Positions 1-64,000 of a DNA stretch of 64,000 bases are shown piece by piece. The notes below the pieces were generated by a model. The model worked only from the letters and a program-made list of their open reading frames with translations. It searched no databases and was not told the DNA's origin. The translations under genes were made by a program, and so were the position numbers. Positions within the stretch are counted from its first letter, which is position 1. Every line of letters starts with the position of its first letter. The stretch is from Paracoccus albicereus (GTDB taxonomy: Bacteria; Pseudomonadota; Alphaproteobacteria; Rhodobacterales; Rhodobacteraceae): positions 1-64,000 of the forward strand of contig NZ_JAKZEU010000005.1 of the NCBI RefSeq assembly GCF_024359525.1. Reading direction: 5' to 3'.

Positions 1-62
1 CCCCGTCATCTCCGGCCACTCGAACGCCGTGCCGAGCTGTGCCGTCTTCTGGCACTAGGGCT

Positions 63-95
63 CGTTCGGTTGCGGCTGCGGGAGGCAAGCGAACG
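63..95. other. Imperfect inverted repeat upstream of the recombinase operon
   Basis: Bases 63-73 (CGTTCGGTTGC) pair with 85-95 (GCAAGCGAACG) at 10 of 11 positions around an 11-base loop. No T-run follows, so a terminator is unlikely. It lies about 80 bases before the first gene of the recombinase operon and could be an operator or part of a recombination site, which is inference only. Confidence 0.3.
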
Positions 96-176
96 ATGTG
101 ACGATCTTGGAGAAAGTTCCCTACACTATCCGCCCGACCGATGCCGCCATGCACCTCCAACTCAACGGAGAACCGC

Positions 177-625
<449 letters not shown>

Positions 626-629
<4 letters not shown>

Positions 630-1951
630 CAAAGCCGCCCGAAAAATCGAAGTTCGTCCGCAAGCTGAGGTGCGCAGTTTACACCCGGAAATCCTCCGAG
701 GAAGGGCTGGAGCAGGAATTCAATAGCCTGCACGCTCAACGCGAGGCATGCGAGGCTTACATCGCCAGCCAACGCTCCGAGGGCTGGGTGCTGGTCCGCG
801 ATCATTACGACGACGGCGGGATCTCCGGTGGCACGCTCGAGCGTCCCGGCCTGCAGCGACTCCTGGAGGATATCGAGGACGGGCTGGTCGACGTGGTCGT
901 CGTCTACAAGATCGACCGCCTCAGCCGCTCGCTGGCGGATTTCGCCAAGCTGGTCGAGGTGTTCGACCGGAACGGCGTGACCTTCGTCTCGGTGACGCAG
1001 AGCTTCAACACAACGACATCCATGGGGCGGCTGACGCTGAACATCCTGCTGTCCTTCGCCCAGTTCGAACGCGAGGTCACCGCCGAGCGCATCCGCGACA
1101 AGTTTGCCGCCAGCCGCAGGAAGGGCATGTGGATGGGCGGGGTGCCGCCCTACGGCTACCGAGTGGAGAACCGGAAGCTCGTCATTGACGATGAACACGC
1201 GGAGCATGTCCGCTGGATCTTCGCCCGGTTCGTCGAGATCGGGTCCTGCACGGAACTGGCGCGGGAGGTCGGCGCACGCGGCATCCGGACGCCGCGCGGC
1301 AACCGGATCGACAAGAAGTTCATCTATCGGATGCTCAGCAACCGCGCCTACCTCGGGGAGTCGGTCCACAAGGGCGACAGCTATCCCGGCGAACACGACG
1401 CGATCATCGACCGCGAGACTTGGGACAAGGTTCACGCCATCCTGCAGGAAAGCCCCCGCAAGCGCGCCGCCCGGACTCGCGCCGACACGCCCGCGCTGCT
1501 GAAGGGACTACTCTTCGGTCCCGATGGCGCCGCGTTCTCGCCGACCCACACCCGCAAGGGCGGCAGGCTCTACCGCTACTATGTCAGCCAGACGGTGCTG
1601 AAGCACGGCGCGGGGGCGTGTCCGGTCGGACGCGTTCCCGCAGGTGAGATCGAGGCCGCCGTAATCGACCAGCTTCGCGCGGTGTTCCGCCAGCCCGAGA
1701 TCGTTGCGGGGACGTGGAAGGCGGCACGTGTCCATGCCGGCGATATCTCTGAAGCCGACGCTCGCACGGCGCTGCAGCAACTGGACCCGCTGTGGGGCGA
1801 ACTCTTCCCCGGCGAACAGGCGCGCATCGTGGCGCTGTTGGTCGACCGTGTCGACATAGGCACCGACGGGCTGAACGTCGGGCTCCGCGTCGACGGACTC
1901 AGCAGCCTCGCGCGCGAGATGCTGGCCGGAGAAATGGGAGCGGCTGCATGA
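626..1951 (+). CDS. Large serine site-specific recombinase (resolvase/invertase family)
   Basis: This 441-residue serine recombinase would cut and rejoin DNA through a covalent 5' phosphoserine. The N-terminal resolvase domain shows YTRKS (residues 19-23), so Ser23 is the expected nucleophile. It continues with the family hallmarks DGGISGGTLERP, YKIDRLSRS and LLSFAQFEREVTAERI. A recombinase domain follows at roughly 175-300, with the PPYGYR and NRAYLGE signatures, then a region that usually carries a zinc ribbon, where only one cysteine (GACPVGRVP) is evident. It is shorter than phage integrases such as phiC31. It overlaps both neighbours by ATGA and probably mobilised this island, although no attachment site could be proved. 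Confidence 0.93.
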
Positions 1952-2337
1952 CCCGCGGCACGCCGGTCCCCGAGACGGTGACGCTCCATGTGCCGTTCCG
2001 CGTAGTGAAGCGCGGCGGGCGGAAGGAGATGCAGCTGCCGGAAGGCGCCACCCAGCCCCGCAAGACCGACAACACGCTGGTCAAGGCACTGGCTCGCGCG
2101 TTCCGCTGGAAGCGGATGCTTGAGTCGGGCGAGTTCGCGACCATCGCCGAACTGGCCGAGCGCGAGGGGATCGCACCCTCCTACATGACCCGCGTCCTGC
2201 GGCTGACCCTGCTCGCGCCCAACATCGTCGAGGCGATCCTGGACGGGAAGCAGGGACCGGAGATGACGCTGTCGCGGCTGTTGGAGCCATTTCCGATGGA
2301 GTGGTCGTCTCAAGTCGTACGCGGCATGCCAGCGTAG
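1948..2337 (+). CDS. Small helix-turn-helix protein of the recombinase operon
   Basis: A 129-residue basic protein whose start overlaps the recombinase stop (ATGA). The middle reads like a helix-turn-helix: FATIAELAEREGIAPSYMTR followed by VLRLTLLAPNIVEAILDG. Similar short genes commonly sit downstream of DUF2924-associated recombinases. DNA binding is inferred from the motif; it could regulate the operon or help direct recombination. The gene ends just before the hairpin at 2345-2363, marking the end of the recombinase operon. Confidence 0.75.
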   Translation: MTRGTPVPETVTLHVPFRVVKRGGRKEMQLPEGATQPRKTDNTLVKALARAFRWKRMLESGEFATIAELAEREGIAPSYMTRVLRLTLLAPNIVEAILDGKQGPEMTLSRLLEPFPMEWSSQVVRGMPA

Positions 2338-2344
2338 GACTACT

Positions 2345-2363
2345 CCTCTCGACAAACGAGAGG
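2345..2363 (+). terminator. Hairpin after the recombinase operon
   Basis: CCTCTCG at 2345-2351 is perfectly complementary to CGAGAGG at 2357-2363 around an ACAAA loop, followed by the T-rich tract TGTTTGCATTTCTTTT. It lies eight bases after the stop of the small helix-turn-helix gene and 65 bases before hsdR, so an intrinsic terminator separating the two operons is the simplest reading. It could instead be an operator for hsdR. Confidence 0.55.
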
Positions 2364-2427
2364 TGTTTGCATTTCTTTTGCGCTGGAAGCATTCTCGCAG
2401 AAGATGAGATTTTTCAAGGCTTAGTGC

Positions 2428-5178
2428 GTGCCACCGGCTGTCAACCAAACCCCCGAGCAGCTCGCCCGGGACCGGACCGATGAACGCCTGCGGGCGTCCG
2501 GTTGGCATGTCCAGGACAAGGACGCGCTCGATTTCAACGCCGGCCTTGGCGTGGCCGTCCGCGAGTACCAGACAGACATCGGACCCGCCGACTACGTCCT
2601 TTTCGTCGACAGGCAGGCGGTCGGCGTGGTCGAAGCCAAGCCCGACAACTGGGGTGTCCGCCTGACCTCGGTCGAGGAGCAATCCGAAGGATACGCCAAC
2701 GCCAAGCTGAAATGGGTCACCAATGCCGAACCGCTCCCGTTCCTCTACGAGAGTACCGGTCAGGTGACCCGCTTCACCAATGCCCGCGATCCCAATCCTC
2801 GTTCGCGTGAGGTTTTCACCTTTCACCGCCCCGAAACCCTCAAGTCCTGGGCACAAGCTCCAATGAGCCTGCGTGCGGGCATCGCGGCCCTTCCGGCGCT
2901 CAATCCAAATGGCCTGCGTGACTGCCAGATCAAGGCAATCACGAACCTTGAAACCTCGCTCAAATCCGACAAGCCCCGTGCACTTGTCCAGATGGCCACC
3001 GGCTCGGGCAAGACCTTCACGGCGATCACGCAAGTCTACCGCCTGCTTAAGCAAGCAGGCGCGCGCCGCATCCTGTTCCTCGTCGACACCAAGAACCTCG
3101 GCGAGCAGGCCGAACAGGAGTTCATGGCCTTCATCCCGAACGACGACAACCGCAAGTTCACCGAACTTTACAACGTCCAGCGCCTCACCTCGCCCTCCAT
3201 CGCGAACGACAGCCAGGTCGTCATCTCCACGATCCAGCGCATGTACGCCACGCTCAAGGGCGAGGAGCTGAACGAGGGCGCCGAAGACGAAAACCCGGCC
3301 GAACAGAAATGGCGCCGCAAGGAGCCGCTGCCGGTCGTCTACAACGCCAAGCTGCCGCCGGAATACTTTGACGTCGTCGTGATCGATGAATGCCACCGCT
3401 CCATCTACAACCTCTGGCGCCAGGTCATCGAGTATTTCGACGCCTACCTGATCGGCTTGACCGCCACGCCCGACAACCGCACCTACGGGTTTTTCCAAAA
3501 GAACGTCGTCAGCGAATACACCCACGAGAAGGCCGTCGCCGATAAGGTCAACGTGGGCAACGAAATCTATCTGATCGAGACCGAGATCACCCAAGGCGGC
3601 GAAACGCTCAAGGCCGAGCAGCTGGTCGAGAAACGCGAACGCGAAACCCGCGCGCGCCGTTGGGAAACGCAGGACGACGAACAAGCCTACGCTGCGACCC
3701 AACTTGACCGATCCGTCGTCAACCCGGACCAGATCCGCACCGTCATCCGCACCTTCCATGACAAATGGCCCGAGATCTTCCCCGGACGCAAGGAACTGCC
3801 GAAGACCCTGATCTTCGCCAAGACCGACAGCCACGCCGACGACATCATCCAGACCGTCCGGCAGGAGTTCGGCGAGGGCAACGATTTCTGCCGCAAGATC
3901 ACGAACGGGGCCAAGAACCCGAAATCCTCACTCTCGGCCTTCCGCAACGACTACTACCCGCGCATCGCCGTGACCGTGGACATGATCGCCACCGGCACCG
4001 ACGTCAAACCGCTCGAATGCCTGATCTTCATGCGCGACGTGAAGTCGAAAAACTACTTCGAACAGATGAAGGGACGTGGCACCCGGGTCATCGATCCCGA
4101 CCGCCTGCAACTTGTCACGCCCTCGGCTAAAGCCAAGACCCATTACGTGATCGTCGATGCCGTCGGCGTCACCAAGTCGCTCAAGACCGCCAGCCAGCCG
4201 CTCGACACCAAGCCTTCCATCACCTTCAAGGACCTCGCCATGGGGCTGATGATGGGCGACCGGTCCGAGGAAACCGTCAGCTCCCTCGCCGCCCGCCTGT
4301 CACGGCTCGACAACAAGCTCGGCGCCGAGGATCAGGAGAAGATCACGACCGAGGCCGGCACATCCCTCACTGCCATAGTGCGCGACCTCTTCGACGCCAT
4401 CGACCCCGACAAGGTGGAGGCCGACGCCAAGGCCGCCGGCCACCCAGAGCCCGACGATACCGCGATGCAGGCAGCGCGCGAGGAACGGATCAAACACGCC
4501 GCCAACGTCTTCACCGGGCCGCTCATCAACCTGATGGACACGATCCGCCGCGACAACGAACAGACCATAGACCATGACAACCTCGACACGCTCCTGCGCG
4601 CCGAGTGGGCGGGCAATGTGGCGGAGAACGCCAAACAGATCGCGCAGGAGTTCGAGGCGTACCTGACCGAGAACCGGGACGAGATCGAGGCGCTGGCCAT
4701 CTACTTCAACACCCCCGCCCGCCGGTCCGAGGTGACCTTCGCAATGATCAAGGACGTGATGAAGAAGCTGACCGAGGATCGCCCGCGCCTCGCCCCACTC
4801 ATTGTCTGGCGTGCCTATGCGCATCTTGACGACTACAAGGGCAGCAACCCCGCCAGCGACCTCACCGCGCTGGTGGCGCTGATCCGCCGGGTCACCGGGC
4901 TCGATGAAACCCTCACCCGCCATTCCGAACGGGTGCGGCGCAACTTCCAGAATTGGATCCTGAACCGCCACTCAGGCGCGGGCGAGAAGTTCACCGAGGA
5001 GCAGATGGACTGGCTGCGCATGATCCGCGACCACCTTGCCACCTCCTTCACCATCGAGCGCGACGATCTGGACATGTCTCCCTTTGACGGCAAGGGCGGG
5101 ATGGGGCAGATGTACGCGCTCTTCGGGGACGGGATGGACAAGGTCATGACCGAGATGAATGAGGCGCTCTCGGCATGA
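2428..5178 (+). CDS. hsdR: Type I restriction enzyme subunit R (translocase/endonuclease)
   Basis: The 916-residue motor and nuclease subunit of a type I restriction enzyme, which translocates DNA with ATP and cuts far from the recognition site. The N-terminal nuclease has Asp55 and an E69-A-K71 pair (VVEAK), fitting PD-(D/E)XK. Superfamily 2 helicase motifs follow: Walker A ATGSGKT (190-196), DECH (320-323), GLTATP (343-348) and QMKGRGTRVIDPD. The long C-terminal region resembles the EcoEI R C-terminal domain. The start must be GTG at 2428 because an in-frame TAG lies six bases upstream. Its stop overlaps hsdS (ATGA). The order R-S-(two genes)-M differs from the usual R-M-S. Confidence 0.95.
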   Translation: MPPAVNQTPEQLARDRTDERLRASGWHVQDKDALDFNAGLGVAVREYQTDIGPADYVLFVDRQAVGVVEAKPDNWGVRLTSVEEQSEGYANAKLKWVTNAEPLPFLYESTGQVTRFTNARDPNPRSREVFTFHRPETLKSWAQAPMSLRAGIAALPALNPNGLRDCQIKAITNLETSLKSDKPRALVQMATGSGKTFTAITQVYRLLKQAGARRILFLVDTKNLGEQAEQEFMAFIPNDDNRKFTELYNVQRLTSPSIANDSQVVISTIQRMYATLKGEELNEGAEDENPAEQKWRRKEPLPVVYNAKLPPEYFDVVVIDECHRSIYNLWRQVIEYFDAYLIGLTATPDNRTYGFFQKNVVSEYTHEKAVADKVNVGNEIYLIETEITQGGETLKAEQLVEKRERETRARRWETQDDEQAYAATQLDRSVVNPDQIRTVIRTFHDKWPEIFPGRKELPKTLIFAKTDSHADDIIQTVRQEFGEGNDFCRKITNGAKNPKSSLSAFRNDYYPRIAVTVDMIATGTDVKPLECLIFMRDVKSKNYFEQMKGRGTRVIDPDRLQLVTPSAKAKTHYVIVDAVGVTKSLKTASQPLDTKPSITFKDLAMGLMMGDRSEETVSSLAARLSRLDNKLGAEDQEKITTEAGTSLTAIVRDLFDAIDPDKVEADAKAAGHPEPDDTAMQAAREERIKHAANVFTGPLINLMDTIRRDNEQTIDHDNLDTLLRAEWAGNVAENAKQIAQEFEAYLTENRDEIEALAIYFNTPARRSEVTFAMIKDVMKKLTEDRPRLAPLIVWRAYAHLDDYKGSNPASDLTALVALIRRVTGLDETLTRHSERVRRNFQNWILNRHSGAGEKFTEEQMDWLRMIRDHLATSFTIERDDLDMSPFDGKGGMGQMYALFGDGMDKVMTEMNEALSA

Positions 5179-6962
5179 CGGAGCATTTGTGGGAAGTCCC
5201 TTCGTCTTGGGAATGGACAGTCATCAAGGTACTCGGGGACATCGTTTCCGGTGCCACTCCTTCAACCAAGGTCCGCGACTATTGGGACGGAGACATCATC
5301 TGGTTCGCGCCATCTGACCTCACTGGATATAGACAGAAATTCATAGCGCGCGGCGCAAAAACACTGACCGAAGAGGGCCTTGCAAACTCGTCGGCGCGGA
5401 TCATGCCCGCTGGCAGTGTGATGTTTTCATCCCGCGCTCCGGTTGGATACGTCGCTATTAATTCGGTGCCGGCTGCAACAAATCAGGGGTTCAAGTCGGT
5501 GGTTCCGTACACCGGCATTTTCAACGAATACCTGTATCACTATCTCAAAGCCTCCAAACAAATGGCCGAGCAACGCGCGACCGGCACGACGTTCAAAGAA
5601 CTCTCTGGCGCGGCCTTCGGTGTGCTTCCGGCTCCGCTCCCTCCTACCAACGAACAACGCCGCATCGTTGAGAAGATCGAGGCGATGTTCGACGAGATCG
5701 ACAAGGGGGTCGAGAGCCTGCAAGCGGCGCGCACCACCCTCAGCCTCTACCGCCAGTCCCTGCTGAAATCCGCCTTCGAAGGCCGCCTCACCGCCGACTG
5801 GCGCGCGCAGAACGCCGACAAACTGGAAGCCCCCAAAACCCTCCTCGCCCGCATCCAGCACGAACGCGACACCCGCTACAAAGCCGCCCTCGACGCCTGG
5901 CAAGACGCCCTCGCCCAGTGGCGCGCCTATGGTGAGAAGGGCAAGAAACCCGCGAAGCCAAAGCGGCCGCGGGACATTGCAGCCAAAGCAACTGACATCG
6001 GTATACACGGATGGACCATGATGCCGCTCGGCCTGCTTATCGACGAACCGGCATACGGGACGTCGAAGAAGAGCGACTACGATGGTGGTAATAAAGGCGT
6101 TCTGCGCATCCCTAACATCGCGGCTGGGGTGATAGACGCGACCGACCTCAAGTCTTCGAACTTCGACGAGGCGGAGCTTGAGCAATACCAATTGATCGAA
6201 GGCGACGTGCTGACCATTCGATCGAACGGAAGCCTTTCATTGGTCGGCAAGCCAGCATTGGTTCGACCAGTTGACACGCAATTCGTCTATGCAGGCTATC
6301 TGATACGCCTTCGCCCCATACCCGGATCGCTGGTTCCCAAGAACCTCGTCTATCTGATGATGGAGCCGACCGTTCGCGGCCAAATCGAGAACAAGGCGAA
6401 GTCCACGAGCGGCGTCAACAACATCAACGCGAAGGAGCTGCAGGAACTACAAGTCCCAATCTGCTCCGCTGACGAGCAATCCGAAATCGTCCGCATCCTC
6501 GACGCACGGCTCGAAGCCGCCGACGCACTCGAAGCCGAGATCGACGCCGCCCTAACCCGCGCCGACGCCCTGCGCCAATCCATCCTGAAAAAAGCCTTCT
6601 CCGGCCACCTCGTCCCCCAGGACCCCAACGACGAACCCGCCTCCGCTCTGCTGGAGCGGATCAAGGCTGAGAAGGCCGAAAGAGACCAAGCGGCCAAACG
6701 CGACAGAAAATCTGCGCCACCACGCACACCCAAGGCAAGGAGGCCGACATTGACCGACCTGATCGAAGTGCTCGAAGAGCAGAAAAGCTGGATCTCGGCC
6801 GCGAAGGCGGCCCAGGAGTTGGGGATCGGCGATGGATCGACCTCAGACGACGTCGAGGCGTTTTATCTCCAGCTCAAAGATTTTGTCGAAGACGGTGCCA
6901 TCGACGTTGAAAGGCGCGGTAACGAAGATTGGTTGCGCCTTGCGAAAACCGAGGTGAGCTGA
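5175..6962 (+). CDS. hsdS: Type I restriction enzyme specificity subunit S
   Basis: A 595-residue DNA-recognition subunit, longer than the usual 400-450. Two target-recognition domains are visible, one beginning at WEVPSSWEWTVIKVLGDIVSG and one at GWTMMPLGLLIDEPAYGTSK. Each is followed by a conserved helical spacer (NEQRRIVEKIEAMFDEIDKG and DEQSEIVRILDARLEAADAL) that sets the gap between half-sites. A C-terminal extension of about 70 residues (from LTDLIEVLEEQKSWISAAKA) looks like a small winged-helix and accounts for some of the extra length. It overlaps hsdR by ATGA and the following ATPase gene by TGATG, so all are translationally coupled. Confidence 0.93.
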   Translation: MTEHLWEVPSSWEWTVIKVLGDIVSGATPSTKVRDYWDGDIIWFAPSDLTGYRQKFIARGAKTLTEEGLANSSARIMPAGSVMFSSRAPVGYVAINSVPAATNQGFKSVVPYTGIFNEYLYHYLKASKQMAEQRATGTTFKELSGAAFGVLPAPLPPTNEQRRIVEKIEAMFDEIDKGVESLQAARTTLSLYRQSLLKSAFEGRLTADWRAQNADKLEAPKTLLARIQHERDTRYKAALDAWQDALAQWRAYGEKGKKPAKPKRPRDIAAKATDIGIHGWTMMPLGLLIDEPAYGTSKKSDYDGGNKGVLRIPNIAAGVIDATDLKSSNFDEAELEQYQLIEGDVLTIRSNGSLSLVGKPALVRPVDTQFVYAGYLIRLRPIPGSLVPKNLVYLMMEPTVRGQIENKAKSTSGVNNINAKELQELQVPICSADEQSEIVRILDARLEAADALEAEIDAALTRADALRQSILKKAFSGHLVPQDPNDEPASALLERIKAEKAERDQAAKRDRKSAPPRTPKARRPTLTDLIEVLEEQKSWISAAKAAQELGIGDGSTSDDVEAFYLQLKDFVEDGAIDVERRGNEDWLRLAKTEVS

Positions 6963-8593
6963 TGCGCATCGATTGGCTTTGGGTGGACGAGTACAAGAAC
7001 CTCAGGGACCTGACAATTGATTTCTCTCAGGATCACCTGATTACCGTGCTGATCGGTCGGAACGGTACCGGCAAGTCCAATGTTCTCGAAGCCCTGACTG
7101 TCATCTTTCGCGACCTCTTGATGTCGGAGCGTGTGCCATCGCTCAAGTATCGCATCGCCTATGAAATCCAGGACCGCTGGGTATTTATCGACGCTGACCC
7201 CAACCGAAAGGAGGTCTACCGAGCAAAGACAGTCAGGAAGGACGAGCATCCAGAACCCTATCCTGTCGGCGCATCTTTCGATGATCTTGAGGGAAAAACG
7301 ATCAGCAGAACGAAACTCATCGGCGAAGCATCAGAGCATCTGCCGCGCTTCCTGTTCGGTTATTACTCAGGTGAAAGCGAGCGGATGAGGGAGGTTTTCC
7401 GCGCCTACCTCAAGAACTACGACGACAAGCTGATCGCGGATAACGACCCTGGCCTGAAGCGAATGTTCTTCGCCGAGCCTGTTCACAGCAACTTCGTGCT
7501 GCTGTCGTTCATTGTGAACAACAAAGCTCAGACCGACGCATTTCTGCAAAAGCAACTTGGCCTGGAAGACGGTGGCATAGAATCCGTTCTGTTCGTCCTG
7601 AAGCAGCCATATTGGTACAATAATAAGGCGACAGGAGGCGATAGTCGCTTCTGGAACTCAAAAGGAGTCGTCCGCGATTTCTTGAGCAAGCTATATGAAA
7701 TTTCGCTCGCCCCGATTCGTATCAAGCGTCGGGAGATGTATGATGTTCGACGATCCAGAACTTTAGAGTACCTGTACCTGTATGCCAAGGATATTGATGC
7801 CCTGCGAGAGCTGGCAAAGGGAAAAACGTCGGCTGAGTTTTTCCGCGATCTTGAGAGCACACACGTTTCCGATCTGATCGACGAAGTTCGGATCAGGGTC
7901 AAACTAAAGAAAAATGATGGATCGGTGACTTTCCGCGAATTGAGCGAGGGGGAGCAACAGTTGCTTACGGTTCTAGGCCTGCTGCAGTTCACCTCCGCCG
8001 AAGAAAGCCTGTTCCTCCTCGACGAACCCGATACTCATCTCAACCCACGCTGGAGCGTCGAGTACATCCAGCATATTCGAGATTTTCTCAAGGATGACAA
8101 CGACAATACTCAATCCAGCCATGTCCTTCTGGCCACGCACAACCCGATTGCAGTTGCTGAGCTTCTGAAGGAGCAAGTACAGATCTTGAAGCGTGACGAC
8201 GAAACGCTCAACATTTCTGCAGAAGAACCAAGCGTGGACCCGATGGGTATGGGATATGCCGGCGTGGTAACGAGTGAGATGTTTGACCTGAACGCTGCAG
8301 TGGACACCACGACCCAGAAACTGCTGGAAACTCAGCGTACACTCTCTGCGAAAAGTCGCCTAACCAAGACAGAGAAAGAAGAACTCTTAGAGGCAACCAA
8401 TAAGCTCGAAGATTTTGGATTTCACTACCAGATGCGAGATCCAGTTTATACAGAATACCTACGTGCTCGTGCGGAACGCACAGCACTAGTGGCTTCCGAC
8501 ACTGTTCAAAAAGCGAAAAGTCTAGATCCAGATGAGGCCCGGAAACTCGTGGAAGGCGCTTTAACGAGATCGTCGGGAAAGGCGGATCAGTGA
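6962..8593 (+). CDS. PtuA-like AAA/ABC-type ATPase embedded in the type I operon
   Basis: A 543-residue SMC/RecF-like ATPase. It has Walker A GRNGTGKS (residues 32-39), an ABC signature LSEGEQQ (about 326-332), Walker B SLFLLDEPDTHLNP and the downstream ATHNPIAVAEL switch. This is the architecture of restriction-associated AAA ATPases and of PtuA in the Septu anti-phage system. The next gene encodes an HNH protein of the PtuB type and overlaps by GTGA, the arrangement expected for Septu, in which the ATPase controls the nuclease. I chose ATG at 6962 because it overlaps the hsdS stop. The PtuA assignment is from domain order and partner gene; a role only in the restriction complex is the alternative. 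Confidence 0.85.
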   Translation: MRIDWLWVDEYKNLRDLTIDFSQDHLITVLIGRNGTGKSNVLEALTVIFRDLLMSERVPSLKYRIAYEIQDRWVFIDADPNRKEVYRAKTVRKDEHPEPYPVGASFDDLEGKTISRTKLIGEASEHLPRFLFGYYSGESERMREVFRAYLKNYDDKLIADNDPGLKRMFFAEPVHSNFVLLSFIVNNKAQTDAFLQKQLGLEDGGIESVLFVLKQPYWYNNKATGGDSRFWNSKGVVRDFLSKLYEISLAPIRIKRREMYDVRRSRTLEYLYLYAKDIDALRELAKGKTSAEFFRDLESTHVSDLIDEVRIRVKLKKNDGSVTFRELSEGEQQLLTVLGLLQFTSAEESLFLLDEPDTHLNPRWSVEYIQHIRDFLKDDNDNTQSSHVLLATHNPIAVAELLKEQVQILKRDDETLNISAEEPSVDPMGMGYAGVVTSEMFDLNAAVDTTTQKLLETQRTLSAKSRLTKTEKEELLEATNKLEDFGFHYQMRDPVYTEYLRARAERTALVASDTVQKAKSLDPDEARKLVEGALTRSSGKADQ

Positions 8594-9369
8594 GATACAT
8601 TGATCTTGCGTTTACTAGCAGACCTGAAGCCTTTGACGAGCGCGCAGCTGCCGCGCTTGCGGACGGGCCCGCGAGAATTGATGATCACTCAAGCGTATGG
8701 CGCGACTGCAAGGATCACCTCAAGGCAGCTTCTTACCAAAAGTGCTTTTACTGTGAGTCCAAGGACCTACGGTCCGACGGAGCCGTAGATCACTTCCGAC
8801 CGAAATCAGTTTATCCTTGGTCTGCGTTCACGTTTTCGAACTTTCGGTTTGCGTGTACGTTCTGCAACAGTCTTCGTAAGGACAAAGAGACTGGGAAGAC
8901 CGGAGGAAAAGGAAACCAGTTTCCTTTGTTCGAGGAAGCCCCAAGAGCGACCTGTTGCGCAGAAGAATGCTGCGAGCAACCAAAGCTCATTGATCCATGT
9001 AGAGCGGGCGATCCTTTGGAAATCGACTTTTCTTCGGATGGCCGAGCAGTGCCAGCTTACGCAGATGAGGGGGATAAACGGTTTGAACGCGGTAAGGTGT
9101 CAATTAATGCATATCATCTGAATCACACAGCGTTCGTTGAAGAACGGAGGAAGCACGCAATTATCTTGGAGGAAAAGATAAAGGCTGCGTGCGTCGCGCA
9201 TGAAAGCTATGCCGCCGGAAATCTTGACGCGAGAACACGACTCGATGATGCAATCTCGGATCTTCATCGGGCAATCCAACCACAAGCAACGTATTCGGTG
9301 TTCGCCAGAAGGGTGCTGAATTGGCATCGAGAAAATCCACTAATCGAAGCCGTTTTGACGACGGCGTAG
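8590..9369 (+). CDS. PtuB-like HNH endonuclease (TIGR02646-type)
   Basis: A 259-residue nuclease of the kind paired with PtuA-like ATPases and also used as an effector of retron Ec78. The HNH core is clear: CFYC (Cys52, Cys55), DHFRPK with Asp67-His68, Asn84 in SNFRFACTFCN, and the second pair Cys89/Cys92. The GGKGNQFPLF segment and a second cysteine cluster (CCAEECC) are also present. The start is GTG at 8590, overlapping the ATPase stop. Cleavage of nucleic acid upon infection is inferred from the family. It is followed after eight bases by hsdM. Confidence 0.87.
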   Translation: MRYIDLAFTSRPEAFDERAAAALADGPARIDDHSSVWRDCKDHLKAASYQKCFYCESKDLRSDGAVDHFRPKSVYPWSAFTFSNFRFACTFCNSLRKDKETGKTGGKGNQFPLFEEAPRATCCAEECCEQPKLIDPCRAGDPLEIDFSSDGRAVPAYADEGDKRFERGKVSINAYHLNHTAFVEERRKHAIILEEKIKAACVAHESYAAGNLDARTRLDDAISDLHRAIQPQATYSVFARRVLNWHRENPLIEAVLTTA

Positions 9370-9377
9370 GGTAAACA

Positions 9378-10850
9378 ATGAACACTTCACCGATTGTCTC
9401 CAAGGTCTGGAGTTTCTGCACCACGCTGCGTGACGACGGCGTTGGCTACGGCGACTACCTCGAGCAACTAACCTACCTCATCTTCCTCAAGATGGCGGAC
9501 GAATACGCCAAGCCCCCCTACAGCCGCGATGTGGGCATCCCAGATGGGTTCGACTGGGCCAGCCTGACCTCGCGCCGCGGGGCGGCACTGGAAGCGCACT
9601 ACGTCATGCTGCTGCGTAAGCTGGGCGAGCAGAAAGGCATGCTCGGCCAGATCTTCACCAAGGCGCAGAACAAGATCACCGATCCGGCGAAGCTGTTCCG
9701 TCTGATCGACATGGTGGACGGCACGAAGTGGGTGACGCTTGGGGCCGATGTCAAAGGCGACATCTACGAAGGGCTGCTCGAGCGCAACGCTGAGGATACG
9801 AAATCGGGCGCCGGCCAATATTTCACGCCGCGTGCCTTGATCCGCGCAATGGTCGAATGCGTCCGTCCTGAGCCCGGCAAGACCATCGCCGACCCGGCCT
9901 GCGGGACCGGCGGCTTCTTCCTCGCCGCGCATGATTTCCTGACCGACCAGGACAACTATCCGCTCGACAAGGATCAGAAGGCGTTCCTGAAGCACGCGAC
10001 CTTCTTCGGCAACGAGATCGTCGCCGGTACTCGGCGCCTTTGCCTGATGAACATGTTCCTGCACGGGATCGGCGAGATGACCGGGGACACGTTGGTGTCA
10101 CCGGCCGACGCACTGATCTCGCCGCCGTCGGCGACCTTCGACTACGTTCTTGCGAACCCGCCTTTTGGGAAGAAGAGTTCGATGAGCTTCACGAACGCGG
10201 AAGGCGAGCAGGAGACCGAAGACCTCACCTACAATCGCCAGGATTTCTGGGCGACCACGTCGAACAAGCAGCTGAACTTCGTCCAGCACATCCGGACCAT
10301 GCTGAAGACAACGGGGCGGGCTGCCGTGGTCGTGCCCGACAATGTCCTGTTCGAGGGCGGCGCGGGAGAGACCATACGGCGCAAACTGCTTCAGACGACT
10401 GATCTGCACACCATTCTCCGACTGCCCACAGGCATCTTCTATGCACAGGGCGTGAAGGCGAACGTGATCTTCTTCGACAACCGCGCAGCCAGCCCTGATC
10501 CACAGACCTCTAAGGTTTGGTACTACGATTACCGGACCAACGTGCATCACACGTTGAAGCAGAAGCCCCTGACCTACGCGCATCTCGAGGACTTTGTGTC
10601 CTGCTACAATCCACGGAACCGACATGAGCGCAGCCCAACGTGGAGCGAGGACAGCCCCGACGGACGCTGGCGCCCGTTCGACCGGGAAGAACTTCTGGCC
10701 CGCGACAAGGCTAGCCTCGATCTGTTCTGGCTGCGGGATGCGTCGATGACCGACCTCAAGAACCTGCCGGAACCGGAGGTTTTGGCAGAGGAAATAATGG
10801 AGAACCTTCGTTCTGCTCTAGCGAGTTTCGAAGCAGTTTCGGCTGAGTGA
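9378..10850 (+). CDS. hsdM: Type I restriction-modification methylase subunit M
   Basis: A 490-residue N6-adenine DNA methyltransferase that pairs with HsdS to modify host sites and joins HsdR for restriction. It has an N-terminal HsdM helical domain (VWSFCTTLRDDGVGYGDYLE), the S-adenosylmethionine motif ADPACGTGGF (171-180) and the catalytic NPPF motif (ANPPFGKKS, about residue 259). It is the last gene of the operon, eight bases after the HNH gene, with only a weak GTAGGG as a ribosome-binding site. Separation of M from S by two defence genes is unusual. Confidence 0.95.
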   Translation: MNTSPIVSKVWSFCTTLRDDGVGYGDYLEQLTYLIFLKMADEYAKPPYSRDVGIPDGFDWASLTSRRGAALEAHYVMLLRKLGEQKGMLGQIFTKAQNKITDPAKLFRLIDMVDGTKWVTLGADVKGDIYEGLLERNAEDTKSGAGQYFTPRALIRAMVECVRPEPGKTIADPACGTGGFFLAAHDFLTDQDNYPLDKDQKAFLKHATFFGNEIVAGTRRLCLMNMFLHGIGEMTGDTLVSPADALISPPSATFDYVLANPPFGKKSSMSFTNAEGEQETEDLTYNRQDFWATTSNKQLNFVQHIRTMLKTTGRAAVVVPDNVLFEGGAGETIRRKLLQTTDLHTILRLPTGIFYAQGVKANVIFFDNRAASPDPQTSKVWYYDYRTNVHHTLKQKPLTYAHLEDFVSCYNPRNRHERSPTWSEDSPDGRWRPFDREELLARDKASLDLFWLRDASMTDLKNLPEPEVLAEEIMENLRSALASFEAVSAE

Positions 10851-11264
10851 GCGCCGCGTCCTGTGCGATATGGCTCGGAGAGCTTTGGGCTTCGGTTCCA
10901 TCTCGGCGAGAGCGACTGGAATCGAAGTGTTCAGCTGCAGCCTCGCAAAAAAAGCTTCTTTACAGCGGGTTACAAGCTATTCACCATATCCGCGTAGTCA
11001 TGAGGTCCGGAGAATATCGGCCCTGAGAGACCGCTTCCGTGCCTCCTAGCGGAGGAAGCAGTACTCAGCTTGTCCCGCAAACCCCTTTGAAAACACGATA
11101 AAAGTCGCGCACCCCCGGGCCCAGAGAAACAGTTCGCGAGGGCAAGTGGCGGAGGGGATGGGCCTGATATCCAACCTTCTCCACCAAGCTGACACTGCCC
11201 GCCCTGCGCTTAAGTGTATGAAGGTGCGAGATAATATCGTTCTTCCGTCAATTCGTGCTCCTGA
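10851..11264. other. Intergenic region without a recognisable gene
   Basis: These 414 bases lie between the 3' ends of hsdM (+) and the CDF exporter (-). I see no convincing reading frame, RNA gene or strong intrinsic terminator. A six-base inverted pair, GCTTCC/GGAAGC near 11034-11061, could weakly terminate either operon. The right junction of the defence island probably falls here. Confidence 0.5.
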
Positions 11265-12194
11265 TCATTCATGGCCATTACTACCGTGACCGTAGAGGTT
11301 GGCGTTGGTGTGGGCGTTCCTTTCATTCTCGAATTCGAGGCTGGAATGAGCGATGCCGAAGCGCTCGCTCAGTCGTGCTTTGATCTCGCCCTTGATGGCC
11401 TCAATTCTTGTCCATCCATCTTCGGCGACGACCACGTGGCAGTCGAGCGCCGCCTCGTGTTCCTGCATCTGCCATAGATGCACGTGGTGGACATCCGTAA
11501 CGCCGTCCACGTCCCGCATCGCGGCAATCACGGCCGAGTTGTCGATATCCGGCGGGCTGCCCAGCATCAGTGTCCGGATCGGGCCGCCGATCTCGGTCAG
11601 TGCGAGATACAGTATATACAGCGCGATACCGATGGTGATTGCGGGATCGACCCAGCGCAGGTCGTAGAGAATGATCAGCGTGCCGCCGACGATCACGGCG
11701 ACCGAGGCGAGCGCATCCGAGAGGTTGTGCAGGAAGAGCGCGCGGATGTTCACGCTGCCCTTCTGCATGGACCAGGTGAGCGCCGCAGTCAGAGCGTCGA
11801 CCACGAGCGCCACGCCGCCGAGGATCACGACGGTCCAACCCTGAACCTCGGGCGGATCGATCATGCGCATACCGCCCTCGTAGATCAGGTAAACGCCGAC
11901 GAGGATGAGTGTCGTGTAGTTGATCAGTGCAGCGACAATCTCGATCCGGCCGTATCCGAAGGTCATGCGTTCGTCGGCGGGCCGCCGCGCGATCTTGCGC
12001 GCCGCGAAAGCGATCACCAGCGACGCCATGTCCGAGAAGTTGTGCAGCGCATCCGCGATCAGCGCGAGACTGCCCGAAACGACGCCGCCCGCGATCTGTG
12101 CGACGGTCAGAAGGGCGTTCGCCCAGATCGCGATGGACACGCGCCGGTCACCGGATGCGGGATCGATGTGGGCATGGCCGTGATCATGCGGCAC
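11265..12194 (-). CDS. Cation diffusion facilitator metal exporter (CzcD/ZitB-like)
   Basis: A CDF-family inner-membrane antiporter that would export Zn, Cd or Co in exchange for protons. Six membrane segments are apparent, with the zinc-site HxxxD motifs HNFSD in the second and HNLSD in the fifth. A C-terminal cytoplasmic regulatory domain (from about DIDNSAVIAAMRDVDGVTDV) carries HVHLWQMQEHEAALDCHVVV. The N-terminus is histidine-rich (HDHGHAH). GTG at 12194 has AGGAG seven bases upstream and is preferred to the ATG at 12209. It overlaps the transglutaminase gene and is transcribed with it from the MerR-type promoter at 12984-13014. Confidence 0.92.
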   Translation of the reverse strand: MPHDHGHAHIDPASGDRRVSIAIWANALLTVAQIAGGVVSGSLALIADALHNFSDMASLVIAFAARKIARRPADERMTFGYGRIEIVAALINYTTLILVGVYLIYEGGMRMIDPPEVQGWTVVILGGVALVVDALTAALTWSMQKGSVNIRALFLHNLSDALASVAVIVGGTLIILYDLRWVDPAITIGIALYILYLALTEIGGPIRTLMLGSPPDIDNSAVIAAMRDVDGVTDVHHVHLWQMQEHEAALDCHVVVAEDGWTRIEAIKGEIKARLSERFGIAHSSLEFENERNAHTNANLYGHGSNGHE

Positions 12195-12954
12195 GGTGCG
12201 TCTCCTCATGAAGATGGTTCGGGCGAGCGAGGCCGGGGATTTGCGGCACCTTGCCCCGCCTAATTGCGCGCACGCGTCTGTTCATCCAGTGGCGGATGAC
12301 GTGGCGATAGAGCCAGTCGCGCAAGGCGCCGAAGTCCTGGCGATGCCCCCGGTAGAACTCGTCTGGTATAGCGTATGTTGCGAGATCGCGGGCGATGCCG
12401 GTCTTCTGGATATATGTGTCGTCGCCGGTCCACTCGACCGGTGGGCCGCTCAAGCAGTCGGTGCTGGCCCCGTAGCCGCAAAGGCTTTCCATCTCGATGA
12501 ACGCCCGTTGCAGCGATTTCAGAAAGGGCGTGTCCAGGATGAACCCTTCGAGATTGATCCATCCATTCTCGGTCTCGACCTCTACCCAGGAGTGGAGGAT
12601 TTCCGCGGGGGCCAGCGGATAAACCCACTCGGGCACGACACCGCGCTGGAGCGCCTTGTGGATGGTGAAGCCATGCAGGCGACACCGAATGCCAAGGCAA
12701 CGTAGCAACGCCATGAGCAGCGTGCCCTTGGTGTTGCACTGGCCGTAGCCGTCCGACAGCACTTCTGAGGCCGGGATGTCGTCGGCACGATTGTAGCCGA
12801 AAGCGATCTCGTTTCGGACGAAATCATAGGCGGCACCGATCCGGTCATGCTCGCCAAAAGCCTGCCAGCCGCGGCCCGCGACCAGATCCGCAATAGGAGC
12901 GGCTTCGAAATCCAGCAGCCGCGTGGCTGTCAGCAAGGGGTCAATGGCGGGCAA
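12184..12954 (-). CDS. Transglutaminase-like (papain-fold) protein
   Basis: This 256-residue protein has a transglutaminase-like core: a cysteine in GYGQCNTKGTLLMALLRCLG, a histidine in HSWVEVE and an acidic residue in the WINLEGFILD strand, which together would form the Cys-His-Asp triad. Members act as proteases or amide-modifying enzymes; the substrate here is unknown. I place the start at TTG 12954, because GAGGAG lies seven bases upstream and because the metal-responsive promoter at 12984-13014 would lie inside a longer reading starting at 13014. It precedes the CDF exporter gene with overlap, implying co-expression under metal stress. Confidence 0.8.
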   Translation of the reverse strand: MPAIDPLLTATRLLDFEAAPIADLVAGRGWQAFGEHDRIGAAYDFVRNEIAFGYNRADDIPASEVLSDGYGQCNTKGTLLMALLRCLGIRCRLHGFTIHKALQRGVVPEWVYPLAPAEILHSWVEVETENGWINLEGFILDTPFLKSLQRAFIEMESLCGYGASTDCLSGPPVEWTGDDTYIQKTGIARDLATYAIPDEFYRGHRQDFGALRDWLYRHVIRHWMNRRVRAIRRGKVPQIPGLARPNHLHEETHRAA

Positions 12955-12983
12955 GATGCATCTCCTCGAGTCTGGCGAGGATC

Positions 12984-13014
12984 TACATAAATGCTCCAGC
13001 GACTGTAGCTTCAA
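12984..13014 (-). promoter_or_regulatory. MerR-type promoter/operator for the transglutaminase-CDF operon
   Basis: On the minus strand, TTGAAG (13014-13009) and TATGTA (12989-12984) are separated by exactly 19 bases. The spacer region carries the dyad GCTACAG-TCG-CTGGAGC (arms match at 6 of 7). A 19-bp spacer with a central dyad is the classic target of Zn/Cd/Pb-sensing MerR proteins, which untwist the DNA to allow open-complex formation. The transcript would start about 20 bases before the TTG start. Confidence 0.82.
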
Positions 13015-13042
13015 GTCCTTTTTCTCAGAAGGCGATCAATCG

Positions 13043-13645
13043 CTACCGGTCGTCGGCATGAACGGCTTTGTGGTGTTCGCCGTGTGCATCGCGCAGGATG
13101 TCGATACCGCCCCACGCCGCGATCCCGGCCACGACCACACCCACGACCAGGTCCGGCCAGTTCGTTCCCAGCCAGGCGACGAGACCGCCAGCCACGACGA
13201 TCCCGAGGTTCGCGGCGAAGTCGTTCCAGCTGAAGGTGTTCGCCGCGCGGATGTTGACGTCCGGTTCGCGGAGTCGGGCGAGCAACCAGACGCAGACCGC
13301 GTTGATCGCCGCGGCGATCAGGGCCATGGCGATCATGATCGTCCCGAGCGGATCTGACCCGCCGATGTAGCGGCGCCATGCATCGTAGAGGATGCCTGCA
13401 GCGAACAGGATCAGCAGCCCACCGGAGATGTTCGCCGCTCCGCGTTTCCATTTGCCGGACCGGGACAGCGCAAACAGGCTGATAGCGTAGACGAAGCTGT
13501 CGGAAAGGTTGTCGAGGCCGTTGGCGATCAAGGCGCTGGAATCGCCGAACGCACCGGTTGCAAAAAAAGCCACGGCCAGACCGATATTGAGCGCCAGAAC
13601 GATCCAGAGCGTGCGTCTCTCTTTTGAATCTTGTTCTGCGGCCAT
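13043..13645 (-). CDS. Short CDF-like cation transporter (membrane domain only)
   Basis: A 200-residue membrane protein related to cation diffusion facilitators. It has about six hydrophobic segments; GLDNLSDSF stands where CDF proteins have the HxxxD site in helix 2, and SFSWNDFAANLGIV-like sequence (NTFSWNDFAANLGIV) where helix 5 has the second. The C-terminal cytoplasmic domain is missing and only a His-containing tail (HGEHHKAVHADD) remains. The Asp/Asn ligands differ from the full-length exporter nearby, so the transported ion may differ. It lies 82 bases downstream of the merR gene on the same strand and is probably co-transcribed with it. Confidence 0.85.
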   Translation of the reverse strand: MAAEQDSKERRTLWIVLALNIGLAVAFFATGAFGDSSALIANGLDNLSDSFVYAISLFALSRSGKWKRGAANISGGLLILFAAGILYDAWRRYIGGSDPLGTIMIAMALIAAAINAVCVWLLARLREPDVNIRAANTFSWNDFAANLGIVVAGGLVAWLGTNWPDLVVGVVVAGIAAWGGIDILRDAHGEHHKAVHADDR

Positions 13646-13727
13646 TTCTCGTTTTCGGCTCGTGGTTTACGATCGAAGAACTCCTGCGGCTGGTCTAAGT
13701 TCCTGCCGCGACATTGGCATGGTCCAA

Positions 13728-14156
13728 TCAGGCCCCAATCTCGTCGTGCTCGGTCAGACATTCAGAATGGTCCCGCAATACCTCCAGCACCCGGCAATCC
13801 GCTGTCCGCCCGCCGCTGCACTCGTGGACCATGCGTTTCAGTTCCGTGCGCAGCGCCTTCAGGCGGGCCATGCGCTGCTCCACCCGTTTGAGCTGGCGAC
13901 GCGCGATGGCATCAGCTTCATCACAGGGCCGATTGGGATGGTCGCTGAGGTCGAGCAGCTCGCGGATCGCATCGAGCGAGAAGCCGAGTTGCCGCGAGTG
14001 GCGGATGAAGGACAGGCGATCGAGTTGTGAACCGTCGTAGCGCCTCTGTCCGCCCTCGGTCCGGCCAGGTTCGGGCATGAGCCCGATCTGCTCGTAGTAC
14101 CGGATGGTCTGCACCTTCGTGCCGGTCTTCTTTGACAGAGTGCCGATCGTGAGCAT
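13728..14156 (-). CDS. MerR-family metal-responsive regulator (ZntR/CadR/PbrR-like)
   Basis: A 142-residue activator. The N-terminal winged helix-turn-helix reads MLTIGTLSKKTGTKVQTIRY, then GGQRRYDGSQLDRL and a dimerisation coil. Cys78, Cys113 and Cys121 match the pattern of Zn/Cd/Pb sensors (ZntR, PbrR, CadR); Cys78 argues against the copper sensor CueR, which has serine there. Cys133 is extra. The ATG at 14156 follows GGAGGTGAG; an upstream extension lacks similarity. Four promoters in this window have the 19-bp spacer geometry this family uses, so it is inferred to control the metal operons on both sides. Which metal it senses cannot be decided from sequence. Confidence 0.92.
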   Translation of the reverse strand: MLTIGTLSKKTGTKVQTIRYYEQIGLMPEPGRTEGGQRRYDGSQLDRLSFIRHSRQLGFSLDAIRELLDLSDHPNRPCDEADAIARRQLKRVEQRMARLKALRTELKRMVHECSGGRTADCRVLEVLRDHSECLTEHDEIGA

Positions 14157-14262
14157 TCTCACCTCCAGAAAAAGTATACAGTCCTTGTAGGTTTTGCGGT
14201 GTGAGCGGGCAAGTGCGGGATTCACAGGCGCGTGATGTCGCATCAAGGCGCCATCTTCATGC

Positions 14263-14293
14263 TTGAACCTTCAGTGGCTAGAGGATGTAGACG
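14263..14293 (+). promoter_or_regulatory. MerR-type promoter/operator for the SCO1-to-lnt operon
   Basis: TTGAAC (14263-14268) and TAGACG (14288-14293) are separated by 19 bases. The spacer carries a partial dyad, CCTTCAG...CTAGAGG. The layout matches the three other MerR-type promoters here. Transcription would begin near 14300, about 30 bases before the first gene. Confidence 0.72.
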
Positions 14294-14329
14294 CGCAGAC
14301 ACACAAGGATCAATGGCAGGCGAACAGGA

Positions 14330-14932
14330 TTGTCTCTTACATCGGCACAGAAGTTTCTTTGGGTTTTGGCAGGCGTGGCAGCGCTTGCCTTCGTATGGCT
14401 TTTACTCTGGTCCGACTATCGTGCCGACAGCGCCCGAACTGACGCCGAGCCGCCTTTCTTCGCTGAGTTCGAACTGACGGACCACCAGGGTATGGTTCGA
14501 ACCGAGAAGGACTTTGCGGGGCGCTGGATGCTTGTTTTTTTCGGCTTTACCAACTGCCCCGACGTCTGCCCGACGACCCTATCTGAGGTCGCGGCGGTGA
14601 TGGACGGTCTGGGCGACGATGCCGCCAAGGTCCAGCCGATTTTCATCACCATCGACCCCGAACGGGACACGCCCGCCGCACTCGCCGAATACGTCCCGCT
14701 GTTCGATGCGGGCATCATCGGTCTGACCGGCACGCCGGAACAGATCGCCGCCACCTCCGAGACGTTTCCGATCTTCTTTGAACGCGTCGAAGAGGCTGCG
14801 GCGCCGGATGGTTACACGATGGGCCACACGTCGCATTTGTTCCTCTTCGATCCCGACGCGGGCTTCGCCGACTCGTGGCCCTACGGCACCTCCGCCGAAG
14901 AGATCTTCGCCGATCTGGAAGAGAGGATCTGA
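14330..14932 (+). CDS. SCO1/SenC family copper/thiol protein (first copy)
   Basis: A 200-residue membrane-anchored periplasmic protein with one N-terminal transmembrane helix (FLWVLAGVAALAFVWLLL) and a thioredoxin-like domain. The copper-binding CxxxC is Cys76-Pro-Asp-Val-Cys80, and His167 (GHTSHLF) is the expected third ligand. SCO proteins deliver copper to the CuA site of cytochrome oxidase or act as thiol reductants. The start is a TTG at 14330 with a weak AGGAT upstream; the nearby ATG at 14313 is out of frame. It is the first gene of a tight ten-gene operon. Confidence 0.9.
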   Translation: MSLTSAQKFLWVLAGVAALAFVWLLLWSDYRADSARTDAEPPFFAEFELTDHQGMVRTEKDFAGRWMLVFFGFTNCPDVCPTTLSEVAAVMDGLGDDAAKVQPIFITIDPERDTPAALAEYVPLFDAGIIGLTGTPEQIAATSETFPIFFERVEEAAAPDGYTMGHTSHLFLFDPDAGFADSWPYGTSAEEIFADLEERI

Positions 14933-14937
14933 CCGAA

Positions 14938-15360
14938 ATGAACCGCATATCCGGAGAAATAGCCCTCGGGCTGGCGTGGATCATCGCGCTCGTCGCCTCG
15001 CTTGCCGTGCTTTTCATCGGCGAGGTGCTGGGGCAGACGCCCTGTGTGCTGTGCTGGTTCCAGCGCGCCTTCATGTTCCCCTTGGCCATCGTCCTCGGGT
15101 TCGGCCTTTGGTGGCGGGACGGCCGCGTGGGGCGCTACGGCATCGCATTGGCGCTTGGCGGCGGCGCAATCGCCCTCTGGCACATAGGGCTGTACGTCGG
15201 TCTTGTTCCCGAACGCATCCAGCCCTGCACGGCCACCGGCCCCTCTTGCACCGATGACAACCAACTGGTCTTCGGCGTCCCGATCCCGCTGATGGCGCTC
15301 GCCGCCTTCGCGCTGATCGGGGCGCTGTCGGCCCTTTCATTGAAGGACACACGAACATGA
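14938..15360 (+). CDS. dsbB: Disulfide bond formation protein B (DsbB family)
   Basis: A 140-residue four-helix inner-membrane protein that reoxidises DsbA-type proteins by passing electrons to quinone. It shows both cysteine pairs: CVLC (Cys36/Cys39) in the first periplasmic loop, followed by the usual WFQR, and Cys95/Cys103 (QPCTATGPSC) in the second. The stop overlaps the next gene, a DsbA-like oxidoreductase, by ATGA, so donor and acceptor are coupled. I start at ATG 14938, five bases after the SCO1 stop. Confidence 0.92.
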   Translation: MNRISGEIALGLAWIIALVASLAVLFIGEVLGQTPCVLCWFQRAFMFPLAIVLGFGLWWRDGRVGRYGIALALGGGAIALWHIGLYVGLVPERIQPCTATGPSCTDDNQLVFGVPIPLMALAAFALIGALSALSLKDTRT

Positions 15361-16016
15361 ACCGACGCGGCCTGATCCTGTCCGTTCTCGCCCTCGGCGT
15401 CGCCGGTTTCGGCGGAGCCACCTGGTTTGCAACCCGCCCCGGCCCGGTGGCCGAAGCGGAGCCTGTTGCGCCGGAACTCGCGGACGCGATGATCCGCCCC
15501 TACTCGCCCATCCTCGGGCCTGCGGAAGCGCCCGTCACGATCGTCGAATTCTTCGATCCGGCCTGCGAGGCCTGTCGCGCCTTTCATCCCATCGTGAAGG
15601 ACATCATGGCCGAGCATGGGGATGCTGTCCGCGTCGTGATCCGCTACACGCCCTTCCACGGCGCGGCATCCGAGGAAGCCATCCGCGTGCTCGAGGCGGC
15701 GCACATGCAGGACGTTTACGTGCCGGTGCTCGAGGCCGTTCTGCGGGAACAGCCGAGATGGGCGTCACACGGTGCCCCGGCGCCTGGCCTGATCCTTCAG
15801 ATCGCCACCACGGCCGGACTCGATGCCGAGGCCGCGCGCACGCAAATGCTGGCACCCGATGTCGTGGCGATCCTGAATCAGGATCGTGCCGATGTAGAGA
15901 CCGTGGGAGTTCGCCAGACGCCCACATTCTTCGTGAACGGCAAGCCGCTCGATCCATTCGGGGAGGCAGAACTGCGGCGATTGGTGGCTGCCGAAGTCGC
16001 TGCCGCGCAAAGCTGA
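15357..16016 (+). CDS. DsbA-family thiol:disulfide oxidoreductase
   Basis: A 219-residue exported thioredoxin-fold protein with an N-terminal anchor (LILSVLALGVAGFGGATWFA). The active site is CEAC (Cys70-Cys73) and the cis-proline loop is RQTPTFF. The helical insert between them is typical of DsbA/BdbD. It starts within the dsbB stop (ATGA), which supports a dedicated DsbA-DsbB pair. Clients are likely to be the cysteine-containing SCO1 and DUF411 proteins of the same operon, an inference from context. Confidence 0.92.
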   Translation: MNRRGLILSVLALGVAGFGGATWFATRPGPVAEAEPVAPELADAMIRPYSPILGPAEAPVTIVEFFDPACEACRAFHPIVKDIMAEHGDAVRVVIRYTPFHGAASEEAIRVLEAAHMQDVYVPVLEAVLREQPRWASHGAPAPGLILQIATTAGLDAEAARTQMLAPDVVAILNQDRADVETVGVRQTPTFFVNGKPLDPFGEAELRRLVAAEVAAAQS

Positions 16017-16039
16017 ATGGAAAGGGCAGGATCAAAACG

Positions 16040-16507
16040 ATGAAAAAGTATATTTTGACCAGCACACTGGCGGCGCTTTTGACCCTTGGAGGGCTCTCAG
16101 TGCCCGCGCTGGCCGCACCCGAGGATGTTGTCGTCGAGAACGCGTGGTCCCGCGCCTCCATCGGGGTGAACCGTCCCGGGGCCGCTTACATGACGATCCG
16201 CAACACTGGCGACGAGCCGGTGACGCTGATCGGCCTTACAACACCGCTCGCGATGATGCCCGAAATTCACGAGACGAAGACCAATGCCGAGGGTGTGAGT
16301 TCCATGAGCCCGGCGGGGGAAATCGCGATCGCCCCGGGCGAGAGCGTCGCGCTCGAACCGGGGGGCCTGCACGCAATGCTAATGCGGCTGCAAGAACCGA
16401 TGACAGAAGGGGAAACCTTTCCGCTGACCCTGCTTTTCGACGACGGAGGCGAAGTGACGGTCGAGGTGACGATCCTCGGCATCGCCGCGCGGGGGCCGGA
16501 GGACTGA
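16040..16507 (+). CDS. Periplasmic copper chaperone PCu(A)C
   Basis: A 155-residue secreted protein with a signal peptide (cleavage near VPALA-APEDV). The copper site of the PCuAC family is complete: His77, Met89, His111 and Met113, with the last three fitting the M-x21-HxM spacing. These proteins hand Cu(I) to SCO proteins or to oxidase CuA sites. An SCO1 homologue follows immediately, overlapping by one base (TGATG), and another opens the operon. The ATG at 16040 is the only start that gives a signal peptide. Confidence 0.92.
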   Translation: MKKYILTSTLAALLTLGGLSVPALAAPEDVVVENAWSRASIGVNRPGAAYMTIRNTGDEPVTLIGLTTPLAMMPEIHETKTNAEGVSSMSPAGEIAIAPGESVALEPGGLHAMLMRLQEPMTEGETFPLTLLFDDGGEVTVEVTILGIAARGPED

Positions 16508-17133
16508 TGCGGCGACGGGCGATCCTGGGGTACGGCGCGGCTGGTGTCGGGGTGGTCGCCCTGATGCTCTTTGCCGGTTGGTGGCAGGTCGATGGCCCCG
16601 GTGGACCTGAGCCTATCGGGCAGCGGCCTGTGGCTCTGACCGCGATGGATTTCCGTCTGACGGATCATGAGGGCAACGCGGTCGGGCCGGAAACCCTGAT
16701 CCGGCGACCGACGATGGCGTTCTTCGGCTTCACCTACTGTCCCGATGTCTGCCCGACCACGCTCTCGGACATTTCGGGATGGCTCGACGATCTGGGAGAC
16801 GAGGCCGACGAGATGAACGTGGTTTTCATCACGGTCGATCCCGAGCGCGACACTGTCGAAACGATGGCCGAATATGTCGGCTACTTCCATCCGGCGATTC
16901 GCGGCTGGACGGGGCCGGAGGAGCAGATAGCGCGCGTCGCGGACGGCTTCCACGCCACCTACGAAAGGGTGCCGACGGAGAGCGGCGATTACACGATGAA
17001 CCACAGCGCGAGCGTCTTCCTGTTCGCAGCCTCTGGGCGGTTCGTCACCATGATCGACTATCACGAACCCAGAGAATTCGCGGTGCCGAAAATTCGCCGC
17101 GCGCTGGAAGAAGAAATGGAGGGGGCGACATGA
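16507..17133 (+). CDS. SCO1/SenC family copper/thiol protein (second copy)
   Basis: A 208-residue membrane-anchored thioredoxin-like protein. CxxxC is Cys78-Pro-Asp-Val-Cys82 and His165 lies in YTMNHSASVFLF, so all three copper ligands are present. It is a paralogue of the first SCO1 protein of the operon, and both share the FGFT-x-CPDVCPTTLS core. Because it follows the PCuAC chaperone directly, the pair is the more likely copper-transfer partnership. It overlaps the M23 peptidase gene by ATGA. Confidence 0.92.
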   Translation: MRRRAILGYGAAGVGVVALMLFAGWWQVDGPGGPEPIGQRPVALTAMDFRLTDHEGNAVGPETLIRRPTMAFFGFTYCPDVCPTTLSDISGWLDDLGDEADEMNVVFITVDPERDTVETMAEYVGYFHPAIRGWTGPEEQIARVADGFHATYERVPTESGDYTMNHSASVFLFAASGRFVTMIDYHEPREFAVPKIRRALEEEMEGAT

Positions 17134-18503
17134 GGCTCAGAACTTTGGCGGCTTGTGTCGCAATTGCGGGGACAGTTCCCGGGGCAGCTATCGCGATCTC
17201 CGATCTTTTGTCGAAAGAACCCGTGCCGCCGGAACTTGCCCAGGCAGGTAGCTGGATGCCCCAAGGTCCTGAAGCCCCCCAGAACGTTGACATCCCCGTG
17301 ATGCTGCCCGCGGCGGCATGGGCAGACGATGCATCCGACCTCAGCCCGCTGCCCCTTCTGCAGGTCGCGTTTGCCGACAGGCCGGTAAGGGCGATCGAGC
17401 CACCGCTGTCGACGTGGTCGCGCGACATTTTACCAGGCGAGACGCTCGATTTCTTGCTGTCCGAAGCTGGACTTGCGGCTTCTGACAGAGCCGAAGTTGC
17501 CCTCGCGCTTGGCGCGGAATACGATCTGCGACGGCTGCGGCCGGGGCACTCGGTCACTGTCGCTTCGACCATGGACGGCAGCCCCCGCACCGTCTCACTT
17601 GCCGTCGAGGACGGGGTTCGGATCGAGGTGATTTTCGGCGAGCAGTTGTCCACACAGGTCGTGACTCCGGATCCGGAAATCGTAACCCTTGCCGGCAAAG
17701 CCGTGATCGACAGCTCGATCTTCGCGGCACTCGACGAAGCCGGCATACCCGCCCGTTTTTCCGTGGACCTTGCGCAGATGCTGGGTGGGACCGTGGATTT
17801 CCGCCGCGAGATGGCCGGCGGCGAAGCACTAAGGCTTCTCTGGCGTGAGGCGCGGGTCGGCGAGGACAGGATCGGACAGCCCGAACTCGCCTTCGCCGCA
17901 CTGGAGATCGGCGGTTCGCTTTACGAGATCGTATGGCCGGACGACGGCAGCGGTCAGGCGACGATCTACGTCGATGGCGAGGTGCTGCGCGTCTTCGCAC
18001 AGCCGGTCGAGGGTGCGCGCCTGAGCTCGGTGTTCGGACGCCGCACGCATCCGGTCTTTGGCAACGTCCGGATGCACACCGGCGTCGATTTCGCAGCGGC
18101 ACGTGGGACACCGGTTCAAGCGACGGCACCGGGGCGGGTCAATTTCATCGGCTGGCGCGGCGGATATGGTCGCGTGGTCGAAATCTTGCACGGCTCCGAC
18201 ACCATGACGCGCTACGCGCATCTGAGCGCCGTGCCGGAAGACTTGGCACAAGGCCAACGCGTTGCGGCGGGAGACGTGATCGGCCGCGTCGGCGCGACTG
18301 GCACGGCGACAGGTCCGAACCTGCACTATGAGGTGCTCGTGGATGGGCGCCCGACTGACCCCCTCTCTGACGACCGGCTCGCCGAAGCAGCCGAGCGCGA
18401 AGCGGATGATACCGCCGCGCTCTCGCGTCTGGCCGAGGCGCGGGCGCTTCTGAATGAAAACCTCGGCAGCGAGATTGCCGAAACGATAACCGAAAGGCTC
18501 TGA
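17130..18503 (+). CDS. M23 family (LytM-type) peptidoglycan metallopeptidase
   Basis: A 457-residue exported protein with an N-terminal signal sequence, a LysM/OapA-like middle (SRDILPGETLDFLLSEAGL) and a C-terminal M23 domain. Zinc ligands appear at His316 and Asp320 (HTGVD) and His399 (NLHYE); His364 (YAHLS) is also present. The HxH motif reads N-L-H (397-399), so the usual catalytic His at 397 is Asn, which may reduce or abolish hydrolysis. M23 proteins cut peptide crosslinks of the cell wall. Its place in a metal/thiol operon, with two L,D-transpeptidases nearby, suggests wall adaptation. ATG 17130 overlaps the SCO1 stop. Confidence 0.88.
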   Translation: MRLRTLAACVAIAGTVPGAAIAISDLLSKEPVPPELAQAGSWMPQGPEAPQNVDIPVMLPAAAWADDASDLSPLPLLQVAFADRPVRAIEPPLSTWSRDILPGETLDFLLSEAGLAASDRAEVALALGAEYDLRRLRPGHSVTVASTMDGSPRTVSLAVEDGVRIEVIFGEQLSTQVVTPDPEIVTLAGKAVIDSSIFAALDEAGIPARFSVDLAQMLGGTVDFRREMAGGEALRLLWREARVGEDRIGQPELAFAALEIGGSLYEIVWPDDGSGQATIYVDGEVLRVFAQPVEGARLSSVFGRRTHPVFGNVRMHTGVDFAAARGTPVQATAPGRVNFIGWRGGYGRVVEILHGSDTMTRYAHLSAVPEDLAQGQRVAAGDVIGRVGATGTATGPNLHYEVLVDGRPTDPLSDDRLAEAAEREADDTAALSRLAEARALLNENLGSEIAETITERL

Positions 18504-18506
18504 TCC

Positions 18507-18962
18507 ATGAAACGCATGACCCAAGCTCTGGCCATCACGCTCGCCCTTTTCCCGGCGGCACAGGCCCTCGCAGAGGCAACGGCGATCGACGTCCGCAAGA
18601 CGAACGGATGCGGCTGCTGCCTCTCGTGGATGAACCATCTCGAAGAAAACGGTTTTGCGCCGACGGGCCAGGACATGTTCGGTGGATCGCTGGTTCGCTT
18701 CAAGTTCGACAACGGCGTGCCGCAGCGCATGGTCTCCTGCCACACCGCGGTCATTGATGGCTACGTGATCGAGGGCCATGTCCCGGCCGCTGACATCCGC
18801 CGCCTTCTCGAGGAGCGCCCGGACACCGTAGGCCTCGCCGTTCCGGGGATGCCCTATGGCTCGCCCGGTATGGGGCCTGAAGATGACCGCGAAGCCTATG
18901 ATGTCTTCCTCATCCGCGAGGACGGGTCGACGGAAGTCTTTTCAAGCTACGCCGAAGGATAA
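18507..18962 (+). CDS. DUF411 metal-binding periplasmic protein
   Basis: A 151-residue protein with a signal peptide (cut near ALA-EATAI) and the DUF411 signature KTNGCGCCLSW (Cys35, Cys37, Cys38), followed by MVSCHTAVIDGYVIEGHVPA. DUF411 proteins occur in copper and other metal resistance clusters and are presumed periplasmic metal binders. It starts three bases after the M23 gene and is followed after 12 bases by a ZIP transporter. Confidence 0.88.
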   Translation: MKRMTQALAITLALFPAAQALAEATAIDVRKTNGCGCCLSWMNHLEENGFAPTGQDMFGGSLVRFKFDNGVPQRMVSCHTAVIDGYVIEGHVPAADIRRLLEERPDTVGLAVPGMPYGSPGMGPEDDREAYDVFLIREDGSTEVFSSYAEG

Positions 18963-18974
18963 TCTGGCCCGCCC

Positions 18975-19757
18975 ATGGAAAATCTGTCCCCGATAATGCT
19001 CGGCTTTCTCGGAAGTCTCGCCGCCGGTTCGCTCACGGCAGTCGGAGCAGCTCCCGTGCTGTTCGGGCGCATCCCGTCCCGGGCCACGCGCGATCTGTCG
19101 CTCGGCTTCGCTGCCGGTGTCATGCTGTCAGCCTCGTTCTTTTCGCTGATCATCCCGGCATTAGATGCCGCAGAGCCGATGTTCGAGAACGGCGCGATGC
19201 CTGCGGCCATCGTATGCGTCTCGATCCTTCTGGGCATGGGGGCTGTCGCCCTGATGAACGAAAAGCTGCCGCACGAGCATTTCAAGACGGGACGCGAAGG
19301 GCCCGAAGCGGCGTCATTGCGGCGGGTCTGGCTGTTCATCATCGCGATCACGATCCACAACTTTCCCGAGGGTCTCGCGGTCGGGGTCGGGTTCGGTTCC
19401 GGTGGCATGGAAGGTGGCCTCCCACTCGCCATCGGCATCGGCTTGCAGAACGCGCCCGAAGGATTGGCCGTCGCGGTGTCGCTGCTGGGCGAGGGATATC
19501 CGAAGCTGCGCGCCTGGGGCATTGCGGCGCTGACTGGCATGGTCGAGCCGATTGGCGGTCTGCTCGGGGCCGGCATCATCACACTGTCGGAACCGCTGCT
19601 TCCATGGGGACTGGCCTTTGCCGCGGGCGCAATGCTCTACGTCATCAGCCACGAGATTATCCCCGAAACCCATCGCAGCGGCTATCAGAACAGGGCGACG
19701 CTCGGCCTGGCTGTCGGGCTCGTTCTGATGCTGTTTCTCGATGTCTGGTTGGGGTGA
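18975..19757 (+). CDS. ZIP-family divalent metal transporter
   Basis: A 260-residue membrane protein of the GufA/ZupT branch of the ZIP family. The transport-site motifs in helices 4 and 5 are HNFPEG and QNAPEG, with HEIIPE near the end; about eight hydrophobic segments are present. ZIP proteins usually move Zn, Fe or Cd into the cytoplasm, which seems contrary to a resistance operon; uptake for refilling or an altered role is possible. ZIP genes are often found beside MerR and P-type ATPase genes in metal islands. Confidence 0.9.
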   Translation: MENLSPIMLGFLGSLAAGSLTAVGAAPVLFGRIPSRATRDLSLGFAAGVMLSASFFSLIIPALDAAEPMFENGAMPAAIVCVSILLGMGAVALMNEKLPHEHFKTGREGPEAASLRRVWLFIIAITIHNFPEGLAVGVGFGSGGMEGGLPLAIGIGLQNAPEGLAVAVSLLGEGYPKLRAWGIAALTGMVEPIGGLLGAGIITLSEPLLPWGLAFAAGAMLYVISHEIIPETHRSGYQNRATLGLAVGLVLMLFLDVWLG

Positions 19758-19761
19758 GGCA

Positions 19762-20235
19762 ATGTCACTACCCAAAGTGATCGGCGTCTTTGCCGCGCTT
19801 GCTGCGTTCGCAATCGATCAGATCACCAAAGCCATTGTCGTTGCGAATGCCGCCACTTTTAGCGCCGGGATTTCCGTGTTTCCGGGATTCAACCTCGTCT
19901 TTTCTCGTAATGACGGCGTGACTTTCGGGATGCTGGGCGGCGCGCCGTGGTGGAGCCTCACCGCTCTCGCTCTTGCCATCTGTGTTTGGCTTGCTGTCAT
20001 GCTGTTTCGCGTCGAAAATGCGGCCGAAACACTTGCCTACGGCGCGATCATTGGCGGAGCGCTGGGCAATGTCATCGATCGTGTGCGCTATCGGGCTGTA
20101 ACAGACTTTCTCGATTTCTACATTGGCACAACACATTGGCCTGCCTTCAACATGGCCGATGTATTTGTCGTCAGTGGCGTAGGGCTCTTGCTCGCCGCGC
20201 CATGGATCAGCGCGCGGCGTCCGATCAAGTCGTGA
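19762..20235 (+). CDS. lspA: Lipoprotein signal peptidase II
   Basis: A 157-residue four-helix aspartyl protease that removes signal peptides from prolipoproteins. The catalytic aspartates lie in NVIDRVRYRAVTDFLDF and FNMADVFVV. ATG 19762, after GGGGTGAGG, is preferred to an upstream ATG inside the ZIP gene. This is probably an accessory copy: lspA-like genes (pbrC) are known parts of lead-resistance operons with a P-type ATPase and a PbrR regulator, and the local MerR and ATPase fit that picture. Confidence 0.93.
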   Translation: MSLPKVIGVFAALAAFAIDQITKAIVVANAATFSAGISVFPGFNLVFSRNDGVTFGMLGGAPWWSLTALALAICVWLAVMLFRVENAAETLAYGAIIGGALGNVIDRVRYRAVTDFLDFYIGTTHWPAFNMADVFVVSGVGLLLAAPWISARRPIKS

Positions 20236-21809
20236 AGACGGAAATTCTGAACCGCATCGCTCTGCGCCCCTGTTTGCTTTCGCGGATGACGCTTGGTTTC
20301 GCCGCCGGGGCGCTGACGGTTCTGACTTTCCCGCCTCTTTCGATTCTCCTGCTTGTTCCCGTTGCCTATTCCGCGTTGTTTGTCGGGCTTCGCGATCTCT
20401 CCTTCGGGCGCGCTTTCCTCGTCGGCTGGGCGTTTGGTCTCGGCCAGTTCGGTTTCGGGATTTCGTGGATTGCAGAGAGTTTCTACGTCGAGGCCGAGCG
20501 GTTCGGGGCGATGGCGATCCCGGCCGTCGCGGGATTGTCCGCAGGTCTCGCGATTTTCCCGGCCATTGCCGCCGCGCTTTTCGCCGAAATCGCGCGGCGT
20601 GGAGCCATGGGCAGTCTCTTGGCCTGCCTCCTGTTCGCGACCTCCTGGACCGTGGCCGAGTGGTTGCGCGGTCACGTTCTGACAGGTTTTCCATGGAACC
20701 TCGCCGGCTACGCTTTGGTCGATTACGCCGCTCCTCGCCAACCCGCCGCCTGGGTCGGAAGCTATGGGCTAAGCTTTCTCACCGTGTTCGTCGCGGCACT
20801 TCCCGGCGCGGCTGTCATGGCGTCCGGGCGGCAACGATTGACCGTTTCGCTCATGGCGCTGGCGGGCATCGCGACGATGTGGGCTGTCGGCACGCTTCGC
20901 CTCCAGTCGGATGCACAACAGCCACCCGGTGTCGACCTGCGCATCGTCCAAGGCAACATTCCACAAGAGGAGAAATGGGCGCCCGAGAACCGCGAGGCGA
21001 CCTTCGCGCGCTATCTTGAGCTTTCAACCCAGCCCGGCGATTTCGACGTTCTTCTTTGGCCGGAAACCGCCTTTCCGGGTTTCCTCGATGAGGATACGGA
21101 GGCACGGGATCGCATTGCCGCTGCGCTACCAGACGGCAGGGTGCTGCTCACCGGTGTGCCGGACCGTGTACCGAGCGAAGATGGCACCCGATATTTCAAC
21201 ACGGTCCAGGCTTTTGGCGCGACCGGCAGAATCCTGACCGGATACGCGAAACATCATCTCGTACCCTTCGGCGAATATGTGCCATTCCGCGGCTGGTCGC
21301 CCATCGAGCGGCTCACGGCGGGTCTGGGCGATTTTACGCCCGGACCGGGCCCGCGAACGCTTGCGCTTCCGGGTGTGCCGCTGGTCGCCCTAGCGATCTG
21401 CTATGAGATCATCTTCCCAAGCCATGTGGTCGACGACCTGTTCAAGCCAGACTGGATCTTCAACGCAACCAACGACGCCTGGTTTGGCACCAGCATCGGA
21501 CCTGAGCAGCATCTGGCTTCCGCACGTATGCGCGCCGTAGAGGAAGGCCTTCCTGTCATTCGAGCCGCGAATACGGGCATCTCTGCGGTCATCGACACGA
21601 GCGGAGAGATCGTTGCGCGGCTCGATACCGGCGAAACGGGCATCATCGACGCTAGCCTGCCCTCCGCGCGACCGCCGACACTCTACGCGAGCTTCGGGGA
21701 CTGGATGCTGCTGGCGCTCATCTTGGCTTCGTGGAGCTGGGCAACGGCGACCAATGCGACGGCGCGCTACCGCCGCATGAGAAACACCGTCATGCAAAGA
21801 TGTGGATAG
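20232..21809 (+). CDS. lnt: Apolipoprotein N-acyltransferase
   Basis: A 525-residue inner-membrane enzyme that adds the third acyl chain to lipoproteins. Several N-terminal transmembrane helices precede a nitrilase-like domain with the catalytic triad Glu (LLWPETAFP), Lys (YAKHHLVPFGEYVP) and Cys (AICYEIIFP). GTG at 20232 overlaps the lspA stop and gives a normal length. With lspA the operon supplies two consecutive steps of lipoprotein maturation. It ends 20 bases inside the convergent L,D-transpeptidase gene. Confidence 0.93.
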   Translation: MKTEILNRIALRPCLLSRMTLGFAAGALTVLTFPPLSILLLVPVAYSALFVGLRDLSFGRAFLVGWAFGLGQFGFGISWIAESFYVEAERFGAMAIPAVAGLSAGLAIFPAIAAALFAEIARRGAMGSLLACLLFATSWTVAEWLRGHVLTGFPWNLAGYALVDYAAPRQPAAWVGSYGLSFLTVFVAALPGAAVMASGRQRLTVSLMALAGIATMWAVGTLRLQSDAQQPPGVDLRIVQGNIPQEEKWAPENREATFARYLELSTQPGDFDVLLWPETAFPGFLDEDTEARDRIAAALPDGRVLLTGVPDRVPSEDGTRYFNTVQAFGATGRILTGYAKHHLVPFGEYVPFRGWSPIERLTAGLGDFTPGPGPRTLALPGVPLVALAICYEIIFPSHVVDDLFKPDWIFNATNDAWFGTSIGPEQHLASARMRAVEEGLPVIRAANTGISAVIDTSGEIVARLDTGETGIIDASLPSARPPTLYASFGDWMLLALILASWSWATATNATARYRRMRNTVMQRCG

Positions 21810-22302
21810 GTGTTCCGTCCTTCACCATTGCATAGATGTCCTCGATCTGCCGATCTGTGACCGCGATGCAGCCAGCTGTCCAGTCGCGGACGTCCGTTGG
21901 GTCGATGCCGGGTCGTGGACCACCATGGATGAAGATGTCGCCCCCGGGGGATCGGCCCTGCGCCTCGGCAAAAGCGATGTCGGCCTCATTCGGATAAGAG
22001 ATGCCAACCGAAAGATGATAAGTGCTTTCAGGGTTGCGCTTATCGACTATGTAGGTGCCCTCCGGGGTCCGGCCGTCTCCCTCGAATTGCTTGTGACCCT
22101 CAGGAGCGAAACCCAGCCCGACCGGATAGGTTTGCAATACGCGATCGGCTCCGTCGAGAACAAGCAAGCGCTGCCCCTTATAAAGCCGAACACGGGTCAC
22201 CTCGGGTCCGCCATAGCTGCGGAACTTGCTGGCACAGCCGGACAAAAACGCTGCGAACCCGCCCAACAGGACGGCGCGGCGGGGAAATCGGATGGTTTTC
22301 AC
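21790..22302 (-). CDS. L,D-transpeptidase (YkuD domain) lipoprotein
   Basis: A 170-residue predicted lipoprotein: the lipobox LSGC gives Cys23. The YkuD catalytic motif is visible as IHGGPRPG with DWTAGCIAVTD, the cysteine being the nucleophile. These enzymes make 3-3 crosslinks in peptidoglycan or attach proteins to it. The gene follows the metal ATPase by 62 bases on the same strand and is probably co-transcribed from the promoter at 24752-24782. Being a lipoprotein, it may be a client of the adjacent LspA and Lnt. Confidence 0.9.
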   Translation of the reverse strand: MKTIRFPRRAVLLGGFAAFLSGCASKFRSYGGPEVTRVRLYKGQRLLVLDGADRVLQTYPVGLGFAPEGHKQFEGDGRTPEGTYIVDKRNPESTYHLSVGISYPNEADIAFAEAQGRSPGGDIFIHGGPRPGIDPTDVRDWTAGCIAVTDRQIEDIYAMVKDGTPIHIFA

Positions 22303-22364
22303 TGCTCATGCCTCTTTGGTGAGGTCGGATATGGATATTACGGTACCTTGCAAATGCTGCGTGA

Positions 22365-24719
22365 TCAATGTGCATGGGCAAGCGCGGCCTTTGTCATCTG
22401 TGGACCAACCTGTTCACCGCCGGACGGAGGCGCCTTGGCCTCTTGGCTGTTCAGCAGGCGCAGGGCGTTGGCCACCACCAGCAATGACACTCCTACGTCG
22501 GCTGCAATAGCGCCCCACATCGATGCCACTCCAAACGCGGTAGCGACAACGAAAACGCCCTTGGTCGCCAAGGAAATACCGATGTTCTGATGGATAATCG
22601 ACATTGTCCGGCGCGAATGACCGATCAGCCAAGGCACCTTGCCAAGGTCGTCGGTCATCAGGGCAATATCCGCAGTCTCGATTGCCGCGTCCGAACCAAC
22701 AGCACCCATCGCGATGGCGTAATGCGCCCGCGCCATGGCGGGGGCGTCGTTCACCCCGTCGCCGATCATGGCCACCATGTCATGCGTTTCGACCAGTTCT
22801 TCGATGGCTGTCACTTTGTCTTCGGGCAGAAGCTCGGCGCGGACCTCGTCGATGCCGACCTCGGCTGCAACGGCGCGCGCCGTCCGCTCGTTATCGCCCG
22901 TCAGCATGACGATGGTCTTCACGCCTTGCGCGTGGAGCTGTGCCACGATGCCCTTGGCGTCGGGGCGGATACGGTCGCGCAATTCCAGGATGCCGGTCAC
23001 GCCGGTGTCGTCGCCCACGGCAACAAGGGTGCTGCCAGCCCCTTCGATGCGGTCGCGCAAATCCTTCGGAATGGCGTCACCGAAACCCTTCTCCTCGGCA
23101 AACCGGTCCGACCCTAGCCAGATCGACCGGCCGTCAGTGCGTCCTTCAAGTCCCCTACCAGGAACGGTTCGGGTATCTTCTGCGGCGGACACCTTGATGC
23201 CGTCGGCTTCTGCCCGCGCGAGAATGGCGCGCGCCAAGGGATGCGAGGAACGTGCCTCGAGCCCCGCGGCGAGGGTCATCAGATCCTGCGCCGATGCTCT
23301 ACCCAGCGGATGCACCGCCGCCACCTCGGGCTCGCCCATGGTGATCGTGCCGGTCTTGTCCATGGCCAGTGCAGTGGTCTTGCCCGGTGCCTCAACATAT
23401 GCACCGCCCTTGATCAGCACTCCGGCCCGCGCTGAAGCGGTGAGTGCGGCGACGATGGAGACCGGTGTCGAGATGACCAGAGCACACGGGCAGGCGATCA
23501 CTAGCAGCACGAGTGCATTGTAGAACCAATAATCCCAGGCCCCACCGAAAATGAGCGGCGGCAGCAGGGCAATTGCAATGGCGAGAGCCATGACGATAGG
23601 CGTGTAGATGCGGGCGAACTTCGCCACCCATTGCTCCACCGGCGCGCGGCGGGCATGGGCGTCGCCGACCATGCGGATGATCTTGGCCAAGACGGTGTCC
23701 GAGGCGGCCTTCGTGGCGCGCACCGTCAATGTGCCTTCGCCGTTGATCGTGCCGGCATAGACTTCGTCGCCTCGTTCCTTTGGGACCAGCGCACTCTCTC
23801 CGGTGATTGGCGCCTGATCGACCGCGCCCGCGCCGTCCGTCACCTCACCATCGAGGGGGATACGGTCGCCACCGCGTACTATGAAGCTTGAGCCTACGGC
23901 GACTTGAGCCGCCGGAACGTCGGCCTCGCTTCCGTCTTCGCGGATCACGCGCGCCGTCGGTGGTGCAAGATCCAAGAGCGCCGAGACCGCATTCCTCGCA
24001 CGCCCGACGCTCCAGCTTTCGAGGTAGAGCGAGAGCGAGAAGAAGAACGCAACCGTCGCCGCCTCGAAGAATTCGCCAAGCCCTATGGCACCGGCCACCG
24101 CGACCACCATCAGCAGGTTCATGTCGGGCGACAGCCTCCGTGCGGACGACCATGCCTTGGGTGCCACGAGCCAGACACCGAACAGGATCGCAACCGCGAA
24201 TAGCCCTGCCTCGACCAGTGGCATCGGCGCTTCGCCGTGCCCTGCGAAGAGGCCGAGTGCCCCCCCCATGCCGGTCTCGATGATGTGCCACAGAAATCCC
24301 GCGGCCCAGAAGCCGCCACTGAGCGCCGTAAACAGCCGCTGTCGTGCAAGATGGGCCGCCTGGTCGACCGACGCGTTTTCGGCATCCCAGGGCTTGGCGG
24401 TCATGCCGGTGCTTGCGACCAGTTCTGCAATTTCGCCGTCCGATACACTCTTGGCGCTGTCGAGAATAGTCATCCGTCCATTGATCACGTCGAACGCGAG
24501 ATGCTCGGCCCCGCCGATCTTCGGGCCAACCACCTTGTTCAGGATCGCGACCTCCTCGGCGCAATCGAGGCCGGACACCTGAAAACTGCGCCCGCCCGTC
24601 GGCGCGGGCGTCGTCGGCTCGATGTCGCCGCACGTTCCCGCGCTCCCGCAACAGTTGCCGCCGTTTGCCTGGTCGTCTTCGGCATGATCGTGATCGTGGT
24701 GATGGGTGTCGGACGGCAT
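22365..24719 (-). CDS. Heavy-metal P1B-type ATPase (ZntA/CadA-like Zn/Cd/Pb exporter)
   Basis: A 784-residue metal-translocating ATPase. The N-terminus is rich in His and Cys (THHHDHDH, then NCCGSAGTCGD) and is followed by a heavy-metal-associated domain in which the usual CxxC is GLDCAEE. The membrane CPC motif (IACPCALVIST), phosphorylation site DKTGTI, SSHPLA and MIGDGVNDAPA are complete. ADVGVSLLVVANAL near the end carries the Asp typical of Zn/Cd/Pb pumps. It would pump divalent soft metals out of the cytoplasm. A MerR-type promoter lies just upstream. Confidence 0.95.
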   Translation of the reverse strand: MPSDTHHHDHDHAEDDQANGGNCCGSAGTCGDIEPTTPAPTGGRSFQVSGLDCAEEVAILNKVVGPKIGGAEHLAFDVINGRMTILDSAKSVSDGEIAELVASTGMTAKPWDAENASVDQAAHLARQRLFTALSGGFWAAGFLWHIIETGMGGALGLFAGHGEAPMPLVEAGLFAVAILFGVWLVAPKAWSSARRLSPDMNLLMVVAVAGAIGLGEFFEAATVAFFFSLSLYLESWSVGRARNAVSALLDLAPPTARVIREDGSEADVPAAQVAVGSSFIVRGGDRIPLDGEVTDGAGAVDQAPITGESALVPKERGDEVYAGTINGEGTLTVRATKAASDTVLAKIIRMVGDAHARRAPVEQWVAKFARIYTPIVMALAIAIALLPPLIFGGAWDYWFYNALVLLVIACPCALVISTPVSIVAALTASARAGVLIKGGAYVEAPGKTTALAMDKTGTITMGEPEVAAVHPLGRASAQDLMTLAAGLEARSSHPLARAILARAEADGIKVSAAEDTRTVPGRGLEGRTDGRSIWLGSDRFAEEKGFGDAIPKDLRDRIEGAGSTLVAVGDDTGVTGILELRDRIRPDAKGIVAQLHAQGVKTIVMLTGDNERTARAVAAEVGIDEVRAELLPEDKVTAIEELVETHDMVAMIGDGVNDAPAMARAHYAIAMGAVGSDAAIETADIALMTDDLGKVPWLIGHSRRTMSIIHQNIGISLATKGVFVVATAFGVASMWGAIAADVGVSLLVVANALRLLNSQEAKAPPSGGEQVGPQMTKAALAHAH

Positions 24720-24751
24720 GAATGGACCTCTGGATTCGGGTGCATCACCAT

Positions 24752-24782
24752 GACATAGCCCCTACAGTAGCTAGAGCTTCAA
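24752..24782 (-). promoter_or_regulatory. MerR-type promoter/operator for the P-type ATPase operon
   Basis: On the minus strand TTGAAG (24782-24777) and TATGTC (24757-24752) are 19 bases apart. The spacer holds CTCTA and TAG half-sites (CTCTAGCTACTGTAGGG), close to the classic zntA-type operator. It lies 33 bases before the ATPase start. Confidence 0.83.
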
Positions 24783-24900
24783 GAGCAAAATACGGTGGTA
24801 TTTCAGTTTGTATTTTTGCTAGAAAGTGCGGTGATCCGTGCGGTTTTAGCACTACCCATGAAAACCGTCGCGAGGAGTGGCATAAGCGGAAGGAACAACA

Positions 24901-25185
24901 ATGCTGAGTATTACTCGGACACGGATGAAGATGGCTGTCGTCGCACTCTTTCTGACCGCAAGCTGCGGCTCGCAGGAGGTCGGCCAGTTGCCTGCCACTG
25001 AACCCGAGTCCGGCGTTCCCGAGATCGTTCTCGAATTGGCGGCGGACGGTCAGGATCTCTCAACCGTCCGCCTGCTGCCTGACGACGGGTGTTACTGGTA
25101 CGAGCATCGCGGTCAGGTCGAGACAACGCTCCTGCCACTTCGGGCAAGAAACGGAGCGGCTATCTGTCGGCAGGCGCAGGCCTGA
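24901..25185 (+). CDS. Small predicted lipoprotein of unknown function
   Basis: A 94-residue protein with a signal peptide ending in a lipobox (LTASC), followed by a short mature part with DDGCYWYEHRGQVETTLLPL and a second cysteine pair member in AAICRQ. AAGGAAC lies just upstream of the ATG. I do not recognise the family. It is divergent from the ATPase gene and convergent with an L,D-transpeptidase gene, and may be a client of the local LspA/Lnt pair. Confidence 0.65.
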   Translation: MLSITRTRMKMAVVALFLTASCGSQEVGQLPATEPESGVPEIVLELAADGQDLSTVRLLPDDGCYWYEHRGQVETTLLPLRARNGAAICRQAQA

Positions 25186-25221
25186 CGAATGCGAACGGCA
25201 GCATCCGTCGCTCGGCGCGCA

Positions 25222-25902
25222 TCACCACAGGTCGCCAACCTCTGGTGCCGCAAGGCTGCCTTCCGCCGAATAGAGATACGCCGTCGAGCCGATCTCGACA
25301 CGTGGATAGAGACTGTTGATGTGCGCCATCACCATCCTGACGCAACCCGAGCTGGCTCGGCTGCCGATACTTTGCGGAAACGGGGTACCGTGAATCCGCA
25401 AATATGTGTCGCGATCCCCGACGTAGAGGTACATGGCCCGCGATCCGAGCGCGTTCTCGGGCCCGGGTTCCACACCACCCTCGAACTGCGCATAAATCTC
25501 CGGTTCCCGCTCGATCATGTTCTGGGTCGGGGTCCAGTGCGGCCACTCGACCTTGCGCTGTATCGTATAGATACCCGGTTCGTAGAGGTCGCCACGCCCG
25601 ATCGCCACGCCATAACGCATAGCGGTTCCACCCTCCTCGATATGGTAGAGATATCGCGCGACCGCATCGACATGGATATCTCCCGGTACGAGACCGTCCT
25701 TCGCGACGACTCGTTGCGGCAGGAACCGCGGGTGCAGACCCCAAGGATTGGAGGTTTCGGGGACATAATTTGGAGGCGTCACCTGTGCATCCCAGGCAGC
25801 CTTCTGCGCCTCGGTGGGCCAGGTATCGGCGAGGAGTGGGCCGGAGACCGACGCTGAAAACAGCGCTGTGGTTGATCGAACGAAGTGTCGTCTTGTCAGC
25901 AT
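25222..25902 (-). CDS. L,D-transpeptidase (ErfK/YbiS/YkuD family), exported
   Basis: A 226-residue protein with a twin-arginine-like N-terminus (MLTRRHFVRSTTALFSASVS) and a YkuD domain whose catalytic segment is RIHGTPFPQ...SRASSGCVRM, the cysteine being the nucleophile. It would form 3-3 crosslinks or anchor proteins in the cell wall. The gene has its own MerR-type promoter 65 bases upstream, so it is inferred to be metal-induced. It is only distantly related to the lipoprotein L,D-transpeptidase at 21790-22302. Confidence 0.9.
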   Translation of the reverse strand: MLTRRHFVRSTTALFSASVSGPLLADTWPTEAQKAAWDAQVTPPNYVPETSNPWGLHPRFLPQRVVAKDGLVPGDIHVDAVARYLYHIEEGGTAMRYGVAIGRGDLYEPGIYTIQRKVEWPHWTPTQNMIEREPEIYAQFEGGVEPGPENALGSRAMYLYVGDRDTYLRIHGTPFPQSIGSRASSGCVRMVMAHINSLYPRVEIGSTAYLYSAEGSLAAPEVGDLW

Positions 25903-25966
25903 TTGGCAGCCTTTGTTCTGGGCATTTGCGCAGGCTCGCGAGGCACGAGCAGCGCTTTCGTGTCTC

Positions 25967-25997
25967 GATATGCAACCTCCACCAACTAGAGCTTCAA
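25967..25997 (-). promoter_or_regulatory. MerR-type promoter/operator for the L,D-transpeptidase
   Basis: On the minus strand TTGAAG (25997-25992) and CATATC (25972-25967) are separated by 19 bases. The first half of the spacer, CTCTAG, is identical to that of the ATPase promoter. It is the fourth such element in the window and lies next to the left edge of the prophage. Confidence 0.75.
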
Positions 25998-26059
25998 GGC
26001 ATTTCTTTCCGCTAGCGCCGCACAGGTCAAAGGGGCGTGTGCAATCCCGTTGTTGCCGC

Positions 26060-27136
26060 TCAGCCGATCTTCGCGCCCCAGAACGAGGTGTGGTCAGCCG
26101 CGAAGTAGCCGTCCGCGACCCGGAAATACCCCTGCAACTCGACGGTGTCGCCCGCAGTGAGCGGGACCATGGTCTGCAGCCAGATCGCGGTGGCTAGCGA
26201 GACATGGGTGGCGGAGATTTCGCCGAGGGAGCCGCGGATTTCCGTCGTGCCGTTCAGCACGAGCCGCCCGCGCATGCGGGCCGTGGCGCTGGCGTTGATC
26301 TTGTAAAGCAGCGTCGCGCCGAAGAGGTAGGTGCCATCCGAAGGCGCCACGAAATGGTTGTTCGCGGCGTCGAACGCCCCCTGATCGTTATAGTCGGTGT
26401 TGTTCAGGCCGATCTTCGTCCAGGTTCCTACGCCGACATAGTTGTCGTAGTTGGTGTACGCCTTGAACCGCGGCAGCCGGGGCTGATCGACGATGCCGTT
26501 CGCGTTGTCGACGCTCAGCCCGTCGAAGAAGGTGCTGCCGTCGGCGGAGACGGCGAGCCGGAAACTGTCCGAGCCGAACAGCCCCACCAGCGCCTTGGTC
26601 ACGAAGCCGGTCTGCAGCGTCAGGCCGAGATCGTCGCCCGCAGCCTCCTTGTTCATGGTGTAGAACAGATCGCCGGTGCCGCCCTCGGCCAAGGTCTTCG
26701 CGGTCCAGAGCGCCGCGTTCAGCTTGGCCGAGAACGGATTCGACGCATCGGCCGTCGTGCCGAGTCCCAGCAGCGCAAGGTTCTGCAGCGCGGCCGGCGT
26801 GGTTCCTACCCAACCTGACCCGTCATAGACCAGCAGCAGCCCCTCGTCCTCGACCCACGCCCGCCAGCCGGTCCGTGGGGGCAGGCGGAGCCAGGCGCCA
26901 TCGGTCCAGAGTGCGACGTTTAGGTCCCAGCTGGCCCAGTCGCCTGTCGCGCCCGAGCCGACGATGTAGCGGTCGCCGTCGGCGGGGCTCGCAGGGGGTG
27001 CTGCCAGGTCCCGATCGATAACAGAGAGCTGAACGAGCCCGTCGAGGATCCGCAGCGCCTCGTTGTGGGTGACGTGCTTCTGGGCCTGCGCCGCCAGGAT
27101 ATGGGGCAGCAGGAGATGGGTGGTGGCGTCGGACAT
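26060..27136 (-). CDS. DUF2793 tail-associated protein
   Basis: A 358-residue protein whose first part matches DUF2793: HLLLPHILAAQAQKHVTHNE then ALRILDGLVQLSVIDRDLA, PADGDRYIVG and WRAWVEDEGLLLVYDG. DUF2793 proteins belong to tail fibres or tail tips of gene transfer agents and related phages. The C-terminal part is probably the receptor- or sugar-binding region. It is the last late gene of the prophage, downstream of the large baseplate protein. Confidence 0.85.
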   Translation of the reverse strand: MSDATTHLLLPHILAAQAQKHVTHNEALRILDGLVQLSVIDRDLAAPPASPADGDRYIVGSGATGDWASWDLNVALWTDGAWLRLPPRTGWRAWVEDEGLLLVYDGSGWVGTTPAALQNLALLGLGTTADASNPFSAKLNAALWTAKTLAEGGTGDLFYTMNKEAAGDDLGLTLQTGFVTKALVGLFGSDSFRLAVSADGSTFFDGLSVDNANGIVDQPRLPRFKAYTNYDNYVGVGTWTKIGLNNTDYNDQGAFDAANNHFVAPSDGTYLFGATLLYKINASATARMRGRLVLNGTTEIRGSLGEISATHVSLATAIWLQTMVPLTAGDTVELQGYFRVADGYFAADHTSFWGAKIG

Positions 27137-27146
27137 GGGTTGGCTT

Positions 27147-30100
27147 TCAGAACGTGAGCGTGACAGTTTTCGGCGCGCCCCGCCCGACGAGGGCGGAGAG
27201 CTGGTAGATGCGGATGTTGACGGTGTCGCCGGGGGCGAGCGGCGCGCCCCAGTCGGCGCTCTGCTGGGCGGCGGTGTAGACGGCGCTGGTGGTGGCCGCG
27301 CTCAGCACCCGCTTCACGGCCGCGCCGTCGAGGATCTCGACCTCGTAGGTTTCCAGTTCCTCCGCCAGCGGCACCTCCAGCCCGCCCCAGCTGTCGGCGG
27401 AAAGAGCGCGGGACCGGCGCGTCCAGCGGATGGTCAGATCGCCGGGCGTGCGTGGGCGACGCCACGGCTGCTCGACATGGGCGACAGAGAAGGGCCGCAG
27501 TCCCGCGCCCGCGGGGGTAAAGGTCTGCGCCACATAGGTCTCGTCGCTGACCGGGCGGCTGGCCGGGCCGATGCGCCAGTTCCACGGGATGCCAAGATCG
27601 GCCTCGGCGATCGGCAGCGACGCGAGGCTGTCGTCCAGCACCACCACCCGCGCGCCGGCGGGCGCCGGGTTGCCCATGGCACCTTCCGTGCCGCGCTGTC
27701 CGCGCAGAAGCCGGGTGAGCCGATATCGACCGGGCGCGAGCAGCTCGGCCGCGCCGGCCTGCACGATCTCCCAGACCCCAGGCGCGCTCTCGATGGCAAG
27801 CGCGTTGGCGCCCCCGAACAGGGTCAGGTCGGTGACGCTTTCCAACGTGCCGGTGAGCAGATCGACCACAAGCGCATTTCCGAAATCGAAGCGCGAGGTG
27901 GGGCCCGCGTAGAAGTCGGAGACCAGCTGGCCAATCCGGGCGCGACTGCCGAACGTCGTCAGCAGCTCGAAGCCATCGGTCGAAGGACTGCGGAACACCG
28001 CAATCTCGCCGGGCCAGGGAACCGCATGCGCGACGACCATCGGCCGATGCGCGGGCTGGTCCTCGGTCAGCTGCGGCAGGTCCATCAGCACCGCGTCCGG
28101 CGCGCCGAACACCACGGCGCGCGTCAGCGACGCCGCGCGGGGATCGCCGGGCGGCAGGTCGTAGGTCGCGCGATCCTGGCGGACCGCCTCGATGCCGCGA
28201 GCCTCCGCGTCGGCGATGGAGACGAGCCGCAGGTCGACCAGCCGCCCGTCATGGGCGAGCCGGATCGGGTCCGCCGGATCGAGCGCGAGCCGCGAGGGCG
28301 GCAGACGGAATGCCGCCGTCTCGCGCCCCACCCACGCCTCCATCAGCGCGCGGCGGCAGCGCCGCTCGGCTTCCTCGGGCGGCACCGCCATCGGGAAGCT
28401 CTCCGAGGCGATCCGTGTCGTGTCGACGGTGATGCGCCGCGCCTCGACGAGGGCCGCGTCGTAATCCTCGTCGGCGCGGGCGACCTGCCACTTCAGCGCC
28501 TGCGGCAGTTCGGTCTCCTGGCCGCGGGTCAGTTCCAGCACGTCGCCCTCGCGGGCAGCGACGAGATCGTCGAGCCCGAGGGTGGCGACGGAGGCCCGGC
28601 TGCGCATCACGAAGCGGATCACGCCCTCGGTCTCCACCGCGTCGAAGCCGAAATGCCGCGACAGCGTGGTGATCGAGGCGCGCGGGCTTTCCAGCGCCGT
28701 GATGGCGTAGCCCTCGACCGCGCCCCAGAGGCCGGTGACGTCGATCCGGGACTCGGGCAGCCCGGCGCGCAGGCAGAGGTGGCGGACGAGCGCGGCCAGC
28801 GACACCGCGCCGAGCCGTCCCGTCAACCAGTGGCCGAGCCGCCAGTTCGCGCCGTCGGTCCAGACGTCGGTCAGCGCCGGGAAGAACGGATAGGGTCGCG
28901 CGTCCCAGGTCCAGGCGGCGCACTCGGGGACGTGCACCATCCGGCCACCGTAGACCGAGGACAGTGGGTTGTTCGCGGCCTCGCCCCACCAGAGATATGT
29001 CGCCTCGAGATAGGCGCGCTGGATGGCATCATCGCGCCGGCCCCGCGAGAAATGTGGCGTGAAGCTTTCGGACGACTTCGGGTCGAAGAAGACGTTCGGC
29101 TGGTTGGTGCCCCGGTCGATGGCGGGGCAGCCGAGCTCGGTGAACCAGATCGGCTTGGACTGCGGCACCCATGCCGTCGGCGTGCCGCTCTCCGCCCCGC
29201 CGGGGCGGTTGTAATGCGGGTTCGACCACCAGGCGCGCAGATCCTTGTAGCGGAACACCCACGGCTTGGCCGCCGCGCCGTCCGTGATCGGCGTCCGGAT
29301 CTGCGCCGACCGGTCTGCCGCGCTGGCGTAGAACCAGTCGAAGCCTTCACCGCCCGCGATGTTCGCCTGCAGGTAGGCCCGGTCGTAGATCGCGGGCCAG
29401 CCCTGCAAGGCATCGGCATGCTCGAAGCCGTCGCGCCAGTCTGATAGCGGCATGTAGTTGTCGATTCCGACGAAATCGATCTCCGGATCGGCCCAGAGCG
29501 GATCGAGGTGGAAGAATACATCGCCCGAGCCGTCACCCGGCTGGTGACCGAAATACTCCGACCAGTCCGCCGCGTATCCGATCTTGGTGTCGGACCCGAG
29601 GATCGAGCGCACATCGCCGAGGAGGTCCCGATACGCCTGCACCGCCGGATAGGTGCTGACGCCCGAACGGATCGTCGTCAGCCCCGGCATCTCCGTGCCG
29701 ATCAGGAAGGCATCGACGCCGCCAGCCGCCGCGCAGAGAAGGGCGTAGTGCAGCACCATGCGCCGCAGACCCCAGTCGCCGGGCGCGCCGGTCCACGAAA
29801 CCGACTGACCCGAGACGCTGAAGCTGGCGGGCGTGGCCGCACCGAACAGCGCCGCGACCTGGCTTGCGGCCGTGGCGGTCTTGTCCACGGTCCCGGCGAA
29901 GCCCGCAGCTGGAGAACAGGTGATCCGCCCCCGCCAGGGAAAAGCAGGCTGGCCCGTCTCGGCGGCGTTGTCGGAATACGGGTTCGGCAGCGTGTTGTCC
30001 GGGGGCACGTCCATCAGAATGAACGGGTAGAAGGTGACGCGAAGCCCGCGGGCCTTCATCTCCTGGATCGCCTGCACCACAGCGAAGTCGGCGGGCGTGC

Positions 30101-31112
30101 CGCCATAGACCGGGCGGTCCTGATCGTCACGGCTGACGAGGAAGGCGCTGGCCCGGCTGACGCCGTTCACCGACCAACTGGTGGGCGTGGTGGATTTGGC
30201 CGACACCTCGACGCCCGGCCGCACCTTGCAGGACCCCGCGCGCAGATCGTCGCCCAACCACGCCACCACGAGGCTGACGCTCTCGACCGCAGGGGCCATC
30301 GCCTGCAGCCGGTCGAGCGCCTCCACCATGTCGGTGGAGTCGGCCAGCGCGTTCAGGTTCTCGGGCACCGTCGCGCCGCCGTCGGTCTTGCGGATCGCCT
30401 GCGTCGCGTAGGTGAACTCGCCCGAGGCGGGGATCATGGTGACGGCGCGGGTCAGCCCCTCGGCGGTGTCGGGATCGGCGAGCGGGCGGAACACCTCGAA
30501 GGACAGCTGAGGTAGCCGGTTGCCGTAGGTCGAGAGGGCCAGTTCCTCGAAGACGACATAGGCGGTGCCGCGATAGGCAGGCGTGTTGGCCGCGCCCATC
30601 CTGGCCGCGATGAACGGATCCGCCGTCTGCGCCTCGTCGCCGGGATACCAGCGCCAGGTGACGCCGGAGAGGCCCATCGGCTTGCCGTCGGCCCAGATGC
30701 GCCCGATCCCGGTGATCGGCCCCTCGCACAAGGCCACCGCGAAGCTGGCATAGTACAGATACTCGGTGGTCTTGACCTTGCCGCCCCCACCGCCCTTGCC
30801 GCCGCCCTGCGTGGTGGTCTTGGTCTCCTCGCGGAAATCGGTCGCCCAGATGATGTTGCCGCCCATCCGCATCCGGCCATGGAGCCGCGGGATCACCGCG
30901 CCCTCGGTGGCCGAGGTGATGCGCAGGGTGTCGAGCCGCGCGCCCTCAATGCGCTGCGTGGGCGCCAGCGACGAGATGATCCAGCTGTCGACCACCGAGC
31001 CGATGCTGGAGCCGATGAAGCCGCCGATGGTCGCGGCGCTGACGCCGAGGATCGCGCCGCCGATGCTGCCCCCAATGGCAGTGCCAGCGGCACCGAGGAC
31101 GAGAGTGGCCAT
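27147..31112 (-). CDS. GTA-like multidomain baseplate protein (TIM-barrel host-specificity protein)
   Basis: At 1321 residues this is the largest tail protein. The N-terminal glycine/alanine-rich segment and WATDFREET... region are typical of GTA host-specificity (baseplate hub, 'megatron') proteins. A TIM-barrel-like glycoside-hydrolase domain lies around residues 400-760, including VDAFLIGTEMPGLTTIR, IGYAADWSEYFGH, DFVGIDNYMPLSDWRDG and IWFTELGCPAIDRG. Tail-tip beta domains follow. These proteins form the central hub and may degrade surface sugars or peptidoglycan. It lies nine bases after the NlpC/P60 peptidase gene, the standard GTA order. Confidence 0.93.
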   Translation of the reverse strand: MATLVLGAAGTAIGGSIGGAILGVSAATIGGFIGSSIGSVVDSWIISSLAPTQRIEGARLDTLRITSATEGAVIPRLHGRMRMGGNIIWATDFREETKTTTQGGGKGGGGGKVKTTEYLYYASFAVALCEGPITGIGRIWADGKPMGLSGVTWRWYPGDEAQTADPFIAARMGAANTPAYRGTAYVVFEELALSTYGNRLPQLSFEVFRPLADPDTAEGLTRAVTMIPASGEFTYATQAIRKTDGGATVPENLNALADSTDMVEALDRLQAMAPAVESVSLVVAWLGDDLRAGSCKVRPGVEVSAKSTTPTSWSVNGVSRASAFLVSRDDQDRPVYGGTPADFAVVQAIQEMKARGLRVTFYPFILMDVPPDNTLPNPYSDNAAETGQPAFPWRGRITCSPAAGFAGTVDKTATAASQVAALFGAATPASFSVSGQSVSWTGAPGDWGLRRMVLHYALLCAAAGGVDAFLIGTEMPGLTTIRSGVSTYPAVQAYRDLLGDVRSILGSDTKIGYAADWSEYFGHQPGDGSGDVFFHLDPLWADPEIDFVGIDNYMPLSDWRDGFEHADALQGWPAIYDRAYLQANIAGGEGFDWFYASAADRSAQIRTPITDGAAAKPWVFRYKDLRAWWSNPHYNRPGGAESGTPTAWVPQSKPIWFTELGCPAIDRGTNQPNVFFDPKSSESFTPHFSRGRRDDAIQRAYLEATYLWWGEAANNPLSSVYGGRMVHVPECAAWTWDARPYPFFPALTDVWTDGANWRLGHWLTGRLGAVSLAALVRHLCLRAGLPESRIDVTGLWGAVEGYAITALESPRASITTLSRHFGFDAVETEGVIRFVMRSRASVATLGLDDLVAAREGDVLELTRGQETELPQALKWQVARADEDYDAALVEARRITVDTTRIASESFPMAVPPEEAERRCRRALMEAWVGRETAAFRLPPSRLALDPADPIRLAHDGRLVDLRLVSIADAEARGIEAVRQDRATYDLPPGDPRAASLTRAVVFGAPDAVLMDLPQLTEDQPAHRPMVVAHAVPWPGEIAVFRSPSTDGFELLTTFGSRARIGQLVSDFYAGPTSRFDFGNALVVDLLTGTLESVTDLTLFGGANALAIESAPGVWEIVQAGAAELLAPGRYRLTRLLRGQRGTEGAMGNPAPAGARVVVLDDSLASLPIAEADLGIPWNWRIGPASRPVSDETYVAQTFTPAGAGLRPFSVAHVEQPWRRPRTPGDLTIRWTRRSRALSADSWGGLEVPLAEELETYEVEILDGAAVKRVLSAATTSAVYTAAQQSADWGAPLAPGDTVNIRIYQLSALVGRGAPKTVTLTF

Positions 31113-31121
31113 GTCAGGGTC

Positions 31122-31553
31122 TCAGCGTTGCGGGAACAGGAAGGCGAAGGCGATGCGCCGCCGCCAGGCGTTGGTGAGCGGTTCCTCGATCACGCCGAGC
31201 CGCTCATAGGCGTGGATGAAGGAGCCGGAACCGGTGACGATCCCGACATGCTTGGCGATGGCGCGGGGCTTCATGCGGAACAGGAGCAGCGCGCCGGGAC
31301 CGGCCACCGCCGCTTCCACCTCGATCATCATGCGCCGCGCGCCCTCGGCCAGCACCTCGCGCGGTCCGGTCTCGCCCCAGTCCCGACTGTAGGGCGGGAT
31401 CGGGAACGGCTCGGGACCGACGACCTCGCGCCAGACTCCCCGGGCGAGCCCGAGGCAATCGCAGCCGACGCCGCGCAGGCTGGCCTGATCGTGATACGGC
31501 GTGCCGAGCCAGAAGCGTGCGACGGCGACGACGCGCGTCGGATCGGCGTTCAT
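31122..31553 (-). CDS. NlpC/P60 tail-tip peptidase
   Basis: A 143-residue cysteine peptidase of the type found in GTA tails. The nucleophile lies in GVGCDCLGLARG and the histidine in KHVGIVTGSGSFIHAY. It is presumed to open peptidoglycan during DNA entry. It overlaps the DUF2163 gene by ATGA, as in gene-transfer-agent clusters. Confidence 0.93.
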   Translation of the reverse strand: MNADPTRVVAVARFWLGTPYHDQASLRGVGCDCLGLARGVWREVVGPEPFPIPPYSRDWGETGPREVLAEGARRMMIEVEAAVAGPGALLLFRMKPRAIAKHVGIVTGSGSFIHAYERLGVIEEPLTNAWRRRIAFAFLFPQR

Positions 31554-32434
31554 AGCACAGACCCTTCGTGGCCGCCGTCCTTCGTGGCGTAGCGGAGGAC
31601 CGTGTCCTGCCCCGGGATGTGCGGGAAGCCGCGGAAGTTGGCGGTGTTGGCGAACTTCGCCCCGCAGGTCTCCATCCGCTTGTCGCAGCCCGCGCGGATG
31701 GTGAAGGCGTCGCCTTCGACGATAGCGCGCACCGGCGCTTCGAGCAGGGTCAGCACGGCGATGCCATCCGTGACGTCATGGCCCAGCACCTCGGCGCGCC
31801 GCCCCGCGTTCGCACCGCTCGTCCATTCGACTGTTCCGAAGGTGAACCAGCCGGACGCGAAGCCGCCGAGGCCAGAGGCGGTGAACGCTCGGTCGCGCAG
31901 CAGATCGATGACGGCGCCCGTTCCCTTGAAGGCGGGAGCCTCCAGATCGACGCCGCAGCGCGCATCGCCGAGCGCGGCATCGCAGGTTGCCTGGAAGGTC
32001 CGCCCCACCGTCTGGCCGAGGACATGCGCGAGCGAGCGGACCTCGGCGACGAAGGCCAGCCTCCCGCGCCGGATCTGGCCGATGGCCCCGCGCCGCATCA
32101 GCACGCGCTGGCCGGTATCGGCCCAGTTCGCGCGCCAGACCTCGACCTCGGCGTTGTCCCAGCGGCCGTCGAGAATGTCGGTCTCGGTGATGCGGTCGGA
32201 AGTCAGCACGCCTTCGGCGTCCTGCGCATCGACCGAGAGGTCCGAGCCGGAACGGACCTCGGAGGCCGTCAGGCCGCTCTCAGGCTCGAAGTCGGTCCCG
32301 TCGAAGCTCAGCGTCCGGTCGTGGTCGGTGAAGCCGAAACTCGTGCCGTCCGCGCGGGCGATCCGCCAGCACCAGGCAAGCGTCGTCGTGCCGTCGTCGA
32401 GATGGGCCTGCAGAGCGGGATCAAGGGTCTTCAT
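31550..32434 (-). CDS. DUF2163 tail protein
   Basis: A 294-residue protein matching DUF2163 of GTA-like tails: WCWRIARADGTSFGFTDHDR near the N-terminus and CDKRMETCGAKFANTANFRG near the C-terminus. Homologues form the distal tail/hub layer and bind an Fe-S or metal centre in some gene transfer agents; the cysteines here (CDAALGDARCGVD, GCDKRMETCG) would permit that. ATG 32434 overlaps the DUF2460 stop by four bases. Confidence 0.92.
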   Translation of the reverse strand: MKTLDPALQAHLDDGTTTLAWCWRIARADGTSFGFTDHDRTLSFDGTDFEPESGLTASEVRSGSDLSVDAQDAEGVLTSDRITETDILDGRWDNAEVEVWRANWADTGQRVLMRRGAIGQIRRGRLAFVAEVRSLAHVLGQTVGRTFQATCDAALGDARCGVDLEAPAFKGTGAVIDLLRDRAFTASGLGGFASGWFTFGTVEWTSGANAGRRAEVLGHDVTDGIAVLTLLEAPVRAIVEGDAFTIRAGCDKRMETCGAKFANTANFRGFPHIPGQDTVLRYATKDGGHEGSVL

Positions 32435-33057
32435 CGGCGCAGTTCCAGTAGCGGAATGGAGGTGATCGAGCCGAGCCGCTCGAGGTCGAGCGTCACGTCG
32501 AGCGCGTCGGTGTCGAAGCGGACTGGCACGTCGAAGGCGAAGCCCGCGGTGATTGCGACGCTGCCCGCAGGCGCGCTGTCGAAGGTCACGACGCCGGTCG
32601 TGGTATCGACTGACCAGCCGACTAACTGCTCCGCGCCATCGAGGGCGACGCGGACCGTACCGGCGACCGGCTTGGTGATCGTGCGCACCCATGTCTGGCT
32701 TCCCGAGGCGTAGCGTTTCACCAGCTGGAAGGCGGTCGTCGTGCCGTCACCGGCGCCGATTGCCTGGTCGGTCGGCCCCGGCGTCTGCGACGGCAGGCAG
32801 GACTTGTAATCCGCCCAGTCCTTGAAGCGGAATCCATACAGGCGGCCGTTGCGCGCCTCGAAGAAGGCTACGACCGCCGCCAGGTCGTCGGCGCGGCGGA
32901 TGCCGTAGGCGACGTCGTAGCGACGGCGGCTGTTGGCCCAGCTGGCGTTACGCTCCTCGTCGCCCGAGGCGAGCTCGACGATCTGGGTGCGCCGCTCCGG
33001 CCCGCCCCGCGCGCCGCGGCTGATGTTGTCGGGAAACCGGACCTCGTGAAACGCCAT
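32431..33057 (-). CDS. DUF2460 tail protein (TIGR02217-type)
   Basis: A 208-residue protein matching DUF2460, the distal-tail protein of GTA-like tails: FHEVRFPDNISRGARGGPER, RRYDVAYGIR and FRFKDWADYKS are diagnostic. It would join the tail tube to the hub. The ATG follows the tape-measure stop by three bases. Confidence 0.93.
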   Translation of the reverse strand: MAFHEVRFPDNISRGARGGPERRTQIVELASGDEERNASWANSRRRYDVAYGIRRADDLAAVVAFFEARNGRLYGFRFKDWADYKSCLPSQTPGPTDQAIGAGDGTTTAFQLVKRYASGSQTWVRTITKPVAGTVRVALDGAEQLVGWSVDTTTGVVTFDSAPAGSVAITAGFAFDVPVRFDTDALDVTLDLERLGSITSIPLLELRR

Positions 33058-33060
33058 GGC

Positions 33061-35475
33061 TCAGAGCCCTCTGCGGCCGAGCGAGACGGCGCGGGCGATG
33101 TCGGCCGCGACCTGCGTGCGCGATTGGCGGAAGCTCTCGGCGTCACGCGCCATGATGGTGATGCTGACGCCGCCCGCGCCGTAGACCTGTGTCTCGCGAC
33201 GCGAAAGAACCCGCTCGCCCCGCTGCAGGATGGCTGGCACCTCGTCGTGGCGCAGTCCGGCCATGCCGCCGCCATGCATGCGCGGCGCGGCGGCGAAGGC
33301 CGTGGCGGGCACCAAACGCGCGGGTCCTGCGGCCCCCACCATCCCGCCCGCATGCAGGACGTTGGCGAAGATGCCGCCTGCGCCGGAGAACACGCCGGAG
33401 AGCGCATTGGCGATCGGCCCGAGGATGAAGCGCCGCGCCGCGAGCTGGGCGAGATCGGCCAGCAGCGAGGTGACCAGGTCTCGGAAGTTCAGCTTCCCGG
33501 TCCTCACGAACTGGCCGACCGCGTTCTCCGCCGACTGGAAGGCGCCGACAAGGCTCTGGCCGATGTCGCCACCGATGTCGCGGGCCTTGCTGGCGTAATC
33601 CGACAGCGCCGCCGTGACCGCCTGCCACCCGGTGACGGCGGCCTCGGTCGCGGGCTCCGCTGCCGCAGCGGCAGCTCCGGCCGCCGCACCAGCATCCGTC
33701 GCGGCGCGCCCGGCATCGCCGAGCGCCGTCTCGAGCCGCTCGGCCGCTCCGGTGGCCTCGGCCAGCGCATCGGCGCCGTCCTCATCGGTGCCGCGCACCG
33801 CATCGCGCAGGGCCTGCCAGCTTTCGAGAGGCGCGCGGGCCCCTTCGGCCAGATCGCGCGCGGCGCCGCGATAGACATTCGCCGACTCGAGCGTACGGGC
33901 GGCCGCGTCCGTCAGTCCGAGATCGGGCGCGGTGAGCGGGTCGTCCTCGAAGGCGCGGTCGAACGCTGCCTGCGCCGCCGTCGTCGCAGCGCTGGCTGCG
34001 CCCTCGAAGCGGTTCTCGATCTCGCCGAGGTCGAGGTCGGGCACCAGCGAGATGCGGCGCTCGGAGCCGAGCGCTTCCAGCCCCTGGTTGATGCCGCCGA
34101 TGAAGCCGTTGATGCGCGAGACCACGCCGTTCAGCATCGCCTCGACGCCGTCGACGAGGCTGTTGGCCGCCTGGAATGCCAGATCGCCGATGGCGGCGGG
34201 CAGCAGACCCCAGATCGCCTTGATCGCCTCGTAGGCGCCCTCAAACGTGTTCGCGGCGGTGTTGCCGAACGCCACGACGCTCTCGATGGCGCTCTGCATT
34301 CCGGAGGCGGCGTCGGCCTTCAGGTCGAAGAACATCGCCGTGGCGGCGGCACCAGCCGCCGTCGCGCCCATGCGAATCCGCTCCCAAACCTCAACGGCGA
34401 GGTCCTTCAGGAGCGACATCGCCTCGCCAAAGCCCCCCACGCCGGAGACAAGCCGGGTGAACTGGTAGACGAGCTCGCCCGCGCCGACGATCAGGGCGCC
34501 GATGCCGGTGCGGATCAGCGCCCCACGCAGGACGACCAGCGCCGTGGCGAGGCCGCGAACTGACAGGGCCGCGGCGGCCATGCCGGCGACCCAGCGACCG
34601 GCGAGGAAGGCTGCGAAGGTGGCGGCATAGCTGGTCAGGCGGCCGATGTTGTCGAAGAGGCCGCGGATCGCGATGCCAAGCGGCCCGGTGCGGCTGGCGA
34701 CCGCCGCCATGGCGTCGGCAACGGCCTCCAGCGCGGGCGCTGCGGCGACCGCGAGCTGGTTTGACAGCCCGCGCCAGATCAACCCGAGCCGGGAGATCGC
34801 GTCGTTCGTCCGCTCGATCTGGTCGGCGTCCTGCTCCGAGACCACGACACCGAAAGCGAGAACGTCCTCCGTCGCCTGGCGCAGCGTCGCCGTGTCGATC
34901 CGGCTCATGGCGATGGAGCCTTCCTCGCCGAAGAGCTGCCCCGCCACGGCGGCGCGCTCTGCGGCGGGCACGAAGCTCTCGATGGCGGCGTTGATCGCAC
35001 CCACGCGCTGGTCCAGCGGCAGCGCAATCAGCTCGGTGGCCGAGAGCCCCAGCCGGTCCAGCGCGTCGGCGGCGGGACCGGTCCCGGCGGCCGCCTGGCT
35101 GAGACGGCGCGTCAGATCCTTGGTCGCCTGCTCGATGCCGGACATCGACACGCCCGCAAGTTCCCCCGCGCGCTCCAACGTCTGGATCGAGGCGACCGTG
35201 GTGCCGAGGGACTGCGCGAGTTTCGCCTGCGCATCGACCGTCTGCAGGCCGGAGCGAACCATCGCCACGCCTGCGGCGGCAGCGGCTGCCACGGCCGCGG
35301 CGGCTGCGACCCGGACCCGCCGCGAGAAGGCCGCGAGTCGGGCGTTCGCCGCCTCCATTTCGCGGCTTAGCCGTCCAAAGCCTCGCGAACCGGCTTCGCC
35401 GACACCTTCCAGCTCGGCCCGCACCTGTCGCCCGCCGACCGCAGCAAGGCGGACGCTGACGCGTTTCTCGGCCAT
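33061..35475 (-). CDS. Tail tape measure protein
   Basis: An 804-residue protein starting MAEKRVSVRLAAVGGRQVRA, with long alanine-rich helical stretches, a hydrophobic core (VRVAAAAAVAAAAAAGVAMV, GPLGIAIRGLFDNIGRL) and a glycine-rich C-terminus (ALSGVFSGAGGIFANVLHAG). Length, composition and position between the tail chaperone and the distal-tail genes identify it as the ruler that sets tail length. The vapBC cassette is inserted just upstream on the opposite strand. Confidence 0.88.
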   Translation of the reverse strand: MAEKRVSVRLAAVGGRQVRAELEGVGEAGSRGFGRLSREMEAANARLAAFSRRVRVAAAAAVAAAAAAGVAMVRSGLQTVDAQAKLAQSLGTTVASIQTLERAGELAGVSMSGIEQATKDLTRRLSQAAAGTGPAADALDRLGLSATELIALPLDQRVGAINAAIESFVPAAERAAVAGQLFGEEGSIAMSRIDTATLRQATEDVLAFGVVVSEQDADQIERTNDAISRLGLIWRGLSNQLAVAAAPALEAVADAMAAVASRTGPLGIAIRGLFDNIGRLTSYAATFAAFLAGRWVAGMAAAALSVRGLATALVVLRGALIRTGIGALIVGAGELVYQFTRLVSGVGGFGEAMSLLKDLAVEVWERIRMGATAAGAAATAMFFDLKADAASGMQSAIESVVAFGNTAANTFEGAYEAIKAIWGLLPAAIGDLAFQAANSLVDGVEAMLNGVVSRINGFIGGINQGLEALGSERRISLVPDLDLGEIENRFEGAASAATTAAQAAFDRAFEDDPLTAPDLGLTDAAARTLESANVYRGAARDLAEGARAPLESWQALRDAVRGTDEDGADALAEATGAAERLETALGDAGRAATDAGAAAGAAAAAAEPATEAAVTGWQAVTAALSDYASKARDIGGDIGQSLVGAFQSAENAVGQFVRTGKLNFRDLVTSLLADLAQLAARRFILGPIANALSGVFSGAGGIFANVLHAGGMVGAAGPARLVPATAFAAAPRMHGGGMAGLRHDEVPAILQRGERVLSRRETQVYGAGGVSITIMARDAESFRQSRTQVAADIARAVSLGRRGL

Positions 35476-35494
35476 CGGTCAGACTCCTTGCTTT

Positions 35495-35507
35495 CGCCGT
35501 ATCGGCG
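35495..35507. promoter_or_regulatory. Inverted repeat upstream of vapBC (putative operator)
   Basis: CGCCG-TAT-CGGCG is a perfect five-base inverted repeat in the short gap between the tape-measure start and vapB. Toxin-antitoxin operons normally repress themselves through a dyad near their promoter, so this is the natural candidate. Confidence 0.4.
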
Positions 35508-35545
35508 TCTTACGTTTATGCCATCGATCAAGTGAAGGTATGACC

Positions 35546-35758
35546 ATGGCCGAGACCGCGACCCTGTCCTCGAAGTTCCAGATCTCGATTCCCAAGGCGA
35601 TCCGGGCCGCCCAGCACTGGGAGGCCGGGCTGACCTTTGCCTTCATCCCGAAAGGCACGGGCGTCCTGCTTGTGCCGGTGCCCAAGCGGGAGGCGCTGAA
35701 GGGGCTCGCGCGCGGCGCGTCCGCCACCGATTATCGCGACCGGACGGATCGGTTCTGA
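35546..35758 (+). CDS. vapB: AbrB/VapB-type antitoxin
   Basis: A 70-residue swapped-hairpin DNA-binding antitoxin: AETATLSSKFQISIPKAIRA is the AbrB/MazE-like core, and the C-terminal tail (SATDYRDRTDRF) would thread through the toxin. ATG 35546 is chosen because GAAGG lies seven bases upstream; an ATG at 35540 is too close. Its stop overlaps the toxin start by one base (TGATG). Confidence 0.88.
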   Translation: MAETATLSSKFQISIPKAIRAAQHWEAGLTFAFIPKGTGVLLVPVPKREALKGLARGASATDYRDRTDRF

Positions 35759-36138
35759 TGATCCTCGTCGACACGTCGGCGTGGATCGAGTGGCTCATCG
35801 GCTCGCCGACCGGCGAGAAGCTGTCCGAACATCTGCCCGAACAGGCCGAGTGGCTGGTCCCGACAATGGTCCAGCTCGAGCTGGCGAAATGGCTGACGCG
35901 CGAGGTCGGCGAGGACAAGGCGGATCAGGTCATCGCCTTCACGCAGGTCTGCCATGTGGTGCCGCTCGACACTGAGATCGCGCTGGCGGCGGCGGAGTCG
36001 TGCCGGGAGCACAAGCTCGCTACTGCCGACGCGATCATCTTCGCAACCGCCCGCGCACAGGGCGCGACGCTCCTGACCTGCGACGCACATTTCGAAGGAC
36101 TGCCGGGCGTCACCCTGATCGAGAAGATCAAGGCCTGA
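35758..36138 (+). CDS. vapC: PIN-domain ribonuclease toxin
   Basis: A 126-residue VapC-type toxin that would cut RNA, usually tRNA or rRNA. The acidic PIN residues are present: Asp in ILVDTSAWIEW, Glu in VQLELAKWL, Asp in LATADAIIFATAR and Asp in LTCDAHFEG. With vapB it forms an addiction or anti-phage cassette inserted on the opposite strand inside the prophage tail operon. Its 3' end overlaps the tail gene ending at 36128 by 11 bases. Confidence 0.93.
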   Translation: MILVDTSAWIEWLIGSPTGEKLSEHLPEQAEWLVPTMVQLELAKWLTREVGEDKADQVIAFTQVCHVVPLDTEIALAAAESCREHKLATADAIIFATARAQGATLLTCDAHFEGLPGVTLIEKIKA

Positions 36139-36481
36139 CACCCGGGCCGCCGTTCGCACTCAGCTCCTCGTTCAGCTTCCGCACCATCACCGCTTCGATG
36201 ACGGGCAGCAGTTCGGCCATCTCGAGCGGCGGGACGCCGAGCGCGTCGCCGAGCGCCAGCGCCGCTGACAGGTCCCAGCCGATCACCGCGCCCGGCAGCA
36301 CGCGCAGCTGACCGCCGAGGCGGCCGACGAGGTCCCAGACCTGCCAGCCCTCAAGGGTCAAAGGACGGTTCAGCCGCGCCGGGCAGTCCGGGCAGGCTTG
36401 CTCGCTGCCCTCGTAGGGTGCGCAGGCTTCGCAGTATCGGTCGCCCCCGCCGAAGGACCAGTCGGCGAGAGCGCGGAGGCG
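36128..36481 (-). CDS. Frameshift extension of the tail assembly chaperone (DUF7697-like end)
   Basis: The reading frame from 36481 to 36128 is open and lies -1 relative to the upstream chaperone gene. It encodes ALADWSFGGGDRYCEACAPY, a second pair CPDC, then LNRPLTLEGWQVWDLVGR and a helical end. The Cys-x2-Cys ... Cys-x2-Cys pattern is expected of a small zinc knuckle and would be lost if translation began only at the TTG at 36361. Expression is therefore inferred to come mainly from a -1 slip at 36487-36481, giving a 232-residue fusion analogous to lambda gpGT. A separate 77-residue product from TTG 36361 is possible. Confidence 0.8.
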   Translation of the reverse strand, partial: RLRALADWSFGGGDRYCEACAPYEGSEQACPDCPARLNRPLTLEGWQVWDLVGRLGGQLRVLPGAVIGWDLSAALALGDALGVPPLEMAELLPVIEAVMVRKLNEELSANGGPGVRP

Positions 36482-36825
36482 TTTTTTTCCTGTTCCAGCA
36501 GCAGGCCCTTGGAGACGTAGGTCAGCTGGAAGGCCTCGAAGATTGGCCAGACATCGAGCAGCGCGTCGATGGCCTCGGGGCCCGGGTCGATGGGCTTCCC
36601 GTCAGCATCGCCGATGCCCTCCCAGGCGAGCACCGCGCGGCGCGCGAGCGCCTTGGCGAAGGCGACGGCGCGCTCCTCGTCGGAGGCCTCCTCGGGAACA
36701 GCCTCGACGGCCGGGTCGCTGCGCGTCGCCACCATCAGCGCAGTGGTCAGCGGGCGCAGCTGCACCCGGACGCTGGGGGCGAGGTCATGCCAGCGCGGCG
36801 CGTTGGTCAGGTCGAGCGTCAGCAT
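36370..36825 (-). CDS. Tail assembly chaperone (gpG-like)
   Basis: A 151-residue protein starting MLTLDLTNAPRWHDLAPSVR, typical of tail assembly chaperones that bind the tape measure before tube polymerisation. ATG 36825 overlaps the tail-tube stop by one base. Codons 113-115 (GAA AAA AAC) contain the canonical slippery heptamer A-AAA-AAC in the correct phase. Past that point the zero-frame tail is low complexity (TDTAKPAHPTRAASKPARTA), unlike the cysteine-containing -1 frame, which supports a programmed frameshift. Confidence 0.85.
   Translation of the reverse strand: MLTLDLTNAPRWHDLAPSVRVQLRPLTTALMVATRSDPAVEAVPEEASDEERAVAFAKALARRAVLAWEGIGDADGKPIDPGPEAIDALLDVWPIFEAFQLTYVSKGLLLEQEKNASALSPTGPSAGATDTAKPAHPTRAASKPARTARRG
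36481..36487 (-). promoter_or_regulatory. -1 ribosomal frameshift slippery site A-AAA-AAC
   Basis: On the minus strand the heptamer AAAAAAC is read GA[A AAA AAC], matching X-XXY-YYZ exactly in the chaperone frame. A slip here moves ribosomes into the open frame that encodes the Cys4 segment and the downstream tail gene. The position between tail-tube and tape-measure genes is where phages conserve this event. Confidence 0.8.
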
Positions 36826-37766
36826 CAGTAACTCTCCACGTCGTTCACTAGGGTGGCGGTGCACATCCGGCCAACCACGCTGTCGCGCGCGGCCTGCCAG
36901 TCGAAGGTGGCCTGCACGCCCTGCGGCCCGGAGATCTCGATGCGCGGGCGCGGCAGGTAGACGGCGTGCACCGTGAAGGTGAAGCTCTCGCCCGACGGCA
37001 GGACGTAGGCGAACTCCATCTCGCAGGCCTCGCCGTTGATCGCCTGCGTCACCAGCGTCTGGTCGGCGAAGCGCACCTCGATACGGCCGGTGAGCGCCGC
37101 GATGCTTGGGTCTGCACCGTCGATGCGCCCGTCCGAGCGGATCGTCTCGATCCGGTCGAGGTTGTTGGCATAGGTGATCTCGGCCGAGACCACGTTGCCG
37201 AGCGCCGTGCCGTTGCGCGTGATCGCCCCGTTGAAATGGCCAAACCGCTTCAGCTCCAGCGCAGTCGGCGTTCCGGCGCTGGTGGTCGTCCCGACCGTCT
37301 CGCCCTGCGCCACCAGCCGCGCTGTGGCCGTGAGCAGACCCGAGCGCTGCATCTGCCAGGTGATCTGGTCGAGCACGCAGCCGGAATACATCGCGTAGCG
37401 CGGCACCTCCGGCATGCCGGTCTCTATCGACATCGACGGCAGCGTCCACGACCCCGACTGGAACTCGTGGCTGTAGGGGGCTTCCACACCCGTGGTCGTG
37501 GGCGCGCCGAACGCGGCCTTCAGCCAGAACCCGAAGGCCTCCGCGTCGAGCGGCACCACGACATCGCCATCGGCCGTCACCGCGTCCTTGATCGGCGCCA
37601 GCGGATCGCGGCCGTAGCCGAGCAACTCCGAGTTCAGCAATGGCTGCTCCGCCCCCAGCGAGGTGCTAGCGAAGGGCATGCGCGTGTAGCCGCTGGCGGG
37701 CGGCGTTCCATAGGTCGTCTCGAACGCAAGCGCCATCAGCGCCCGCGCCCCTTGGGCTCGTGCCAT
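36825..37766 (-). CDS. Major tail tube protein
   Basis: A 313-residue protein resembling phage tail tube proteins: ALMALAFETTYGTPPASGYT, ELLGYGRDPLAPIKDAVTAD, GDVVVPLDAEAFGFWLKAAF and the immunoglobulin-like end with SGPQGVQATFDWQAARD. It would polymerise into the tube of a long, non-contractile tail; no sheath gene is seen. GAACTCCTTGA on the plus strand gives an AAGGAG ribosome site just before the ATG. Confidence 0.88.
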   Translation of the reverse strand: MARAQGARALMALAFETTYGTPPASGYTRMPFASTSLGAEQPLLNSELLGYGRDPLAPIKDAVTADGDVVVPLDAEAFGFWLKAAFGAPTTTGVEAPYSHEFQSGSWTLPSMSIETGMPEVPRYAMYSGCVLDQITWQMQRSGLLTATARLVAQGETVGTTTSAGTPTALELKRFGHFNGAITRNGTALGNVVSAEITYANNLDRIETIRSDGRIDGADPSIAALTGRIEVRFADQTLVTQAINGEACEMEFAYVLPSGESFTFTVHAVYLPRPRIEISGPQGVQATFDWQAARDSVVGRMCTATLVNDVESY

Positions 37767-37822
37767 GGTGAACTCCTTGATGGTGTCGAAGCGCGGTTGC
37801 GTTCGGTCAGGCCGTGCCGCAC

Positions 37823-38278
37823 ATGAAGGTCATGCGCAGTACTCGTCCCAATTCCCCGCTCAGTATTTTCGGTCGGTCGATCATTACCAGGATGATCGTT
37901 TCTGTCCTCGCGATCATGGTTCTTTCGGTTGGCCCCGTCTCGGCACAGACGAATACCGTGAGCGGCGCGGTCCGCTATGTGACGGACGGCGACACCTTCT
38001 CACTTCGCGGCGTTGAACGGCCGATCCGCGTCTGGGGCCTCGACGCTCCGGAGCGCAACGAGCGCGGTGCTTCCGCTGCGACGTCTACTCTGCGGCGGCT
38101 GGTCACCGGGCAAAGCCTGACCTGTCGCGTGCGCGATATCGACCGGTACGGACGGATCGTCGGGCAGTGCTTCCTCGCCGATGGCCGCGATGTTGCAGCC
38201 CAGATGATTGCTGCCGGAGTAGCCCGAGAATACTGCTACTTCTCGGGCGGCTACTACGGCACCTGTCGCGGCAACTGA
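37823..38278 (+). CDS. Secreted thermonuclease-like protein (SNase fold)
   Basis: A protein of about 151 residues with a hydrophobic export signal (MIVSVLAIMVLSVGPVSA) and a staphylococcal-nuclease-like domain: VTDGDTFSL, IRVWGLDAPE and DIDRYGRIVGQCFLADGRDV. It ends in a cysteine-rich tail (EYCYFSGGYYGTC). The start is uncertain: GTG 37814, ATG 37823, 37832 and 37892 are all in frame, and all keep the signal. It is an opposite-strand insertion between the tail-tube gene and the next tail gene. Export suggests action outside the cytoplasm, on incoming or free DNA. Confidence 0.85.
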   Translation: MKVMRSTRPNSPLSIFGRSIITRMIVSVLAIMVLSVGPVSAQTNTVSGAVRYVTDGDTFSLRGVERPIRVWGLDAPERNERGASAATSTLRRLVTGQSLTCRVRDIDRYGRIVGQCFLADGRDVAAQMIAAGVAREYCYFSGGYYGTCRGN

Positions 38279-38288
38279 CCCGTCGGCT

Positions 38289-38708
38289 CTACCCGAGCGG
38301 GTCAGCCGTGGAGTAGTGAAGCAAAACGGGGATCACCGCCGCCTTGAGGCTCGCGGCACCCTCGACTGGCAGGTCCACTACCCGCGGCGCTTCAGCCTCG
38401 ATCCAGTCGCAGAGCCCGCCCAGTGTGCGGTCGGCCGCGAGCGCCGCGCCGATGCTGACGGTCAGCGTGTCGAAGACGGCGTCACGGTCGGCGCCCTGCA
38501 CGACAGCCTCGATCTCGGCGCGGTGCTGATAGTGATAGGCCAGCGGCGACAGGGTTACCTCTGGCTCCCCCGGCTCGCCGTCGCGCAGGATCAGCAGGCC
38601 ATCGGCCGGCACGCGCTCGGGCAGCACCTCGCCGCGCAGGGCCGTGGCGGGCAGCGCCGAGAGCCGCGCGCGCAGCGCGGCGAGGATGGTCTCGCGGGGG
38701 GTAGACAC
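38289..38708 (-). CDS. Tail terminator/completion-like protein
   Basis: A 139-residue protein (TPRETILAALRARLSALPAT, YHYQHRAEIEAVVQGADRDA, GGLCDWIEAEAPRVVDLPVE) of the kind found between head-tail adaptor and tail-tube genes. Such proteins cap the tail (gpU-like). Similar sequences are sometimes mislabelled as acyl-CoA transferases; nothing here supports that. It is flanked by two opposite-strand cargo genes. Confidence 0.72.
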   Translation of the reverse strand: MSTPRETILAALRARLSALPATALRGEVLPERVPADGLLILRDGEPGEPEVTLSPLAYHYQHRAEIEAVVQGADRDAVFDTLTVSIGAALAADRTLGGLCDWIEAEAPRVVDLPVEGAASLKAAVIPVLLHYSTADPLG

Positions 38709-38838
38709 GGGTCATTACTTCCAGAGATTGGCGGAAACGCGCAGAACGATGAACGGATCACCGCGATATATGTCGGTGAGTAGAGGGATGCATCGCAAAG
38801 CTTGCGCGACCCCATGTATTGCCACTCGGAGGTGAGGA

Positions 38839-39291
38839 ATGGTCAGTAGATTTGCAGGTTTCTCCAGCGAAGCCCTCAAGCGCATTTACGACTCTCACCC
38901 AGAGCAGCGGGCTGAGGTCGGTGAGATCCTTGCTCGGCGGGAGACGCATTTCTGCATGGACAGCGCTCTCTCCTATCTCAGGTCCCTGGCAAAGAAGGAG
39001 CGCACGGCTGGCTACAAGGATTTCACTGACCATTGCACCCACGGCCGATCATGGGGGCAGCTCCATCGTCAGGTTCCCCACTATCTCGAGGAAGTTCAGC
39101 TGGAATGCGAACGCCGCAGGTGGCCACTGCTTAGCGCTTTGATTGTTTCGGTTGACACCGGGACATGCGGGGAAGGGTTCTTTGAATCTTTGGTTCGGCG
39201 GGGAGTAGTGAGCGAGGATCAGCACCCGCTTGCGGTGGAAAAGGCCGAGCGGGCCAAGTGCTTCGAGTGGGCGAAGTCGGCTGACGAGTGA
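38839..39291 (+). CDS. Unknown 150-residue cargo protein in the tail operon
   Basis: A protein I do not recognise with confidence. It has an excellent ribosome site (GGAGGTGAGG) before the ATG. The sequence holds a helical N-terminus (FSSEALKRIYDSHPEQRAEV) and a segment RRWPLLSALIVSVDTGTCGE followed by GFFESLVRRGVV. The latter resembles a 'PPLTALVVNKETGLPGEGF'-like motif I associate with uncharacterised proteins near restriction and defence genes, but this is a weak memory. It is encoded opposite to the flanking tail genes, like the other cargo genes of this prophage. Confidence 0.75.
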   Translation: MVSRFAGFSSEALKRIYDSHPEQRAEVGEILARRETHFCMDSALSYLRSLAKKERTAGYKDFTDHCTHGRSWGQLHRQVPHYLEEVQLECERRRWPLLSALIVSVDTGTCGEGFFESLVRRGVVSEDQHPLAVEKAERAKCFEWAKSADE

Positions 39292-39368
39292 GAAGTTGGC
39301 CCCAAGGCCATGTCCGCACGTTTTCAAGGAGAGAAGAGGCCTCCTTCGATGCTGAAGGGGCGGGCAAC

Positions 39369-39998
39369 TTATCTGCTCTCCACCCAGTTCGCTACGATCA
39401 ACCCCGGCACGCTGTCGTGGGCCCGCGCGGCATCGCGGTCCAGATCGAGCCGCTTCGGCAGCTTGACCTGTGGGACGAGGAGGAAGATCGGCGCTGTGAC
39501 CTGGTTGCGGCCGGTCTTCGAGCGTGACGCCACGGCTTGGCCGCGGGTGTTGATGCGAGCCCTGTCGGCGACGAGCAGGCTCGGGCCCCGGCGTCGATAG
39601 ACGAAGCGGAGGCGCAGGCCGCGACGGCGTTCCCATTCGCCGGGGGTGAGCTTGGCGCCACGCAGGCCCCGCCCGGCGGCCTCGGTCGGGATCGCCAGCC
39701 AGAACCCCTCCTTCGAGCGGATCAGCGGGCCGGAGTCGTGGGCCCCGACGATGACCGGGGCCTTGGACCAGACCAGCGCCGCGGCGTTCAGGCTCTCGCC
39801 GGCCTTCGGGTAGGTGGCGAGCCGGATTGAGTTTGCCAGCCGCCGTCCGAGCCCCGCGCCGGTGATCTGGCCGCGCCAGGCGGCCTTGAGCCCGGTCCCG
39901 GCCTCGCGCATGGCGGCGGTGACGGCCTTCTCGCCCGCCTTCACCTCTGCGGCCATCGCGACGACGAGGTCCGGGGTAATGTCGAGTTTCAGCTTCAT
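39369..39998 (-). CDS. DUF6441 family tail/neck protein
   Basis: A 209-residue basic protein starting MKLKLDITPDLVVAMAAEVK, with GLKAAWRGQITGAGLGRRLA, WLAIPTEAAG and RFVYRRRGPSLLVADRARI. I associate these with DUF6441, found in siphophages at the place of HK97 gp10-like neck proteins. The position between the head-tail adaptor and the tail terminator fits. Confidence 0.78.
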   Translation of the reverse strand: MKLKLDITPDLVVAMAAEVKAGEKAVTAAMREAGTGLKAAWRGQITGAGLGRRLANSIRLATYPKAGESLNAAALVWSKAPVIVGAHDSGPLIRSKEGFWLAIPTEAAGRGLRGAKLTPGEWERRRGLRLRFVYRRRGPSLLVADRARINTRGQAVASRSKTGRNQVTAPIFLLVPQVKLPKRLDLDRDAARAHDSVPGLIVANWVESR

Positions 39999-40003
39999 CG
40001 CGA

Positions 40004-40315
40004 TCAGGCCGGGCGCAATTCCACGGTCCAGACGAGCCGCTCCCGGTCGCGGACGGGCTCGCCCTGGACGAGGAAGGCGTCGCCGTCGATCTCGATGCGG
40101 TCGCCGGGCCGCGGGTTCGCCACCTCGGCGAGGCGTAGATCCAGCCGGGTGGTCTCCGACCAGATGCGCGCGTCGCCGAAGTTCGTGACGTCGTCGGGCC
40201 GGCGCAGGATCGCGCGGACCAGCGATGGCGCGCCGCCCTCGGCGGTGTAGACGACGTCACGTGCGAGATGCGCATCGGCGAAGAGCGCGTCGAGGGCGGC
40301 GGCGAAGACGGTCAT
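40004..40315 (-). CDS. Head-tail joining/adaptor protein
   Basis: A 103-residue protein (TVFAAALDALFADAHLARDV, then RAILRRPDDVTNFGD and RPGDRIEIDGDAFLVQGEP) with the compact beta fold expected of head-tail joining proteins of the lambda FII or ATPase-independent adaptor type. Its ATG overlaps the capsid stop by one base (TGATG), so it is coupled to capsid synthesis. Confidence 0.75.
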   Translation of the reverse strand: MTVFAAALDALFADAHLARDVVYTAEGGAPSLVRAILRRPDDVTNFGDARIWSETTRLDLRLAEVANPRPGDRIEIDGDAFLVQGEPVRDRERLVWTVELRPA

Positions 40316-41328
40316 CAGGTTCGCCGCGCCGAGCGCAGCACCTGCGGGCGGGTGCAGATCGGGAGCGGGTTGCTCTCGATCTCGAGCCGCACCCATTCGT
40401 CGCGATCCCTGTCGGGGATCGTGCGGGCATAGAGCGGCTGGCCGAGCGTGTTCACCGTTTCGAACGTGTCGGCGGGGGCGTAGTAGATCTCGAAGAGCCC
40501 CTCGATGCCCTCGGGGTAGAAGAACGCCTTGTCGGTCGGCACGGTGAAGCCGACGCCGCCGCGATAACGGCGGAAGGTGATTCCCCCGAAGCTGACCTCA
40601 TCGGCGACGCGACCGCGCAGGTCGGCCGCGGCGGCGGTGTTGAGATAGGTCTCGCGCACCTCCTTGTGGGCCACGAGATCGGCGAAGAAGGCCGAGCCGC
40701 ATTCGGCGCGCACCTGCACGGCGCCGGCCGAGAGCCCGCCCATCGAGTCCTCCACGCTCTCGATGAGCGCCTGGCAGCGCTTGCGGAGCGCCCCCGAGGC
40801 CGGGCTTGCGTTGTCGAGGTCAAAGTCGATCTCGGCCGCCGGAGAGATGCCGAACTCGGTGAAGTAGTTCACCACCGTCGCGTGGTCCTTCGGGTCCTTC
40901 ACCAGCCCCTGGATGCCGTTCAGGAGGTGATACTCGAAGGTCGTCTCCGCGTCCTGGCGGAGCTTGCGCAGCCTGTACGCCACCTCGGTCTGGACCTGCT
41001 GGGTGGCGCTCTCCGAGCCGAAGTCGCGGACGGACTGGATCTCGGAAGCCCAGAGCACATCCTGTTTCTTGAACTGCCGGCAGACGAAGGCGCGCATCTC
41101 GCGCCGGTCGGGCACCTGCTGCTCGTAGGCCGAGCCGCGCTCCGAGAACGGGATCAGCGAGAGCGTGCCGTCGCGGCTCTCGATCACGACGGTGCGCGAG
41201 CGCACGCCGCGCGGGCTGAAGAGGGCCGAGCCCGAGAGCAACGCGGGCTTGTAGGGGATGTTCTCGAGCGCGCGGGTGAGCTCGACGATGGTGAAGGCAT
41301 CGCCTTCGAAGATGTCCATGGTGGCCAT
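40315..41328 (-). CDS. Major capsid protein (lambda gpE family)
   Basis: A 337-residue protein similar to the lambda gpE capsid family: ATMDIFEGDAFTIVELTRAL, VIESRDGTLSLIPFSERGSA, EMRAFVCRQFKKQDVLWASE and the C-terminal PICTRPQVLRSARR. ATG 41328 follows CAGGAGG. It comes directly after the decoration protein gene, as D precedes E in lambda. Confidence 0.92.
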   Translation of the reverse strand: MATMDIFEGDAFTIVELTRALENIPYKPALLSGSALFSPRGVRSRTVVIESRDGTLSLIPFSERGSAYEQQVPDRREMRAFVCRQFKKQDVLWASEIQSVRDFGSESATQQVQTEVAYRLRKLRQDAETTFEYHLLNGIQGLVKDPKDHATVVNYFTEFGISPAAEIDFDLDNASPASGALRKRCQALIESVEDSMGGLSAGAVQVRAECGSAFFADLVAHKEVRETYLNTAAAADLRGRVADEVSFGGITFRRYRGGVGFTVPTDKAFFYPEGIEGLFEIYYAPADTFETVNTLGQPLYARTIPDRDRDEWVRLEIESNPLPICTRPQVLRSARRT

Positions 41329-41353
41329 GAGGATGCCTCCTGTCAGGATTGGA

Positions 41354-41719
41354 TCAGCGGACGAGGATGCCCGCGGCGAGGAGCGCGGCGTGCGCAGCCG
41401 CGATCTCTCCCTCGCTGGGCGTGCCGGCGAAGACGAGGTCATGCCGGTTGACGATGGCAGGGCCGCGAATGAGCGCGACGGCCGGCGCGTCGCCGGCGCT
41501 CGCATCCGCCTTGCCCCAGAGCAGCGCGACGGCGGTGTCGGTGCCGTCGACCGCGGCCGGATCGTGCGCGGCGTACTTGCCCGAGGCAGTGATCTTGCCC
41601 AGCACGGTGCCGGGCTCGAGCGTGCCGGCGGCGACGGTGATCGTCTCGCGGGTGTAGTCGCGGAAGGCTTCCCAGACGAGGAAGCCGCCGGGATGGGTGC
41701 CTTCGACCAGCGTGGTCAT
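41354..41719 (-). CDS. Head decoration protein (gpD-like)
   Basis: A 121-residue protein matching the lambda D family: TTLVEGTHPGGFLVWEAFRD, TVAAGTLEPGTVLGKITASG, VALLWGKADAS and AALLAAGILVR. It would bind the expanded capsid as trimers and stabilise it. It is four bases downstream of the protease gene. Confidence 0.92.
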   Translation of the reverse strand: MTTLVEGTHPGGFLVWEAFRDYTRETITVAAGTLEPGTVLGKITASGKYAAHDPAAVDGTDTAVALLWGKADASAGDAPAVALIRGPAIVNRHDLVFAGTPSEGEIAAAHAALLAAGILVR

Positions 41720-41723
41720 GATG

Positions 41724-42749
41724 TCATCCTTTCAGCTTGAAGGTGCGGGCGACGACCTCGCCCCAGGGGCGCGCGGCCGAGGACCGGCCGGGCTGCGGGT
41801 GATGGGGCGCGATCTCGGGCTCGGCCTCGGCCTTGGCGGCGAGGAGCGCCGCGCGCACCTCGTCGAGGCTGGCGTTTTGTTCGAGGAAGCGGCCCGCCAT
41901 CTGCGGCTGACCCGCGAGACGGCAGAGGTCGACAACGGCCCGGGCGTGCCCAATGGCCTCCGCGCGGATGGCGGCCGGATCGGGCGGCGCGCCACTGGGC
42001 GGCGGGGTTTCGGCGGGCGGCTGCGGGGCATTGGAGGCGGCGGCCGGCTCGTCCTCGGCGTCCGCGAACTTGTCACCTTCGTTGGCGTCGTCGGTATCCT
42101 CGTCCGCTTCGATCTCACCGCCGTCGCTTTCGTCATCGAGCTCCGGCTCGGTTTCGATAGCGTCGACCAGGATAGGCGGCGCGTTGCGGAAGCGCCCGAT
42201 GTCGAAGTTCGCGGCGATCCGGACAGGCTCGATCAGCCGGTCGGCGAAGCCCTGCGCCACCGCGTCCGCGGCGTCGAACCAGGTTTCGGCGGCCATCAGC
42301 GCGGAGACATCCTCCCGCGGCCGGCCGGATTTCGCGGCGTAGCCCGAGACGAGGCTGCCCTTCACCTTGTCGAGCGCCTCGGCCATGGCGCGCATGTCCT
42401 CGGCCGTGCCCATCACGAGGCCGGCGGGGTCGTGGATCATCAGGAAAGCGTTCTCCGGCATGACGATCTCGTCGCCCGCCATCGCGATGTAGGAGGCGGC
42501 GGAGGCGGCGATGCCGTCGATCCAGACCGTGACCGGGCCCTCGTGGCGCTTCAGCGCGTTGTGGATCGCGACCGCGTCGAAGACCGATCCGCCGGGGCTG
42601 TTGAGCCGCAGATCGACGGGCGTGCCCTCGGGCAGCGCGCCCAGTTCGCTCAGAAACCCCTTCGCCGAGATCCCATAGGCGCCGATCTCGTCATAGATTG
42701 CCACTTCCGCGCCCGTCCCGCGGGCGCGGATCGCATACCAGCTTGTCAT
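41724..42749 (-). CDS. ClpP-like head maturation protease (S49/S14-type)
   Basis: A 341-residue protein with an N-terminal ClpP-like protease domain: LRLNSPGGSVFDAVAIHNAL, the serine region WIDGIAASAASYIAMAGD, and the histidine in NAFLMIHDPAGLVMG. An acidic linker (about 215-260) and a C-terminal alanine-rich region, probably the scaffold, follow as in lambda C/Nu3. ATG 42749 has CAGGAG upstream. The first bases of this gene and its ribosome site are duplicated at 43734-43768, on the other side of the inserted glycosylase gene. Confidence 0.92.
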   Translation of the reverse strand: MTSWYAIRARGTGAEVAIYDEIGAYGISAKGFLSELGALPEGTPVDLRLNSPGGSVFDAVAIHNALKRHEGPVTVWIDGIAASAASYIAMAGDEIVMPENAFLMIHDPAGLVMGTAEDMRAMAEALDKVKGSLVSGYAAKSGRPREDVSALMAAETWFDAADAVAQGFADRLIEPVRIAANFDIGRFRNAPPILVDAIETEPELDDESDGGEIEADEDTDDANEGDKFADAEDEPAAASNAPQPPAETPPPSGAPPDPAAIRAEAIGHARAVVDLCRLAGQPQMAGRFLEQNASLDEVRAALLAAKAEAEPEIAPHHPQPGRSSAARPWGEVVARTFKLKG

Positions 42750-42762
42750 ATTGTCACTCCTG
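42728..42762. repeat. 35-bp direct repeat, protease-side copy
   Basis: This copy spans the protease ribosome site and first codons. It matches 43734-43768 at 31 of 35 positions, in the same orientation. The two copies bracket the inserted + strand glycosylase gene. Confidence 0.85.
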
Positions 42763-42876
42763 AGTGTCTTTGGGCAGACCAATCAACGGAACTGCCAGGA
42801 ATGCCGCCAAGAACTAGAACCGGCACTATCGAGACTTCGCTCGCGTACTGCGGCTGATGTCGAAAGGGACCAGAAC

Positions 42877-43689
42877 ATGAGAGATTTTCTTCAACAGCAC
42901 TTTCACGATTGGCGAGACGAGATACCTGGCCCGTGGGTCCAAGTTTTCGACCGGACGGCAGCGAACTTTGAAGCTGTTGCTCCGGACATTCCAGCGCCGC
43001 AAGAGGTCTTTCCCCGACTTCGCAGGGACAATCCTGACGGAATGAGCTACCTCCTCCGAGCCTTCGCCGGGTTAGCCCCAGCTGATGTTCGCGTGATCGT
43101 TATCGGACAGGATCCGTATCCCTCTCCGCTCCGAGCAACGGGACGTGCGTTTGAGGACGGTGCTGTACCGCAAGTTGAAGAAACTGCGAGCCCGAGCCTG
43201 AGACGGCTTGTTCAGGTTGCGGCTGCGGATTTGCTAGAACGAGCAGACCTCGCGCAAGCAGATGCTGGTTGGAATGCAATCACCCAGGAGTTCACGCTCC
43301 CTAGCATGTCAGAGATGTTCGATGGGTTGGCATCGCAAGGTGTGATCTTTTTGAACGCCGCCTGGACATTCACCGGAGAAGGGCCTGAACAACTCCGGGT
43401 TAATTTAAGGGTCTGGCGACCCGTTATGCGACAAGTCGTCCGACAGCTCATTCTGGATGACCCAAATCGTGTGATCTTAGCCCTCGGAGCCAAAGCACGG
43501 GATCTATTTAACTCTCGTTGCCCTCGCCCTGCCCATTTCGTCCATCACTGCCATCCGCAAGAGCGTGGCCTCGCTTGGTTTCGGCCACCGAATCCACTTA
43601 CTCACGTGAACAACCACCTCTCTGATTTGCAGCGAGCAACGATCTGTTGGTTGCCAGGCTTGGGATCGCCATGGCCGCCTGCAAATTAG
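42877..43689 (+). CDS. Uracil-DNA-glycosylase-like protein (family 1-like fold), prophage cargo
   Basis: A 270-residue protein with the uracil-DNA glycosylase water-activating loop GQDPYP (residues 77-82) in VRVIVIGQDPYPSPLRATGR; Asp79 is the expected general base. Further matches are FLNAAWTFTGEGPEQLRVNL, the NRVILALGAKARDLF strand and a HCHPQERGL segment where family 1 has HPSPLS. The Tyr-His of GQDPYH is Tyr-Pro here, so substrate choice may differ. ATG 42877 is the natural start of similarity. It lies opposite to the head genes, between 35-bp direct repeats, and has lower GC than its neighbours. Roles could be DNA repair or attack on uracil- or otherwise modified phage DNA. Confidence 0.87.
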   Translation: MRDFLQQHFHDWRDEIPGPWVQVFDRTAANFEAVAPDIPAPQEVFPRLRRDNPDGMSYLLRAFAGLAPADVRVIVIGQDPYPSPLRATGRAFEDGAVPQVEETASPSLRRLVQVAAADLLERADLAQADAGWNAITQEFTLPSMSEMFDGLASQGVIFLNAAWTFTGEGPEQLRVNLRVWRPVMRQVVRQLILDDPNRVILALGAKARDLFNSRCPRPAHFVHHCHPQERGLAWFRPPNPLTHVNNHLSDLQRATICWLPGLGSPWPPAN

Positions 43690-43733
43690 GGCTCTCCGTC
43701 ACCGACCGGTGGAGAAGCTCGCAACCGCTAAAG

Positions 43734-43768
43734 GGATCGCATACCGGCTTGTCATGCCGTCACTCCTG
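43734..43768. repeat. 35-bp direct repeat, portal-side copy (remnant protease start)
   Basis: This copy contains the portal stop codon, CAGGAG and a vestigial start: on the minus strand from 43755 it reads MTSRYAI, then runs into a stop after 18 codons. The intact protease starts MTSWYAI. It is thus a remnant of the original protease start. Confidence 0.85.
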
Positions 43769-45280
43769 TTCGGTGGCCGGATCGGTCGTCGCCGCGCCGT
43801 CGTCCGTGTCGTTGCCGGCGCCAGCGCCCGGGTCAGGCCGCGCCGTGGGCGTCGCGCGGGCGCCCTGCGTCTCGCCCGGGCTCGTGCGGTAGCGCAGGCC
43901 GAGACCTGTCGCGCGCGCGGCGTCGGCCGCGTTCTCGCGGTCGACTTCCTCGATGTCGTAGCCGGTCGCCTCGACCACCTTGCGCCGCGAGGTGATGCCG
44001 GCCTCCATTGCCAGTACCTGCGCTTGGATGTCCTTCAGCGGATCGACCCAGTCCCAGCGCGGCGGGATCCATTGCACCGGTCGCGCCGTCGCGGGATCGG
44101 CATCGAGCGCGCCAGCGAGCACCGCCGTCTCCAGCCAGCGCCGCCAGACCGCGCGGCAGAGCTGGTGCACGATCACGCCATGCTGCAACTGGCCGATGCG
44201 GCGACGGAACTCCACGAGCTCTGCGCGCAGGGACGAGTAGTTCGCCTGCCGGACATCCCCGGTGACGAGGTGATAGGGCAGCCCCAGTGAGGCCGAGACC
44301 GCCAGCAGCGTCCGGTACTGGAACGCCTCGTAGCCGCCGCCGACATCGGCCGGGGACGAGAACTTCACGTCCTCGCCCGGCAGAAGCACCTGCATCGTGC
44401 CGGGCTCGAGGCTCGCAATGGCCGCCCCGTCGAGATCCGCCTCCGCCTCGCCCATCATGGGCTCTTCCGGCGCGGTCTTGGTGATGAAGCCCGCGAACAT
44501 CGCCGCGGTCTTCTTCCGGTCGAGTTCGGCGTCGTCGTACTGGTCGAGCAGAAACAGCCGCACCATCGCCGGCGCGATATGCGGCAGCCCCCGGATCTGG
44601 CCCGCGTCGATCGGGCGGTAGATGTGCAGCACGTCGGCCGCGGGCACGCGCACCGTCTCCGGGATCACCGCGCCCTGATCGGTGCTGTCGCCCGGATGGC
44701 GCCGGCGGAAGTGATAGGCCACGCGCCGGCCGATGGCATCGAACTCGATCCCGCAGCGGATGCGGTTGCCGTTGGCCGCCGTCTCGGTCTTCTCGAAGGG
44801 CAGCATTTCCGACTGGAGAAGCTGTAGTTGCAGCGGGACGAGCAGTCCGTCCTCGGCGCGTCTTGAGCGCAGCCGGACGAAGCACTCGCCGGCGACGAAC
44901 ATCTCACGCGCAACCATGGCCTGGAGGCCGTAGAAATCGGTCAGCCCGTCCGCATCGGCCTCGTCGGTCCAGGCGAGCCAGAGCAGCTGCACCCGGTCGC
45001 GCAAGTCGGCGTCCCCGATCAGCGACGAGAGCTTGATCCCGTCGCCGACGAGGTTCGCGGCGAAGGCCTCGCAGGCGTTGGCGGCATAGCCGTTGGTCAC
45101 CACGAGTTCGCGGGACCGCGCGAGCAGACGCGGCCCGCCGGAGGCGACCAGCGCGTTGATGTTCTCGAGCGGCGGGTTCCAGCCGCGCAGCCGGCGCTTC
45201 GCCATGGCGCCTTCTAGCCGGGCCCGCACGGCAGCGGGGCCGCCGGCGGCGCGGCGGCGGAAACGGTCGAAGAGGCCCAT
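43760..45280 (-). CDS. Portal protein (lambda gpB family)
   Basis: A 506-residue portal: MGLFDRFRRRAAGGP start, SRELVVTNGYAANACEAFAA, GIEFDAIGRRVAYHFRRRHP, VLHIYRPIDAGQIRGLPHIA and QANYSSLRAELVEFRRRIG are lambda-type portal hallmarks. It forms the dodecameric DNA gate of the head. The C-terminal tail is low complexity. Its stop lies inside one of the 35-bp repeats. Confidence 0.95.
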   Translation of the reverse strand: MGLFDRFRRRAAGGPAAVRARLEGAMAKRRLRGWNPPLENINALVASGGPRLLARSRELVVTNGYAANACEAFAANLVGDGIKLSSLIGDADLRDRVQLLWLAWTDEADADGLTDFYGLQAMVAREMFVAGECFVRLRSRRAEDGLLVPLQLQLLQSEMLPFEKTETAANGNRIRCGIEFDAIGRRVAYHFRRRHPGDSTDQGAVIPETVRVPAADVLHIYRPIDAGQIRGLPHIAPAMVRLFLLDQYDDAELDRKKTAAMFAGFITKTAPEEPMMGEAEADLDGAAIASLEPGTMQVLLPGEDVKFSSPADVGGGYEAFQYRTLLAVSASLGLPYHLVTGDVRQANYSSLRAELVEFRRRIGQLQHGVIVHQLCRAVWRRWLETAVLAGALDADPATARPVQWIPPRWDWVDPLKDIQAQVLAMEAGITSRRKVVEATGYDIEEVDRENAADAARATGLGLRYRTSPGETQGARATPTARPDPGAGAGNDTDDGAATTDPATEQE

Positions 45281-45283
45281 CGA

Positions 45284-45499
45284 TTAGAGCCCCTTCGCCG
45301 TCGTCACGCGCACCTGCCGGACGATCCGGCGCCCCTCGGCCGCAGCGATCTCGCGGTCCAGCGCCTCGATGGCCCGGTCGATCTCGGCCACGCTACGATA
45401 ATCCACGGTCTTGCCGTCGTAGCTGACCCGCGCCACGCCAGAGGACCGCTGCGCGGTCAGCGCGTCGCGGCGGGCGCGGAGCTCTGCGGCCGTGGCCAT
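45284..45499 (-). CDS. gpW-type head-tail joining protein
   Basis: A 71-residue protein (ATAAELRARRDALTAQRSSG, VSYDGKTVDYRSVAEIDRAI) clearly of the gpW family, which seals the portal after packaging. It lies three bases from both the terminase and the portal gene, the lambda gene order. Confidence 0.9.
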   Translation of the reverse strand: MATAAELRARRDALTAQRSSGVARVSYDGKTVDYRSVAEIDRAIEALDREIAAAEGRRIVRQVRVTTAKGL

Positions 45500-45502
45500 G
45501 GA

Positions 45503-47497
45503 TCACCTCATGTAGCTCGAGCGCACCGTGCGCCGGCGCGGCATTGGTCGTGTCGGGACGGGCGGCGCAGTTGCCGTGCCGTCCGTTGGCACGTCGTGCT
45601 TTGCCACCCCAAGCTGAGCCTCCAGATCGGCCCAGCGTGCTTCGGGCCAGCGATCCGCCCCGAGGATCCACGCGGCCGCGCGGGCATAGACCCGGGTGTC
45701 CAGCGCCTCGTTGCGCTCGCGGAGCTTCTGCCATTCGAGCCGCGTGAAGCCACGCTTGCCCTTCACCGTCACCAGCTGCTCGGCGGTCAGCTGTTTCAGC
45801 CATTCGCCGTCCGCCCAGTCCGGCAGATGGATCGTTCCGGGCGGGCACAGCGCGCCCACCGTCTGTTCCTCCCTCGTCGGCCGGTCCTGCCGCAGGAAGC
45901 GATAGGTCTCGGCCTTGAAGGTCGAGGTGGCCACGGTCCAGAGCCGGGCCCCGCGCCGGAGCCGCTTGCCGGCGACGGTGGCGTCGACATAGGTGGGTCC
46001 GGTTACCGGACTCGTCCGGGTGAACCCCTCGACGCCCTTCACCGGCGCGACCTGCGCGAACCCCACCTGGCGCGACCAAGCATAGACCGCGCTGGTCTCG
46101 TAGCCGGTGTCGATCGCGAGCCGGGCGAGCGCCATCGGCTGACCCGAGGCATGCGCCCATGTCCGCCCCAGCAGGTCGGTCAGTTGCTGCCAGCAGGCCG
46201 GATCGCCGGGGCCGCCCTCGATCACGAGGTGATCGACAAGCCAGCTTTCCAGACCGCGGCCCCAGGCCCAGACATCGACCTCGATCCGGTCCTTCTGCAC
46301 GTCCGCTCCGGCCGTCAGGAACAGACCGCGCTCGGGCACCGTGCCCGGGGCCCATGCCTCGCGCCGGTCCGCCAGCCGCTGCCAGTCGGGCGCCTCGCCG
46401 GTCTCCATCCAGGTCTCGCCGAGGATGGTGTTCCGGAACGCCCGCATCGCCTCGTCGCTGCCCCGTGCCGCTTCATGCGCTCGTGCGATCCGCTGCCAGC
46501 TGAGCCAGCCCACCGGCGAATAGAGCGCCGAGAGGTGGTAGCCGACCGTCGTCGGATCGGCGGCAGTGGCGGTCGCCCGCCATTCGCCGCGCTCGAGCAT
46601 CCTCGTCTTGTGGTGCTCGGCGATGGGCCGCTCGCAGCCCTCGCAGTGATACTCCGCCGTCTCCGGGCGCCCCTTCTCCCAGCGCAGGCGGTCGAACTTC
46701 AGCCACTGCATCGCGTCGCAATGCGGGCACGGCACGAAGTAGCGCCGCTGATCGGATGCCTCGAACTCCCGCTCGATCCGGGAGAGCCCGCGGATCGTCG
46801 GGGTCGACACCAGGAACACCTTGCGCCTGTGGGCGAAGGTCAGCGAACGGGCTTCCGCCAGCGTGACGGGATCGCCTTCCTCGTCGGCCGAGGCCGGATA
46901 GGCGTCGACCTCGTCGAGGAAGATGTAGCGCGCCGGGGTCGAGCGCAGTCCCACCGCCGAGTTCGCGCCGGTCATGATCAGGATGCCGCCCGCGAACTCC
47001 TTCGACAGCATCGTGTTGCCCGCATCCCGCGAGCGGGCGGGCTTCACCCGCTCCCGCAGGTCCGGGCTCTCGTCGATCAGCGGGTCGATCCGCTGGCGCG
47101 AGTTGCGCTTGGCCAGCTCCACCGTCGGCTGGACGGCGAGCATCGGCCCCGGCGCCTGATGGATCACGAAGCCGATCCAGTTGTTGCCGGCTTCGGTCGC
47201 GCCGACCTGCGCTGCCTTCATGAACACGATCCGCTGCGTGGGATCGCCGGGCGAAAGCCGGTCCACGATCTCGCGCATGTAGGGCGTGCGCGCGGTACGG
47301 TACTGACCCGGCTCGGCCGAGGCCCGCGAGGCGAGCTTCCGGTGGCGGTCGGCCCAGCTCGAGACCGTCAGGTCCGGATCGGGGCGCAGACCTCGCGACC
47401 AGGCGCGGATCAGCGCGGCGGACCCATCAAACCCGAAGAGATCGTCATCCAAGCCCGGGTCGGATCTCCGCGAGGCTGTCGAGCTGGGCGCGGACAT
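45503..47497 (-). CDS. Terminase large subunit (gpA family)
   Basis: A 664-residue packaging motor of the lambda gpA type. The ATPase part has the variant Walker A in FMKAAQVGATEAGNNWIGF, Walker B in RYIFLDEVDAYP and the coupling motif FLVSTPTIRG. A CPHCDAMQW...CEGC zinc-like insert follows. The nuclease part includes GADVQKDRIEVDVWAWGRG and RLAIDTGYETSAVYAWSR. It implies cos-type packaging like lambda. It overlaps the small terminase gene by 53 bases. Confidence 0.95.
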   Translation of the reverse strand: MSAPSSTASRRSDPGLDDDLFGFDGSAALIRAWSRGLRPDPDLTVSSWADRHRKLASRASAEPGQYRTARTPYMREIVDRLSPGDPTQRIVFMKAAQVGATEAGNNWIGFVIHQAPGPMLAVQPTVELAKRNSRQRIDPLIDESPDLRERVKPARSRDAGNTMLSKEFAGGILIMTGANSAVGLRSTPARYIFLDEVDAYPASADEEGDPVTLAEARSLTFAHRRKVFLVSTPTIRGLSRIEREFEASDQRRYFVPCPHCDAMQWLKFDRLRWEKGRPETAEYHCEGCERPIAEHHKTRMLERGEWRATATAADPTTVGYHLSALYSPVGWLSWQRIARAHEAARGSDEAMRAFRNTILGETWMETGEAPDWQRLADRREAWAPGTVPERGLFLTAGADVQKDRIEVDVWAWGRGLESWLVDHLVIEGGPGDPACWQQLTDLLGRTWAHASGQPMALARLAIDTGYETSAVYAWSRQVGFAQVAPVKGVEGFTRTSPVTGPTYVDATVAGKRLRRGARLWTVATSTFKAETYRFLRQDRPTREEQTVGALCPPGTIHLPDWADGEWLKQLTAEQLVTVKGKRGFTRLEWQKLRERNEALDTRVYARAAAWILGADRWPEARWADLEAQLGVAKHDVPTDGTATAPPVPTRPMPRRRTVRSSYMR

Positions 47498-48029
47498 GGG
47501 CCTCCAGAACCTTCTGCATCTGCGCCGCCTCCACCTCGCATCCTTCCCCGAGCGCCGCCGTGATCTCCGAGGCCATCAGCGCGGCGACCCGCGCCGGCCA
47601 GGTCACCCAGGCGTCGCGCTCGTCGCGCGCGAGCCGGAACATCAGCGTCTCTGCCCGGGCGCGGTCGACCAGCTCCCCCTTCAGCTTCTGCAGCCGGATT
47701 CGCCGCTCCTGCGCCTTCAGCACCTCGTTCGCGGTCTTGGCCTGCAGGAACGTCGTGCCGCCGCCGACGGCCGGGGCGGAAAGCCCCTGTTCCCGCAGCG
47801 TGTCGCCGACGGCGGCGACGGCGGCCTCGGGCACCGGTTTCAGCTTGGGCGCCGGCGCCTTTCTGGTCTTCGACGGGTCCGTCGTCTCGGCCCGCCGCTT
47901 GTCGGAGGCTGCGGCATCGATGCTGCCGTCCTCGTGCAGGACGAGCCGACCGGCGGCCTTCGCCTTCTGGATCGCGCCCCGCGACAGCCCGACACGGGCG
48001 GCGTACTGGCGCTCGCTCAGACCCTCCAT
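47445..48029 (-). CDS. Terminase small subunit (Nu1-like)
   Basis: A 194-residue protein with an N-terminal helix-turn-helix (GLSERQYAARVGLSRGAIQK AKAAGRLVL) and a C-terminal helical oligomerisation part (VLKAQERRIRLQKLKGELVD, WPARVAALMASEITAALGEG). It would bind the cos site and recruit TerL. It is the first late gene of the head operon; the gap upstream holds the start of two divergent + strand genes. Confidence 0.88.
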   Translation of the reverse strand: MEGLSERQYAARVGLSRGAIQKAKAAGRLVLHEDGSIDAAASDKRRAETTDPSKTRKAPAPKLKPVPEAAVAAVGDTLREQGLSAPAVGGGTTFLQAKTANEVLKAQERRIRLQKLKGELVDRARAETLMFRLARDERDAWVTWPARVAALMASEITAALGEGCEVEAAQMQKVLEAHVRAQLDSLAEIRPGLG

Positions 48030-48140
48030 CGACGGCTCCGATTATCATTCAAGATCATGTGCTTATCTCGTTGATAGGCGTCGCGGTCGGAGCGAATGTG
48101 TCTCCAGAAGGACGATGCAACTCACCACGGAGCCACCAGA

Positions 48141-48368
48141 ATGACCCGCCGCGCCACCGCCACCAACGACAAAGCCCTCGACGCCTTCATCGCCGCCAAG
48201 GCCGAGATCGACGCGATGCTGGAGCGGCTCGCCGCTTTCAGCGCCGACCACTTCGAGACCAGCCCCGACGAGATCAATTGGGGCCATGTCGGCACCCTGA
48301 ACCACTACCGCGCCAAGCTGCGCGAGATCACCGACATGGCCTTCAGCGAAGGCGAACACGCCGAGTGA
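48141..48368 (+). CDS. Small conserved hypothetical protein
   Basis: A 75-residue protein (TRRATATNDKALDAFIAAKA, then EIDAMLERLAAFSADHFETS and INWGHVGTLNHYRAKLREIT). Short proteins of this kind occur beside DUF3489 genes in Rhodobacterales. CGGAG lies about nine bases before ATG 48141. No function is known; it is divergent from the terminase. Confidence 0.8.
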   Translation: MTRRATATNDKALDAFIAAKAEIDAMLERLAAFSADHFETSPDEINWGHVGTLNHYRAKLREITDMAFSEGEHAE

Positions 48369-48464
48369 AACTACCCGCTCCCGCTCCCGGTCCCGCTCGC
48401 CGACTGGCGGGCTCGACCTCGTAGAAGGGCCCGCATTCCGCGCGCCCCGATACCGGAGACGACG

Positions 48465-49034
48465 ATGACCAAACTTTCCGACACCCAAGCCCTGATCCTG
48501 AGCGCCGCCGCCCAGCGGCCCGAGCACATTGCCCTGCCGCTGCCCGAGAGCTTGCGCGGCGGCGCCGCCGCCAAGGTGGTCGGCGCGATGCTCGCCAAGG
48601 GCTTCCTCGAAGAGGTCGACGCCGACACGCGCAAGGGCGAACCCATGTGGCGCGAAACCGGCGATGGCCCCGGCGTCACGCTGGTCGCCACCGACGCAGG
48701 GCTCGCCGCCATCGGCATCGAGTCGGAAGACGCACCCAGCGCGCACAGGGGCGCCGACGTGGTGCCAAGCGACGCGCCCGCGACGGACACCCCCAGCCAA
48801 CCCGAGACCGAGCCCAAGGCGCACACGCCGCGCGAGGGCACCAAGCAGGCGCAACTGATCGCGATGCTCCGCGCCGAGAGTGGCGCGACCATCGAAGAGA
48901 TCGTGGCGGCACTCGACTGGCAAGCTCACACCGCTAGGGGTGCCATGTCCGGCGCGCTGAAAAAGAAGCTCGGCCTGACGATCACCTCCGAGAAGGTCGA
49001 TGGAAGGGGGCGCGTCTACGCCATCCGTGACTGA
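48465..49034 (+). CDS. DUF3489 domain protein
   Basis: A 189-residue protein. The N-terminus (KLSDTQALILSAAAQRPEHI) is a winged-helix-like segment, a proline-rich linker follows, and the C-terminus (GTKQAQLIAMLRAESGATIE EIVAALDWQAHTARGAMSGA) is the DUF3489 helix-turn-helix. DUF3489 proteins are often found near serine recombinases and prophages; DNA binding is inferred. It forms a + strand pair with the 75-residue gene, opposite to the surrounding phage genes. Confidence 0.88.
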   Translation: MTKLSDTQALILSAAAQRPEHIALPLPESLRGGAAAKVVGAMLAKGFLEEVDADTRKGEPMWRETGDGPGVTLVATDAGLAAIGIESEDAPSAHRGADVVPSDAPATDTPSQPETEPKAHTPREGTKQAQLIAMLRAESGATIEEIVAALDWQAHTARGAMSGALKKKLGLTITSEKVDGRGRVYAIRD

Positions 49035-49059
49035 CGCTGTGCAATGAAACGAACAGATG

Positions 49060-49083
49060 CCGCCGCCTAACGCCGGGCGGCGG
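49060..49083. terminator. Bidirectional hairpin between convergent genes
   Basis: CCGCCGCC (49060-49067) is perfectly complementary to GGCGGCGG (49076-49083) with an eight-base loop, in the 53-base gap between the convergent DUF3489 gene and a small membrane-protein gene. No long T-run is present on either side. Confidence 0.5.
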
Positions 49084-49087
49084 TCTC

Positions 49088-49333
49088 TCACTCCGCGCTC
49101 CGCACCCGGATCGCCTCGAACAGCCGCCGCAGGGCGAAGGAGCGCGCGATGCTCACCACGGTGAAGATCGCGCCCATCTTGAGGTTCTGCGCCAGCGTCG
49201 TGTGCAGCCCGAAGATTGGGAAGATCAGGATCTGCGTCACGACTGCGACGCCGTAGCCCACGGCAACGTTTGCAATAGCCTCGACCAGCGACATGGCCCG
49301 GCTCTGTTTCATCCCTGCTGTCCCCGTCATCAT
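49088..49333 (-). CDS. Small phage membrane protein (DUF7220-like)
   Basis: An 81-residue protein with two hydrophobic helices: AIANVAVGYGVAVVTQILIF, FPIFGLHTTLAQNLKMGAIF, then TVVSIARSFALRRLFEAIR. This matches small prophage membrane proteins I know as DUF7220. ATG 49333 overlaps the upstream stop (ATGA); an internal ATG at 49312 (MKQSRAMSL) is the alternative. A role in lysis or superinfection exclusion is possible but unsupported. Confidence 0.75.
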   Translation of the reverse strand: MMTGTAGMKQSRAMSLVEAIANVAVGYGVAVVTQILIFPIFGLHTTLAQNLKMGAIFTVVSIARSFALRRLFEAIRVRSAE

Positions 49334-50385
49334 TCGCAAAGGCCATACTGGCTCGAGCAGGACAGCCCCTCGTCGCTCCAGCTGAGAAGATCGTACTGCC
49401 GCCCCCCGCGCGCGGTCTTGGCCCATCGGAACACCGCATCGGCTCCCGGCCACTCCGCGTCGTTGCAGAGGTCCGACAGTCGCCGCCGCCGCTCCCGGTC
49501 AAACTCTTTGCTCTCCGGGTCCAGATCTGGATGGGCTCCCTGCGTCTCCGCGATCGCGCGGCGCTTGAGCTTCTTGACCAGTGCCGCCCCTTGCGGGGTC
49601 TTGTCGGCTGCGAAGAACGTGGCGATGCCGCGTTTGGACGCGGCCATAACCGCCGCTTCATACTCAAGCAGACGGTCGATCGCCCAAGGATGCCGTCGGC
49701 CGATAGCAGCCAGTTCCACCTTGCCCGCATTGATGCAGGGGAAGCAGCCAACCCGTCCCATGCCCTGCAGGTAAAGCGGGTTTGGCGGCATTCCGTGCGC
49801 CCGCGCGAAGGCGAAGACGTTGTCGGCGCTCCAGTGAATCAGCGGCCGAAAGAGCACCATGTCGTGCCGATCCGAGAACCGGACGCGTTGCGTGAAGGGC
49901 GCCTGAGCACGATTGCGGCTCTCATCTCGGCGTACGCCGAGCCATTGAACGACGGGGCCTGTCTCGAGTGCCGGGCCCACGCACGTGTCGAATACCGCCC
50001 GTTCCTTCAGGTATTCGGTGCAGAACTGCGCCTTCCGACTCGGGAAACGCCCTTTCCACAAACAGAGGTCCAGCATCGGGATGCCCGTGGGGACTAGCGC
50101 CGCCAACGCCCTCTCGACCGTCGTCTCCGGTACGCCCTCTTCACGCCAGACTGTCTCTACGTACCGTCGCTTGCGTGCGATCTCGGCAGAGAAGTCGGCG
50201 CGCACCATCTCGACCACGGGGCCGCCGGTGCGCTCAGAGAGCTGCGCGGCATATTCCAGCGTTACCGGATGTTCATGGCCCGTGTCGGCCATGATGGCTC
50301 GGAACGGACGACCGCGGCGGAGCGCGAGCAGGTAGACGGCGGTGGAATCCTTTCCACCGCTGATGTTGACGAAATGCGCGGCCAT
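49330..50385 (-). CDS. PAPS-reductase-like PP-loop protein
   Basis: A 351-residue member of the PAPS reductase/ATP-pyrophosphatase superfamily. The PP-loop is HFVNISGGKDSTAVYLLALR near the N-terminus; a C-terminal CFPCINAGK and paired cysteines (CSSQYGLC) could bind an Fe-S cluster. It starts four bases after a phage ParB-methyltransferase gene. Prophage versions are thought to act on nucleotides, DNA or tRNA rather than in sulfate assimilation, because no other sulfur gene is near. I start at ATG 50385, where similarity begins. Confidence 0.88.
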   Translation of the reverse strand: MAAHFVNISGGKDSTAVYLLALRRGRPFRAIMADTGHEHPVTLEYAAQLSERTGGPVVEMVRADFSAEIARKRRYVETVWREEGVPETTVERALAALVPTGIPMLDLCLWKGRFPSRKAQFCTEYLKERAVFDTCVGPALETGPVVQWLGVRRDESRNRAQAPFTQRVRFSDRHDMVLFRPLIHWSADNVFAFARAHGMPPNPLYLQGMGRVGCFPCINAGKVELAAIGRRHPWAIDRLLEYEAAVMAASKRGIATFFAADKTPQGAALVKKLKRRAIAETQGAHPDLDPESKEFDRERRRRLSDLCNDAEWPGADAVFRWAKTARGGRQYDLLSWSDEGLSCSSQYGLCE

Positions 50386-50389
50386 GACT

Positions 50390-51736
50390 TCAGCCAGGCA
50401 CCGCCTGGACGTCCGCCTCGGCCGCGGCCGGGGTCTCGCCAAGCCGCTCGGCCTTCACGTGCGCGAAGGTCCGGCCGTCGCCGTCGAGGATTGCGTCCTT
50501 GCCGGTCTCGGCCTGCCAGCGTTCCACGGCGACATCGACATAGGCCGGGCTGATCTCCATCGCGAAGACGCGACGGCTGTTGGCCTCGCCGGCCATGATC
50601 TGAGAGCCGGAGCCGGAGAACGGCTCGTAGCATAGCCCGCCACGGGCGACGTGCTGGCGCATCGGGATCCCGAAGGCGTCGAGCGGTTTCGGCGTCGGGT
50701 GATCGGGACGGTCGTCCTTGGCGAAGCTGGGCAGCGCCCATGTCGATGGCAGCGTTTCCTCGGCCACCTTCGGCGGGCGGTTCGGGCGGCGCCAGCCCAT
50801 GAAGCAGGGCTCGTGTTTCCACAGGTAGTGCGAGCGGGTCAGAACACCGCGGTCCTTCACCCAGATGATCTGCTGGTGGACGAAGGCCCCGGCCTTCTCC
50901 CAGCAGGCCTCCAGCATCGCTTGGCGGCGCGAGGCGTGCCAGCAGTACCAGGCCGCGTCGTCCGTGATCGCCTCCGCGACGGCGGCGGCGATGAACCCAT
51001 CGTAGAGATCGGCCCCCTGGCTACTGTCGTCCCAGGTGACGCCGTAGGACTGCGACCAGTCCTTGTTCCGCGTCGGATGGTTCGAGCCGTCGTAATCGAC
51101 GAGGTATGGCGGGTCTGTCGCGAACAGCACCGCGCGTTCGCCGTTCATCAGGCGGCGCACGTCGTCGTGCGAGGTCGAGTCCCCGCAGAGAAGCCGGTGA
51201 TCGCCGAGGATCCAGAGATCGCCCGTGCGCGACGCGGGATTACGCGGCGGCTCGGGGATGGTCACCGGCGGCACGGAGCCCCCGGCGCCACCTTCTTCTT
51301 CGCCGCCCCCGTCCGGATCGAAGGCCAAGAGCTTGTCGAGTTCGCCGTCGGAGAAGCCAACCAGCGACAGGTCGTAATCGTCAGCCAGCAGGTCCTGCAG
51401 CTCGACCGAGAGCAGCGCCTCGTCCCAGGTGCCGAGTTCCGTCAGCTTGTTGTCCGCGATCCGGTAGGCCCGGCGCTGCGCCTCGGTCAGGTGCCCCAGC
51501 ACGATCACCGGCGCTTCGGTCAGCCCGAGTTGCGTCGCGGCCAGCACCCGGCCATGGCCCGCGATCAACTCACCGTCCTCTGCCACGAGGCAGGGCACGG
51601 TCCAGCCGAACTCGGCCATGCTGGCGGCGATCTTCGCCACCTGGTCCGCGCCATGCGCCTTCGCGTTCTTCGCGTAGGGCTGCAGGCGCGCAAGCGGCCA
51701 GGTCTCGATCCGCTCGGGGGCGAAGGCGAGGGTCAT
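50390..51736 (-). CDS. ParB-domain DNA methyltransferase
   Basis: A 448-residue fusion. The N-terminal ParB/Srx-like domain (about 10-125) reads IETWPLARLQPYAKNAKAHG and GELIAGHGRVLAATQLGL. The C-terminal N4/N6 DNA methyltransferase has the catalytic ATDPPYLVDYDG, HPTPKPLDAFGIPM and the S-adenosylmethionine motif EPFSGSGSQIMAGE. Such fusions are common in prophages and protect phage DNA or change transcription. The gene follows a 451-base gap with repeated TGGAYYCCGG sequences. Confidence 0.93.
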   Translation of the reverse strand: MTLAFAPERIETWPLARLQPYAKNAKAHGADQVAKIAASMAEFGWTVPCLVAEDGELIAGHGRVLAATQLGLTEAPVIVLGHLTEAQRRAYRIADNKLTELGTWDEALLSVELQDLLADDYDLSLVGFSDGELDKLLAFDPDGGGEEEGGAGGSVPPVTIPEPPRNPASRTGDLWILGDHRLLCGDSTSHDDVRRLMNGERAVLFATDPPYLVDYDGSNHPTRNKDWSQSYGVTWDDSSQGADLYDGFIAAAVAEAITDDAAWYCWHASRRQAMLEACWEKAGAFVHQQIIWVKDRGVLTRSHYLWKHEPCFMGWRRPNRPPKVAEETLPSTWALPSFAKDDRPDHPTPKPLDAFGIPMRQHVARGGLCYEPFSGSGSQIMAGEANSRRVFAMEISPAYVDVAVERWQAETGKDAILDGDGRTFAHVKAERLGETPAAAEADVQAVPG

Positions 51737-52187
51737 GCAGGTTCCTGTCGATGGTCGATCGGCATCCGCCGGGTGGACCCCGGCACGGAGGGGGCCACCG
51801 GCTTCTGGTTGGACTCCGGTATCCGCGGGGTATCCACCCGGGGCGGCCGGTCAGATGTTTGAATTCACAATGCTTTCAGGGCGCCGTGGCTGGATGCTGG
51901 ATTCCGGTGGCTTCCCAAAAATCCAGCCCTGTCGCTAGCGAAATGCCGAGCCAAGCCCGCCAGCATACGTTTCGGCCAGGAAAGGAACCGGAAAACAATG
52001 GCTTGGCGGCCTGGACCCCGGCTGGACCCCGGAAGCCAGCCCCGGTGTCCACCTCGGGATCAGCGTCGGTCCATCCGAGCGCACGACCCCGAGTATATCG
52101 CCATGGATACCGTCAGAAGGGCGATCCGTCTCGCCGCCCGGTGTCTCGCCGAAAAGTGTCTCACGCGCCCGTCGAGCCTTGACATAG
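51737..52187. other. 451-base gap with dispersed TGGAYYCCGG repeats
   Basis: No convincing gene is seen. Five copies of TGGA(C/T)(C/T)CCGG occur at 51774-51783, 51810-51819, 51898-51907, 52012-52021 and 52023-52032; the last two form a tandem GGCTGGACCCCGG-like unit. A TTGACA at 52179 could be a -35 on the plus strand. The region probably carries the promoter of the methyltransferase-reductase operon. Confidence 0.5.
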
Positions 52188-52613
52188 TCAGTGCGACGCG
52201 TGCGCCACCACGAACTCCATCGACCGCTTCTGCGGCACGCGCCTCCCGTTCAGCCGCCAGACGATGACCGCGATCCCGTACTGCCAGCGCCGGTTTGCGG
52301 TGGCACGGCTGATGCCGAGCTCCCAACAGATCGGTTTCCACGGCTTCCGGTTCGCCCGGAGCCAGAGCAAGCGCGCGTCGGCGGGGTCGAGCCAGCGCAG
52401 CCAGAGCAGCGCATCCTCGGCCTGCGTGATGTCGCGCGGTCCTGGCTTCGGCCGGCGGGTTCGGGGCTCCTGGCCGACCTGATCGGCGAAGCTGTGGAAG
52501 TACTCGGGCCAGGCGTTGAAGTAGCCCTGCGGCTTCACCTCAGGCAGCGAACGGAACACGTCGGCCGCGCTCTCGAGCCGGTCTTCGACCATGGTAGGCG
52601 TCCAATCAGCCAT
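52188..52613 (-). CDS. DUF6362 family phage protein
   Basis: A 141-residue protein matching DUF6362: ADWTPTMVEDRLESAADVFR, GYFNAWPEYFHSFADQVGQE, ITQAEDALLWLRWLDPADA and the helix-turn-helix-like ICWELGISRATANRRWQYGI. It is conserved in replication modules of alphaproteobacterial prophages and probably binds DNA. Its start overlaps the previous small gene by eight bases. Confidence 0.87.
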   Translation of the reverse strand: MADWTPTMVEDRLESAADVFRSLPEVKPQGYFNAWPEYFHSFADQVGQEPRTRRPKPGPRDITQAEDALLWLRWLDPADARLLWLRANRKPWKPICWELGISRATANRRWQYGIAVIVWRLNGRRVPQKRSMEFVVAHASH

Positions 52614-52806
52614 TCGCAGCCTCCCGGTCGTGCGTGCGAGGCCCGTACAGCTTCTCGCCAAGCTGACGGACCCGCTCGCGCTCCGGCCAGGTCAGGCGGT
52701 GGTCGTCGACGGAGACGGCCAGCACACCCTCGTCATGCCAGCCATCGCGCTTCACCTGGTCGGGATCCCGGCGCGTACCGCCGTAGCCTTTAGGGTGCCA
52801 CCTCAT
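52606..52806 (-). CDS. Small phage protein downstream of the RuvC-like gene
   Basis: A 66-residue charged protein (RWHPKGYGGTRRDPDQVKRD, GWHDEGVLAVSVDDHRLTWP). ATG 52806 overlaps the RuvC-like stop by ATGA and its end overlaps the DUF6362 start, so it is well embedded in the operon. Function unknown. Confidence 0.75.
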   Translation of the reverse strand: MRWHPKGYGGTRRDPDQVKRDGWHDEGVLAVSVDDHRLTWPERERVRQLGEKLYGPRTHDREAANG

Positions 52807-53324
52807 CCCAGGCCCCCGTTCGTCTCGATCGCCCAGTGCAGGATGGCGATCGCGTCGGCCTCGTTGTCGTCGGTGGGTGAGAACCCTCGTGCTCGCGCCG
52901 CGGCGATCATCGCTTCCTTCGGCGCGTTGCCCTTTCCGGTGGCGTGGCGTTTGATCGTTCCGACCGGAACGCCTTGGTAGGGGATGCCGCGCAGCTCGGC
53001 CCACGAGGTCAGGGTTGCCATCAACCCGCCGTAGATGTGGGCCGCGTCGGTCCCAGCGTGGCGACGCACCTCCTCGAACCAGATCGCGGCGATGGGCCCT
53101 GACAGACGGTCGAGTTCGGTCAGCCAGTTGGTGAAACGGAGGTAGCGCATGCCGCCACCGTCGAAGCGACCGGGGCGGAAGCTGACTGTGCCACTGGTGG
53201 TCAATCCGTCATGGCTGCGGAGCGCCCAACCGGTCGTGGTGCCGAGATCGAGGGCGAGGATGCAGGACCGGTTGATCGCGTCCGGCTCGGGGCGGACGTC
53301 CTGCGCGGGGATCGGTGTGTTCAT
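52803..53324 (-). CDS. RuvC-like Holliday junction resolvase
   Basis: A 173-residue RNase H-fold protein: the first catalytic Asp lies in ILALDLGTTTGWALR, a glutamate in IAAIWFEEVRRHAGTDAAHI, and the C-terminal acidic pair in FSPTDDNEADAIAILHWA. Phage versions resolve branched recombination or replication intermediates before packaging. It is the first gene downstream (on the minus strand) of the GGTTGGGAC repeat cluster. Confidence 0.87.
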   Translation of the reverse strand: MNTPIPAQDVRPEPDAINRSCILALDLGTTTGWALRSHDGLTTSGTVSFRPGRFDGGGMRYLRFTNWLTELDRLSGPIAAIWFEEVRRHAGTDAAHIYGGLMATLTSWAELRGIPYQGVPVGTIKRHATGKGNAPKEAMIAAARARGFSPTDDNEADAIAILHWAIETNGGLG

Positions 53325-53453
53325 CGTGAAGGCTCATAAGCTGTGGGCCTTCGGCTTTGGTCGCCGCAAGATGTAGCATCCGCCGGTCCTCGGCCAAAGC
53401 GAAAACGACGAGGGACGACGAGGCCTGCGAAGATCGACGCGCCGCCCGTCCCG

Positions 53454-53749
53454 GTCCCAACCTCCGACCGCTTGGTCCCAACCTTCGAGGGGGTTGGGAC
53501 AGTCCTTTATCGTGTTACTTCAATGATTTGACCGGATGCGGCCCCAACCTCGGTGTCCCCAACGGGGGTCCTTCTCTTTTCGTATAGAAAAACATGTTCC
53601 CGACCTTTTCCGTTCTCCCACATGAATGTGTAGCAAAAGGTTGGGACCACAGGGTGAGGTTGGGGACACCGTTGTTTTTGAACGGCTTTTCGTGTCCCCA
53701 ACCCCCTCGGGAGGTTGGGACAGGGTTGGGCCACCGGGGAGGTTGGGAC
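53454..53749. repeat. Cluster of eleven GGTTGGGAC-like repeats
   Basis: Copies of GGTTGGGAC or close variants occur at 53454-53462, 53475-53483, 53492-53500, 53542-53549, 53555-53563, 53639-53647, 53659-53668, 53694-53703, 53713-53721, 53724-53732 and 53741-53749, about half in each orientation. A notably AT-richer stretch (about 53564-53638) lies between the two groups. The cluster fills most of the 639-base gap between the RuvC-like gene and the divergent + strand gene, and no reading frame there is convincing. Iterons with an AT-rich melting zone, or an operator array, are the two readings. Confidence 0.85.
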
Positions 53750-53963
53750 AGGCAATCAGGCAGGCAGATGGTCTGAGTGCCGGCAAATCAGAAACTGCTG
53801 GCTGCCTCGTCGGCTTCGGTCACGAGAGAAAGGACAAATCCGGTATGCGAACACCTCTCCAATTGTTACTATATCTGGGATCCCGAAGAAGGCCTTACCT
53901 CAACCGGTTGTGGCTTTAGGGTTAGGAAATGCGAGTATTGGCGTGGCGAGCGAAAAAGTCTCC

Positions 53964-56900
53964 ATGATGACCGACGAAGTGCCCTCTCCTTCGGAGTTCA
54001 TGCGCATGCGGCGCCCAGAGCAGTTTTCGGACAGCTCTGAACGCTCGCTCTATCGTTTGTCGCGGGACGTCCTGGAACAACGATTGGAGAACCTTACTGC
54101 ACGCAACGACATGCAGGCGTTCGAGCGGTTCGCGAAGGCTCTCTGCGAGCGCTTTGTCTGTCCGTTCCTCAAGCCGGCAACGGGTCCGGAAGGTGGGGGA
54201 GATGGCAAGGTCGATACCGAGAGCATCAGGACTGCCGAGGAGGTCGTCGAGCGCCACTTCGATGGTCGCGCTGACCGCGGCACCGAGAGGTGGGGTTTTG
54301 CTTTCAGTACCAAGAAGGATTGGAAGGCAAAGGCACGCGCTGATGTGGCTGGGATGGTCGCAACTGGGCGAGGCTACAAGACGGCATTCTTCGTCACATC
54401 TCGTTACGCGCGATCAAAAGATCGCTCTGAGATGCAAGATGCGCTGGCAGCCGAACATGGCATCTTGGTGGAAATCCTCGACCGGAATTGGATTGTCGAC
54501 AACGTCATTGAAAAGGATGCCCGCGATCTCGCCTATATCCATCTCGGCATTGGCGAAAAGGTCGAGGAATCGAAGATTGGGCCGCGCGACAGGGAACGCC
54601 GGGAACGGTTGGCGTCGTTGGATCGTGACCTCGAAGCTCCCGACCAGGCAGCGGACGCGCCGCTGGCCGTAGTGAAATGCGCGCTGGACGCCGCAATCGT
54701 GTCCCGAGAACTGGAGCGACCACGATATGAGACTGACGGGCGCTTTGAGCGTGCCATACGGCTCGCCGACCGCCATGGAGCGGACCGACACAGCCTCGCG
54801 GCGCGCTACGAGAAGCTTTGGACGGCACTGCACTGGTTCGACGACATTGGGGCCGTCCGCGATGGCTATCGCGACATTGAGGAGCGCGCCCTCGCTCTTA
54901 ATCACGCATCCGCAATCGAGAGGGTCACGAACCTGCTTTTCGGGCTGTCAGGACCGTTTGCCCAAGGCACCTCAGACGGTGCGGCTGTTGACGTACAAGC
55001 CGCATGGGAACGTCTGGAAGCCAGTCTTGAGGCGATGTGGAATGACGAGAGCCGGCCCAACAACAGGCTGACCGCCCGGACGCTTCTGTTGATGCGTGGC
55101 ATTATGGTGGACCTTGCAGCCAGAGACTTGAGTTCGATCGAAACACGACTATCGCAGATCATCGAAATCATCGACGCCGCCCGCGGATTGATGGAGTATG
55201 ACTTTGATCGCCTAGAGCAGCTCGTGGAAATGCTCGGCGAGACGCTCGGAGGAAACGGAACGTTGTCCCGCGTCGTCGACCATCTTGGCGACGCGCTTCA
55301 ACAACGGCGCGGTGAGACGGCACTTGGCATGCTTTTCTTGCGCCGCGCTCGGCAACTTGACATCGAACGGGATCGGTTCGAGGTCATCCGCCGCCTTGGC
55401 ACCGCTGTCGAATGCCTGACAAAGGAAGAGCACCTCGATGAGTTGGTGGAAGCGGCATACCTGCTCGCTGTAGCCTACCGCGGGGCCGGGCTACCATGGG
55501 CGGCTAGAGCCACCGCTTTGTTCGGTCTATCAGCAATCGTGATACAAGCCGAAAAGTCGTCGGTGCCCCCGAGTGAGATACTTCCCACATTCCTCCTGTT
55601 GGGATGGATCGATCTGGAACTTGGTCTTGTCGCGGAGCTACTGGACGTCGTCGCAGTCTCACGCGGCATCCTTGCATCGTTGCCCTTTGACGAAGATTCG
55701 AAGAATAGAGCACGCGAAACACTTCAGACTTTCGACTTCTCGCTCGGAGGCCAATTCCTGAATGCTCGGGAGGCCGATCTGTCAGCCTTCCAGAGCTTGC
55801 CCGATGTCCTCATGGCAATCGAGTTACCGGCAGCATCCACTTGCCTCTTATATGCTCTTGGCCACGAAGACGAAGCTCTCGGCCCGGCGATCGAAGATCG
55901 CGAAACAAATCTTGAAATGCTTGCTCAGCTTTCGGCGCAGCCCGCTTGCGCCCTGCCTCGCCATGGCCTGATCGGAGAATTCGACGGTCCATTCGCCTTT
56001 ACCACGGATGTCCTCGGGCTGCAGCTGACGATCTCCGGCGACAAGGGAGCGAGATGCGCCTTGGTTGCGCAACTCCTGATCTCAATGGCTGAAACGCTTC
56101 TGGCGACCGGTTTCGAAGCCGGCTTCGCCGCACATCGCGAGCGCTACGAGGTGCTTGTAGTGTTGAGCGATGTGATTGCGGCTCCTTGCCCGAAGTTTGA
56201 CGAGACCGCGTCGCAGGGCCTGCTCGAATGGCCAGCCGATTGGAATCCGGCTGAGCCAAGGACAGCATCTGATGCGCGAGATGCATTGCTGACGACAGTC
56301 GCCTACATCATTGGCCAGACCTGCATCTTAAAGGACGGGCCCGGGTCGCTTGAGACGCTCCTCGACAGCGATACGGCAATCAGCCGGATCATGACTTCGC
56401 TCGGATTGGGTGTCAGCATGAGCCGGGTATTGAAGGAGACCCCGGTAACGCCCGCCAGCATCGCGGATCATTTTCGTGCTGATCCCCCAAGGTCTTTTCC
56501 TTTTCGAGCGGTTCTTCCATTGCCCGAAGTTTCCGCGCCAGAAGGACCGACGTCAAATGACACGACGGATCAACCATTCGGGGTAATACGCAGCCATCGA
56601 GAACTGAAGACCCGATCTCTCATTGACGTCCCGCTCTGGAACGCCGCGAAATGGAGGGGTGTCGCGGTAATGAAGCTGTCACCTGTCGGTCTACCCATTC
56701 TGGCTTTGATGTTCGAGAATTCTGATGCAGGTTATCGCATCTTCGAAGCCTGGCGGGAGAGGCTGGGGTCGGAAGATGAGGCCGGTGAACTCCTGGTGAC
56801 TATCGTGACAGACCTGCCGGGTCGTCCGAGACCGCACTACGCCGTCATTCTGACGACCAACATGGAAGCGCGGCCGGTGATCGGCGAGATGTTTTTCGTG

Positions 56901-57134
56901 GTCGCGAGATCACTGATCATGGAGCCGAGTTCGGGAGAGAACCTGCAGCTATTCCTCCGTGATTGGGGGCGCAACGGAGCTTTCCTGATCGGCGGCGCTT
57001 CAATGCCCCAGGGTGCCAGGCCACCCGAACTCCGGAAGGAAACCACGATCCTCAAGAGGCACCTGCGGGTGGTGCGGTACGAGGATCTGGAAGAATACGA
57101 AGTCGGTTTTCTTGGTGGCTCGACGGGTGTTTAG
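53964..57134 (+). CDS. Large nuclease-like protein with helical-repeat region (candidate defence gene)
   Basis: A 1056-residue protein with no P-loop that I can see. The N-terminal 200 residues look like a PD-(D/E)XK (Mrr-like) nuclease: FERFAKALCERFVCPFLKPA, GGGDGKVDTE (77-86), WGFAFSTKKDWKAK (110-123) and VEILDRNWIVDNVI. The long middle is made of amphipathic helices, TPR-like (FERAIRLADRHGADRHSLAA, YLLAVAYRGAGLPWAARATA), and the last 200 residues form a separate alpha/beta region. Codon use and GC are lower than in the phage genes around it. It is alone on the + strand between the repeat cluster and the convergent primase gene. A stand-alone abortive or restriction system is inferred. The start is uncertain; GTG 53943 is an alternative. 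Confidence 0.82.
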   Translation: MMTDEVPSPSEFMRMRRPEQFSDSSERSLYRLSRDVLEQRLENLTARNDMQAFERFAKALCERFVCPFLKPATGPEGGGDGKVDTESIRTAEEVVERHFDGRADRGTERWGFAFSTKKDWKAKARADVAGMVATGRGYKTAFFVTSRYARSKDRSEMQDALAAEHGILVEILDRNWIVDNVIEKDARDLAYIHLGIGEKVEESKIGPRDRERRERLASLDRDLEAPDQAADAPLAVVKCALDAAIVSRELERPRYETDGRFERAIRLADRHGADRHSLAARYEKLWTALHWFDDIGAVRDGYRDIEERALALNHASAIERVTNLLFGLSGPFAQGTSDGAAVDVQAAWERLEASLEAMWNDESRPNNRLTARTLLLMRGIMVDLAARDLSSIETRLSQIIEIIDAARGLMEYDFDRLEQLVEMLGETLGGNGTLSRVVDHLGDALQQRRGETALGMLFLRRARQLDIERDRFEVIRRLGTAVECLTKEEHLDELVEAAYLLAVAYRGAGLPWAARATALFGLSAIVIQAEKSSVPPSEILPTFLLLGWIDLELGLVAELLDVVAVSRGILASLPFDEDSKNRARETLQTFDFSLGGQFLNAREADLSAFQSLPDVLMAIELPAASTCLLYALGHEDEALGPAIEDRETNLEMLAQLSAQPACALPRHGLIGEFDGPFAFTTDVLGLQLTISGDKGARCALVAQLLISMAETLLATGFEAGFAAHRERYEVLVVLSDVIAAPCPKFDETASQGLLEWPADWNPAEPRTASDARDALLTTVAYIIGQTCILKDGPGSLETLLDSDTAISRIMTSLGLGVSMSRVLKETPVTPASIADHFRADPPRSFPFRAVLPLPEVSAPEGPTSNDTTDQPFGVIRSHRELKTRSLIDVPLWNAAKWRGVAVMKLSPVGLPILALMFENSDAGYRIFEAWRERLGSEDEAGELLVTIVTDLPGRPRPHYAVILTTNMEARPVIGEMFFVVARSLIMEPSSGENLQLFLRDWGRNGAFLIGGASMPQGARPPELRKETTILKRHLRVVRYEDLEEYEVGFLGGSTGV

Positions 57135-57157
57135 ATCGTCCCATGCTTTTGGGTCGG

Positions 57158-59755
57158 TCACATCCGATCCTGCCCCCTCCGATACCGCCATTCCCGCGGC
57201 GCTTCGCGCCCGCCCTCGTCGCGCCGCCGGTACCGCTCCCAGCCGTTCGCCTTGAGGTAGGCTGAGACGCGCATCTGGTCGCCGCGGGTCCAGCGGGCGG
57301 GTTCGAGCCCGATGGCCTCCTCAAGGATCTCGCCGACCGACACGTCGGCCAGCGGCTCCGGGCGCGGAACGCTCTCCGTCCGGGAATTGCCGTAGTCGGG
57401 GAAGCCGTCGGAGACGGTGCGGATCTCGTGGGTCAGCCAGTGTTCGATCAGGTCGTCCCAGGCGTCGGACTGGTAGCGGCGGCCCTGTTCCTCGCGGGCT
57501 TCCTCCAGCAGCGCAGGGTCGTCGATCCACCAGATCGCGCCGGCGCGGAAGCGGTGGACGGCTTCGGCCCAGAGCTGGTCCCGGTCGCGGGCGAGCGCCG
57601 CGATGTCGATGGCGCCGCAGCGGAGCGGCCAGAAGCGACGGTTGCCGGTCTCGTCGCGCAGATAGGTGTCGGGGTTCACAGTGCCGGCGAAGACGCACTG
57701 GCGCGGCACCTCGACTGTGTAGCGGCCATAGGGCGGGCGGAAGCGGTCGGTGGTGCGCGTCAAGAACGCCTTGATGCGCGAGACCTCGGCGCGGCCGATG
57801 GCGTCGAGTTCAGCGATCTCGACGATCCAGACACCCTGCATGTGCAGCGCCGCGTCCTTCGACCCGAGCTCCGGCAGCTCGTCGGTAAACCATTCCTCGC
57901 CGGCCAGCACCTTGATCGCGGTGGACTTGCGCGCGCCCTGCGGGCCTTCGAGGATCAGCATGTGGTCGGCCTTCACACCGGGACGGTAGATGCGGGCGAC
58001 GGCCGAGATCAGCCAGAGCGCGCCGATGGTGTGGTTGAACGCCGTGGGTTCCGCGCCGAGATAGGTGCTGGTCCAGGTCTCGATCCGGGGCGTGCCGTCC
58101 CATTTCAGGGTGTCGAGCCAGTCACGGACGGGATGGATGCGCAGTTCGCGGGCGACGGCGCCGACGGCGCGGCTGACGACCACCGGCGCCACGTTGATGC
58201 CGCGGAGTTGCAGCCATTCGGCGGTGCGGATGTCGTCGGCGTCCTCCCAGGGGCGCGGGAGCGAGGCAGCGGCGCCGTCCCACGGGAGTGGCTGACGCAC
58301 TACGATCTCCTGCCCGAATTCATCGAAGGCGAGCACGCCGGCGAAGGCCGGATCGGAGGTCAGCGCCACGATGACATTGGCCTCGTTGCGCTCGGGCGCA
58401 CCGGCCAGATCGAGCCTGAGGCGCCTGAACCAGGTGGGCTTCGGGATCGGCGCATTCGGATCGCCGGTGGCGTTTACGCGGCGGCGGAGCTCGGCCAGTT
58501 GCTGGGTCAGGACCGACATGCCGATACCGGTCGCGGACTTGATCCGCGCGATGACCTGCCGCTCGGGCAACGGGTCGAGTTTCGCCAGCGCGATGCGCCC
58601 CAGCAGCGTGGACAGCGCTTCGAACTCGGGCGGATTGGTCAGTGCCTCGGCCGCGGCGATCAGGGTGGCGGGATCGTCGGCGGAGGCGACGATGGGCGTG
58701 GCCGTCTCGGCGTCGACCGGGTCCGCGGGCTGCGGCTCCACCGTGGCGTTTGCCTCACGCGCGTAATCCTCGGCGCGGGCGCCGCGCAGCAGGTCGTCGT
58801 TGAAGTCGTCGCCATGCAGCGGCGCGACGATCTCGTTCGGGATGTCGGCCCGGTTCAGGCGGTCCGAGAGCGTCGCGGCCGCCTGGCAACCGGCGTCGCC
58901 GGCATCGGCATAGATGGTGATGCGCCGGGTGCCCTCGGACCACTGGAACCGCGCCAGACCGTCGGCCGACAGTGCTGCCCAGACAGATGTGCCGAATAGC
59001 GCGTGGGCAGCGAGTGCCGTCTCGATCCCCTCGGCGATGCCAATGTGCCCGTCCTCCGGCATCGGGAAGAGCCGGACCACGCCATCCTTCACGCTGCCAA
59101 GCATCTTCTTGCCCGCGGGCGCCTTGGCGCTGCCGTCGTCGAGCAGGAAGGTACGGTGGATGCCCGGCGCGCGCTCCCCGTCCGACAGCCGCAGGATCGC
59201 GATGAGGCCGGGCCAGCCGCGGCAGCTGTGGAAGTCCGGAAGATCGGGATGGAACAGAAGGTCGGGCGAGCCGGGATCCGAGACGCCGCGGGCGCGCAGA
59301 TAGGTCTCGCCAGGCGTACCGGCGATCGGCACGGCCCCGTCGACCAGCCGCGCGATCTCGGCAGAGTGATCCGGGCGCGCGCGCATTGGCGAAGCCGGCA
59401 CGGGCCGCCGCGCGGGATGGTCTATCCCCGCAAGCCGCGCCGCCTCATCGAAGAGCGCGCCGTCGCAGAGGCCGGTCGCCTGCGCGATGAGGTCGATGGG
59501 ACCGGCCCGCTCGCCAGTGGCGTAGTCGAATCCCCAGCCGGCATAGGGTCCGTCGAGATGGATGGTGCAGGAGCCCTCCTTGCGCGCCGGTCGACCGGAG
59601 AGGTCTGCGCAGCGCAAGGAACGGCGGTCACGTGCAAGCCGGGCTTGGGGAAAGAGCCCCGGCAGCCAGTCGGCGGCCGTGCAAGCAAGCCGCTCCTTCA
59701 CCGCCGCCAGATCGTGCCGGGTCTTCGGGACCGCGATGTCGTTCAGGTCGATCAT
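57158..59755 (-). CDS. Phage primase-helicase (Toprim plus VapE/VirE-type ATPase)
   Basis: An 865-residue fusion. An N-terminal zinc-ribbon-like part (LRCADLSGRPARKEGSCTIH) leads to a Toprim segment (GIAEGIETALAAHALFGTSV, ITIYADAGDAGCQAA). The C-terminal half is a VapE/VirE-type superfamily 3 ATPase: Walker A LEGPQGARKSTAIK, then WIVEIAELDAIGRAEVSRIK and RTTDRFRPPYGRYTVEVPRQ. It would prime and unwind phage DNA. ATG 59755 lies five bases after the helicase gene and begins MIDLN, a start shared with two other genes upstream. Confidence 0.92.
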   Translation of the reverse strand: MIDLNDIAVPKTRHDLAAVKERLACTAADWLPGLFPQARLARDRRSLRCADLSGRPARKEGSCTIHLDGPYAGWGFDYATGERAGPIDLIAQATGLCDGALFDEAARLAGIDHPARRPVPASPMRARPDHSAEIARLVDGAVPIAGTPGETYLRARGVSDPGSPDLLFHPDLPDFHSCRGWPGLIAILRLSDGERAPGIHRTFLLDDGSAKAPAGKKMLGSVKDGVVRLFPMPEDGHIGIAEGIETALAAHALFGTSVWAALSADGLARFQWSEGTRRITIYADAGDAGCQAAATLSDRLNRADIPNEIVAPLHGDDFNDDLLRGARAEDYAREANATVEPQPADPVDAETATPIVASADDPATLIAAAEALTNPPEFEALSTLLGRIALAKLDPLPERQVIARIKSATGIGMSVLTQQLAELRRRVNATGDPNAPIPKPTWFRRLRLDLAGAPERNEANVIVALTSDPAFAGVLAFDEFGQEIVVRQPLPWDGAAASLPRPWEDADDIRTAEWLQLRGINVAPVVVSRAVGAVARELRIHPVRDWLDTLKWDGTPRIETWTSTYLGAEPTAFNHTIGALWLISAVARIYRPGVKADHMLILEGPQGARKSTAIKVLAGEEWFTDELPELGSKDAALHMQGVWIVEIAELDAIGRAEVSRIKAFLTRTTDRFRPPYGRYTVEVPRQCVFAGTVNPDTYLRDETGNRRFWPLRCGAIDIAALARDRDQLWAEAVHRFRAGAIWWIDDPALLEEAREEQGRRYQSDAWDDLIEHWLTHEIRTVSDGFPDYGNSRTESVPRPEPLADVSVGEILEEAIGLEPARWTRGDQMRVSAYLKANGWERYRRRDEGGREAPREWRYRRGQDRM

Positions 59756-59763
59756 CGCGCCCC

Positions 59764-61083
59764 TCAGGCCAGAAGGACGAGCCCGCGCTCGGCCCGGGTG
59801 ATCGCGGTGTAGAGCCAGCGGCGCCGGTCGATCTCGGTGCGGCCCAGCCCGTCGTCCCAGACGATCACGTTCTCCCACTGCGAGCCCTGCGCCTTGTGGG
59901 CCGTGATCGCCCAGCCGAAGGTCGCCTCGGTCAGCAGGCGCTTCTCCTTGTAGTCGCGGTCATGGCGCTTGTTGTCGTAGGCGACATGGTCCTCGAAATG
60001 CCCCTTGTAGATGTGCAGCCGGCCCGGGCGCCCGTCCTCATAGGGCTCGCCGATGTGGCGCCCGTCCTCTTCATGGACGACGGCGGAGAAGTAGAGGCTG
60101 CCCTCGTCGACGATATCCTCGAGCGTCACGAACATCCCGTTGATCAGCCCGAGATCGTTCTGGTTCTTGAGACAGATGATCTTCTCGGACGGTCCCGTGG
60201 GCAGCCAGGTCCCGCCGAGCCCTGCGGCCGCGCGCATGGCGTTGTTGATCTGCAGCCGCGTGGCGTTCAGCCCGCAGATCAGCTGGCCGCCGCGGAGTGC
60301 TTGCTCGGGCGTGATGTCGCCCTTGCGGAGCTTGGCGACATGATCGTCGTAGACGCCGAAGCCGATCGGCCGGCCCTCGCGCGCCATGGTGGCGAGACGG
60401 ATGATCGCGCTCTCGGCCGCCTGGCGGTGGATCTCGGTCAGCATCACGTCCGGCTCGTCGCGGGTGAAGGCGCCTTCGCCCCGGATCGGCGGCAGCTGGC
60501 CGGGGTCGCCGAGCACGAGGATCGGCTTGCCGAAGCTCATCAGGTCGCGCGCCATCTCCTCGCCGACCATCGACACCTCGTCGAGCACGATCAGCCGGGC
60601 GTCCGCCGCGTCGCTCTGCGGGTTCAGCGCGAAGCGCGGATGCTTCATTGCCGAGAGCCCCTGGCGCATCGCCTCGATCGCGGCATCGGCCGTGGTGCGC
60701 GCGAACCCGGTGAGGCGAAGCACTTCGCGTTCGGCCAGCGCGATCTTCCGGGCGGCTTCCTCGATGTCCTCCTCGGTCGCCTCGATCACCGAGTAGATCA
60801 GGCTGTGGATGGTGCGCGCCGGCGTGCCCTTGCGGGTCAGCACCAGCGCGGCCTTGCCGGTGAAGGTGGCGGTGACGACGCCGGGCACGCAGCGGCCGTC
60901 CTTCGCGCTGCGGTGTGGCGAGAGGCCGAGCTCGTCGAGCGCGAATTTCAGCACGGTGGTCTTGCCGGATCCGGCATAGCCGAACAGGCGGAACACCTGC
61001 TGCTGCTCGGTTCGGGTCTCGAACCACTCCTTGATCTCGCGGATCGCGGCGGCCTGCGTGGCGGATGGGGTGAACTCGGTCAT
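59764..61083 (-). CDS. SF1 helicase / AAA ATPase (RecD/Dda-like)
   Basis: A 439-residue superfamily 1B helicase: Walker A FRLFGYAGSGKTTVLKFALD, ATFTGKAALVL, Walker B ARLIVLDEVSMVGEEMARD, VLGDPGQLPPI and the C-terminal AITAHKAQGSQWENVIVWDD with YTAITRAERGLVL. It is close to phage Dda and RecD2-type helicases that act in replication or recombination. ATG 61083 overlaps the upstream stop (ATGA). Confidence 0.92.
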   Translation of the reverse strand: MTEFTPSATQAAAIREIKEWFETRTEQQQVFRLFGYAGSGKTTVLKFALDELGLSPHRSAKDGRCVPGVVTATFTGKAALVLTRKGTPARTIHSLIYSVIEATEEDIEEAARKIALAEREVLRLTGFARTTADAAIEAMRQGLSAMKHPRFALNPQSDAADARLIVLDEVSMVGEEMARDLMSFGKPILVLGDPGQLPPIRGEGAFTRDEPDVMLTEIHRQAAESAIIRLATMAREGRPIGFGVYDDHVAKLRKGDITPEQALRGGQLICGLNATRLQINNAMRAAAGLGGTWLPTGPSEKIICLKNQNDLGLINGMFVTLEDIVDEGSLYFSAVVHEEDGRHIGEPYEDGRPGRLHIYKGHFEDHVAYDNKRHDRDYKEKRLLTEATFGWAITAHKAQGSQWENVIVWDDGLGRTEIDRRRWLYTAITRAERGLVLLA

Positions 61084-61829
61084 GGCTGGGGTATCTCCAC
61101 TGCGTAATCCTTGACGATCCCGCCGCGGGTCGGATCGCCCACCTCGCACGGACGGACGAAGACCCGGCGCCCGTCGGCCAGCTGCCGCCAGTGACCGCGG
61201 CGGATGTGCCAGCGCGGGCTGGCGTGACTGCCGCCCTGCGGCGGCGTCGCCGCGCGCAGGCGCGCCGGATCGATGGCGACCTGGCGCCAGACCCATCCGC
61301 GCACGCCATCGCGGGACAGACGGGACCGTTTCGCGAGCGACACCTTGCGGTCGCGGATTTCCGGGGACGCGCCGAGGATGGTCAGCGCGCGCCAGACGAT
61401 CCCCGCGGCGACTTCGCCGTGACCGCGGACCGTCTCGTCGCTCCGCTCGGCCGGGTTGCCCTCGATCTCCGCCTTGCCGTCCGGATGCATCCAGATCCGC
61501 ACCAGGCAATCCGTCCAGCCGCGCGGCGCCCGCTTGCGCATGAGGAACGTGGCCTCGACGATGTCGCCGTCGGCGCGGGCGCAGACGATCAGGCCCGAGG
61601 GAGACGCGCGCTGCTCGCGCACCTCGAAGATCACGGACGGATGCGGCAGCTGAAGCGGGCCGGTAAAGACCCGGGTCATCGCGCGGTCGACGATTTCGCC
61701 ATCGAAGGCGGCCTGATCGTCGAAGAAATAGATCGGCGCGAACTCCGCCGCTCCGAGAAGGTCGGAGCACCAGAACCGCTCGTGATGCGCGCGCACGATC
61801 CGCTTGAGCTCATAGGCGTCGGGGATCAT
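61080..61829 (-). CDS. Conserved phage hypothetical protein
   Basis: A 249-residue protein (IPDAYELKRIVRAHHERFWC, VFTGPLQLPHPSVIFEVREQ) with a distinctive C-terminal motif, SPRWHIRRGHWRQLADGRRV then FVRPCEVGDPTRGGIVKDY. This motif recurs in proteins of phage replication modules, but I know no function. It overlaps both neighbours by ATGA. Confidence 0.8.
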   Translation of the reverse strand: MIPDAYELKRIVRAHHERFWCSDLLGAAEFAPIYFFDDQAAFDGEIVDRAMTRVFTGPLQLPHPSVIFEVREQRASPSGLIVCARADGDIVEATFLMRKRAPRGWTDCLVRIWMHPDGKAEIEGNPAERSDETVRGHGEVAAGIVWRALTILGASPEIRDRKVSLAKRSRLSRDGVRGWVWRQVAIDPARLRAATPPQGGSHASPRWHIRRGHWRQLADGRRVFVRPCEVGDPTRGGIVKDYAVEIPQP

Positions 61830-62623
61830 GGCCGCTCACTCCAGCATCGTTTCGCCCAGGCGCAGGGGGCGTGCCACTTGCCGGCCGCCATGCCGCCGCG
61901 GCAGAGGACTGCGGTGGGCTCGGCCGCGGCGCGCGGCAGCCATTCCCCGGCCTCGGAGGCCCGCACCACGGCGACGGCGCGGTCCGACATCTCCTGCGCG
62001 AGATGCGCATCGAAGGGCACGAGCTCCGCGTGCAGCTCCATCGTGTCGCGGTTCAGCGCGGTGAAGAGCGCCGGGGCCGTCAGCTCCATGTAAGCCTGAT
62101 AGAGGGCGATCTGCGCCGCATACACGGGGCGCGCGAGGCTGACGCCGCGCTTGACCACGTCCTTCCAGCTGGCCGCGCCGAGCGCTTTGTTCTCCCAGAG
62201 CGCGGGATAGTCCATCGCGACCGGGCCTGAGACGAAGCAGCCGTCGATATGGCCCTTGAAGCGGCCGCCGAGGGCCTCAAACCCGAACTGGCGGCCGTCC
62301 GGGCGCTCGGTCCGCAGGTCGAACCCGGCGATCCGGAACCAGCCCGCGACGATGTCCTCGGCCCGGTGGCCCGCCTCGAAGATGCGCAGCGTGCGCGGCG
62401 CGAACTCCTGGCCTTCGTCCTTCGGGACCGCGAGGAAGTCGTACTGGATCTGGCGCAGGCAGTCGCGGCCGAGACCCGAGGAGCTGACATAGGTGCGCGG
62501 ACGCTCGGCGCGGTGGCGCGCGGATAGCGCCGTGTCGATGGCGGCGGACACGGCTTCCGCGATGTGCGTGCGTGGTGCGCTGGCGCCGTAGAGGCAACCC
62601 GAGCCATGGTTGAGGTCGATCAT
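61826..62623 (-). CDS. PD-(D/E)XK nuclease (RecB/Cas4-like exonuclease)
   Basis: A 265-residue nuclease of the RecB/Cas4 type. FRIFEAGHRAEDIV-like sequence (RTLRIFEAGHRAEDIVAGWF) gives the His motif, FKGHIDGCFV the Asp, ALWENKALGAASWKDV the E-x-K and YAAQIALYQAYMELT the Gln motif. Cysteines near both ends (CLYG/CLRQ and CRGG/CAWAKRC) could hold an Fe-S cluster. It would resect phage DNA for recombination. It begins MIDLN and overlaps the previous gene by ATGA. Confidence 0.9.
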   Translation of the reverse strand: MIDLNHGSGCLYGASAPRTHIAEAVSAAIDTALSARHRAERPRTYVSSSGLGRDCLRQIQYDFLAVPKDEGQEFAPRTLRIFEAGHRAEDIVAGWFRIAGFDLRTERPDGRQFGFEALGGRFKGHIDGCFVSGPVAMDYPALWENKALGAASWKDVVKRGVSLARPVYAAQIALYQAYMELTAPALFTALNRDTMELHAELVPFDAHLAQEMSDRAVAVVRASEAGEWLPRAAAEPTAVLCRGGMAAGKWHAPCAWAKRCWSERP

Positions 62624-62835
62624 CGCTCGCGCTCCCAGAACCCGCCGGCCTGCGCGGTGCAGGTCAGCTTGTGGAACTGCGCGTCCGTCAGCCGGGCGCT
62701 GTCACTGAGGCGCGCGAGCTTCTCGCGGAGGCTGTCGCAGAACTCGATCTCGAAATCGGTGACGGCGTTCTCGGTGGCCGCCTCGAGCAGGTGCTTCCAG
62801 CTGCAGGACGCGGTGTCTTCGTTCAGGTCGATCAT
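62620..62835 (-). CDS. Small phage protein of unknown function
   Basis: A 71-residue acidic protein (IDLNEDTASCSWKHLLEAAT, FEIEFCDSLREKLARLSDSA). It is preceded by GAGGGGGCGCGCG and begins with the same 22 bases around the start as the primase gene. Its stop overlaps the nuclease gene by ATGA. Family unknown. Confidence 0.78.
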   Translation of the reverse strand: MIDLNEDTASCSWKHLLEAATENAVTDFEIEFCDSLREKLARLSDSARLTDAQFHKLTCTAQAGGFWERER

Positions 62836-62846
62836 CGCGCGCCCCC

Positions 62847-63225
62847 TCAGAACGGAATGGGGTCGTCGAGGGCCGTGCCGGTGCGCTCCCTGCGCGCGGC
62901 CTGGTCCTGCATGCTGTCGACGTAGCCGGTGACCGCCGCCTCGATCAGGCGGTCGATGTCCTCGGCGCTGCGATGAAAGAAGGGCTCCATGAGCCCGAGG
63001 TGGGTGAGCGCTTCAGCGAAGGCCGTCCGCGCATCGCGTATCGCCTGCGCCTCGCGCGCGGTCTTGTCGATCATGCCGTTGTTCCTTTGGGCGATGGCGC
63101 TGCCCACGTCCTGACAGCGGCGCGAGCAGAAGCGGTGATAGGGGTGGCGATCCCAGCGGAGGCCGTGGCAGTAGCCGAAGCCGCGCGCCTCGCGGGCGCA
63201 GACGGCGCAGAGCGCTACCCGAGCA
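62847..63225 (-). CDS. DUF6511-like cysteine-containing phage protein (start unclear)
   Basis: The coding signal runs from about 63225 (ALCAVCAREARGFGYCHGLR, WDRHPYHRFCSRRCQDVGSA) to the stop at 62847 (ending DDPIPF). The two cysteine pairs suggest a zinc-binding head, as in DUF6511. No ATG, GTG or TTG occurs in frame between roughly 63110 and 63415, so the N-terminus is unexplained. The first internal starts are GTG near 63106 and ATG 63074, the latter after AAGGAAC. A frameshift from the gene ending at 63215 or a non-canonical start is possible. Confidence 0.65.
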
Positions 63226-63385
63226 AGAAACTCGCGATCGGGTCCTCGGGCGGCCAGCCCGCCCTCGGGAGCTTTTCGGACTGGAGCACGATCCAGCGCG
63301 AGATCGCGTTGCTGGCCATGGCTTCGAGGTCGCCGAGGCTGAGGCTTGCGATGGGGCGTGCAGTCTTCCTCGGGCCTCGAGCCAT
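63215..63385 (-). CDS. Small phage hypothetical protein
   Basis: A 56-residue protein (ARGPRKTARPIASLSLGDLE, AMASNAISRWIVLQSEKLPR) with GGAG eight bases before ATG 63385. It overlaps the 5' part of the DUF6511-like frame. The frame preceding it also contains plausible protein sequence (ITPDEWQAHVTREAALEIGR), so it may be the second part of a longer frameshifted gene. Confidence 0.6.
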   Translation of the reverse strand: MARGPRKTARPIASLSLGDLEAMASNAISRWIVLQSEKLPRAGWPPEDPIASFLLG

Positions 63386-63523
63386 CGTCCGATCTCCAGT
63401 GCCGCCTCGCGCGTGACATGCGCCTGCCATTCATCCGGGGTTATCGGCCCGGCAGGATCGCACCGGGCCACGGGCCGCGGCGAAGGCCGGTTTGACCTCC
63501 GCCGCGACGCTGCCGACCGCGCT

Positions 63524-64000
63524 TCAGCCATTGAGCCAGGCGGGCATACCGGTCGCCGGCGCTCCGCTCGGCGCGGTGGGCGGGGACGCCGGCGGCTGCT
63601 GGGCGGGCGGGTGCTGCGGGGGCTGCTGCGGAGCCGGCGCCTGCGCACCCCAGGCCGGGGCCGCGGACGGCGCTTGCGGCTGCGCACCCCATGCCGGCGC
63701 GGGCGCCTGCCATCCCGGCGCCGGCGCGCTCGCGGCTTTGCGCGGCGGGGCGTTGACGGGCTCCGGGGGCACGGCTTCGCCGCGCATGATCGATGCGTGC
63801 TGCGGCTCGTCGGGCAAAACGACGTTCGCGATCCGGTTCTGGTCGCGGTATTGGGGGTTGGAGGCGGGCTCCACCATGATCCGCGCGGCGAAGACGATGC
63901 CGTCGAGATGCTTGAGCCCGGGAAGCACCCGCTTGGCCTTGGCGTCGGGGCTCTCGTCCCTGGGATCGAGCCCGAGAGCGCTGTCGACCATGGCCCGAAA
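63524..64000 (-). CDS. Phage protein with Pro/Ala-rich C-terminus (partial at window edge)
   Basis: The reading frame is open to the window edge; an internal ATG lies at 63991 but the real start is probably outside. The visible 158 residues begin with LKHLDGIVFAARIMVEPASN and NRIANVVLPDEPQHASIMRG, a compact region, then a long Pro/Ala/Gln linker with repeated WGAQAPAP-like units and the end MPAWLNG. The layout, a folded core plus disordered tail with a short conserved end, is reminiscent of single-strand-binding or replication accessory proteins, which is only a suggestion. Confidence 0.7.
   Translation of the reverse strand, partial: FRAMVDSALGLDPRDESPDAKAKRVLPGLKHLDGIVFAARIMVEPASNPQYRDQNRIANVVLPDEPQHASIMRGEAVPPEPVNAPPRKAASAPAPGWQAPAPAWGAQPQAPSAAPAWGAQAPAPQQPPQHPPAQQPPASPPTAPSGAPATGMPAWLNG

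Follow-up and report, generated by a model that had tools for sequence, protein, structure and literature searches.

A probable single-protein anti-phage system in a prophage cargo slot, with a C-terminal domain that also occurs on SEFIR/TIR proteins

A protein of 1056 residues (P0001), encoded in a prophage of Paracoccus albicereus, is proposed to be a single-protein anti-phage immune system that is carried as prophage cargo and switched on through its C-terminal half. A probability of about 0.6 is assigned to this reading, in which the activity, the trigger and the sensing part are inferred. P0001 is probably an immune system not described before, with a tail that can be exchanged, because the slot containing the gene often carries known anti-virus systems in related prophages, and because its C-terminal domain (CTD) is also found on an unrelated type of immune killer protein. 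The verdict of defence rests on the CTD being common to three SEFIR/TIR proteins and on the position of the gene in a variable cargo slot. The domain layout, the prediction of a nuclease-like fold, the CTD on a second effector class and the slot location are results of computation. Coordinates below refer to the window, i.e. the whole stretch of 64,000 nucleotides that was analysed.

52803..53324, minus strand: RuvC-like resolvase, one wall of the slot (phrog_159, E 9e-31)
53456..53747, no strand assigned: GGTTGGG repeat cluster, 10 copies of mixed orientation, probable iteron region of the phage backbone
53964..57134, plus strand: whole P0001 gene, 1056 aa (open frame and homologues)
53964..54578, plus strand: Mrr/Avs4-like nuclease domain, residues 1-205 (invariant columns, AlphaFold2 model, Avs4 match, highest conservation)
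54579..55952, plus strand: helical TPR-like body, residues 206-663 (helices of the model; TPR proteins prominent in fold searches)
55953..56408, plus strand: alpha/beta domain, residues 664-815, the least conserved folded part (model and identity)
56409..56615, plus strand: low-confidence linker, residues 816-884 (pLDDT under 50 for 815-884)
56616..57131, plus strand: CTD, residues 885-1056, common to the SEFIR/TIR proteins L022, L023 and L034 (hhalign; own model)
57158..59878, minus strand: VapE-type primase-helicase, the other wall of the slot (VapE-like domain E 3e-83, Toprim_3, phage helicase/primase families)

The gene at 53964-57134 (+) is a stop-free translation of 1056 aa, with GGGDGKVDTE at residues 77-86 and FAFSTKKDWKAK at residues 112-123. 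A mechanically called frame extends further upstream, to a TTG at 53715, yet homology starts inside the first dozen residues. The frame is not a chance one, since near full-length homologues with 27-38% identity exist on plasmids and the motif residues are invariant in 16/16 aligned N-termini. A single real protein, as described in an earlier note made from the sequence alone, is therefore supported by both the open frame and its homologues. That note had also described the gene as standing alone on the opposite strand of a prophage with lower GC than its neighbours, and both descriptions hold. Over 53-57 kb, the four 1-kb windows have a GC of 57.7-60.5%, whereas the DNA ahead of them has 68.4% and the DNA beyond them 68.2-70.3%, and a crude gene prediction finds no other plus-strand gene between 49.3 and 63.4 kb. 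The terminase, portal, capsid, tape measure and tail genes of the prophage, whose ends remain unmapped, and the direct neighbours are all on the minus strand.

Judged from sequence comparison, the CTD is one module found on two unrelated effectors, namely the putative nuclease and SEFIR/TIR proteins. Alignment of the family's CTD with that of the SEFIR proteins (hhalign, alignments A5 versus A4) gave a probability of 99.9 and an E of 1e-33, and a tblastn search with the SEFIR CTD of L022 led to the nuclease family and to one TIR protein. L022, L023 and L034 match SEFIR in Pfam and bSEFIR in PADLOC (E 1.2e-61 to 2.3e-56), and the three SEFIR CTDs lie on one side of a single branch in the CTD tree (support 87/94). 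No SEFIR, TIR or bSEFIR match was found at E up to 1 in P0001 or 13 family members (Pfam, PADLOC). The SEFIR proteins with this domain are only 362-372 aa long and have neither a helical body nor a domain of the 664-815 type, so that the CTD is the sole input region left in them. The idea that every bSEFIR protein ends in this CTD was rejected, as the domain occurs on only 2 of the 30 bSEFIR-model loci fetched and is missing from the other 28 at E 0.01, several of which are short or have stop-containing frames. An Ensifer fragment with a partial CTD (L035) adjoins a transposase gene and was not accepted as one more architecture besides these two. Relatives of the SEFIR CTD were not found in the viral-contig scan.

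Modelled alone, the CTD reached a pLDDT of 84.8 and a pTM of 0.83. Its sequence profile had no significant match in the PDB (best E 0.46), and its predicted fold was matched poorly by Foldseek (lowest E 0.1, no probability above 0.14 among the 50 matches listed) and VIA (best Z 2.5); against the viral library, the best E was 0.05. On the evidence of the model, no clear match of the CTD to a known fold was found, an absence that does not prove a new fold. Its conservation is not below that of the helical body, and a fast-evolving sensor might be less conserved. A long tree branch had suggested faster evolution of the CTD in P0001 than in related proteins, which the identities do not bear out.

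In its prophage lineage, the P0001 gene sits in a slot of variable content whose walls are the genes for the VapE-type primase-helicase and RuvC. This slot meets the description of a prophage defence hotspot: variable cargo, two conserved walls, and known defence systems among the contents. Of 80 related contigs, 12 had no measurable slot; among the 68 that did, the slot is short in 35, at 419-866 bp, and occupied in 33, with a cargo of 1.6-6.8 kb. At least 13 of the 33 occupied slots carry known defence systems recognised with PADLOC (Iet, Rmr, Lamassu, CBASS, AbiE), six directly and seven through a shared cargo cluster. Rmr is presumably the RosmerTA toxin-antitoxin system. In 33/33 occupied sites the slot has lower GC than its own locus (short sites were not compared). 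Not all of the cargo is defence. For instance, the L087 cargo matches LmuB (E 8e-21) but was left out of the Lamassu count, as single matches to SbcC, SbcD and metallophosphatase, along with the lengths of its two genes, point to an SbcCD pair. PADLOC gave no match for the main cargo proteins scanned from L070, L081 and L112. Next to the slot, the RuvC-DUF6362 interval measures at least 1 kb in only 1/60 cases. A second interval of these prophages, from DUF6362 to the methyltransferase, is variable too (at least 1 kb in 22/45), which counts against the defence reading, as does the cargo that is not defence.

The repeat cluster mentioned in the earlier note does border the gene, with 10 of the window's 15 GGTTGGG copies at 53456-53747. 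The repeats were rejected as part of the gene, as at least five GTTGGG copies are found in 28 of the 33 occupied slots whatever the cargo; the cluster is probably an iteron region of the phage backbone.

Family members are rare and scattered across Pseudomonadota, Cyanobacteriota, Bacillota and Planctomycetota. They were counted in 1/101 relatives (the own genome only), 4/398 and 4/385, the latter two counts taking in the own genome and partial matches. By annotation, no neighbouring gene recurs in more than two of 11 plasmid loci, which fits a one-gene system. Defence-type genes lie nearby on several of these plasmids (11 annotated loci; the background rate was not taken), although L009 and L012 have weak ones only and L008 and L014 no recognised one. 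HamA is taken here to be the same as DUF1837. Relatives of a gut phage member (L015) were not found in the viral-contig scan. The cargo slot, the plasmid neighbours and the shared CTD together support, as context, the earlier claim of a defence protein, for which activity remains an inference.

The head is the most conserved region of the family (52% mean pairwise identity, 11 sequences), with G77, G78, G79, D80, D84, E86, S115, K117, W120, K123 and D127 invariant in 16 N-termini (alignment A9). The nuclease-like character noted earlier is backed by structure: in the AlphaFold2 model, residues 33-197 match residues 2-174 of Avs4, in its N-terminal part (VIA, 8dgf_B), at Z 10.2, rmsd 3.2 over 139 residues and 16% identity. 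That part is, we presume, the Mrr-like nuclease of Avs4. A nuclease-like fold of Avs4/Mrr type is thereby supported at the level of a model, with catalytic activity inferred. The restriction-endonuclease-like fold is seen only through the Avs4 match and the predicted order of elements (the head was not modelled alone), and no other Mrr structure appeared among the matches listed for the structure comparison. Profile searches with the N-terminal domain yielded no significant PDB match (best E 1.1) and no nuclease in Pfam. In terms of the catalytic D...(D/E)xK pattern, D80, D84 and K117 are invariant, but a serine takes the acidic position (S115-x-K117) in 16/16 N-termini, which leaves catalysis uncertain. 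In L030 (G750), a distant relative, the K117 position apparently holds E, as aligned by eye.

The order of nuclease-like head, TPR-like body and C-terminal alpha/beta part given in the earlier note agrees with the AlphaFold2 model, in which the last part resolves into two domains at about 664-815 and 885-1045. The full-length model is of moderate quality (pLDDT 75.3, pTM 0.55, 7 sequences in the alignment). TPR chains such as LGN rank high in fold searches (Foldseek E 5e-4, VIA Z 11-12), which is weak support because helical repeats generally reach such scores. No TPR model in Pfam matches family members, and the PADLOC TPR model matches 1/13 (E 0.05). Matches to Spore_III_AB (E 0.09) and to 8g4k, a designed helical protein (E 3e-4), were dropped as reflecting helix composition. 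The proposed helical-repeat sensor is retained only as a weakly supported TPR-like body. Its sensor role is not shown, and since SEFIR proteins carry the CTD without such a body, the CTD is no weaker a candidate for sensing. The earlier observation that no NTPase motif is present also stands: the Walker A pattern [AG]x4GK[ST] occurs in 0/13 family members checked (one being a 722-aa part), so there is no sign of a STAND NTPase, and no NTPase family in Pfam matches P0001 or the members.

Under the preferred reading, an Mrr/Avs4-type nuclease head would be kept inactive at rest until a trigger that arises when a competing phage infects is detected through the C-terminal half. The CTD would act as an exchangeable input module, used by some SEFIR proteins too, and the helical body may relay the signal or mediate assembly. 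The nuclease would then cut DNA, that of the phage and perhaps of the host, and so end the infection, probably at the cost of the cell. The catalytic activity, the choice of DNA as substrate, the autoinhibition, the trigger and the cell death are all inferred. A bolder idea, for which the odds are put somewhat short of even, is that the CTD represents a novel, portable domain for recognition, so far without a known fold detected in it, that bacteria have joined to two unrelated killing heads: to an Mrr-type nuclease through the TPR-like body, and directly to SEFIR. It would be a receptor without an NTPase switch, so that a single phage trigger could lead to DNA cutting or NAD+ loss.

The same nuclease could instead sense infection through the helical body or the 664-815 alpha/beta domain, leaving the CTD as an assembly or autoinhibition module of both effector classes. 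TPRs have been suggested as infection sensors in an AVAST-like TIR protein (PMC9122126), and the alpha/beta domain, taken as 666-815, is the least conserved folded part, at 24% mean pairwise identity versus 35% for the CTD (11 sequences). The short SEFIR proteins, where only the CTD is left as input, speak against this alternative, which is considered rather unlikely. Still less probable is a type IV-like restriction enzyme in which modified or foreign DNA is directly read by the C-terminal half and cut by the head, without abortive infection. Mrr-type heads occur in modification-dependent restriction, and a lone gene without a methylase would fit, but the CTD is shared with SEFIR proteins, and SEFIR systems are described as depleting NAD+ rather than cutting DNA (PMC12322248). 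That no clear structural match was found for the CTD, not even to a DNA reader, is weak evidence in the same direction. That the gene lies inside the prophage replication module could also suggest a phage function in lysogeny, replication or packaging instead of defence. This is given very little credence: the family is present in only 1/80 related contigs, the gene lies on the opposite strand with lower GC, and homologues are carried by plasmids of Pseudomonadota, Cyanobacteriota and Bacillota, where the annotation of 11 regions names no phage structural gene.

As for novelty, P0001 has no significant match in Pfam, PADLOC or NCBIfam, so the earlier label "undescribed" holds for these collections; recent papers may differ. 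The combination of Mrr-type head, TPR-like body and CTD was not found described in the titles and abstract openings of open-licence literature on SEFIR, bSEFIR, Mrr with TPR, and Avs4. DefensePredictor reported 31 additional validated systems, 13 with PD-(D/E)XK nuclease domains, and TPR is named in its figure legends; one of these systems may be the P0001 family (PMC13092281). The sensed component is unknown for many immune proteins built from a head and a sensor, and a domain on two unrelated heads offers a natural experiment. If both CTD-bearing heads respond to the same phage component, the CTD is a receptor; otherwise it is a switch. As a one-gene system with a clear motif by which it can be recognised, the family is testable. 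The VapE-RuvC slot is also a place to look for further undescribed systems.

Among known systems, Avs4, which we take to be a STAND NTPase immune sensor, resembles P0001 in its structurally aligned N-terminal domain and in being one large protein with an effector head and a helical part. In contrast to Avs4, the 13 members of the P0001 family that were checked have no Walker A pattern; P0001 is also shorter (1056 aa versus 1534 for the listed Avs4 chain) and has the extra CTD. Proteins of bSEFIR type, with a SEFIR/TIR effector and a variable C-terminus, share the CTD in three cases, but their head is not a nuclease, the CTD-bearing ones are without a helical body, and 28/30 fetched loci have no such domain. 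The cargo slot recalls the P2 and P4 prophage hotspots, described as slots of about 1-5 kb with variable defence cargo between two conserved phage genes (PMC9122126). The P0001 slot is likewise small and variable, with conserved phage genes on either side, but belongs to another phage lineage and another position, between a VapE-type primase-helicase and RuvC.

The gene under study stands in a prophage, inside an interval whose content varies within the phage lineage.

53964-57134, + strand: gene of the window protein, an open reading frame of 1056 aa
53324-57158: variable cargo slot between the VapE-type primase-helicase and RuvC genes (surveyed in viral-contig loci L069-L148)

Translation bears out the 1056-aa frame proposed in the earlier note, and the solitary opposite-strand position and lower GC that it described also hold. 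In a crude gene prediction, this is the sole + strand gene within 49.3-63.4 kb, and the prophage genes around it (terminase, portal, capsid, tape measure, tail, resolvase and primase-helicase) are all on the - strand. Its GC is 58-60%, versus about 68-70% outside. The protein has no family match in Pfam, NCBIfam or PADLOC. Elsewhere in the prophage, a PAPS-reductase-like gene adjoins a ParB-like/DNA-methyltransferase fusion (49330-51736, - strand), a pair possibly linked to DNA modification. Separately, at 2428-8593 (+ strand), a lower-GC AAA_21 ATPase gene comes after a type I restriction locus (ResIII/EcoEI_R_C, Methylase_S).

The slot was surveyed in the best 80 of 224 relatives of the VapE-type primase-helicase, all from viral contigs. 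From the primase-helicase end to the RuvC-like gene it was measurable in 68 loci, the other 12 having no measurable slot. Its length was 419-866 bp in 35 of the 68 and 1,578-6,785 bp in 33, here called occupied. Slot GC was below that of its own locus at all 33 occupied sites. The adjoining RuvC-DUF6362 interval reached at least 1 kb in only 1/60, and a second variable interval, DUF6362 to ParB-methyltransferase (L070-L143), did so in 22/45 loci.

When 39 representative cargo proteins were compared with PADLOC, the first 25 of the 96 families listed included IetA/IetS, RmrA/RmrT, LmuA/B/C, a CBASS cyclase with phospholipase, AbiEi/AbiEii and PD-Lambda-2_B. Single scans of one cargo protein from each of ten loci gave six counted defence assignments: AbiEii (L072), IetS (L073 and L083), RmrA (L076), a phospholipase effector (L098) and LmuA (L133). 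Of the remaining four, L095 gave a weak capP match, L081 and L112 had no match in these scans, and L087 was rejected as Lamassu, having only a weak LmuB match and resembling SbcCD. The cargo of seven more loci (L093, L097, L099, L100, L101, L105 and L139) falls into the same clusters as that of the six, so that at least 13 of the 33 occupied slots bear defence genes, some near-copies included. Occupants without assignment include a 1352-aa protein (L081) and a 671-aa HATPase protein (L070). The window family itself occurs in only one of the 80 loci, L102.

Repeats also lie beside the gene: of the 15 GGTTGGG copies in the window, 10 are clustered at about 53.4-53.75 kb (53456-53747). The slot held five or more GTTGGG copies at 28/33 occupied sites, with varied cargo, versus 1/35 short sites; at least five GTGGGAC copies were found at 21/35 short sites versus 0/33 occupied. 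The repeats are iteron-like, and their core differs between phage sublineages. Since they accompany varied cargo, they probably go with the phage lineage rather than with the window gene, and are perhaps origin iterons.

An AlphaFold2 model from seven sequences (mean pLDDT 75.3, pTM 0.55) divides the protein as follows.

Residues 1-205: alpha/beta domain (head)
Residues 206-663: helices
Residues 664-815: alpha/beta domain
Residues 816-884: linker, low confidence
Residues 885-1056: C-terminal domain (CTD)

In structure comparison, residues 33-197 matched the N-terminal part of Avs4 in 8dgf_B, the structure with phage portal bound (Z 10.2, rmsd 3.2, 139 aligned, 16% identity). This part of Avs4 is taken here to be an Mrr-like nuclease. 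Among the 50 structure matches listed, only the Avs4 entry covers just the head, the others matching mainly the helices. TPR proteins match the helical part; this is weak evidence, as high scores are common among helical repeats. Mean pairwise identity over 11 sequences is 52% in the head, the most conserved part, 35% in the CTD and 24% in residues 666-815, the least conserved folded domain. Residues invariant in 16 N-termini include G77-G79, D80, D84, E86, W110, F112, S115, K117, W120, K123 and D127, with serine at the acidic position of the usual (D/E)xK. A Walker A pattern was found in none of 13 members checked, one of them a 722-aa part.

The family is rare among whole genomes. Relatives' genomes gave 1/101, Paracoccus albicereus itself. 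In the phylum, 4/398 matched, two full-length (own and G430) and two over the CTD only; in the class, 4/385 matched, three full-length (own, G658 and G763) and one distant relative (G750). The latter, a 1078-aa protein (L030, 7676-10912), has a head related to that of the family and retains a portion of the helical body; no CTD was detected in it. Its corresponding head stretch reads GGDRGRDFET and FACSLERRIEAKI, which by eye retains both aspartates, the serine and the second lysine, with E at the K117 position. A CTD profile search in another class matched 3/321 genomes: G1098 and G981 encode full-length nuclease-type proteins, traced into their heads, and G385 a SEFIR protein. A search reaching only close relatives gave one genome contig match, a Planctomycetota MAG. 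By tblastn, the family appeared in 14/72,556 plasmid records (11 of the 14 spanning at least 80% of the query at 27-38% identity) and 1/50,697 phage records. Five family loci come from viral contigs; one (L003, on the L102 contig) is 96% identical to the window protein and belongs to the same phage lineage. Damaged copies include one shortened beside an IS5 element (L007), one in pieces (L013) and a front-part remnant in a different frame (L014).

Neighbours of 11 annotated plasmid loci were judged by annotation, without a background rate. These include an S8 peptidase with ATPase (L004 and L013), DUF1837 with a DEAD-box helicase, the Hachiman pair (L006), genes of AbiEii type and NACHT genes (L011), Fic and SAVED genes (also L013), HipA toxin and HNH endonuclease (L007), a kinase and a phosphatase with Tn7-like genes (L010) and a protein kinase (L005). 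Weaker candidates are a SMEK-domain gene (L009) and ParAB with RelE (L012). No defence-type neighbour was recognised by annotation at L008 or L014, and a possible partner gene was shared by two of the 11 loci at most.

The two CTD-only matches among the 398 genomes are open frames of 372 and 373 residues whose residues 1 to 140-150 are SEFIR/TIR; a Lactiplantibacillus plasmid encodes the third protein of this type. PADLOC calls all three bSEFIR (E 1.2e-61, 2.3e-56 and 6.3e-57). Profile-profile comparison of nine nuclease-family and three SEFIR CTDs gave a probability of 99.9 (E 1e-33, 174 columns). A tree of 24 CTDs places the three SEFIR sequences on one side of one branch (support 87/94), two of them on long end branches, so one effector exchange suffices. 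The bSEFIR model matches 47/398 genomes; the CTD occurred in only 2 of 30 fetched loci (G398 and G385), which rules it out as a general bSEFIR part. Modelled alone, the CTD reached pLDDT 84.8 and pTM 0.83 in the best of five models, which range down to 36.7, and no clear lookalike was found in the PDB or a viral library. The bSEFIR-like proteins (L036-L044, with L022, L023 and L034) carry differing C-terminal parts behind the same head type, which suggests different inputs.

Computation shows the layout, the predicted nuclease-like fold, the CTD common to SEFIR proteins and the slot; for activity, substrate, trigger and cell death there is only inference. The window protein is most likely a lone immune protein. 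A trigger would be perceived through its C-terminal half, the nuclease head would then be set free, and the freed head would cut DNA and stop infection. SEFIR-CTD proteins have no helical body, which makes the CTD the leading candidate for a shared input module; the main rival reading is a role in assembly. SEFIR systems are described as depleting NAD+ with an abortive phenotype (PMC12322248), and therefore, if the CTD is an input domain, it may feed two different killing outputs.

The architecture, without an NTPase and with a CTD common to SEFIR proteins, was not found in the family libraries searched or among the papers that literature searches listed; one of the 13 validated PD-(D/E)XK systems of a recent paper (PMC13092281) may be this family. 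Single-protein immunity of this head-plus-sensor kind is already known, and the VapE-RuvC slot is of the same kind as those described for P2 and P4 (PMC9122126).
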